Both the position numbers and the translations under genes were made by a program. From Bacteroidales bacterium (GTDB lineage Bacteria > Bacteroidota > Bacteroidia > Bacteroidales > Prolixibacteraceae): DNA of 32,140 nt. The stretch covers positions 1 to 32,140 of the forward strand of contig JAISSS010000070.1 in NCBI GenBank assembly GCA_031272965.1, written 5' to 3'. Numbering within the stretch: position 1 is the stretch's first letter; each line of letters opens with the position of its first letter. Below are positions 1 through 32,140 of the stretch, piece after piece. The notes under the pieces were generated by a model. The model was not told the DNA's origin. It searched no databases and saw nothing but the letters and a program-made list of their open reading frames with translations.

Positions 1-126
1 CGCTATTTCTACGACATGAACCTGAAAATGCCCGAACGCGCGGAAATCCACTTTGAAGCCGGCGGGCACTTCCCGTTCCTGACACATGCCATCCCGTTTC
101 TCGATAAATGGCTGATAACTTACTGA
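1..126 (+). CDS. Alpha/beta hydrolase, C-terminal fragment (partial)
   Basis: The window opens inside a gene whose reading frame stays open from base 1 to a TGA at 124-126, giving the last 41 residues. They contain a GGHFPF segment followed by a helix ending in FLDKWL. A Gly-Gly-His shortly before a final amphipathic helix is typical of the catalytic-histidine region of alpha/beta hydrolases (esterase, lipase or peptidase S9 types). The nucleophile and acid residues lie outside the window, so substrate and subfamily cannot be told. It converges on the barrel gene on the other strand, with only 7 bases between the two stop codons. Confidence 0.55.
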   Translation, partial: RYFYDMNLKMPERAEIHFEAGGHFPFLTHAIPFLDKWLITY

Positions 127-133
127 AGCCGTT

Positions 134-745
134 TTACAGTATCCAGAAACCCAGCGAGACGAGGAACATCCTGTTAGCTGACGAGTTGATAGTGGCAACA
201 TCGGACTTGTAGAGGTCGCTGAAGCCGCGTTCCAGGCGGACGTCAAGCGAGAACTTCAGTACGTCCACGCCGAGACCGTATTGCAGCCCCCAGGTGTTCT
301 TGATGTTATCTTTGTTGAACTGGGCGGTGTTTTGCGGGTCAGTGATTTTCTTGTCGGTAACGAAAGAGAAGACCGGCCCTGCATTGAGGCGCAGGTTAGC
401 TACTTTCAGATTGAGGAGTTTTACGCCCAGCAGGAGCGGGACGTCAATCATCTTGGTGTCGAACTTCACCGCATCCTGATTGCTCAGGCTAAGTTTGCCC
501 CCTTTGGATGTGAAATATCCCTCCGGCTGCACGTAGAAGTTCTTGATATTAAAGCGTAATGCGGCGCCCACATGGTAACTGCTGAGGTTGCCATTTTTGT
601 ATTCCTGGCTCAACTTGGTGGTGAGTTTGGAACTCGAATAGCCGCCTTTGAGACCGATTTTTACCGGCAGTTCGGCGAATGCAGACATGGAGCCGAGCAG
701 CAATGCTGCGGCCAAACTTAACTTCTGTAATCCTAAGAATCTCAT
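134..745 (-). CDS. Outer-membrane beta-barrel (porin-family) protein
   Basis: The product is about 203 residues. A Sec signal peptide (a hydrophobic run rich in Leu and Ala ending SAFA-E) is followed by alternating amphipathic strands with the IGLKGGYSSS opening and a closing strand ending in aromatic/hydrophobic residues, typical of the small outer-membrane beta-barrel family (PF13568-like) of Bacteroidota. Such proteins sit in the outer membrane; the specific role is unknown. I chose the ATG at 743-745; a GTG three codons upstream is in frame but the ATG is the better start. It is monocistronic as far as can be seen, with its own promoter-like element upstream, and its stop lies 7 bases from the convergent hydrolase. 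Confidence 0.8.
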   Translation of the reverse strand: MRFLGLQKLSLAAALLLGSMSAFAELPVKIGLKGGYSSSKLTTKLSQEYKNGNLSSYHVGAALRFNIKNFYVQPEGYFTSKGGKLSLSNQDAVKFDTKMIDVPLLLGVKLLNLKVANLRLNAGPVFSFVTDKKITDPQNTAQFNKDNIKNTWGLQYGLGVDVLKFSLDVRLERGFSDLYKSDVATINSSANRMFLVSLGFWIL

Positions 746-791
746 AATAATCACTTTTTAAAGTTTCTATCAAAAAATTATTTTACGGGTA

Positions 792-834
792 CAAAAATAA
801 TGCCTTTTTTTATTCTTGCATACCCCCAAAAGTA
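792..834 (-). promoter_or_regulatory. Candidate promoter(s) for the barrel protein gene
   Basis: On the minus strand TATTTTTG (799-792) and TACTTTTG (834-827) both fit the Bacteroidota -7 element TAnnTTTG. Either would give a short leader before the ATG at 745. No convincing -33 TTG is seen at the right distance, so the choice between them is open. Confidence 0.4.
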
Positions 835-855
835 TGTTTTTTCAAGGGAATGTAA

Positions 856-2526
856 TTATTTTTCATGTGCGTCGTGTTCATGCACTCCCAATACGGAGCG
901 TCCTGAGGGGTCAGCATTGTTACGGAAGGATTCGTCCCAAGCCAGGGCCTCGGCGGTGCTGCAGGCAATAGAGGGCACCGATGGCACGGTCAATGCGGCC
1001 TGGTCAGAGGGGAAATGCTCCTCAAAGATGGTGCGGTACAGGTACTCTTCTTTCGACATCGGCGTATTGATAGGATAGCGGAAGTGGGCATTGGCCATTT
1101 GCTCGTCGGTAACTTTGTCATTGGCCATTTGTTTGAGGGTATCAATCCAGCCGTAGCCAACGCCGTCGGAGAACTGTTCTTTCTGGCGCCAGGCCACGCT
1201 TTCGGGCAGTATATCTTCAAAGGCTTTTCGGACGACCCATTTTTCCATACGTCCGTTTCCGGCCATCTTATCTCTGGGATTCAGGCGCATTGCCACGTCC
1301 ATAAATTCCTTGTCGAGGAATGGCACACGGCCTTCTACGCCCCATGCGGCCAGCGACTTGTTGGCACGCAGGCAGTCATACAGATGCAGTTTGTCGATTT
1401 TGCGGAGTGTTTCCTTGTGGAACTCTTCTGCGTTCGGCGCTTTATGGAAATAGAGATAGCCGCCGAAAATCTCGTCGGCGCCTTCTCCTGTGAGCACCAT
1501 TTTGATGCCCATTGAGCGGATTACGCGGGCCAGCAGATACATTGGCGTGGAGGCGCGCACGGTGGTAACATCGTATGTCTCAATATGATAGATGACATCG
1601 CGTATGGCATCCAATCCCTCTTCGATAGTGTAGTGTATTTCGTGGTGTATAGTTCCGATATAGTCGGCCACGGTGCGGGCGGCGGCCAGGTCGGGTGAAC
1701 CTTTCAACCCGATAACGAAAGAGTGCAACTGCGGCCACCATGCTTCCTTCTCGCCCCCTGATTCCACGCGGTGGGCGGCATATTTCTTTGCTAAGGCGGA
1801 TGTAACTGACGAATCGAGGCCGCCTGACAGCAATACGCCATACGGGACGTCCGACATGAGCTGTCGCTGTACGGCCTGTTCCATAGCTGTGCGCAGGGCG
1901 TCAATGCTGGTAATATTATCTTTCACATTATCATAGCTCATCCAGTCGCGCGTCCACCAGCGGCGGATTTCGCCGTCTTTGCTGTAGAGGTAGCTGGCGG
2001 GCGGAAATTCCTGTATTTTTGTGCAATAGCCTTCCAGCGCCTTCAGTTCGGAGGCCACATAGAACTGGCCGAGGCTGTCCCACCCCATATACAGCGGGAT
2101 GATGCCTATATGGTCGCGGCCTATCAGGTAGGCGTCATTTTCCTCGTCATAAAGCACGAATCCGAAGATGCCGCTAAGGTCATCTAAGAAGGCTGTTCCT
2201 TTTTGGCGGTACAGCGCTAAGATGACCTCGCAGTCGGAACCTGTTTGATACTCGTAATCTCTTGTTTTTTCCCTGATTTCCAGGTGATTATATATTTCGC
2301 CATTAACGCCCAATATCAGTTTGCGGTCTTTGCTGTACAGCGGCTGGCCACCGGATTCGGGGTCAACAATAGAGAGCCTTTCATGCGCGATTATTGCCTT
2401 CGGGCCACAATAAATGCCGGACCAGTCCGGCCCGCGATGCCGTATCTTCTTCGACTGTTTCAATACCTGTACGCGCAAGCTCTGCGCATCGGTCTTTAAA
2501 TTAAAAACACCTACTATTCCGCACAT
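856..2526 (-). CDS. asnB: Asparagine synthase B (glutamine-hydrolysing)
   Basis: AsnB transfers ammonia from glutamine to aspartate using ATP, making asparagine in the cytoplasm. The 556-residue length is normal for the family. After the start Met comes Cys2, the N-terminal glutaminase nucleophile, followed by RHRGPD (about 29-34), VNGEIYN (about 74-80) and GSDCE (about 96-100), all of the class II amidotransferase domain. The C-terminal synthetase domain has the PP-loop SGGLDSS (about 234-240) and the LTGEGADEIFGG motif near 350. Start is fixed because Cys must be residue 2. It stands alone with a well-formed Bacteroidota promoter upstream, so it is probably transcribed by itself. Confidence 0.97.
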   Translation of the reverse strand: MCGIVGVFNLKTDAQSLRVQVLKQSKKIRHRGPDWSGIYCGPKAIIAHERLSIVDPESGGQPLYSKDRKLILGVNGEIYNHLEIREKTRDYEYQTGSDCEVILALYRQKGTAFLDDLSGIFGFVLYDEENDAYLIGRDHIGIIPLYMGWDSLGQFYVASELKALEGYCTKIQEFPPASYLYSKDGEIRRWWTRDWMSYDNVKDNITSIDALRTAMEQAVQRQLMSDVPYGVLLSGGLDSSVTSALAKKYAAHRVESGGEKEAWWPQLHSFVIGLKGSPDLAAARTVADYIGTIHHEIHYTIEEGLDAIRDVIYHIETYDVTTVRASTPMYLLARVIRSMGIKMVLTGEGADEIFGGYLYFHKAPNAEEFHKETLRKIDKLHLYDCLRANKSLAAWGVEGRVPFLDKEFMDVAMRLNPRDKMAGNGRMEKWVVRKAFEDILPESVAWRQKEQFSDGVGYGWIDTLKQMANDKVTDEQMANAHFRYPINTPMSKEEYLYRTIFEEHFPSDQAALTVPSVPSIACSTAEALAWDESFRNNADPSGRSVLGVHEHDAHEK

Positions 2527-2575
2527 ATTTATCTTCTCATTTAATTAAATGCAGTTATGTCTAAATTTTTACGCT

Positions 2576-2606
2576 GCAAAACTATACATTTTGCTTTAAC
2601 TGACAA
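2576..2606 (-). promoter_or_regulatory. Promoter of asnB (Bacteroidota -7/-33 type)
   Basis: On the minus strand TAGTTTTGC (2584-2576) matches the -7 consensus TAnnTTTGC exactly, and a TTG (2606-2604) lies 19 bases upstream as the -33 element. This predicts a leader of roughly 40 bases before the asnB ATG at 2526. It is one of the best-formed promoters in the window. Confidence 0.7.
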
Positions 2607-2673
2607 TCCCAATTTGACAAAATTCCATACGTTTAAACTATTTCTTAACAAATATTGCTGTTTTTGACTTTTA

Positions 2674-2700
2674 TATTATTGAACAAAAGTTCAAATAATA
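2674..2700. repeat. AT-rich palindrome between the transporter gene and asnB
   Basis: TTGAAC (2679-2684), an AAAA loop and GTTCAA (2689-2694) form a perfect 6-bp inverted repeat. It extends outward through ATATTATT/AATAATAT with one bulged base. It lies just past the 3' end of the nickel transporter gene and 70 or more bases upstream of the asnB -33 element. It could be an AT-rich terminator for the former or an operator for the latter; the sequence does not decide. Confidence 0.45.
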
Positions 2701-2729
2701 TATTTCACAGATGCTTGCATAACAGGCAT

Positions 2730-3419
2730 TTACCATCCCAAAAACAACATGCCGACCGCGCTAAGCAGGATGATAAGTCCTGCTACCAGATGCATATACC
2801 GTTCCTGGTGCTGCAGGCGGATTAGTGCCACCCCGCGACGTCCGAGATACACCAGAGCCAGCATAGTGGCAATGGTAACGGCGCCGAATACACCCGCAAC
2901 GAGGAACATAACCGCAGGCCGGTGTTCAAAGGCCGGCGCCAGCAGGATTGGAATTAGCACTTCGCACGGGCCGAAGACAAATATGAGGAACAGCAGCCAT
3001 GGCGTCAAGCGGGTGTTGTCGCCTGCGGATTCGCTCATGGGAAGATGCTCAAATTCGCGAATCGACTTGGGCTTCAGGAACGTCGGCAGATGGGTATGAT
3101 GTGCATGATGCAGATATTTGTAAATCCCGTAGAGAGTATAGCCCAATCCGAAAGCGAACAGCATCCATCCTACAATATTGCCGCGAAACGCCTCTATTGA
3201 TTCCAAGCGGTTGAGGCTCACCCCGAGCAGGATGCCCACCGCACCGATGATTATTGAACTGCCCACATGCCCCACCCCCGAAATGAACGTTATCCACAGG
3301 GTCTTGGTCATGCTCCAGTTTCGCGCCTTTCCCAGCACGATGAAGGGTAGGTAGTGGTCAGGCCCAAGCACGGTATGAATAAAGCCGGTAGTCAGTGCAA
3401 GAAAAATGAGATTATACAT
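2730..3419 (-). CDS. NicO/UreH-like membrane transporter, probably for nickel
   Basis: This is a polytopic membrane protein of 229 residues with about six hydrophobic segments. The first segment carries a GFIHTVLGPDH motif (His15, Asp21, His22), resembling the metal-binding His/Asp-His signature of the first helices of NicO/UreH-like and nickel/cobalt permeases. A cytoplasmic-type loop near residues 94-100 is His-rich (HHAHHTH), common in nickel transporters. The gene starts 10 bases after the stop of larB, so the pair is almost certainly one operon, and nickel is the metal the Lar pathway needs. The family also includes proteins annotated as sulfite exporter or urease accessory UreH; no urease genes are nearby. 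Nickel as substrate is an inference from the motif and the context. Confidence 0.7.
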   Translation of the reverse strand: MYNLIFLALTTGFIHTVLGPDHYLPFIVLGKARNWSMTKTLWITFISGVGHVGSSIIIGAVGILLGVSLNRLESIEAFRGNIVGWMLFAFGLGYTLYGIYKYLHHAHHTHLPTFLKPKSIREFEHLPMSESAGDNTRLTPWLLFLIFVFGPCEVLIPILLAPAFEHRPAVMFLVAGVFGAVTIATMLALVYLGRRGVALIRLQHQERYMHLVAGLIILLSAVGMLFLGW

Positions 3420-3429
3420 GTTGTTGTTA

Positions 3430-4176
3430 TTACAGATTAGTTAGCTGGTTGATGAGGGAAGCCTGGCAGGCCGCGCCGAAGCCGTTATCGATGTTCACCA
3501 CGCTCACTCCGGCGGCGCAACTGTTAAGCATTGACAGTAGTGCCGCAATGCCGCCCAGATTGGCGCCATATCCTACGCTGGAGGGGACGCCGATAACCGG
3601 TTTGTCAACCATGCCGCCCACAACGCTGGCCAATGCACCTTCCATTCCGGCGATTACGATGATGACCCGTGCCTGCCGGATTGCTTCTATCCGCGCAAAC
3701 AGGCGATGAATGCCGGCCACACCGACATCGTAGAACGTCTCTGTGCGGTTGCCTAAGAAACGCGCTGTTATTGCGGCCTCTTCCGCCACGGGCATATCTG
3801 ACGTGCCTGCGGCAACTATGGCGATGCGGCCCTTCTCGGCAGGCGGTTCCATGTTCCATGACACTGCTCTGGCGAGGGGATGGTAAACGGCGTCGGGCAC
3901 GATTTCCAGTATCGCCGTGGCCATGTCCGGCGTAACGCGCGTAGCGAGGATGTCATGCCGCTGCTCATACATGCGTTGCGCGATGAGGCGCACCTGCTCT
4001 ACTGTTTTTCCGCCGGCATATATCACTTCGGGAATACCGGTACGCGCTCTGCGGCCCATGTCTAAAACGGCAATGCCCATATCGGCAATACTCTGCCCCG
4101 ACAGCTGCGCCACCGCCTCCGGCAAGGCCAATACTCCCCGCCGGTATTGCTCTAAAATATCTTCAAGCTGCTTCAT
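3430..4176 (-). CDS. larB: Nickel-pincer cofactor biosynthesis protein LarB
   Basis: LarB carboxylates nicotinic acid adenine dinucleotide at C5 and hydrolyses the phosphoanhydride, giving pyridinium-3,5-biscarboxylic acid mononucleotide, the first intermediate of the nickel-pincer cofactor of lactate racemase and related enzymes. The protein is 248 residues from the ATG at 4176, close to the 246 of Lactobacillus plantarum LarB. The C-terminal half is a PurE (AIR carboxylase)-like fold with VAAGTSDMPVAEEA, IAGMEGALASVVGG and LNSCAAGVSVVNIDNGFGA. The Cys of LNSCA falls at about residue 220, matching the essential Cys221 of L. plantarum. A 17-codon in-frame upstream extension has no family counterpart and was left out. 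LarC, LarE and LarA are not in this window. Confidence 0.93.
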   Translation of the reverse strand: MKQLEDILEQYRRGVLALPEAVAQLSGQSIADMGIAVLDMGRRARTGIPEVIYAGGKTVEQVRLIAQRMYEQRHDILATRVTPDMATAILEIVPDAVYHPLARAVSWNMEPPAEKGRIAIVAAGTSDMPVAEEAAITARFLGNRTETFYDVGVAGIHRLFARIEAIRQARVIIVIAGMEGALASVVGGMVDKPVIGVPSSVGYGANLGGIAALLSMLNSCAAGVSVVNIDNGFGAACQASLINQLTNL

Positions 4177-4256
4177 AGTCTCAAATTGACGCCGTAAAGG
4201 TAACACTTTTTTTGAAACCGGTAACATTTAACCCGGCCATGTACAGGGCATCAGGT

Positions 4257-5483
4257 TCAGTGCATGAGTATCCACGCTATCACTTTGGCGTCGGCGAGGG
4301 TGAATTGCAGGCTGGATTTTTCGTTAGGCTGATGCGGGTTGCAGTATATTTTTGAGCCGACGACGGCATGATGTCCCAGGTTGCGGATGTCAGCGGCAAA
4401 TGTTCCGCCACCGATGCCGATTATTTTGGCGTCCACGCCGTTAACCGCTTTCACGGCTTCGGCATATTTCCGTACTAACGGGGCATCTTTGGGCGTCGCC
4501 TGTGATGTATTACGGTTAACAAATTCATAATTTACCTGTACACCGTATTTTATCTCAATTTCGCGGGTGATGGCGCCGACTTCCCCAATGAACATCTGTT
4601 CGGTATATTGCGACAAAACACGGCTGTCCATATAGAACACATCAATTCCAGGGACGGTATTTATGTTGGGGACATTTGCTTCTTTCTTAGTTGGTTCAAA
4701 GGTACTCACGGGCGGGTCGAACAGCTCGTCGCGGGCATCGAACCGTGCATACAGGCGGTCGCGCAGCTGTATTGCCAGATGGCTTCCCGCGTAGAAGGCA
4801 TTAATACCGTCGAATGGATGGGCTCCGTGGCACTGCTGTCCGGTAACTGTAAATTTCAGCCAGAAGAGGTTTTTTTCGGCGATTTCTATTTCGCTGCCGT
4901 CCGCGTTGCCCGAATCCTGCACGATGAAGTCGTCGTGAGGGCCGAACATGTCAGGGCATGTTTCGAGCAGATGCCGCAGGCCATATTTGTTGCCTGTTTC
5001 CTCGTCCGACAGCAGTATAATTCCCAGATTAACAGGTATTTGTGTGTCAGTCTCTTCGATGGCATGCAATACGGTAAGGGCGGCCGCAATGGCCTGCTGG
5101 TTGTCTTCCACGCCGCGTCCGTAAATTGTGTCGCCGTCGGCGTCGAGTGTAACTTCAAAAGGGGGCGTGTTCCACAGGGCGAGGTCTCCTTCCGGCACCA
5201 CGTCGATGTGTGCCATCAGCCACAGTGTGCGACTGCGGTCCAATCCATAGCGCTTTGCGACAATGTTGGGCCGCACTCCGCCGTCAGCATCGGGACAGCT
5301 TGCGTCGGCATGGAAATATTCGTCAAAGTGGAACTTTTTAAGCTCGCTTTCAAGGTATTGAGCTTTTTGCCATTCCCCGCGTCCACCGTTGGCGGGCGAT
5401 ACTGCCCGCAGGCGGGTCATGTTCTGTTGCAGTTCCAGCACATAGTTTCGCAGGCGGGATATTGCAGTAAAGAGTTTTTCCAT
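4257..5483 (-). CDS. M20-family metallo-hydrolase (DapE/ArgE/CPG2 type)
   Basis: This is a 408-residue cytoplasmic dinuclear zinc hydrolase. The expected ligands and catalytic residues are visible in order: AHIDVVPEGD (first His and the catalytic Asp), GRGVEDNQQ (bridging Asp), SDEETG (catalytic Glu and ligand Glu), IVQDSG (Asp) and CNPHQPNE near the C terminus (last His). The inserted dimerisation domain lies between roughly residues 200 and 310. Members remove acyl groups or cleave dipeptides; the exact substrate cannot be read from the sequence. It starts one base after the rfbD stop, so it is probably translated from the rfbD message. About 80 bases separate it from larB downstream. Confidence 0.88.
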   Translation of the reverse strand: MEKLFTAISRLRNYVLELQQNMTRLRAVSPANGGRGEWQKAQYLESELKKFHFDEYFHADASCPDADGGVRPNIVAKRYGLDRSRTLWLMAHIDVVPEGDLALWNTPPFEVTLDADGDTIYGRGVEDNQQAIAAALTVLHAIEETDTQIPVNLGIILLSDEETGNKYGLRHLLETCPDMFGPHDDFIVQDSGNADGSEIEIAEKNLFWLKFTVTGQQCHGAHPFDGINAFYAGSHLAIQLRDRLYARFDARDELFDPPVSTFEPTKKEANVPNINTVPGIDVFYMDSRVLSQYTEQMFIGEVGAITREIEIKYGVQVNYEFVNRNTSQATPKDAPLVRKYAEAVKAVNGVDAKIIGIGGGTFAADIRNLGHHAVVGSKIYCNPHQPNEKSSLQFTLADAKVIAWILMH

Positions 5484-5484
5484 A

Positions 5485-6366
5485 TCATTTTATTGAGAGT
5501 TCTTCGATACATTTTTGCAGGCTGTCCCGCCAATAGGGGATTTCCATGCCATATACGGTTTTGATTTTTTCTTTCGACAGTACGCTGTAGGAAGGGCGTT
5601 TTGCGGGTGTGGGATATTCTGATGTGGCGACAGGCGATATGCGGCAACTGATGCCGCCAAATTCGTGGATTGCTTTGGCGAAGTCATACCAGCTGCATAC
5701 GCCCTCGTTGGTGTAGTGGAATATGCCGGGCGTCCATGCTGTCTGTCCGGCGGCGGAGCGGCTGATGATGTGCAGTATGGCACGGGCTAAGTCGGCCGCG
5801 CAGGTAGGTGTTCCCACCTGGTCATAGACCACTTTAAGGCTGTCGCGTTCTCGGCCAAGCCGGAGCATGGTCTTCACGAAGTTATTGCCGAATATGGAAT
5901 ACAGCCATGCGGTGCGGATGACCACTGCGGTGGGATTTTCTTTCAGCAGAGCGATTTCGCCGTTAAGTTTGGTCTTCCCATATACCGATTCGGGGCTGGT
6001 CATATCATCCTCTGTATAGGGGACGCATCCGGTGCCGTCGAACACATAGTCTGTGGAAATATGTACTATCCGGCAGTCATAAGTACGGCCGATTTTGCCA
6101 ATCCATGCCGGGACTTTAGTATTGAGCAACCGCGCCAGCTCGTCGTCGCTCTCGGCCACGTCAACGGCAGTATAGGCCGCGCAGTTAATCACATATTTCG
6201 GCCGCGTCTGCCGGATAAATGCGTCAACCGCTTCGGGATTGGAGAGGTCTAATTCCTGTATATCCGTAAAAACATACTCGAAATCGGGAAAGTTAGCAGC
6301 CTGTCGCCGCACCTCGTTACCTAATTGTCCATTAGCGCCCGTAATTAATATCTTATTCAATATCAT
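5485..6366 (-). CDS. rfbD: dTDP-4-dehydrorhamnose reductase
   Basis: RfbD (RmlD) reduces dTDP-4-dehydro-L-rhamnose to dTDP-L-rhamnose, the last step in making the rhamnose donor for surface polysaccharides. The protein is about 293 residues. It has an N-terminal Rossmann motif GANGQLGNEV, the STDYVFDG segment, and the catalytic Tyr and Lys in VYGKTKLNGE. The ATG at 6364-6366 puts the Rossmann strand near the N terminus; an upstream in-frame start would add six residues beyond the usual length and overlap the promoter. rfbA, rfbB and rfbC are not in the window. The M20 hydrolase gene follows after one base. Confidence 0.94.
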   Translation of the reverse strand: MILNKILITGANGQLGNEVRRQAANFPDFEYVFTDIQELDLSNPEAVDAFIRQTRPKYVINCAAYTAVDVAESDDELARLLNTKVPAWIGKIGRTYDCRIVHISTDYVFDGTGCVPYTEDDMTSPESVYGKTKLNGEIALLKENPTAVVIRTAWLYSIFGNNFVKTMLRLGRERDSLKVVYDQVGTPTCAADLARAILHIISRSAAGQTAWTPGIFHYTNEGVCSWYDFAKAIHEFGGISCRISPVATSEYPTPAKRPSYSVLSKEKIKTVYGMEIPYWRDSLQKCIEELSIK

Positions 6367-6383
6367 GCTCACAAAATATTCCA

Positions 6384-6413
6384 CAAAGATAATTCAAAAA
6401 ATTGACTTGGCAA
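6384..6413 (-). promoter_or_regulatory. Promoter of rfbD
   Basis: On the minus strand TATCTTTG (6391-6384) fits the -7 element TAnnTTTG and a TTG at 6413-6411 lies 19 bases upstream. The predicted transcript start is about 10-15 bases before the ATG at 6366, which supports that start over the one at 6384. Confidence 0.65.
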
Positions 6414-6536
6414 AAAAAGCTCATGCAGAGGCATGGCGGGTGCAGTTACCTTAATAATAAGCTAAGATTATTGCACTAAAATAAGCCATAACTCAAAATT
6501 CAAAATTCAGAATACGTTTTCGTCCGCTTTTATATC

Positions 6537-6545
6537 TACTTTTGC
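6537..6545 (+). promoter_or_regulatory. Promoter -7 element of the SulP gene
   Basis: TACTTTTGC matches the Bacteroidota -7 consensus. It lies 23 bases before the ATG at 6569. No clear TTG is present at the -33 position; the upstream sequence is T-rich there. Confidence 0.5.
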
Positions 6546-6568
6546 GGCCTGATTTCAGAAACGACAAA

Positions 6569-8197
6569 ATGGAAAAAGTATTTTATCCGAAGTTGCTGGG
6601 CGTCTTGAAGAAAGGGTACAGCAGGAAGCAGTTTACTGCCGATTTGTTTGCGGGCGTCATAGTAGGCGTAGTTGCGTTGCCGTTAGCCATTGCATTCGCG
6701 GTGGCGTCCGGGGTGTCGCCGGAGCGGGGGCTTATCACGGCCATTGTAGCGGGATTTTTGATTTCGTTGCTGGGGGGCAGTCGCGTACAGATAGGCGGGC
6801 CTACAGGCGCATTTATCGTTATTGTGGCCGGAATAGTGCAGACACAGGGCCTTGACGGGCTTATGATTTCGACCATTCTGGCCGGCTTTATCATGATTTT
6901 GCTGGGCGTTCTGCGGCTGGGGGCGTTGTTGAAGTTTATTCCGCATCCGTTAATTGTGGGATTCACCAGCGGCATAGCGCTGACCATTTTCAGTACGCAG
7001 ATTCCGGACGTGTTCGGCCTGCATATTGAAAATGTCCCGTCTGACTTTATCGGGAAGTGGGTATCATACGTTCATAATTTCAGCCATATAAACTGGACTG
7101 CTTTTGCTATTACGCTGATTACAATAATTGTGTCTGTGGGGTTCCGGAGAATCACTGCGCGGATTCCCGGTTCGATAGTGGCGATACTGCTCGTTACGGC
7201 GGGGGTAAATATGCTGGGCCTTGATGTCGATACCATCGGTTCCATTTTCGGGACAATTCCCCAGAGTATTCATCTGTCGGCGCCGGTGTTCGATGCCTCG
7301 AAGCTTGACGCCTATCTGTCGGCGGCGTTGACTATTGCGTTGCTTGGCGGCATTGAATCGTTGCTGTCGGCGGTGGTAGCTGACGGTATGATTTCGGGGA
7401 ACCACCGTTCAAATACGGAGCTGATAGCACAGGGCATAGCCAATGTAGTAACGCCGTTTTTCGGGGGTATTCCGGCCACCGGCGCCATAGCCCGCACGGC
7501 CACTAACGTGAAGAACGGCGGACGCACCCCTGTTGCGGGCATTATTCATGCCATCACACTGCTGCTCATCATGCTGTTTTTCGGGCGGTGGGCAACGCTG
7601 ATTCCCATGTCGTGCCTGGCCGGTATCCTCGTGGTGGTGTCCTATAACATGAGTGAGTGGCGTTCATTTGTCAACATCCTCAAAGGTTCGCGCTTCGACG
7701 TGCTGATTTTGACGGTTACTTTCCTGCTGACGGTATTAGTTAACCTGACCTTCGCCATCGAAATCGGCGTAGTGCTGGCGGCCTTGCTGTTTATGAAGCG
7801 TATGGCTGACGTTAATCAGTCGTTCACGGAGAAGGATTCCGACCTTTTGGAGAACTATTCCGACCTGCCGAAGGAATTGGGTATTTATGAAATCAGCGGG
7901 CCGTTCTTCTTCGGCTCGGCCAAGAAATACCGCTCCACTATTGAGCAGGTGGGCATCAAGTCGAAAGTGTTGATAATCAGGATGCGGCACGTTCCGTTTA
8001 TTGATGCTACCGGCTTAAAGAACCTCAAAGATATGGTGCGGCAAATGCAGCAGTCCGGTACGCGCATTGTCCTGTCGGGGGTGCGTCCGGAGGTGATGCA
8101 GTCGCTGGAAAAGGATGGCTTCTTCACCATCGTGCCGTCAGTTGACGTGCTACCCTCGTTTGACGAGGCCCTCAAACGGGGCAAAGAGCTGCTGTAA
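6569..8197 (+). CDS. SulP (SLC26-type) anion transporter with C-terminal STAS domain
   Basis: This is a 542-residue inner-membrane transporter for an inorganic anion such as sulfate or bicarbonate. The N-terminal helix region has the SulP opening (FTADLFAGVIVGVVALPLAIAFAVASGV), then about 12-14 hydrophobic segments including VQIGGPTGAFIVIVAGIV and GGIPATGAIARTATNVKNGGRTPVAG, conserved parts of the transport core. A STAS domain occupies roughly the last 110 residues, with the VPFIDATGLKNL loop. I chose the ATG at 6569, in context MEKVFYPKL; an upstream ATG adds nine residues that overlap the promoter. The substrate is not decided by the sequence. The gene is divergent from rfbD and followed by a 180-base gap before ddl. 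Confidence 0.93.
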   Translation: MEKVFYPKLLGVLKKGYSRKQFTADLFAGVIVGVVALPLAIAFAVASGVSPERGLITAIVAGFLISLLGGSRVQIGGPTGAFIVIVAGIVQTQGLDGLMISTILAGFIMILLGVLRLGALLKFIPHPLIVGFTSGIALTIFSTQIPDVFGLHIENVPSDFIGKWVSYVHNFSHINWTAFAITLITIIVSVGFRRITARIPGSIVAILLVTAGVNMLGLDVDTIGSIFGTIPQSIHLSAPVFDASKLDAYLSAALTIALLGGIESLLSAVVADGMISGNHRSNTELIAQGIANVVTPFFGGIPATGAIARTATNVKNGGRTPVAGIIHAITLLLIMLFFGRWATLIPMSCLAGILVVVSYNMSEWRSFVNILKGSRFDVLILTVTFLLTVLVNLTFAIEIGVVLAALLFMKRMADVNQSFTEKDSDLLENYSDLPKELGIYEISGPFFFGSAKKYRSTIEQVGIKSKVLIIRMRHVPFIDATGLKNLKDMVRQMQQSGTRIVLSGVRPEVMQSLEKDGFFTIVPSVDVLPSFDEALKRGKELL

Positions 8198-8344
8198 AAA
8201 GCGCCTGTAAATATTATCAACTATTGTTTATATCATTGTAAAATGCTGTAAATCAGTTGTATAAATTTTATTTTCAACATAATATTGACACATATTGGCG
8301 CGTTCAGGTTAAAGATTTTCTTTTCTGTCTGCCAATTTTAAATT

Positions 8345-8353
8345 TACCTTTGC
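8345..8353 (+). promoter_or_regulatory. Promoter -7 element for ddl-dnaB
   Basis: TACCTTTGC is an exact match to TAnnTTTGC. It sits about 28 bases upstream of the first ddl ATG. No good -33 TTG is visible. The rest of the 8198-8380 gap shows no gene and no clear terminator for the SulP gene. Confidence 0.55.
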
Positions 8354-8380
8354 AGACATATTGAAAAACGGGAAAAGTAA

Positions 8381-9376
8381 ATGACAAACAATTCTTATAT
8401 GGTAAAAAGAAATATTGCCGTAGTTTACGGTGGGGATTCATCGGAATATGTGGTTTCGGTGAAAAGCGGGCAGAATGTTTTTAACAGCATTGACGCCACG
8501 CTGTTTAATAAATGGCTCGTGGAAGTGCACGGGCAACAGTGGACCGTTATTGATGGCGGCGAGGCCGTGCCTGTTGAGCGCAGCGACTTCAGTTTTATGC
8601 GTCGGCAGCAAAAAATCCGCTTCGATTTTGTCTATATTATCATTCACGGTACGCCGGGGGAAGACGGCATCCTGCAAGGTTATTTCGACCTGCTCGGAAT
8701 CCCCTACTCTACTTGTGGCGTACAAGCGTCAGCATTGACCTTTAATAAGCACTACTGTTCAAATTTCCTGCGCACATTCGGAATCCCCATGGCGCCATCG
8801 GTGTTGGTGCGGCGCCATGAGCCGGTTGACGTACCTGCAATTACCGCAATTACCGGCCTTCCTGCATTCGTGAAGCCCAATGCCGGAGGTTCCAGCTTCG
8901 GCGTAACCAAAGTGAAATCGGAGGCCGACCTTGACGCCGCCATCCTCAGCGCATGGGCAGAGAACAGCGATGCATTAGTTGAAGCCTTCATCGAAGGCCG
9001 TGAATACACCTGTGGACTGGTAAAACTCCGTGCCCGTGAAACAGTGTTCCCCGTAACAGAGGTCATCCCCCGCAACGAGTTCTTCGACTACGAGGCCAAA
9101 TATACCAAAGGCATGACCGAAGAAATCACGCCGGCGCGGTTAGACGATGCCGACACCCGCCATGTTCAGACATTGGCAGCCAAAATATATTCCCTGTGCG
9201 GATGCAGCGGCATTTGCCGTATAGACTTCATCCGTAAAGACAGCACTTTCTATTTCCTCGAAGTTAATACCACGCCGGGCATGACCGAAACGAGCTTCAT
9301 CCCCCAGCAGGTGAAAGCCGCCGGATTGAACCTTAGCGAACTGTTAACCGAAATTATCAACGACAAACTGAACTGA
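8381..9376 (+). CDS. ddl: D-alanine--D-alanine ligase
   Basis: Ddl joins two D-alanines with ATP to make the dipeptide that ends the peptidoglycan stem peptide. The 331-residue protein has the ATP-grasp layout: N-terminal GGDSSEYVVSVKSG with the conserved Glu, central FVKPNAGGSSFGV, the omega-loop FFDYEAKY, and C-terminal RIDFI plus FLEVNTTPGMTETS with the metal-binding Glu/Asn. The triad Glu/Ser/Tyr that sets D-Ala specificity in E. coli DdlB (Glu15, Ser150, Tyr216) is preserved. The ATG at 8381 follows a purine-rich stretch (GGGAAAAG); a second ATG at 8399 is equally close to the domain start, so the first six residues are uncertain. dnaB begins two bases after the stop. Confidence 0.93.
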   Translation: MTNNSYMVKRNIAVVYGGDSSEYVVSVKSGQNVFNSIDATLFNKWLVEVHGQQWTVIDGGEAVPVERSDFSFMRRQQKIRFDFVYIIIHGTPGEDGILQGYFDLLGIPYSTCGVQASALTFNKHYCSNFLRTFGIPMAPSVLVRRHEPVDVPAITAITGLPAFVKPNAGGSSFGVTKVKSEADLDAAILSAWAENSDALVEAFIEGREYTCGLVKLRARETVFPVTEVIPRNEFFDYEAKYTKGMTEEITPARLDDADTRHVQTLAAKIYSLCGCSGICRIDFIRKDSTFYFLEVNTTPGMTETSFIPQQVKAAGLNLSELLTEIINDKLN

Positions 9377-9378
9377 CC

Positions 9379-10938
9379 ATGCCTGCCGGAGAACGTAAAA
9401 ACACCGCAAAGCCCACCCCCGTGTCAACTGTGGAGCAAATTAATGCTCAATACGGGAAGCTGCCCCCACAAGCCCTGGACGTGGAAGAAATCGTGCTGGG
9501 AACGCTGATGCTGGAGAGCAATGCTTATGAGAACATATCCAGCATCATAAAGACCGAGAGCTTTTATAAGGATGAACACAAGAAAATTTTTGAGGCGGTA
9601 AAGAGCCTTGCCATTAGAGAGAGACCGGTAGATTTGCTGACCGTTACGCAGGAGCTGAAAAACCGCAACCTGCTTGACGAAGTCGGTGGGGCGCCATATC
9701 TGGTGCATCTTACCAGCCGTGTGGCGGCCGGAGCACACCTTGATTTTCATGCGAAAATTATTGCACAAAAGTTCATTCAACGCGAGCTCATCCGTGTGTC
9801 GTCCGAGATACAGGCAGAGGCATACGACGACACCAAAGATATTGACGACCTGATAGACATGTCGGAACAGAAGCTCTTTGCTGTCGCCGAAGGCAACATT
9901 GAACGCCAGACACGCCCTATCAGCGACGTGCTGAAAGACGCCACCAAACAGATAGAAGAAGCCTCGAAACAGGAAGGGCTTAATGGTGTTCCGAGCGGGT
10001 TTACGCGGCTCGACCAAATCACGTCGGGCTGGCAACGCAGCGACCTCATCATCGTCGCCGCCCGCCCTGCAATGGGTAAAACGGCTTTCGTACTGTCGAT
10101 GGCGCGGAACATGGCTATCAATAACAAGCGACCGGTGGCGCTGTTCTCGCTCGAAATGTCATCGGTGCAATTAGTGAACCGCCTGGTAGTGGCCGAGACA
10201 GAACTGCCCGCAACCCGCATCAAAACCGGAAAACTGGCACAGCACGAATGGGAACTGTTCTTATCGCGCACCAAGGTCTTTGAAACTGCACCGATATATA
10301 TTGACGATACGCCGGCATTGTCTGTATTCGAGTTCCGGGCCAAATGTCGGCGCCTGAAGGCTAAATATAACATTGAGGCAGTTATTGTGGACTATCTGCA
10401 ACTGATGACCGCCGGGGCCGATTCTCCGCGCTCTTTTGGCAGTCGCGAGCAGGAAGTCAGCCTCATATCACGAACACTGAAAGCTATTGCCAAAGAACTC
10501 AATATTCCTGTAATTGCCCTGTCGCAGCTTAGCCGCGCCTCCGAATCTAATGACGGTAAACGCCCGCAGCTGTCAAACCTGCGCGAATCGGGCGCTATTG
10601 AGCAGGACGCCGATATCGTGCTGTTCATCCATCGGCCGGAATATTATAATATAACCCAAGACCAGCAGGGTAATTCATTAATCGGCATCGCCGAAATTAT
10701 CATCGCAAAGCACAGAAACGGCTCGGTAGCCGACATCCAGCTGTCCTTTAAAAAGGAACTCGTCAAATTCACCAACCTCGAAGCCGACATGCCGACATCG
10801 GAACTCGACGGCGCCAGTTCTATGACATACAGCTCAAAAATGAACGCTGATAACGATTCCTCCCTCCTCGGCGCGATGCCTGTAAACCACGACTTCGATA
10901 CCTTTACATCCGGTAATGACGAGCCGATTCCGTTCTGA
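9379..10938 (+). CDS. dnaB: Replicative DNA helicase DnaB
   Basis: DnaB is the hexameric 5'-3' helicase that unwinds DNA at the replication fork and binds DnaG primase. The 519-residue protein has the N-terminal DnaB domain (about 28-130), a linker, and the RecA-like domain with Walker A ARPAMGKT (about 228-235), SLEMS (about 257-261), Walker B VIVDYLQLM (about 335-343), the SQLSR segment, and RESGAIEQDAD with the arginine-finger region. There is no intein. The C-terminal tail of about 50 residues is acidic and variable. It starts two bases after ddl, so the two are one transcript. It converges on the LysM gene; the 76 bases between hold no clear terminator hairpin. Confidence 0.97.
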   Translation: MPAGERKNTAKPTPVSTVEQINAQYGKLPPQALDVEEIVLGTLMLESNAYENISSIIKTESFYKDEHKKIFEAVKSLAIRERPVDLLTVTQELKNRNLLDEVGGAPYLVHLTSRVAAGAHLDFHAKIIAQKFIQRELIRVSSEIQAEAYDDTKDIDDLIDMSEQKLFAVAEGNIERQTRPISDVLKDATKQIEEASKQEGLNGVPSGFTRLDQITSGWQRSDLIIVAARPAMGKTAFVLSMARNMAINNKRPVALFSLEMSSVQLVNRLVVAETELPATRIKTGKLAQHEWELFLSRTKVFETAPIYIDDTPALSVFEFRAKCRRLKAKYNIEAVIVDYLQLMTAGADSPRSFGSREQEVSLISRTLKAIAKELNIPVIALSQLSRASESNDGKRPQLSNLRESGAIEQDADIVLFIHRPEYYNITQDQQGNSLIGIAEIIIAKHRNGSVADIQLSFKKELVKFTNLEADMPTSELDGASSMTYSSKMNADNDSSLLGAMPVNHDFDTFTSGNDEPIPF

Positions 10939-11014
10939 TGCCTCAAAAATTAAGAATGTTTTTTTTACATTTGACGGAGAACATCGCGCAATGCGGAGCA
11001 ACCCTTAACTCTGT

Positions 11015-13129
11015 TCAGTTCCCTACTGTCTGCTTCATGCTAACATTGTAGTCAGGCTGAAACTGTATTACAAACAGGCCGCCATTTACGTAGCCACCGG
11101 CAGGGGCAAACTTGCCGAAATCAATATTCAGCTGTGTGGCAGGGGCTGTTATCGACGAAAGACAGTCCATGAATCCCGCTCCGAAGCGATAAAGCGCGGT
11201 CATGAAATAGAGCGCCACATCGTAGCCCTGAAAGCTGTACTGGTTGGGCTCGGCGGCAAAGGTGTTGCGGAACTTGCGGATAAAGCTGCTCACACTGCCG
11301 GCCTGATAGTTCACGTAATATGGCGTGAGGTAGCTCAGCTTGTCCTGGTGGAAATATTCTGTTTCGATGCTGCGAAACCGTTGCATGTTGCTCAGCGAAA
11401 ACAGCGTTACCGGATAGCCGGAACTGGCTAATGTGTTGAGCGAATTGATAGCGGCGCTCACGTCGGCTTCTGTTTCGGTGGTTATCAGGAACACGTTTTC
11501 GCCGTCTTGTCGGGAGATGTTGCGCAGACCGCTGCTGTTACCGGGGGAATATGCGTATTCGCGAATCCTGTCCGACTGTCCTGCCATAGCCATTTTCTGG
11601 CGCAGCTGTGCGGCAAGTTCTTTTTCGTCTTTTGTTTGTGAACCGGTGTTTAATATTATAATATTGGCGTCGAAGTATTCATCGGCCACATATTCAGCTG
11701 TCTTTCGGATGATATATGCGCGGTCGGGCACTACTTTGAAGTAATACGGGTGATTATTTTCGAGGGTTCCGTCTGCAGAGAGGGGCGACACCATTGCTAT
11801 TTTATTGCGTATGGCGAAGTCGGCCACTAATGTTTGCAGTTCGGGATATACCGGACCGATGATGAGGTCGAGGCCGTTCAGCTGGCCTGAATCCACGATT
11901 TTTTTTACAGTTTCTTTATTCTGGTTGGTGTCGAACACGTGGAGTTTTGCGTTCATGCCGCAGTGCCGCATGGTATCGAGCGCCAGCAGGACGCCCTCAT
12001 AGAAGTGCATGAAGTTGTCGGTTTTGGGCGATATTGTGCGGTCGCCTTCCTCGTCGAGGTCATAGCTTGCGAAAGACTGCGCCTGCAGGGGCAGCATCAG
12101 ACCGATGTTATATTCTTTGCTGGCGGCCTCCGGGTTGGGCAGGCAGGCAGGCTCGTCGCTGCGCACGATGCGTACTTGTGGCGATGTGTCCCCGCGTTTG
12201 GGGATGAGGATGACCTCGCCCCACTTGAGGCTGCGAAATTCCAGCACAGGATTGACGCGCTTCAACTCGCTGACCGTTACGCCATACTGCTTCGACAGCG
12301 AATAGAGTGTCTCACCCTGTGCCACAGTGTAATGATAAAATTCGCTGTCGTTCAGCGGAAACACCTGTATATCAGGGATTTGTTTTATGGGGATACGAAT
12401 TTTCATGCCGCTTTTCAGCCCGTCTTTCAGGGAAGGATTCAGCTCGGTGAGCTCGCTTTGCGATATTCTGTATTTTGTTTCGAGGCGCCAGAAAGTCTCT
12501 CCTGGCTGCACTTGGTAGTCGAAGAATCCACCGGCATAGCGGTCTGCGGTCGTCTGTTCCGGCGTTTGCGTCTGCTGGCTGACTGCGGGTTGCGTCTGCG
12601 TTTGCATTTGCATTTGCCGGATTTCTGCAAGATAGTCTTTATCCGGAATTTTCAGTTGCTGTTTGCGCTTTATGCCCAGCTCTGCTTCCGGGTTATATTC
12701 AATAATGTCGGCCACTTCTATGCCATATCTGCGGGCGATGTCAAAGAGTGTATCTTTGCGTTTCACCGTATATATTTCAAACTTCGGGGTTGGTGTAACG
12801 GCCTCCGGCGTTGTGCTCAGGGCGGCGGTTGTGGCGGCAGAAGATGTAATCGGCGCCTGTACGACGGTTTTTTGCTGTTTCTCTGTGGAAGCGGCAGGCA
12901 GCGCGGGGGCAATAGCGGTGATGGGAATAACTAATTCCTGGCCCGTTTTAAGTCCGAAAATCAGGTCGGGATTTGCCGCGACCAGGTCTTTCTGCTCTAT
13001 GCCATACTGCTTGCTGATAGAGAAGATTGTTTCTCCCTTTTTCACTTCGTGTTTCAGGGACTTCTGTTCCTGTGCGAAGGCGGGTAGCAGCGACATGCAG
13101 ACGAATAATAACAGTATATGGCGTTTCAT
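11015..13129 (-). CDS. Exported protein with four LysM domains and a type 1 periplasmic-binding domain
   Basis: The product has 704 residues. A signal peptide (1-19, ending AFA-Q) is followed by four LysM modules at about 27-70, 118-162, 204-248 and 265-311, each with the GET/KDT...IS..YGI...NP pattern. A Gln/Thr-rich linker lies at 171-195. From about 340 to the end is a Leu/Ile/Val-binding-protein-like (periplasmic-binding type 1) domain, recognisable by NIGLMLPLQ, FYEGVLLALD, LDLIIGPVYPE and YYFKVVPD. LysM binds peptidoglycan glycan chains, so the protein is probably anchored to the cell wall in the periplasm. The second domain is usually a small-ligand sensor or carrier, but no permease genes adjoin. 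The start codon overlaps the nfnB stop (ATGA), implying translational coupling. The ligand is unknown. Confidence 0.85.
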   Translation of the reverse strand: MKRHILLLFVCMSLLPAFAQEQKSLKHEVKKGETIFSISKQYGIEQKDLVAANPDLIFGLKTGQELVIPITAIAPALPAASTEKQQKTVVQAPITSSAATTAALSTTPEAVTPTPKFEIYTVKRKDTLFDIARRYGIEVADIIEYNPEAELGIKRKQQLKIPDKDYLAEIRQMQMQTQTQPAVSQQTQTPEQTTADRYAGGFFDYQVQPGETFWRLETKYRISQSELTELNPSLKDGLKSGMKIRIPIKQIPDIQVFPLNDSEFYHYTVAQGETLYSLSKQYGVTVSELKRVNPVLEFRSLKWGEVILIPKRGDTSPQVRIVRSDEPACLPNPEAASKEYNIGLMLPLQAQSFASYDLDEEGDRTISPKTDNFMHFYEGVLLALDTMRHCGMNAKLHVFDTNQNKETVKKIVDSGQLNGLDLIIGPVYPELQTLVADFAIRNKIAMVSPLSADGTLENNHPYYFKVVPDRAYIIRKTAEYVADEYFDANIIILNTGSQTKDEKELAAQLRQKMAMAGQSDRIREYAYSPGNSSGLRNISRQDGENVFLITTETEADVSAAINSLNTLASSGYPVTLFSLSNMQRFRSIETEYFHQDKLSYLTPYYVNYQAGSVSSFIRKFRNTFAAEPNQYSFQGYDVALYFMTALYRFGAGFMDCLSSITAPATQLNIDFGKFAPAGGYVNGGLFVIQFQPDYNVSMKQTVGN

Positions 13130-14610
13130 GTGGTGAGATATTTTTCGGATAAGAATTTGTGCATTCCGGCGGCGGCGCGGCGGCCGTCGCCCATAGCGAG
13201 GATAACGGTAGCTCCGCCGCGCACGATGTCGCCGCCTGCGAAGATTTCGGGGATTGAGCTTTGCATGGTGTCGGGGTTGACCTCAATGGTACCCAATGCG
13301 GTGGTTTTCAGTCCGCTTAGTGCCGCGGGTATCAGCGGGTTCGGGGACACGCCTACCGCAACGATTACCAAGTCAACTGGGACGTCGAAGTCGGCGCCGA
13401 CTTTCTCTACCGGCTTTCGGCGGCCTGAGGCATCGGGGGCACCCAGTTCCATCGGTCGCAGACGCATGGCACATACCCGCCCGTCAGCGTCGCTAAGGTA
13501 TGCAACGGGGGTAACGAGCAGCATAAATTCCACGCCTTCTTCTTCGGCGTGCAACACCTCCTCGATACGGGCGGGCATCTCTTCGCGGGAACGCCGATAG
13601 ACGAGCATCGCCTTATCGGCGCCCAGCCGCAGGGCGGTACGCACCGAATCCATCGCCGTATTGCCGCCGCCAATAACGGCCACCCGTTTACCGCGTAGCA
13701 CCGGAGTATCATATCCGGCGTTGTCCGCGTGCATGAGGTTAACGCGCGTGAGGTACTCATTTGAGGAGAGGATGCCATTGGCGCTCTCGCCGGAGATGTT
13801 CATGAAACGCGGCAGCCCCGCGCCACTGCCCACAAAGAATGCCGAATAGCCTTCCTCTTTCAGTGCCTCGAAAGACATGAGTTTGCCCACGATGAAGTTC
13901 TTCTCAAAGCGTACCCCCATCTGCCGCAGGTTGTCGAGTTCGGCATCGACGATGCTGTTTGGCAGCCGAAATTCGGGGATTCCATATTTGAGGACGCCGC
14001 CGAACTCATGAAGGGCTTCAAAGACGGTTACTTCATAGCCGAGTTTGGCCATATCGCCGGCGAAGGCCAGCGAGGCGGGACCGGAGCCTGTAGCGGCCAC
14101 TTTCAGCCCGTTAGGGGCGGCCACCTGCGGTATGGATGTTTTGCCCGCATTACGTTCCCAGTCGGCGGCAAACTGCTCCAGATAGCCTATAGCTACCGGT
14201 TCCTTCTTGAGTTTCAGCGTATAGAAGCATCCGGCTTCGCATTGCTTTTCCTGCGGACACACCCGCCCGCATACTGCCGGCAGGGCGGATGTCTGCTTCA
14301 GCGTCTGTGCGGCGGCGAGGAAGTCGCCATTATCTATTTGCTTGATAAACAGCGGGATTTGTATGTTTACGGGGCATCCGGCCATACATGTCGGCTCAAT
14401 GCAGTCCATACAGCGGGATGCTTCACGGCGGGCGCTGTCGGTGTCCAGTCCGAGATTAACTTCCCTGTTCTGGTAGCAGACGCGCTCATGCGGCGGCAGC
14501 TGGGGCATCCGCACCCGCGCAATATCCACCCGTTCTCTGTTCTTCAATCGCGTCCGCAACGCTACGCGCCATGCCTGGTTCCGTCCGGTATTATCAAGTT
14601 GTTCGTTCAT
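13126..14610 (-). CDS. nfnB: NADH-dependent ferredoxin:NADP+ oxidoreductase, large subunit (NfnB; often labelled glutamate synthase small subunit)
   Basis: NfnB works with NfnA as a flavin-based bifurcating enzyme linking NADPH, NADH and ferredoxin. The 494-residue protein has an N-terminal iron-sulfur region with two cysteine sets, CMDCIEPTCMAGCP (about 92-105) and CGRVCPQEKQCEAGC (about 134-148), for two [4Fe-4S] clusters. Two dinucleotide folds follow: ATGSGPASLAFA (FAD; about 171 on) and VIGGGNTAMDS (NADPH). The C-terminal VGVSPNP...FAGGDIVRGGATV is the second FAD contact. Families with this layout are commonly annotated GltD or homotetrameric GltA, but the adjacent NfnA homologue and the absence of a large glutamate synthase subunit favour Nfn. 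The gene starts 16 bases after nfnA and overlaps the LysM gene by 4 bases. Confidence 0.9.
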   Translation of the reverse strand: MNEQLDNTGRNQAWRVALRTRLKNRERVDIARVRMPQLPPHERVCYQNREVNLGLDTDSARREASRCMDCIEPTCMAGCPVNIQIPLFIKQIDNGDFLAAAQTLKQTSALPAVCGRVCPQEKQCEAGCFYTLKLKKEPVAIGYLEQFAADWERNAGKTSIPQVAAPNGLKVAATGSGPASLAFAGDMAKLGYEVTVFEALHEFGGVLKYGIPEFRLPNSIVDAELDNLRQMGVRFEKNFIVGKLMSFEALKEEGYSAFFVGSGAGLPRFMNISGESANGILSSNEYLTRVNLMHADNAGYDTPVLRGKRVAVIGGGNTAMDSVRTALRLGADKAMLVYRRSREEMPARIEEVLHAEEEGVEFMLLVTPVAYLSDADGRVCAMRLRPMELGAPDASGRRKPVEKVGADFDVPVDLVIVAVGVSPNPLIPAALSGLKTTALGTIEVNPDTMQSSIPEIFAGGDIVRGGATVILAMGDGRRAAAGMHKFLSEKYLTT

Positions 14611-14626
14611 AGAATCATTTAAAGGG

Positions 14627-15460
14627 TTATGCTTGCGGCTGATGTGTCAAATATTCTTGGAAAGCCGCCTGTTCGAGGTGTTTATAGCCGCCGAGTCTGC
14701 GCAGCAGCTCGTCGAAGTCCACCTTGTGAGCGTCAAATTCCGGCCCGTCTATGCAAGTGAAACGTATCTTTCCGTCCACACTTACGCGACATGCGCCGCA
14801 CATTCCGGTGCCGTCAACCATGATGGCATTGAGGCTGGCTTGGGTAGGTATGCCATATTGTTTTGTCAATAACGATGTGAATTTCATCATTATTGCGGGG
14901 CCTATGACGATACATTCGTCGATTTTTTCGCGGGAAATAATTTTCTCTGCCCCTGCTGTTACCACGCCTTTTTCGCCATAAGAGCCGTCGTCGGTCATGA
15001 TGAGTACCTCGTCAGACCATTGGCGGATTTCATTTTCTAGTATTATCAGTTCTTTGCTGCGGGCGGCTAACACGCAGACCACGCGATTCCCCGCCTTCTT
15101 GAAGGCCTCCACGATTGGCAGCAGGGGAGCCACGCCCACGCCGCCGCCACATGCCAGCACCGTGCCGACTTGCCGGATTCGCGTAGCCTGTCCCAGAGGC
15201 CCGACCATATCAAGGATGTGATCGCCAGCTTTCAGCGCACACAGCTTCGCGGAAGAGACCCCCGTTTCTTGCACCACGAGCGTAACAGTTCCTGCAACAG
15301 GGTCGGCAGCGGCAACGGTCAACGGAATACGCTCTCCGTTTTCATCCACACGAAGAATGATAAAATGTCCCGCCTTACGCGCCCGCGCTATTCGCGGCGC
15401 CCGCACAACATACTTGTAAACCTTCTCGGAAAACTGCTCGGTAGCTACAATCTGATACAT
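14627..15460 (-). CDS. nfnA: NADH-dependent ferredoxin:NADP+ oxidoreductase, small subunit (NfnA; sulfide/dihydroorotate dehydrogenase-like FAD/NAD-binding)
   Basis: NfnA carries FAD, an NAD(H) site and a [2Fe-2S] cluster. The 277-residue protein opens with the ferredoxin-reductase barrel (GHFIILRVDENGERIPLTVA), then the nucleotide-binding domain (LACGGGVGVAPLLPIVEAF), and near the C terminus DGTGMCGACRVSV...FTCIDGPEFD, whose Asp and three Cys match the unusual Asp/Cys3 [2Fe-2S] ligation of Nfn. I chose the ATG at 15460 (MYQIVATEQF), the position at which the family usually begins. Starts at 15472 and 15514 are in frame, but the promoter -7 element at 15480-15488 would put the transcript start near 15473. 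nfnB follows after 16 bases. Confidence 0.9.
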   Translation of the reverse strand: MYQIVATEQFSEKVYKYVVRAPRIARARKAGHFIILRVDENGERIPLTVAAADPVAGTVTLVVQETGVSSAKLCALKAGDHILDMVGPLGQATRIRQVGTVLACGGGVGVAPLLPIVEAFKKAGNRVVCVLAARSKELIILENEIRQWSDEVLIMTDDGSYGEKGVVTAGAEKIISREKIDECIVIGPAIMMKFTSLLTKQYGIPTQASLNAIMVDGTGMCGACRVSVDGKIRFTCIDGPEFDAHKVDFDELLRRLGGYKHLEQAAFQEYLTHQPQA

Positions 15461-15479
15461 GTTATTTGCCATAAACGCC

Positions 15480-15488
15480 GCAAAAATA
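15480..15488 (-). promoter_or_regulatory. Promoter -7 element of the nfnA-nfnB-LysM operon
   Basis: On the minus strand TATTTTTGC (15488-15480) matches TAnnTTTGC. The implied transcript start is about 10 bases before the nfnA ATG at 15460, giving a very short leader. No -33 TTG is obvious. Confidence 0.55.
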
Positions 15489-15640
15489 GCAATATGAGGA
15501 AAATAAAGCGCCATTTTTCATCCATTTAACGCCTTTTCAACGCAGATTTAAAATACGGCAACTGTTTTTCGGGCTATTGTAAAGAAACATGTATCTCTCT
15601 GTTAACTGCACTCGATGAGTTGACAAGGCTACATTCCCGT

Positions 15641-16420
15641 TCACATCTCAGTGCCCTTGTTGATTACAGCAGAGTTGAAGGCGGTCGCTATGCGGCGGGT
15701 TTGGCGGTTCAGGTAGTGCCGTCCGGCGAATGATTTCACCCATTGTATTCCGTAGAGGTGTCCGGCAAGGAACATCTCGTCGGCGGTCGTCAGACTTGCG
15801 AGGGGCAGTTCGCTGACTTCAACCGGCGTCATCCCGGCGGCGGCGATTGCCTCCACAACGGTCTGATTAGCGGGGTCGGCAATGGCGCCACACGACGGCG
15901 CCAGCATTATCACCTCCTCGCCCACAATAATATAGACATTACAGCTGGAAACATTCGAGATATTGTCGGCATTATCGATGTACAGCTTTCTGGGGAGTCT
16001 GTCGGGCAACAACGGGCAGGGCAGGTGGCGGATGTTGAAATCCGGCTCTACATACAGCCCGTTTTCGTGCCAGGCATACTCTTCCGTATCGAAGGCGGTC
16101 ATGTGCAGCATATAGCAGATGCGGCGGTCATCGTCGTGCAGCAGGCGTATTACGACCATTGTACTGCGGTAGAGGCGGTTACGGATTAATGCCCGTCGAA
16201 TCTGGCGCTTCAATTCGGCGCCATCGCGCAGCAGGAACGGGGGGATGTCCGCGCCGAAATCGCAGAGTATTTTGGCCATTTGTTCAATATTCTCGTCCCA
16301 GAACATCAGTTTTGTGCGATTAACGCGCAGTGCGGTCCGCAAAAATACGCGGTCACACATATCCGCCGTCAATATCGGGGCCGCAGCATCGAAGAACTGT
16401 CCGTCGTAAAGCGTAAGCAT
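15641..16420 (-). CDS. Divergent class IV aminotransferase-like protein
   Basis: The 259-residue protein resembles the fold-type IV PLP enzymes (branched-chain and D-amino-acid aminotransferases, aminodeoxychorismate lyase): YDGQFFDAAAPILTADMCDRVF opens the small domain, and VVEAIAAAGMTPVEVSELPLASLTTADEMFLAGHLYGIQ matches the C-terminal part. Between them the family normally has the catalytic lysine and, roughly 35 residues later, EGS/T-x-SN. Here the segment is short: the only candidate lysine is Lys145 in PRKLYIDN, and the EGS position reads VSSCNVYII. The normal reaction is therefore doubtful. I took the ATG at 16420, 7 bases after the upstream gene; a longer form would overlap that gene by 150 bases. 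It is the last gene of the envelope operon and the only one with no export signal. Confidence 0.6.
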   Translation of the reverse strand: MLTLYDGQFFDAAAPILTADMCDRVFLRTALRVNRTKLMFWDENIEQMAKILCDFGADIPPFLLRDGAELKRQIRRALIRNRLYRSTMVVIRLLHDDDRRICYMLHMTAFDTEEYAWHENGLYVEPDFNIRHLPCPLLPDRLPRKLYIDNADNISNVSSCNVYIIVGEEVIMLAPSCGAIADPANQTVVEAIAAAGMTPVEVSELPLASLTTADEMFLAGHLYGIQWVKSFAGRHYLNRQTRRIATAFNSAVINKGTEM

Positions 16421-16427
16421 GACGCGG

Positions 16428-17108
16428 TCAGAAGCCAATTCCGGCACGGACGCCCAGCCCGACAAGGATACCGCTGTAACCCACCGCCCCGAACTTGTCG
16501 AAGCAGGGCTTGTCGCGGTCATAGATGCTGTGGGTATAGCCCGCATAGATGAACAAATCCATAAACAGGACATCTTGCAAGTTCGACTGATAGCCGAAGT
16601 TCACGCGGGCTTCGAGCTTAGTATAGTCCTGCTCGTAGGGGCTTTCCTGCCATGTGGTGAAATTAAGCCCGCTATTGGGGATAAAATCGATGGTCTCGTA
16701 GCCCGTTTTGCGCGATTCCACGTGGTATTTGCCACCACCGATTTCGTAAAACAGATATGTGTTATTTGCCAAAAAACTCTTGTAGCCGCCACTTATGCCG
16801 AAGCCGGAGAGTTCATAGAACTGCTCTTTGCCGGAGAAGTGGTTTGACCACAACTCACCTGTCTGGTCGTCATTGTTATATATCAGGTTGGCTTTTACGG
16901 CGATTTTCCAGAACTTTTCCCGATGATTAATTCGTTTTTCAAAGTCGAACTTTAAGGCTCCGTCGGCGGCTTGAAGCGGGTACCACCCGACAGTGAACTG
17001 CCGTTGTCGCCCCTTGTCGGGATGTTCTTGTGTCTGTGCCTGCAACGCATGGCATGACAGCGCTGTCGATACCGCAATAATCAGGGCCTTAATTATCCTG
17101 TTCTTCAT
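16428..17108 (-). CDS. Exported outer-membrane barrel-like protein of the envelope operon
   Basis: The 226-residue protein has a signal peptide (hydrophobic run ending HALQA-Q near residue 25) followed by alternating beta-strand segments (for example FWKIAVKANLIY, FGISGGYKSF, LEARVNFGYQS) and ends in GLGVRAGIGF, with the terminal phenylalanine typical of proteins inserted by the Bam machinery. It probably forms a beta-barrel in the outer membrane. No named family was recognised beyond that. The start lies inside the end of the preceding LVIVD gene (20-base overlap), and the aminotransferase-like gene follows after 7 bases, so translation is probably coupled along the operon. Confidence 0.7.
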   Translation of the reverse strand: MKNRIIKALIIAVSTALSCHALQAQTQEHPDKGRQRQFTVGWYPLQAADGALKFDFEKRINHREKFWKIAVKANLIYNNDDQTGELWSNHFSGKEQFYELSGFGISGGYKSFLANNTYLFYEIGGGKYHVESRKTGYETIDFIPNSGLNFTTWQESPYEQDYTKLEARVNFGYQSNLQDVLFMDLFIYAGYTHSIYDRDKPCFDKFGAVGYSGILVGLGVRAGIGF

Positions 17109-17904
17109 CGTTGTCCTCCTTTCCTGTTACAGTGATTTTGCTGATTAATTTCAGGGCGTCGCCATTATAGTCGAACTGATAGAATCCGTCGCTGCCGATG
17201 ACGAGCAGTATGCCATTGATGGGGATTACGTCGTAGGTCTGGATATTGCTGACCGCATCATCTTTAAATGAGAGGTCGTCCACCCATACGGGGTCGTCAG
17301 GGGTCGTGATGTCATAGACCTTCAGTCCGTTATCACAGACGAAGAGTTTTGAGCCGTCGATGCCCAGCCCGCGCGGGGAGTTCAGGTTTAGCTGTCGGAT
17401 TTCTCGCGGGCTGCGCGGGTCGGAGATGTCGTAAACTATCATGATATTTGCCTGCGTTCCGCACCATTTGCTTGTGCTGTTGAGAGTTACGTAGGCATAA
17501 TTTCCGGCGGCGACTACGGGGTCGCAGCTGGTGATATGCGACACCATTGCCAGCCGAGTAGGGAACAGCGGTCGCTTGACGTCAAAGATGTACATGCCGT
17601 TGCGCGAGCCGATAAACAGTAGCGTATCAACGGGGAATATGGTCTCTATGCCCTGCTCGAGGATGAGGTCTTTCCCCTGTAAATATACCGGCTTTTCGGG
17701 GATGTGGATGTCGAAGGTCTTCAACGTCAGTTGGTCAACCACATAGAGGCAGGAATCTTTGATGGCGAAACGCGCCATGGAGCCGCCTTTGCCGGCGCCG
17801 CCGCCATCGCCCAGCCCGCCTGCCGAATCATAGCTTGCAGTGGTGGAACACGCCGCTGCAATTGCGGCGAGGACATAAAAAAGATATATTAATGACTTCT
17901 TCAT
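17089..17904 (-). CDS. LVIVD-repeat lipoprotein (C-terminal half of the usual protein)
   Basis: The 271-residue lipoprotein has a signal peptide with a lipobox ending AAIAAAC (Cys19), then a Gly-rich linker (SAGGLGDGGGAGKGG) and beta-propeller-like repeats of the LVIVD family: SCLYVVDQLTLKTFDI, LFIGSRNGMYIFDV, ANIMIVYDISDP, LFVCDNGLKVYDI. The repeats form a surface or periplasmic beta-propeller of unknown ligand. In LVIVD lipoproteins as I know them this Gly-rich linker followed by GGSMARF lies in the middle of one longer chain, so this gene looks like the C-terminal half carried on its own signal peptide, with the N-terminal half encoded just upstream. The C-terminal tail is very acidic (KEDNDEEQDN). 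It overlaps the next gene by 20 bases. Confidence 0.8.
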   Translation of the reverse strand: MKKSLIYLFYVLAAIAAACSTTASYDSAGGLGDGGGAGKGGSMARFAIKDSCLYVVDQLTLKTFDIHIPEKPVYLQGKDLILEQGIETIFPVDTLLFIGSRNGMYIFDVKRPLFPTRLAMVSHITSCDPVVAAGNYAYVTLNSTSKWCGTQANIMIVYDISDPRSPREIRQLNLNSPRGLGIDGSKLFVCDNGLKVYDITTPDDPVWVDDLSFKDDAVSNIQTYDVIPINGILLVIGSDGFYQFDYNGDALKLISKITVTGKEDNDEEQDN

Positions 17905-17916
17905 GATATGCCAGTT

Positions 17917-18447
17917 CTAATTTGTTTGCCGCCAGCCCACCAGTACCAGGTCCGGGGCGAGCTCGCTGTCATTACGGTACGAATAATAGCCTTCGGGTGG
18001 GGTCGGTGCAGGCAATACTTCTTTAATGCGCTCGGTAACTTGCCGTGTTGACAGGTTGAACGCCACAATGTCAACAGCATTATCCAGATACAGGATGCCG
18101 TCTTTCACGGCCATATCCATACATCCTGGGGCGGTGATAAACCCCTCATTAACGGGGTTCTTCGGTTCCGAATTGTTGATTACGTGAACGCCTTTATACT
18201 GCTCGTTGATAAATATATACGGGTTGTAGAAGTATATCTTGCCGGTGGTATGCAATGGCGTCGGCGCGATATATTTTACTGACTGTTCCAGCTCGGCGCG
18301 TGTCATATATACGGGGGCATACACGGGCGCCTCCTCACTGTTGACCACGTCAGAGGCGGTCAGCACAATCATCATGGCAACGGTCAGGCCTGCAGAAATG
18401 CCTCGCCTCACTGTCGCCGCAAACTTTGTCTCTGGATACTGTTTCAT
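17917..18447 (-). CDS. LVIVD-repeat exported protein (N-terminal half of the usual protein)
   Basis: The 176-residue protein has an N-terminal basic/hydrophobic signal (AGLTVAMMIVLTASD); the position where a lipobox cysteine would sit is Asp, so it is probably not lipidated. The rest (YMTRAELEQSVKYIAP, TGKIYFYNPYIFINEQYKGVHVINN, DMAVKDGILYLDNAVDIVAFNL) matches the N-terminal repeats of LVIVD lipoproteins. It stops after LVLVGWRQTN, where the family chain usually continues into a Gly-rich linker; the remaining repeats are encoded 12 bases downstream. It may fold with that product as a two-piece propeller. A TACTTTTG motif overlaps the start region, but the tight spacing to the PEGA gene (27 bases) argues for read-through. 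Confidence 0.75.
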   Translation of the reverse strand: MKQYPETKFAATVRRGISAGLTVAMMIVLTASDVVNSEEAPVYAPVYMTRAELEQSVKYIAPTPLHTTGKIYFYNPYIFINEQYKGVHVINNSEPKNPVNEGFITAPGCMDMAVKDGILYLDNAVDIVAFNLSTRQVTERIKEVLPAPTPPEGYYSYRNDSELAPDLVLVGWRQTN

Positions 18448-18474
18448 GATACAAAAGTAATAATAATTTTCGGG

Positions 18475-20202
18475 TTATTTGGAACTCGCGTCAAATGACA
18501 GCGTAAATACCATCTTGTTTTGCTTGAGCGAATAGCTGTCGGGGTTATCCGACAGGTCGGGTATGCCCTTGCTGAAGGTGATGCTTAACTGAATCCCTTT
18601 GATATTTAAGCCGCCGCCATATTCGGTGGCGTAGTTAAAGCGCTTGTATTTCTGGGTCAGTCCCGCATCGACATACGACCACCAGTCGGTGTTGTACATA
18701 TTTTCCTTATCATAGCGTTCTTCAGAATCCTTTGTTTCAAAGTAGTCTTTTCGGGCGCTGAATCCGTAATCCAGTCCCAATCCGCCGAAAGCGAATATGC
18801 AGAAGTTACGGGCCAGCTGTATGCGGTATTCCAGATGCAGCGGCACATATACGGTATGGTCGATAAAGCGCGTAAAGGAATCGTCATCGTAGGTATGTCC
18901 TTTCCAATAGGCGTTCCAATAGAGGCCGGAATTGAGGCATACGCCCCAGAACAGGTGCGGTTCTACGCGCAACCCCAGCTGGATGCCGGGCAATATCTTG
19001 TCGGGCGATTCGCCGTCAACCCAAAAGCCGTATTTGTCGGCGGGATTGCCGGGCCATTCCTCAATCCACCGCTTGTATGTGAAGCCCATGCCTATTCCGA
19101 TAGGGCTGACCTTCATCTCGTTAGGATGCCAGCCCGTGCTGTATTCGGCTTTTGGTTTGGGAATTTTCACTATAAACGACGAGTTTGATGCGCTGACAGT
19201 AATAGCTTTTTCGACAGTTTGTCCCCCCGATGTAACCCGAAGCAGGTGGGTGCCGTAGGCTATCTCGCCGGCAAAGGGGGTGTCGCCAATATATTCGCCG
19301 TCAAGCTCTATGCGGGCGCCATGTATATTGGCTTCAATATCAACGAGTTTCTTCTTGCTGACATTGAGTTTGAAGGTGCTCTCATTGACGTCGGCAAAGT
19401 TCTTTTCAAGGGCGTCGCTTTCGGTATCCGACCGTGCTTCTATCTTATGATATTCAAGGGACAACTCAATATTCACGGGGGTTATACCGACCTTCTCCCC
19501 GTCAACATACAGGGTGGCGCCGGTAGGAACGCTCGTGAAGGTGAATGTTTTTGAGGAAATCATTACGAAGCTGATACTGCGGGCGCTCGCTTCGGTAATC
19601 TCAATGGTCTTTTCCCGTATTTCTTTGTCCAATTCGGCGCGTACCTTATGCTCTCCGTATGGCACTTTGAGGACACTCAGCCCGCTGTCGGAGGTCTTCC
19701 CCTTATAATCGCTGTCTAAATAGATTGCGGCTCCTGCGGGACGGCTAATAAACGTCAGGTCTGCGGTTTCTCCGTTGGTGAGGCGTATTTCATAAGTCTT
19801 TCCGCCTTCAAGGCGGAGGGCAACCTTATTGGATTTGCCAAATGAGGGATGCGAAATCACCAAATCGGTTTCCTTGCCGGTAATATGCACCCACATCTCG
19901 CCGGCCAGCGGCTTCTTTTCGACTATCTGAATGGCGGCGTCAGTATGGAATTCCAGCTTCTCGATATCTGTTTTACTGATTTTTTCGATTCGGATTTTCA
20001 GCAGAGCACAGAGGATTCCGTTGTCGTCATATTTCTTGCCGGTTATCAGTGCGGTGAGGTCGCCCATATCCAATGCGCCGTTATTGGCGGTTTCGGCCTC
20101 GTCTTTACTGATTTGGCGGAACGATTTTTCATCTATCACTAATTGAGCATATGTGCATATTGTAATAAATATCAACAGCAGTGTCAACAACGGTTTTTTC
20201 AT
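18475..20202 (-). CDS. PEGA-domain protein with C-terminal outer-membrane barrel
   Basis: The 575-residue protein has a signal peptide (1-19, cleavage near TYA-Q), an N-terminal domain of about 120 residues, and three PEGA-like beta modules at roughly 147-213, 219-280 and 286-348. Each has the pattern of hydrophobic strand, P-x-GA-x-(I/L)-Y-(L/V)-D-G, then a turn and a second strand. The last 210 residues (SPIGIGMGFTYKRW to the end) are strand-rich with a closing MVFTLSFDASS and look like an outer-membrane barrel. PEGA modules are often found in surface-layer or cell-wall-associated proteins, so this may tether a periplasmic partner to the outer membrane. It begins 6 bases after the LPP20-like gene. 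No enzymatic motif is seen. Confidence 0.8.
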   Translation of the reverse strand: MKKPLLTLLLIFITICTYAQLVIDEKSFRQISKDEAETANNGALDMGDLTALITGKKYDDNGILCALLKIRIEKISKTDIEKLEFHTDAAIQIVEKKPLAGEMWVHITGKETDLVISHPSFGKSNKVALRLEGGKTYEIRLTNGETADLTFISRPAGAAIYLDSDYKGKTSDSGLSVLKVPYGEHKVRAELDKEIREKTIEITEASARSISFVMISSKTFTFTSVPTGATLYVDGEKVGITPVNIELSLEYHKIEARSDTESDALEKNFADVNESTFKLNVSKKKLVDIEANIHGARIELDGEYIGDTPFAGEIAYGTHLLRVTSGGQTVEKAITVSASNSSFIVKIPKPKAEYSTGWHPNEMKVSPIGIGMGFTYKRWIEEWPGNPADKYGFWVDGESPDKILPGIQLGLRVEPHLFWGVCLNSGLYWNAYWKGHTYDDDSFTRFIDHTVYVPLHLEYRIQLARNFCIFAFGGLGLDYGFSARKDYFETKDSEERYDKENMYNTDWWSYVDAGLTQKYKRFNYATEYGGGLNIKGIQLSITFSKGIPDLSDNPDSYSLKQNKMVFTLSFDASSK

Positions 20203-20208
20203 GGTATA

Positions 20209-22068
20209 TTATTCTGATTTTATCGTCTGATTCAGGAAGCTGAACGCGGTAAAGTCGGGGTTCTTATCCCGTTGCCATACCCGCACTTTGATGAGGGGCT
20301 GTTCGTGGCGCAGGTCAACGGCCAGCGTCAGGAATCCGGTGTCGCCATAGTTATTGGAATAATAATCCTGCTTGATTTGGATGGCATAGAGGCCGTCGAA
20401 GTCGCCGGTAGCTTTGACCACCTGATTCTCGTCGAAGCGCAGGTTTATATATTCCTTGCTGGCAAAGCTGGCCCGCAGTTTCTCGATGAACTGTTCTTTG
20501 GGCATTTTGTTATACCGCACTTCCTCGTCAGTGTAGTTCTGCAATCCGGTGTCGGTGGTTTTGGTGCGGGTGATGACCGTTCCGGTGATAATCAGGGCAT
20601 CGTCAGAAAAGATGCTCTCTAAATAGTCGATGCGCTTGAGGGCGTATGCCGTCTGATAGTCTTCGAGGAAATTGACGATGGTCATCCGCTCTTCCAGACT
20701 CCACTTTTTGTTGATGGTCAGGATGTCTTCTTCCGCGCGTTTTGTCAGGGTGAAGGCCAGCGATTCTATTTTTTTGTCGGCATTAAAGCGGAAAGTAACG
20801 TCTTCTACGAACCCGCGATTGCCGGAGAAGCGGAACTGCATGGGGATGCTGCGGCACAGTACCATATCTCCGCAGTCAACAAAGCGGTATTGTGGCGTCT
20901 GAATGATGGATGCGTTGCCGTTATGCACCAGCTCGTTGAACATTTTGTAGCCTTCGTCGGTAAACAGCCCGCTGACGGTCTCGTATTTTTTCGTGCGGAT
21001 AGCCTTCTCAATGGCTGCCATAATTCCGGTATAGTCAGGGGTGGATTCGACAGGGGTGAATGCCACCTCATTTTTTTCTATCGTGCTGACCTGCGCCTGT
21101 ACGAGCGATGGTTCCTTTGGATCCTTGCCCTGCTTGAGGCGCTTGTCAAGCGGAACCGACAGCACGGCAGTAGCCGGAGTCGTGGGCGCGAGCATTTGCA
21201 TAACCAGATACAGTTCCGGGTCGAGGTTTTTGGCCTGATTAGTGAACAGTGTTTCACAACGGAAACGTATTTCTTTTGAAGGCAGCGCCTCAAAGTCGGC
21301 CACAGCCCGTCCGTCTTTCACTGTTGACGGCCCCACATAGCGCATGTTGTTGTGATAGCTGTAGTCGAGGTTAGCAACCATGGCGTCCTTATAGAGCACA
21401 TCCATACTCACCTGATAGCGGTTCAGCGGGTCACCGGTCTCTTCGACGTGGACAACCGACACTTTTAGATTCTTTAATATTTCGTTAATTTTACTGTCAA
21501 GCCACAGCTTCGCATCAACGGACTGCCCGTTGTCTTCCACGTTCAGGCGGTCCGGATACGGGTATGAGTGCAGCAGAATCAGCCCCCAGTTATAGTAGCG
21601 CATGGCGTCCCCGATTTGCATATCTGCCTCTTTTTTACGGCCGAAGTCAATGTAGTTCAGTATTTTGCTGCGGCGGGTCTCAAAGATTGCCGCCACATCG
21701 GCCTTGCTCATCGCCCGCAGTACGCGAAATTCGGGCTTCTCGTCGAGGATATACTGCTCCACATTCGGTAACGTGGCCACAGAATAGGTCTGCATGCTGA
21801 TGCTGAAATCTTCCTTGACACCGGCCTCTGTTTCACGGACGACATAATCGCCTGTACTCTTTACTGATACGGTAATCTGGCTGATTAATGCCTCCAATGC
21901 GTGTTTATCGGCCGCATCGAGCGTCGCGCCGGAGCCCTCGCCATACAGATAATCGGCAGATTCCTTTATCCGCTTTGCCCGCTCTTTGAGGCTTTGGCCT
22001 GATACGCCCCCGACTGTGGCGACTATCACAAGCGCTGTAATCACCGTCCTGCTGAAAATGTTGGTCAT
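20209..22068 (-). CDS. LPP20-like exported protein, first gene of the envelope operon
   Basis: The 619-residue protein has an N-terminal signal (TVITALVIVATVGGVSG-Q) without a lipobox cysteine. Residues about 26-120 (KERAKRIKESADYLYGEG...ALEALISQITVSVKS) resemble the LPP20/FlgT-N type domain found in exported proteins. The middle is an unassigned beta-rich region. The last 190 residues, beginning near LTINKKWSLEERMTIVNFLEDYQ, look like an NTF2/SnoaL-type cone (YALKRIDYLESIFSDDALIITG). No catalytic residues are recognisable. It heads a six-gene run with a promoter-like element upstream and is followed after 6 bases by the PEGA/barrel gene. It is probably periplasmic and may be a scaffold or assembly factor, which is inference. 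Confidence 0.7.
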   Translation of the reverse strand: MTNIFSRTVITALVIVATVGGVSGQSLKERAKRIKESADYLYGEGSGATLDAADKHALEALISQITVSVKSTGDYVVRETEAGVKEDFSISMQTYSVATLPNVEQYILDEKPEFRVLRAMSKADVAAIFETRRSKILNYIDFGRKKEADMQIGDAMRYYNWGLILLHSYPYPDRLNVEDNGQSVDAKLWLDSKINEILKNLKVSVVHVEETGDPLNRYQVSMDVLYKDAMVANLDYSYHNNMRYVGPSTVKDGRAVADFEALPSKEIRFRCETLFTNQAKNLDPELYLVMQMLAPTTPATAVLSVPLDKRLKQGKDPKEPSLVQAQVSTIEKNEVAFTPVESTPDYTGIMAAIEKAIRTKKYETVSGLFTDEGYKMFNELVHNGNASIIQTPQYRFVDCGDMVLCRSIPMQFRFSGNRGFVEDVTFRFNADKKIESLAFTLTKRAEEDILTINKKWSLEERMTIVNFLEDYQTAYALKRIDYLESIFSDDALIITGTVITRTKTTDTGLQNYTDEEVRYNKMPKEQFIEKLRASFASKEYINLRFDENQVVKATGDFDGLYAIQIKQDYYSNNYGDTGFLTLAVDLRHEQPLIKVRVWQRDKNPDFTAFSFLNQTIKSE

Positions 22069-22088
22069 AATTTATACAAATTTTAGTG

Positions 22089-22097
22089 GCAAATATA
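22089..22097 (-). promoter_or_regulatory. Promoter -7 element of the envelope operon
   Basis: On the minus strand TATATTTGC (22097-22089) matches TAnnTTTGC, 20 bases before the LPP20-like ATG. It is the only good candidate upstream of the six-gene run. No -33 TTG is clear. Confidence 0.55.
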
Positions 22098-22147
22098 GGT
22101 GATTTTTTTTATACTGCATACATGCAGATGAAAATTCCTCTTAAAAG

Positions 22148-22184
22148 CAAAAAAAATAAAAAAGGCAGCTCCGAAAAGCTGCCT
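22148..22184 (-). terminator. Rho-independent terminator after frr
   Basis: On the minus strand AGGCAGCT (22184-22177) pairs with AGCTGCCT (22170-22163) around a six-base loop, giving a perfect 8-bp GC-rich stem. It is followed by a long T-rich tract (22163-22148). It separates frr from the envelope operon. Confidence 0.85.
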
Positions 22185-22238
22185 CAAGCCATGAAAACAA
22201 TTAAACAATGTTTAGAAAACAGAAAATCCTAATATCTT

Positions 22239-22802
22239 TTATATGGTAAATATTTCGCGGTTTTTCTTTTCGAGCATCGCATCAATCTCTTTGATAAACT
22301 GGTCGGTAAATTTCTGGACGTCTTCTTCGGCATCCTTTTCGATATCTTCGCCGAGTCCTGATTTCACTAATTTTTTCAGCGAATCGTTGGCGTCCTTCCT
22401 CGCCATGCGGATTGATACTCTGGCCTGTTCGCCGAGCTGGGCTACCTGTTTTGACAGTGAGCGGCGGCGTTCTTCGGTCAGCGGGGGCACATTGATGCGG
22501 ATAACCTCGCCATTATTGTCAGGATTGAATCCCAGATTGGCTGTCAGAATAGCCTTCTCGATGGGGGCTATCATGTTCTTCTCCCACGGCTGCACGGCAA
22601 TCGTCCGCGCATCGGGGGTATTAAGGTTTGCCACTTGCGCCAGCGGCGTCATCGTCCCGTAATACGGCACCAACACGCCATCCAGCATGCTGGTAACGGC
22701 CTTGCCTGCCCGTACATGAAGCAACTCTTTCTCCAAATGCTGCTTCGCCGACTGCATCTTCTCCTTGCAAAGGTCTGTTACAAATAGTACTTCTTCCTCC
22801 AT
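22239..22802 (-). CDS. frr: Ribosome recycling factor
   Basis: RRF works with EF-G to split the post-termination ribosome. The 187-residue length is standard (E. coli 185). Recognisable segments are LLHVRAGKA near residues 27-35, VPYYGTMTPLAQVANLNTPDARTIAVQPW (about 45-73), NNGEVIRINVPPLTEERRRSL and the C-terminal helix LKKLVKSGLGEDIEKDAEEDVQKFTDQFI. The start gives MEEEVLFVTDLCKEKM, in line with the family. pyrH lies 89 bases upstream, the common frr neighbour, but frr also has its own promoter in that gap. A strong terminator follows. Confidence 0.97.
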   Translation of the reverse strand: MEEEVLFVTDLCKEKMQSAKQHLEKELLHVRAGKAVTSMLDGVLVPYYGTMTPLAQVANLNTPDARTIAVQPWEKNMIAPIEKAILTANLGFNPDNNGEVIRINVPPLTEERRRSLSKQVAQLGEQARVSIRMARKDANDSLKKLVKSGLGEDIEKDAEEDVQKFTDQFIKEIDAMLEKKNREIFTI

Positions 22803-22820
22803 TCGATTCTATTTTAGAAA

Positions 22821-22851
22821 CAAAAGTATAAGTTTTTTTCTTTCTTAGCAA
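22821..22851 (-). promoter_or_regulatory. Promoter of frr within the pyrH-frr gap
   Basis: On the minus strand TACTTTTG (22828-22821) fits the -7 element and a TTG (22851-22849) lies 20 bases upstream. This gives frr a start site independent of pyrH, about 18 bases before its ATG. Confidence 0.6.
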
Positions 22852-22891
22852 CAAATACTTGAAAAATTTTCACGATTAATTAATATAGCCC

Positions 22892-23602
22892 TTAATTATG
22901 AACGACAGTCCCTGTCTTCTCGCCGGAAAGCACCCGCTTTAAATTGCCGGGCACGTCCATGTTGAACACGATTATCGGCAAGTTGTTCTCCTTACACATG
23001 GCGGTGGCAGTGAGGTCCATCACTTTGAGGCCGCGTCTGTAAACTTCATCGAAAGAGATTTCGTCGAACTTCACAGCGTCAGGCACTTTTTCGGGGTCGG
23101 CGGTATAGACGCCATCCACACGGGTGCCTTTAAGCATCACGTCGGCTCTTATCTCTATGCCCCGCAATGCCGAGCCTGTGTCGGTGGTGAAGAACGGGTT
23201 GCCTGTGCCGCCTGCCATGATGCACACCATGCCCTGCTCAAGTGCCGCGACGACTTTCTCTACCGCATAGTATTCGCCGACGGGTTCCATACGTATTGCA
23301 GTGAACACTTTGGCGGCTACCCCCGCGGCATTGAGTGCTGACGCTAATGCCAGGCTATTGATAACTGTGGCCAGCATCCCCATCTGGTCGCCTTTTATCC
23401 TGTCGAAGCCTTTGGCGGCGCCGCTAAGCCCGCGGAAGATGTTGCCCCCGCCGATGACGATACCTGTCTGTATCCCCATCGCGGCGACCTCGCCTATTTG
23501 TCGGGCATATTCGGCCAGCCGCTGACTGTCGATGCCATACGACTGGGTTCCCATCAGCGATTCGCCGCTCAGTTTCAGCAGTATCCGTTTATATTCAGTC
23601 AT
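22892..23602 (-). CDS. pyrH: Uridylate (UMP) kinase
   Basis: PyrH phosphorylates UMP to UDP in pyrimidine nucleotide synthesis and acts as a hexamer regulated by UTP and GTP. The 236-residue protein has the amino-acid-kinase fold: RILLKLSGESLMG (about 5-17), GIVIGGGNIFRG (about 47-58), the DQMGMLATVINSLAL helix, AGGTGNPFFTTDTGSALR (about 135-152) and KGTRVDGVYTADPEK. The family length is about 235-245. The start MTEYKRILLKLSGES is the usual one. It begins 18 bases after the stop of the EEP-family gene, so it may share that transcript. Confidence 0.97.
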   Translation of the reverse strand: MTEYKRILLKLSGESLMGTQSYGIDSQRLAEYARQIGEVAAMGIQTGIVIGGGNIFRGLSGAAKGFDRIKGDQMGMLATVINSLALASALNAAGVAAKVFTAIRMEPVGEYYAVEKVVAALEQGMVCIMAGGTGNPFFTTDTGSALRGIEIRADVMLKGTRVDGVYTADPEKVPDAVKFDEISFDEVYRRGLKVMDLTATAMCKENNLPIIVFNMDVPGNLKRVLSGEKTGTVVHN

Positions 23603-23620
23603 AGTAAACTGTTTAGCATA

Positions 23621-24463
23621 TTAAAATTCTATATCAACCACAACAGGCTGGTGGTCAGAGGGATACCTGCGGTTTTTGGAATCTGTCAATACCCCGTATT
23701 TCAGCGCTGTAATCTGTTTGCTGAGAAACACATAATCAATACGGGTTTTCAGCGGGGCGTTAAAGTCCCATCCGTTGAAAGTTCCTTCCGGGCCGTATGG
23801 CGGGGCTACCGATATTTCCCGGGCGTCGTTCAACAGCCCTTTCATCGTATGTATCTGTTCCGAATCGGGGGTTGAGTTAAAGTCGCCGGTGCAGATTACG
23901 ACATTATCGCCTGCAATTTCGCGGATTTTTTGCACCATAAGTTTCCCCGATTCCCGCCGTGCCACGACGCCTTGATGGTCGAAATGGACATTGAAAAAGA
24001 AGAATGTTTTTCGCGATTGCAGGTCTTTAAATTTGCCCCATGAACAGATGCGGTTGCAGCAGGTAGCGTCCCATCCTTTTCCGGGGGTTTCGGGGGTTTC
24101 GCGCAGCCAGAAGTCGCCGGAATCCAGCAATTGGAACCGCGCAGGCTTGTAGAATATGGCCGAATGTTCGCCCTTGTTCTTGCCGTCGTCGCGTCCGCCC
24201 CCTATGTAGCGGTATTCGGACATCTCACAGAGGTCGCTGATTTGTTCGGGCAGCCCTTCCTGGGTTCCGAAGATTTCAAAATCGTGGAAGCGTATCAGCG
24301 CTTTCACTTCTTCTTTCCGGTTGGGCCAGGCGTTCTCGCCGTCGCCGGTCGTGTTAAGCCGCAGATTGTATGTTGCAACCCGTATATCCGCCTTCTTTGA
24401 CGATACTGCCGCCACACCCAACAGGCACAGCCCTAAAATACTAATGCTCTTCTTTACGTTCAT
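23621..24463 (-). CDS. Exported endonuclease/exonuclease/phosphatase (EEP) family protein
   Basis: The 280-residue protein has an N-terminal signal (SISILGLCLLGVAAVSS) and then the EEP (DNase I-like) fold with its metal-site motifs in order: RVATYNLRL, EIFGTQEGL (catalytic Glu), FNVHFDHQG, VICTGDFNSTPDSEQ (Asp/Asn) and YPSDHQPVVVDIEF (Asp-His at the C terminus). Members hydrolyse phosphodiesters of nucleic acids, lipids or inositol phosphates; in Bacteroidales exported members of this type are common, but the substrate is not readable. I used the ATG at 24463; the upstream TTG adds only two residues. It is the first gene before pyrH, with a good promoter upstream. Confidence 0.85.
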   Translation of the reverse strand: MNVKKSISILGLCLLGVAAVSSKKADIRVATYNLRLNTTGDGENAWPNRKEEVKALIRFHDFEIFGTQEGLPEQISDLCEMSEYRYIGGGRDDGKNKGEHSAIFYKPARFQLLDSGDFWLRETPETPGKGWDATCCNRICSWGKFKDLQSRKTFFFFNVHFDHQGVVARRESGKLMVQKIREIAGDNVVICTGDFNSTPDSEQIHTMKGLLNDAREISVAPPYGPEGTFNGWDFNAPLKTRIDYVFLSKQITALKYGVLTDSKNRRYPSDHQPVVVDIEF

Positions 24464-24512
24464 AACCAATCTGTTTTTGCAGGGAAGGAGGCTTGCGCTG
24501 TCCTTTTCCGCC

Positions 24513-24547
24513 GCAAATATAATACTTTTTTATATTGCCCCGCCAAA
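24513..24547 (-). promoter_or_regulatory. Promoter of the EEP-family gene
   Basis: On the minus strand TATATTTGC (24521-24513) matches the -7 consensus, and TTTG (24547-24544) lies 22 bases upstream as a plausible -33 element. The leader before the ATG at 24463 would be about 45 bases. Confidence 0.6.
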
Positions 24548-24572
24548 GGGGATGATAATTTTTCGCAGAGTC

Positions 24573-27137
24573 TTATTCGATGATTTCCACTTCGCAATCG
24601 GCAGGGGCTTTAACGTCCGTATGCAGTTTACCGTCTTTGAGTTCCCAGTGAACGGTAACAGCGCCGTAGGGGGTATCTTTTGTTACCTTGGCCCATGTAA
24701 TGCCGTTGGGAACCTGCGGGCAGATGCGTATTTTGCGGTATCCCGGCGCTTCTTCGACGGGTTGAATGCCGCCTATGGCCTGATAGAACCATGCGCCGAT
24801 GCCGTTATAGCAGTTGTGCAGGCGGCTGCGTTCGCCGTTCCAATGTTCCCACGTAGCGGTGCCGCCCTGCGCGAGCATATAGAGGTAGCCCGGATAGTCG
24901 CGCTGCTTAAGCATGCCGTAAACGAAATCGGGACAGTTGTTTTTCACCGCCCACTCCACCAATACGGGGATGCCCACCAGTCCTGTCGCTAAATGCCCCT
25001 TGTACTTTCCGGCGGTGAGGGAGAACACGCTATTTGTAACGGATGGAACTAACTGCGACGGCGTTACCCCTGCGAGCATGGGATAGATGTTGTCAATCTG
25101 CGTTGCGGTGGCATAAACAGCCGAATCGGGCTTATAGAAAGTTGCATGAATGATGCTGTCGAGGCGGTTTTTACGCTCGGCGAAGTCTTTAGCCTCGTCG
25201 TCTTTGCCGAGCAGCCGTGCGATTTTTTCGAGATAGATATAACATTCGCTGATGACGCAGTTGTCCACAAGTGTGATGCTTGCCGGGTCGGTCTGGTTGA
25301 TGCCCGTCGGGGTAGCCCAGTCGCCGAGATACCATTCGCGATAGTCAGTATTGGGCCAGCGTTGCAAAAGCCCGTCAACGGTGTATTTATCGACGTATTG
25401 CAGCCAATGCTTCATCGTCGGATAGTATTTTTCGAGGACGCCTCGGTCGCCATAGTTGAGGTAGGTACTCCAAGGGGCTGAAACGATGAAAGCGCACCAA
25501 TATGGACCGCCGCCTGCCGGATATGGATTGGGGGCTGTGTGCGGCAGCCCGCCGTCCTCACGGATGCAGTCCTGCCATGCCTGTAGCCAGTTAGCATAAA
25601 GCGGGGCGAGGTTGAACATCGTCTGCGCCGTAACCGTCGAGGCATGTCCGTCGCCGCCGTAGCCAAGTCGCTCAATATGTGCGCAATCCACAATGTAACC
25701 GCCGAGGCTAAGGTTGCGAAGCGTCCATTGCACCATGTCGTGAATGGCGTTCAGTTCGGGGTCGGAACATTCAAACGAAGACTGTCCGGAGAAGCCGGTC
25801 TGTATGGGGTACCCAGTAATATCGTCAGGCGTGATTGTAGCATAAACGCCTTCGATACGGATATACTGAAAGCAGTGGTAGTTGAAGCGGCTACAGAACA
25901 CATCGTCGTTACCGCGCGCCAGATAAAAATCGCGCTGATTTTCAAATTCAAGAGTGCCGTTAGCGTTGAAGTGGTCGCCGAAGAAGAAGCGGACTTCACC
26001 TCCGGCGACAAGTCTGTCCATCTTGATTTCAGCACGTCCGGTGAATACTTTCCCCATGTCGGCAAGCCACACATTGTCGGCCAACTGCTTGACGCTGACC
26101 GGTTTTATCTCTTCTGCTATTACATTTCCTTCGGTCATCTGCGGAGTGACGGCATGTGCAGGGATGTCCACTTTTTCGACGGACGTCCATTGCAGTTCGT
26201 CTAAGGATTTGGCGCTCAGGTCGTTGTTGAGGACGGCGGCATTGATGCTTTCGCCTCCGAAACTGTGGTAGCGCCATTCGCCGAGCGTTTCATAGCCGCT
26301 TGGGGCGCACATCCAGCTCGCGTCAGTGTGCAGGATGTTATCCCACTGATTGCCGGACTTGACGGACAGCAAGGCTTTTGCAACCGGACCGTCGTACACC
26401 ACACCCGGTCGCCCTTTATGATACCAGCCGCTTGCAAGCCATAAGACAAGGTCGTTAGAACCTTTTGTCAGGTAAGGCGTAACATCGTAAGTAACGTAGA
26501 GCGAGCGTTTGTTGAACTGCGTCATTGCAGGCGCGAGAACGCAGTCGCCGACTTTCTTGCCGTTGATAAACACCTCGTGATAGCCAAGAGAGTTGACGTA
26601 GAGCAAAGCGTCGCCTCCGCTCCAGTCGAACTGCTTGCGGAGCAGAGGGCTTGGTACCCCTTTTTGGGACGTGTTGGAAGCGCTGACAGCCTCCGGCCTG
26701 GCAGCGATGTATTCGGCCCGGTTCAGCTCGCTGTCGGTCAGTCCGGCGCCGAAGCGTGTCGGAGCGCTCCACGCCGAGGGTTTGTCGTTCTCGTCCCATA
26801 CACGCACCTTCCAATAAACGAGCTTGTTGCCTGCCAGCGCTTTGCCGCCATATTTCACCGCAGTACGGTTGTCCGACAGCGTTTTGCCGGAATCCCAGAG
26901 GTCGGCTTTACCTTCTTTGAGCAGCTTCGCATCGGTGGCCGCAATGATTTGATATGCCGCCTGTTTCATTGTCGGCATGGCGATTGGCAGCTTCCAAGCC
27001 AGCAACGGCTCAGACGTATCGACGCTAAGCGGCTCGGTCAGGAAGCAGCATTTCAGGTCGTCAGGCGCCTCAGGGTCAGGCATCGGCGAACAGGCAATCA
27101 ATAAATAAAGGAATAAGTACCCTAATTTTTTATACAT
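24573..27137 (-). CDS. Alpha-L-rhamnosidase, glycoside hydrolase family 78, lipoprotein
   Basis: This inverting glycosidase removes terminal alpha-L-rhamnose from polysaccharides or glycosides. The 854-residue protein begins with a lipoprotein signal peptide (LYLLIAC, Cys16), so it is anchored to a membrane, probably outward facing. N-terminal beta-sandwich domains run to about residue 450 (VYWKVRVWDENDKPSAWS; FINGKKVGDCVLAPAMTQFNKRSLYVTYDVT), followed by the (alpha/alpha)6 catalytic domain and a C-terminal beta domain. Catalytic candidates are Glu489 in DCAHIERLGYGGD (general acid region; usually DCPxRDERLGWTGD) and Glu764 in ATWEHWNG (usually TxWExW). It is not accompanied by SusC/SusD-type genes or a regulator here. 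It starts 46 bases after rnhB and has its own -7 element. Confidence 0.92.
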   Translation of the reverse strand: MYKKLGYLFLYLLIACSPMPDPEAPDDLKCCFLTEPLSVDTSEPLLAWKLPIAMPTMKQAAYQIIAATDAKLLKEGKADLWDSGKTLSDNRTAVKYGGKALAGNKLVYWKVRVWDENDKPSAWSAPTRFGAGLTDSELNRAEYIAARPEAVSASNTSQKGVPSPLLRKQFDWSGGDALLYVNSLGYHEVFINGKKVGDCVLAPAMTQFNKRSLYVTYDVTPYLTKGSNDLVLWLASGWYHKGRPGVVYDGPVAKALLSVKSGNQWDNILHTDASWMCAPSGYETLGEWRYHSFGGESINAAVLNNDLSAKSLDELQWTSVEKVDIPAHAVTPQMTEGNVIAEEIKPVSVKQLADNVWLADMGKVFTGRAEIKMDRLVAGGEVRFFFGDHFNANGTLEFENQRDFYLARGNDDVFCSRFNYHCFQYIRIEGVYATITPDDITGYPIQTGFSGQSSFECSDPELNAIHDMVQWTLRNLSLGGYIVDCAHIERLGYGGDGHASTVTAQTMFNLAPLYANWLQAWQDCIREDGGLPHTAPNPYPAGGGPYWCAFIVSAPWSTYLNYGDRGVLEKYYPTMKHWLQYVDKYTVDGLLQRWPNTDYREWYLGDWATPTGINQTDPASITLVDNCVISECYIYLEKIARLLGKDDEAKDFAERKNRLDSIIHATFYKPDSAVYATATQIDNIYPMLAGVTPSQLVPSVTNSVFSLTAGKYKGHLATGLVGIPVLVEWAVKNNCPDFVYGMLKQRDYPGYLYMLAQGGTATWEHWNGERSRLHNCYNGIGAWFYQAIGGIQPVEEAPGYRKIRICPQVPNGITWAKVTKDTPYGAVTVHWELKDGKLHTDVKAPADCEVEIIE

Positions 27138-27159
27138 AGTAATTTTTTTTATTCAGGGT

Positions 27160-27168
27160 GCAAATATA
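27160..27168 (-). promoter_or_regulatory. Promoter -7 element of the rhamnosidase gene
   Basis: On the minus strand TATATTTGC (27168-27160) matches TAnnTTTGC, 22 bases before the ATG at 27137. A TTG at 27187-27185, overlapping the end of rnhB, is 16 bases upstream, a little close for the usual spacing. Confidence 0.5.
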
Positions 27169-27183
27169 GGAAAAAAGTTGGAT

Positions 27184-27798
27184 TCAAAACTCGAATTGCA
27201 ACTGTTTTTCCTGTTCACGCAGGTGAAAGCTAAGCCGGTGCAGCGGCGATACGCCATACCGCCGGATAGCTTGCCGGTGTTCTTTGGTGGGATAGCCTTT
27301 ATTTTTATCCCATCCGTAGGCAGGGAACTGCTGATGATAGCCGCTCATCAGGTCATCCCGATATGTTTTTGCCAGCACTGATGCGGCAGCAATTGGCAGG
27401 AACAGGGCATCTCCCTTGATGATACAGGTATGTCCAATGTTGGGGTACGGTTTAAAGCGGTTGCCGTCGATGAGCAGGTGCTCCGGTATGACATGCAGCT
27501 TTTCGACAGCGCGGTGCATCGCCAGAATAGAAGCATTAAGGATATTAATGTCGTCAATTTCCCGATGGTCGGCAATGGCGACCGCATAAGCCACTGCCGT
27601 CTGTTCAATTAACGGGCGCAGGCTGTAACGCTGTGCTTCCGTAAGTTTCTTGGAATCGTCCAGTTCGGCGTTCTCAAAACCGGCAGGCAAGATGACGGCA
27701 GCGGCGACCACCGGCCCGGCTAAGCAGCCGCGTCCGGCCTCGTCGCATCCGGCTTCCACGCGGCCTGCTTCGAGAAATAACCTGAGCGTGTGCTTCAC
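27184..27798 (-). CDS. rnhB: Ribonuclease HII
   Basis: RNase HII cuts RNA in RNA-DNA hybrids and starts removal of ribonucleotides from DNA. The 204-residue protein has [21 protein letters not shown] (about 17-37; Asp and Glu of the active site), [11 protein letters not shown], the LIDGN segment (Asp), and [13 protein letters not shown] (last active-site Asp region). The length is typical. It starts 4 bases after the trxA stop, so the two are one transcript. Confidence 0.96.
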
Positions 27799-27802
27799 AT
27801 CG

Positions 27803-28120
27803 TTATTTCAGCGCTTCGATTTTGTCCGCGAAAGCGCTCTTTGTGGCCGCGCCAACGAGCTTGTCAACAACCTCGCCCCCCTTGAAGAACAGCACGGTGG
27901 GGATGTTGCGGATGCCGAACTTCACGGCACTGTCGCTGTTGCTGTCCACATCACACTTGCCGATAACAATCTGGCCGTCATATTCGTCCGACAGCTCCTC
28001 TATTATCGGCGCAACCATGCGGCACGGACCGCACCATTGTGCCCAAAAGTCCACTACTGCCAACTTGTCTGATTGAAGAACGATTTCTTCAAAATTCGAA
28101 TCGTTAATTTCTAAAGCCAT
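27803..28120 (-). CDS. trxA: Thioredoxin
   Basis: Thioredoxin is a cytoplasmic disulfide reductase recycled by thioredoxin reductase. The 105-residue protein has [14 protein letters not shown] with the WCGPC active site (about 28-32), the buried Asp/Lys region [13 protein letters not shown], the cis-proline in [15 protein letters not shown], and a normal C-terminal helix. It lacks a signal peptide. rnhB follows after 4 bases. Confidence 0.97.
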
Positions 28121-28152
28121 ATTTTCTTTTCTTTAAAATTCCTTTCGGATTA

Positions 28153-28160
28153 CAAATATA
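28153..28160 (-). promoter_or_regulatory. Promoter -7 element of trxA-rnhB
   Basis: On the minus strand TATATTTG (28160-28153) fits the -7 consensus, 32 bases before the trxA ATG at 28120. No -33 TTG is clear. Confidence 0.5.
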
Positions 28161-28370
28161 AGGACTTTTTCCTTTCGCGATGCTGTTTTTGCGATTTTTT
28201 TAAATCCATATTAAGAGAAGATATTGGCGCATCCCAATCAGTGGCGCTAATTGAGCAGGATAAAACAATTTGATTATCCGCAAAAGGCTACCCAATTGTC
28301 CCGTGTAGGACAAAATGCTGATTTCAAACGGAACACTCTTATTGTCCTGACAGGTTTGGAACGCAAGCGC

Positions 28371-28392
28371 CCTCATTGCAAATGCCTTCGCC
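28371..28392. repeat. Direct repeat, copy 1 (22 bases, exact)
   Basis: CCTCATTGCAAATGCCTTCG followed by CC; an identical copy occurs at 28619-28640, starting 248 bases further on. Flanking bases differ on both sides, so the repeat unit is just this length. Confidence 0.85.
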
Positions 28393-28505
28393 CTCATCCG
28401 GAACGTAGTGAAGCAATATAATATCAGCAGATTGCTTCGTGCCTTGCAAGGATGTGTAATGTATTATAAACGGACAGTGTATCAGGCATGCCGTTAGGTT
28501 TGCAT

Positions 28506-28593
28506 CGCTTGGTAGAAAGGTATCTCCATATTAATTGGGCACAATTCCGTACGGAATGTGCCCAAAAAGAAGCAACGTTGATTCTACCAAGCG
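28506..28593. repeat. Nested palindromic element
   Basis: A perfect 12-bp inverted repeat (28506-28517 with 28582-28593) encloses an inner hairpin at 28537-28563 with a 12-bp stem and one bulged A (GGGCAC/GTGCCC and ATTCCG/CGGAAT). The transcript of either strand would fold into a long structured hairpin. The 12-bp arms could be terminal inverted repeats of a small non-autonomous element. Confidence 0.65.
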
Positions 28594-28618
28594 TATCATC
28601 CCTACGGGATGTGGGCAT

Positions 28619-28640
28619 CCTCATTGCAAATGCCTTCGCC
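28619..28640. repeat. Direct repeat, copy 2 (22 bases, exact)
   Basis: Identical to 28371-28392. It ends 97 bases before the start of the truncated ATPase gene. Confidence 0.85.
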
Positions 28641-28651
28641 AAATATATTTC

Positions 28652-28730
28652 CAAAAACTTTGCGAAATGAAAAAGTTTTTGTACTTTTGCAATTCCGAAA
28701 AGTATCTAAAAATTAAAAGTTTTCGGAATT
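28652..28730 (+). promoter_or_regulatory. Promoter with two palindromes ahead of the truncated ATPase gene
   Basis: TACTTTTGC (28682-28690) matches the -7 consensus. A perfect 10-bp inverted repeat, CAAAAACTTT/AAAGTTTTTG (28652-28661/28672-28681), covers the region just upstream, and a perfect 11-bp one, AATTCCGAAAA/TTTTCGGAATT (28691-28701/28720-28730), starts directly after the -7 element, across the expected transcript start. This layout suggests operator control or an attenuating hairpin, but function is inferred from position only. Confidence 0.5.
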
Positions 28731-28737
28731 TTACATT

Positions 28738-28911
28738 ATGATAAAGAGAGAAACATATCTGTCGAAGTTACGTGAATTGAAAGATATTCAGATAATTAAA
28801 GTCGTGGCGGGAGTGCGTCGCTGCGGTAAGTCCACCTTACTCGAACTGTACCGCGACGAGTTACTTCAGTTGGGCGTCGCTGCCGAAAACATTCAGTTTT
28901 ACAACCTCGAA
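28738..28911 (+). pseudogene. Truncated AAA-type ATPase (N-terminal fragment)
   Basis: The first 58 codons match the start of the Bacteroidales ATP-binding proteins of the AAA_14/DUF4143 type: MIKRETYLSKLREL, then VVAGVRRCGKSTLLELYRDELL with a Walker A (GVRRCGKST) and IQFYNLE. Family members continue for several hundred residues with Walker B, sensor and a DUF4143 nuclease-like part; here homology stops near base 28911 and the frame runs 22 unrelated codons to a TAA at 28978-28980. The junction is with sequence that reads as the 5' part of a group II intron on the opposite strand. The remnant cannot be a working ATPase. Confidence 0.75.
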
Positions 28912-29141
28912 GTTATCGTTGTCCGATATTTTCTGCATTTTGTTACTTGCGGTAAATTTCATTCTAATCTCACTTATTAAAGTTCGACCCTTCGTCTGCC
29001 AACTCGTAGCACACTACTATGGTCTCTGCTGACTTCTTACGGCAAGTTTTGCTCCGAGTTTCCGAATTTTCTTCTTACCCTCGTCCGTAAGACCTCACGT
29101 GGTAAAGTTTATATCATTCTCCCCATCTATGCACGTCGCAC
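28912..29141 (-). mobile_element. Group II intron 5' remnant (domain I and start of the maturase frame)
   Basis: Read on the minus strand the segment starts GTGCGAC at 29141, fitting the group II intron 5' consensus GTGYG. It contains CTTACGG...CCGTAAG pairing arms and a GAAGTCAGCAGAGACCATAGTAG segment followed by GAAGGGTCGAAC, a sequence type I know from just before the reverse-transcriptase gene of bacterial group II introns. An ATG near 28960 opens a short frame (MKFTASNKMQK...) that may be the start of the intron-encoded protein. The rest of the intron, including the reverse transcriptase and domains V and VI, is missing; the ATPase fragment begins instead. The 5' end lies directly after the T-tract of the pckA terminator, the usual target of class C introns, though the class is not established. 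Confidence 0.6.
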
Positions 29142-29144
29142 ATG

Positions 29145-29172
29145 AAAAAAGCCCCGTTTTTTTTGCGGGGCT
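29145..29172 (-). terminator. Rho-independent terminator of pckA
   Basis: On the minus strand AGCCCCG (29172-29166) pairs with CGGGGCT (29156-29150) around an A-rich nine-base loop, followed by TTTTTT (29150-29145). It lies 57 bases after the pckA stop codon. The presumed intron remnant starts 4 bases past the T-tract. Confidence 0.85.
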
Positions 29173-29228
29173 CTAAACTTCAACAAAATACTACCACAAT
29201 ATGATTAACAATGTTTTATGTAAACAAA

Positions 29229-30866
29229 TTATTTGCCGCAGCAGCAACATCCGTCTTTAGGGAGTTGCGGGCCGGCGGCGACGAGCGATTTGCCCAGGTC
29301 GTTACCGGTGAACTTTGTAAAGTTCTTAATGAAGCGTTCTGACAGGTCTTTAGCCTTTACCGTCCATTGGGAGGCTTCGGCGTAGGTGTCGCGCGGGTCG
29401 AGGATTTTGGGGTCAACGCCCGGCAGCTCTGTGGGAACCACGAAGTTGAAGAACGGTATTGTTTTAGTGGGGGCTTTGTCAATCGAGCCGTCAAGGATGG
29501 CGTCGATAATGCCGCGGGTATCTTTGATGGATATGCGTTTGCCGGAGCCGTTCCATCCGGTGTTAACCAAATATGCGGTCGCGCCGGAGGCTTTCATCTT
29601 CTTAACGAGTTCTTCGCCATATTTTGTGGGGTGCAGGGAGAGGAAGGCGGCGCCGAAGCAGGCCGAGAATGTCGGGGTAGGCTCGGTGATGCCACGCTCT
29701 GTTCCGGCCAGTTTGGCGGTGAAGCCCGACAGGAAGTAGTACTGCGTCTGTTCCGGGGTCAGGATAGATACCGGAGGCAACACCCCGAAAGCGTCCGCCG
29801 ACAGGAAGATGACCTTCTTGGCGGGACCGGCTTTAGACACGGGCTTTACGATGTTGACGATATGGTTAATAGGGTAAGAAACGCGGGTGTTCTCCGTAAC
29901 CGACTTGTCAGCGAAGTCTATTTTGCCGCCGGCATCCACAGTAACGTTCTCTAACAGGGCGTCGCGCCGGATGGCGTTGTAGATGTCAGGCTCGGCTTCC
30001 TTCGAGAGGTTGATGACTTTGGCATAGCAGCCCCCTTCAAAGTTGAACACGCCTTCGTTGTCCCATCCGTGTTCGTCGTCGCCGATGAGCAGACGTTTGG
30101 GGTCGGTTGACAGGGTAGTCTTGCCGGTTCCCGACAGTCCGAAGAAGATAGCCGTGTTGGAGCCGTCTAAGGCGGTGTTGGCCGAGCAGTGCATTGAGGC
30201 GATGCCTTTGAGGGGCAGCAGGTAGTTCATGTACGAGAACATGCCCTTTTTCATTTCGCCGCCATACCAGGTGTTCAGGATGACCTGGATTTTTTCGGTC
30301 AGGTTAAATACGACTGCCGTTTCGGAGTTCAGGCCGAGTTCTTTGAAGTTTTCGACCTTCGCTTTGGAGGCGTTCATGATTACGAAATCCGGCTCGCCGA
30401 AGTTAGCTAATTCTGTTTCGGTGGGGCGGATAAACATGTTGGTAACGAAGTGGGCCTGCCATGCCACTTCCATGATGAAGCGCAGCTTGAGGCGGGTATT
30501 TTCGTTGGCGCCGCAGAAAGCATCCACTACAAAGAGCTTCTTGTCGGACAGCTCTTTGGTGGCCAATTTTTTCAGGGCGTCCCATGCCTCTTTTGTTACG
30601 GGCTTGTTATCGTTTTTGTATTCGTCGGATGTCCACCAGACGGTATCTTTGCTGGTCTCGTCCATGACGAAGAATTTATCTTTGGGCGAGCGGCCGGTAT
30701 AAACGCCGGTCATCACGTTCACTGCGCCCAATTCGGTAACTTGTCCTTTCTCGAAGCCTTCGAGACCGGATTTGGTTTCTTCCGCATACAACACGTCGAA
30801 AGAGGGGTTATACACGATTTCTTTCACACCGGTAATCCCGTACTTCGACAAATCCAAATTTTTCAT
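29229..30866 (-). CDS. pckA: Phosphoenolpyruvate carboxykinase (ATP)
   Basis: PckA interconverts oxaloacetate plus ATP with phosphoenolpyruvate, CO2 and ADP; in gut Bacteroidales it is thought to run towards oxaloacetate for fumarate/succinate production. The 545-residue protein has TGRSPKDKF (substrate Arg), the ATP-type P-loop [11 protein letters not shown] with the following DDEHGW metal site, YPINHI, and [17 protein letters not shown] near the C terminus. I used the ATG at 30866; an in-frame TTG adds four residues. The chain does not end at the usual AAGPQL but continues [10 protein letters not shown], giving four consecutive cysteines (540-543) at the C terminus. A promoter and a terminator bracket the gene, so it is monocistronic. 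Confidence 0.96.
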
Positions 30867-30915
30867 ACTTATACTCAATTATTAGAATTAATATCTGTTG
30901 ATTATTATTTGAATT

Positions 30916-30924
30916 GCAAAGGTA
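30916..30924 (-). promoter_or_regulatory. Promoter -7 element of pckA
   Basis: On the minus strand TACCTTTGC (30924-30916) is an exact TAnnTTTGC match. The leader to the ATG at 30866 would be about 40 bases. No TTG is seen at the -33 distance. Confidence 0.55.
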
Positions 30925-31032
30925 GCGAAAATCTGCGTTCTGTGCGCTTTTTTATTTACGGCACAAAAATATGCTTACCGATTTAACATTCAGGCAGTTG
31001 AACGGGCAGAGTTGTTAAGATTGGATTAAAGA

Positions 31033-31644
31033 TTACATGGTCGGATTCTGCGTGAAGGGGCGCACATCGGTAACGAACATTCCGGCGCGGGTGGCGGCCT
31101 GCATCCCCAACGCCCCGTCTTCAAACACCTGGCAGCATGACGGTGGCGTCTCCATCAGCGCGGCGCACCGCAAAAACGTGTCCGGTTCGGGCTTGTGACG
31201 CTCAACATCATCGGCGGCGACCACCGCCATGAAACAGTCGGTTATGCCGAGCTGCTGCAACTGCAGTTCCGCGCTGCGACGACTTGCGCCAGTTCCCACA
31301 GCCATCGGCAAAATACCCCGCCACTTATACACCAGTGCAATGACCTGCGGATTCGGCTTGACCAAATAAACATATTTCCAAAATAATTCCTGCTTTATGC
31401 GCACCATCTCGCCCGGCGTTACCCCCTGCAAATGATTGTCGGCAATGATACGCTCGGCGAATCGGGCAGTCGGCATACCGGTCAGTAACGGCACAATAGC
31501 GCTGTCGAACCGGCAATTGTATCTGGCGCAGGTCATCTCCCACGACATCTGGTGCACGGGTAATGAATCGGACAGCGTCCCGTCGAGGTCAAATATCAGC
31601 GCCTTTGCTAACGGATGTTTTTCTAATTTCTCAATTCCTTTCAC
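31033..31644 (-). CDS. HAD-superfamily phosphatase, beta-phosphoglucomutase-like
   Basis: This cytoplasmic hydrolase of about 203 residues belongs to the HAD superfamily with an alpha-helical cap: LIFDLDGTLSDS carries the nucleophile Asp and the second Asp, VGTGASRRSAELQLQQLG is the motif II region, KPEPDTFLRCA gives the motif III Lys, and VFEDGALGMQAA the motif IV acidic pair. Members dephosphorylate sugar phosphates or act as beta-phosphoglucomutase; the substrate is unknown. No ATG is available before the domain. I chose the GTG at 31644, because a TTG at 31662 would lie within the promoter -7 element. The WbsX-like gene ends 20-40 bases upstream. Confidence 0.8.
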   Translation of the reverse strand: MKGIEKLEKHPLAKALIFDLDGTLSDSLPVHQMSWEMTCARYNCRFDSAIVPLLTGMPTARFAERIIADNHLQGVTPGEMVRIKQELFWKYVYLVKPNPQVIALVYKWRGILPMAVGTGASRRSAELQLQQLGITDCFMAVVAADDVERHKPEPDTFLRCAALMETPPSCCQVFEDGALGMQAATRAGMFVTDVRPFTQNPTM

Positions 31645-31658
31645 TATACTGCGTCTGT

Positions 31659-31667
31659 GCAAAAATA
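31659..31667 (-). promoter_or_regulatory. Promoter -7 element of the HAD phosphatase gene
   Basis: On the minus strand TATTTTTGC (31667-31659) matches the consensus between the end of the WbsX-like gene and the phosphatase gene. The transcript would start near 31652, which favours the GTG start at 31644 with a very short leader. Confidence 0.45.
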
Positions 31668-31682
31668 ACTGTTTAAAGAATT

Positions 31683-32140
31683 TTATTCTGTAAATACCCG
31701 TTTGACGGCTTCGAGGTAGCGGTAGCCGTATTCGGTGTCAGGTTCGAGGTAACTGCCTTCCGCCCACTCGTTCCACGCATTGATGGTGATGAGCGGCGGT
31801 TGAGCGGGGTGGGCGTCGGCATAGTCTTTGGCTACACGCAGGAAGGTCTCAAACTTTTCCGGCGTAACGCCCGACACGCATGGTTGTACGCCTTCGGGGA
31901 AGCGGGGATTGGGGTCCCAACTGATTGACACATGCGGAAAAAACGGCACACTGAAGTCGCTGTCGAATTGCGGATACATAGCCTGCGCTTTCTCGCCCCA
32001 TGCCTTATAGTCCTGATTGGCAGGCACTAAATGACACCACTGGTAGTTGGTCAGGCTCTCGAAGCCGAGTTTGCGGATGGTGTTATCCTGCGTCCGCGTA
32101 GAATCGCCCGGCGTTGCCGACAGACTTGCGGGGATGTTGC
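31683..32140 (-). CDS. WbsX/GH99-like protein, C-terminal part (partial)
   Basis: The reading frame is open from the window edge at 32140 to its stop at 31683, giving about 152 C-terminal residues; the true start lies outside. The ending LITINAWNEWAEGSYLEPDTEYGYRYLEAVKRVF is characteristic of the WbsX family (glycosyltransferase WbsX, GH99-like domain) found in Bacteroidales polysaccharide loci. Upstream residues (SLTNYQWCHLVPANQDYKAWGE, FPHVSISWDPNPRFPE) agree. Members act on surface polysaccharides or glycans, either as endo-mannanase-like hydrolases or in O-antigen synthesis. A GTG at 32027 could be mistaken for a start, but the family sequence continues upstream of it. Confidence 0.85.
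   Translation of the reverse strand, partial: NIPASLSATPGDSTRTQDNTIRKLGFESLTNYQWCHLVPANQDYKAWGEKAQAMYPQFDSDFSVPFFPHVSISWDPNPRFPEGVQPCVSGVTPEKFETFLRVAKDYADAHPAQPPLITINAWNEWAEGSYLEPDTEYGYRYLEAVKRVFTE

Follow-up and report, generated by a model that had tools for sequence, protein, structure and literature searches.

In the six-gene run on the minus strand at positions 15641-22068, two envelope cassettes that are conserved independently of each other, g1-g2 (cassette A) and g3-g4-g5 (cassette B), probably stand side by side by local juxtaposition, together with an unrelated gene, g6. The window, meaning the whole 32,140-nucleotide stretch of Bacteroidales DNA that was analysed, had been tentatively read in a first-pass annotation as holding one six-part envelope assembly. 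Coordinates of the genes and associated signals are given in Table 1.

Layout of the six-gene run and the place of g6

An ORF reading of the window confirms all six same-strand genes with the spacing originally described. Intervals of 6, 27 and 12 nt separate g1 from g2, g2 from g3, and g3 from g4, and g4 and g5 overlap by 20 nt. The start of g6 requires revision. The listed ATG at 16573 creates a 146-nt overlap with g5; because alignments of its relatives begin at the ATG at 16420, the latter is probably the true start, giving a protein of 259 aa and a gap of 7 nt after g5. Five of the genes have support for export and for envelope domains: LPP20 and NTF2-like domains in g1, PEGA and a modelled barrel in g2, LVIVD in g3 and g4, and a signal peptide in g5. 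Among the original domain calls, PEGA in g2 and Aminotran_4 in g6 score above their cut-offs, and LPP20 in g1 and LVIVD in g4 become firm only when homologues are included. PADLOC gave no match at E<=0.01 for any of the six proteins, and a defence-system identity for the run was rejected.

Table 1. Genes and candidate regulatory signals of the run, in window coordinates
Feature	Coordinates	Strand	Description
g1	20209..22068	-	Exported, 619 aa; LPP20 ~34-121, NTF2-like ~343-450 and ~458-602; cassette A
g2	18475..20202	-	Exported, 575 aa; N-terminal PEGA array, predicted C-terminal 8-stranded OmpA/OprF-type barrel ~363-575; cassette A
g3	17917..18447	-	Exported, 176 aa; N-terminal portion of an LVIVD-type protein, lacking a lipobox Cys; cassette B
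g4	17089..17904	-	271 aa; C-terminal portion of the LVIVD-type protein begun by g3, with a lipoprotein signal of its own (Cys19); cassette B
g5	16428..17108	-	Exported, 226 aa, C-terminal Phe; probably an outer-membrane barrel that partners g3-g4; cassette B
g6	15641..16420	-	Class IV aminotransferase-like, no catalytic lysine; start 16420 probable
Terminator-like hairpin, frr/g1 interval	22162..22185	-	10 pairs and T-tract
-7-like box upstream of g1	22090..22097	-	TATATTTG, a TANNTTTG box
-7-like box, junction of cassettes A and B (between g2 and g3)	18452..18459	-	TACTTTTG; single motif, weak

The frr terminator proposed to bound the run was found as a terminator-like hairpin with a T-tract 3' of frr, a type of site that does not exceed its chance number in the region. 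The promoter-like element said to precede the run is also present, as the box upstream of g1, named here after the Bacteroidetes -7 consensus. Its description as the only promoter is not secure, because such boxes are frequent (the window has 39, where 17.6 are expected) and the junction of the cassettes carries a further one. Cassettes A and B may be co-transcribed in the source genome.

Gene neighbourhoods divide the run. Profiles of g3, g4, g5 and g6 had no match in 80 g1 loci, the best 80 of at least 545 confirmed, on which all locus counts for cassette A rest. Profiles of g1 and g6 likewise had no match in 46 loci of the g3-g4-g5 type, many of which span only about 3.5 kb. These 46 (L170-L215) include the window's own stretch (L191), an unsplit gene (L215), a locus with a g5-like gene only (L185) and one genome twice (L173 and L186). 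The six families therefore do not occur together among sampled relatives, the outcome that the first-pass annotation had named as refuting a single system. Each of the two sub-cassettes, taken by itself, does show the conservation across genomes that the annotation had called for. A single envelope assembly of all six genes, with small-molecule input from the aminotransferase, would fit the tight one-strand spacing and the export of five of the six proteins, but is made highly improbable by these two null counts and by the properties of g6.

The g6 protein matches Aminotran_4 (PF01063) at 32.4 bits against a cut-off of 28.5, the family of PabC and branched-chain aminotransferase. Class IV aminotransferases rely on a PLP-binding lysine. 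Unlike those enzymes, g6 and its relatives lack this Schiff-base residue: it is missing in 17 of 17 relatives, the PabC lysine aligns with Asp in the L122 protein, and the stretch is deleted in g6 itself. A single-sequence search with g6 returned no solved relatives. Elsewhere, g6 relatives adjoin AlgH/YqgE and a rhomboid gene, which bears out the earlier remark that the aminotransferase-like protein is out of place and assigns it to another neighbourhood. Probably, g6 is a dead class IV aminotransferase relative that has become joined to the run.

Cassette A, a proposed outer-membrane/peptidoglycan tether

Taken alone, the window's g1 scores 17.2 bits against Pfam LPP20 (PF02169; cut-off 25.9). 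Across its family the domain is found in 43 of 56 members (E<=0.01), and positions 24-84 of the g1 profile match H. pylori LPP20 (PDB 4kzs, E=1e-5). In comparison with that lipoprotein g1 is far longer, and its signal peptide, read by eye, has no lipobox Cys and so departs from the lipoprotein signal of the LPP20 family. The g1 alignment used 55 of 81 full-length relatives from the locus set; searched as a single sequence, g1 retrieved no related solved structures. A single-sequence search across 140 genomes of the source family was positive in 13, of which six have long forms of g1. A phage origin of g1 was rejected after the viral collection yielded no confirmed relative.

The best named sequence family for the last domain of g1 is Cds6_C, matched by the window protein at E=9.4e-5 and 23.1 bits, below the cut-off of 27, and by 14 of 56 family members at E<=0.01. 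The C-terminal model matches NTF2 folds, including those of the L,D-carboxypeptidases Csd6, Bd1075 and Pgp2; the comparison with Csd6 (4xzz; Z 14.6, rmsd 3.9, 154 aligned) is tied with general NTF2 proteins, and the likeness is one of fold. In contrast to these enzymes, g1 carries an LPP20 domain and a second NTF2-like region and has no carboxypeptidase domain that Pfam could match, either in g1 at E<=0.1 or across the 56 members at E<=0.01. The NTF2-like domain of Pgp2 is described as binding peptidoglycan (PMC8038945). Since the NTF2 fold is common to many enzymes and binders, a peptidoglycan role for g1 rests on the below-cut-off Cds6_C match and on context.

The second gene of the cassette, g2, matches PEGA (PF08308) over three stretches at 78.4 bits (cut-off 20.8). 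A fold prediction from an alignment of 9 g2 relatives places eight strands within residues 368-572 in an 8-strand barrel fold. The modelled C-terminus superposes on OprF (4rlc; Z 16.5, rmsd 2.5, 127 aligned) and OmpA (1qjp; Z 15.8, rmsd 3.0, 128 aligned). The overall pTM of 0.37 means that the placing of the PEGA arm relative to the barrel is not fixed by the model. Like OmpA and OprF, g2 would combine an 8-strand outer-membrane barrel with a periplasmic part; it differs in having its barrel at the C-terminus and, in place of the OmpA C-terminal domain, a PEGA array at the N-terminus.

Among the best 80 of at least 545 g1 loci, a g2-family gene occurs in 63 (61 by BLAST count) and lies directly downstream of g1 in 38, but not directly downstream in the other 42. 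LPP20-like genes occur in 37 of the same 80 loci and transglutaminase-motif genes in 22. On contig C89 of the source genome, genes for an LPP20-like lipoprotein, a 308-aa protein and a transglutaminase-motif protein adjoin one another. The transglutaminase-motif partner, c2, is encoded outside the window. Transglut_core matched two of four c2 proteins tested, below the cut-off (E 0.06-0.15), and the c2 profile found no solved relatives. Five aligned rows share an invariant DCEDR and His, and a DPT-type motif.

Cassette A is likely to be an outer-membrane/peptidoglycan tether. Within a larger Bacteroidales module it would account for the outer-membrane/peptidoglycan portion; elsewhere, this module also includes LPP20-like proteins and an exported, c2-type protein with a putative transglutaminase-like Cys-His-Asp motif. 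The predicted 8-strand barrel would anchor g2 in the outer membrane with both barrel ends in the periplasm, and the PEGA arm would therefore be periplasmic. Beneath it, g1 would assemble at the membrane through its LPP20 domain, and its NTF2-type pockets may accept a peptidoglycan-like ligand.

A role for g1-g2 as an envelope sensor in signalling was also considered, because relatives of g2 and of the NTF2 part of g1 share operons either with a tubulin-like protein or with a set made up of a Ser/Thr kinase, an FHA protein and a PP2C phosphatase (neighbourhoods L004, L005 and L026-L029). The g1 homologues in those operons are without the LPP20 part, and Tubulin_2 was found in 0 of 1 source genome (84% complete), in a search whose control was positive in 4 of 14, which makes a sensor unlikely here.

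Cassette B and the split LVIVD protein

The first-pass annotation counted two LVIVD propeller proteins. Instead, g3 and g4 align to the N- and C-terminal parts of one unsplit LVIVD protein of 431 aa. By itself the window's g4 reaches 16.4 bits against LVIVD (PF08309; cut-off 20.2), while the domain is found in 13 of 14 g4 family members (E<=0.1, best 1.5e-15) and in 1 of 13 g3 family members. The g3 and g4 profiles match each other at E=1.8e-4 and a probability of 49%, and the g4 profile matches solved structures weakly, at best with E=0.0085. By eye, g3 contains about two repeat units and g4 about five. We claim no blade number, because the scores that g3 obtained with a g4-derived repeat profile were reached by shuffled g3 as well.

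In the window, the in-frame TAG that ends g3 and the start of g4 share one frame and are four codons apart, an arrangement that would suit a broken LVIVD gene with g3 and g4 as its relics. The wider distribution leaves that explanation close to negligible. A search of 393 genomes found a short N-part gene followed by a C-part in 28 of 28 other genomes from 23 families, and the split also occurs in 15 of 139 other genomes of the source family (loci picked by open-frame length, leaving out the truncated hits G077 and G087), with the break at about the same point throughout. Several of the split-bearing genomes carry an unsplit relative too. A lipobox-type Cys is present in 40 of 41 C-parts, as it is in 29 of 31 unsplit proteins, and in 9 of 41 N-parts. 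Judged from these sequences, the split of the LVIVD protein is old.

The split state may even be the older one, with unsplit proteins arising by fusion and loss of the second signal, a prospect we consider realistic if not quite even. An unrooted tree parts the two states by a single branch, with 30 unsplit rows forming the supported side (97/84) and 41 split rows the rest; one row with a very long branch, L231, was badly placed and was set aside in this reading. Nothing weighs decisively against a split origin, but the tree carries no direction, and its bootstrap was still unsettled.

A g5-like gene follows in 21 of the 28 split loci; of the seven where it is absent, five are shorter than the other loci and two, from the same family, show none. 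The protein has no Pfam match, its profile has no solved relatives, and its signal peptide was seen by eye. From its sequence, g5 is likely an outer-membrane barrel. Homology to the g2 barrel was tried and rejected, as hhalign aligned 26 columns outside that barrel with a probability of 11%.

Like LVIVD repeat surface proteins (PF08309), g3 and g4 together align along one LVIVD-type lipoprotein of about 430 aa; they differ in being exported as two chains, of which the second bears the lipid anchor, and in adjoining a g5-type gene. In the proposed mechanism, g3 would be secreted to the periplasm and g4 lipidated, the two would rejoin into one LVIVD propeller, and the g4 lipid would hold this propeller beside the g5 barrel. 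We judge the chances evenly balanced that, across Bacteroidales, cassette B encodes an obligate two-chain propeller with its lipid anchor on the second chain, closing in the periplasm by a dedicated outer-membrane barrel. Such a two-chain ring would perhaps open and close around a ligand or report the arrival of both chains.

Two envelope units in Bacteroidales

We found no paper on such an LVIVD split or on an LPP20/PEGA pairing, with most subscription papers beyond reach. Bacteroidales are major gut bacteria, and much of their envelope is still unnamed. A six-gene mystery operon here resolves into two testable units spread over many families. Cassette A offers a concrete outer-membrane/peptidoglycan hypothesis, and cassette B an apparently old, kept split of a repeat protein with a lipid anchor at the start of its second chain.

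The six-gene run and its relatives

Six open reading frames, g1 to g6 in transcription order, are present on one strand of the window with the spacing described in the first-pass annotation, and only the start of g6 needed to be changed. Their shared strand is little evidence of a unit because frr and pyrH upstream and reductase genes downstream (names read from sequence) also lie on it. The domains assigned to g2 and g6 were recovered from the window's own sequences, and those of g1 and g4 only when homologues were scanned; g5, a probable barrel, matched no database family. Positions are collected in the table.

The six genes had been proposed to form one envelope system, and a gene-neighbourhood comparison does not bear this out in the sampled relatives. 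Profiles for g3, g4, g5, and g6 found no match across the best 80 of 545 confirmed g1 places, and g1 and g6 profiles found none in 46 loci of g3-g4-g5 type, many only about 3.5 kb long. The six are therefore not one system among these relatives; what is kept is two separate cassettes, A (g1 and g2) and B (g3 to g5). The family set contained no other member of the window's genus, and hence no sister genomes. In one same-family genome (L021), an unsplit LVIVD gene lies 1.2 kb from g1, a proximity that we take as chance. We see no new six-part machine, and in that respect the run is ordinary.

The last gene, g6, falls in a group resembling class IV aminotransferases. At E<=1e-5, this group has matches in 67 of 140 genomes of the family, some of which may fall outside the g6 subfamily. 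Among 18 viewed loci of g6 relatives, a rhomboid-type gene adjoins in 17 and an AlgH/YqgE gene faces in 17, the loci lacking either being at contig ends; some also hold what we take, like these neighbours, from sequence to be a HAD phosphatase gene. In a phmmer alignment, an Asp of one relative (L122) stands opposite the E. coli PabC lysine (LAGIK), and none of the 17 aligned relatives has Lys at this position. In g6 itself, this whole stretch is absent. Probably, g6 encodes a dead enzyme and was moved into the run.

Two further features of the window were observed. The boxes listed in the table number 39 against 17.6 in shuffles, twice as frequent, with 0 of 100 shuffles reaching 39. A short reading frame resembles, by eye, the start of an AAA-type ATPase and is likely a remnant.

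Positions of the features discussed
Feature	Location	Positions	Strand
Six-gene run, g1 to g6	window	15641-22068	minus
Probable revised start of g6 (not 16573)	window	16420	minus
TANNTTTG boxes	window	1-32140	
80-aa ORF	window	28738-28980	
LPP20-like lipoprotein, 308-aa protein, 495-aa transglutaminase-motif protein	L218 (contig C89, window's genome G000)	7900-10932	
g2-family PEGA genes in tandem	L050	11826-21754	
g2-family PEGA genes in tandem	L084	11857-21329	
Tubulin_2 operon	L004 (G013)	8309-17606	
Tubulin_2 operon	L026 (G129)	8858-18205	
Long kinase-containing operon	L005	4272-16394	
Long kinase-containing operon	L027-L029		
Cassette B near gltD-like and reductase genes	L170	7320-12686	
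Two g5-like genes in tandem	L172	3037-4374	
Two g5-like genes in tandem	L242	223-1673	

Gene content and predicted structures of cassette A

Within the best 80 of 545 g1 loci, a g2-family gene is present in 63 (61 by BLAST) and directly downstream of g1 in 38. In near relatives (L032, L033, L035, L036, L037, and L046), an LPP20-like gene precedes g1 and g2, and g2 is followed by a gene of about 500 aa in which a transglutaminase-type Cys-His-Asp motif is invariant. Across the same best 80, LPP20-like genes occur in 37 loci and the transglutaminase-motif gene in 22. Neither lies beside g1-g2 in the window; both are found together, with one protein between them, on another contig of this genome, and the module is therefore in two pieces here. 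At two other loci, about five g2-family copies follow g1.

Relatives of the g1 NTF2 domain also occur in other operons. Some share their operon with a Tubulin_2 protein, whose PF13809 match has E=1.9e-61 in L004, as well as with a pair of membrane proteins and an LPP20-like gene. Others stand with PEGA proteins in a long conserved operon that also encodes a MORN-tailed Ser/Thr kinase, a PP2C phosphatase, and FHA proteins.

In the g1 model (mean pLDDT 84.8, pTM 0.79), an LPP20-like stretch at the start is followed by a pair of NTF2-like regions. The second of the pair has broad NTF2-fold matches, including Csd6, Bd1075, and Pgp2, peptidoglycan L,D-carboxypeptidases that have this fold in common with it; a Pfam Cds6_C match, below cut-off, is consistent with this. 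The NTF2-like domain of Pgp2 has a pocket that binds peptidoglycan (PMC8038945). The g2 model (mean pLDDT 76.9, pTM 0.37) combines strand-rich PEGA domains with an 8-strand barrel matching OprF, PagL, OmpW, and OmpA. Even-stranded barrels of the OprF/OmpA-like type have both ends in the periplasm, and the PEGA arm should therefore point into it. The NTF2/peptidoglycan likeness of g1 and the g2 barrel with its predicted periplasmic arm suggest that cassette A may function as a tether.

A split LVIVD protein in cassette B

The first-pass annotation named two LVIVD propeller proteins. The LVIVD assignment holds for g4 through its homologues, but by alignment g3 and g4 correspond to the first and second parts (N-part and C-part) of one 431-aa LVIVD-type protein that is encoded unsplit by a single gene. 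The window's g3 stop codon and g4 start share a frame and lie four codons apart. A profile built from short g3 proteins and searched against 393 genomes of the order found a short N-part gene in 28 other genomes from 23 families, a spread that rules out a fresh nonsense mutation between g3 and g4. A C-part gene follows in 28/28 (broken into two frames in L201) and g5 is present in 21/28. Within the window's family, the split form occurs in 15 of 139 other genomes, with g3 in 15/15, counting one copy cut short by unread bases (L184), and g5 in 14/15. The flanks of cassette B vary between groups, and g3-g4-g5 remain adjacent. One same-family genome has the cassette near gltD-like and reductase genes, as after the window's run, at 72-73% identity to the window's copies. 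Tandem g5-like genes follow the split pair at two loci.

A lipobox-type Cys lies near the start of 29/31 unsplit proteins, 40/41 C-parts, and 9/41 N-parts (two of the nine doubtful), and many N-parts carry LSGF or similar in its place. In a C-part tree whose bootstrap had not settled, a branch (97/84) separates 30 unsplit rows from 41 split rows, with one misplaced unsplit row set aside and no direction readable. The window's copy clusters with other families rather than its own, which may reflect transfer or an unusual genus. Separate export signals are present in g3 and g4. Because the two parts complement each other and their pairing is constant, we infer that the chains would rejoin.

A literature search of partial coverage found nothing on these cassettes, LPP20 with PEGA, or split propellers. 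The interest of the run lies in two widely kept envelope cassettes without a name, one of them with a conserved two-chain repeat protein.
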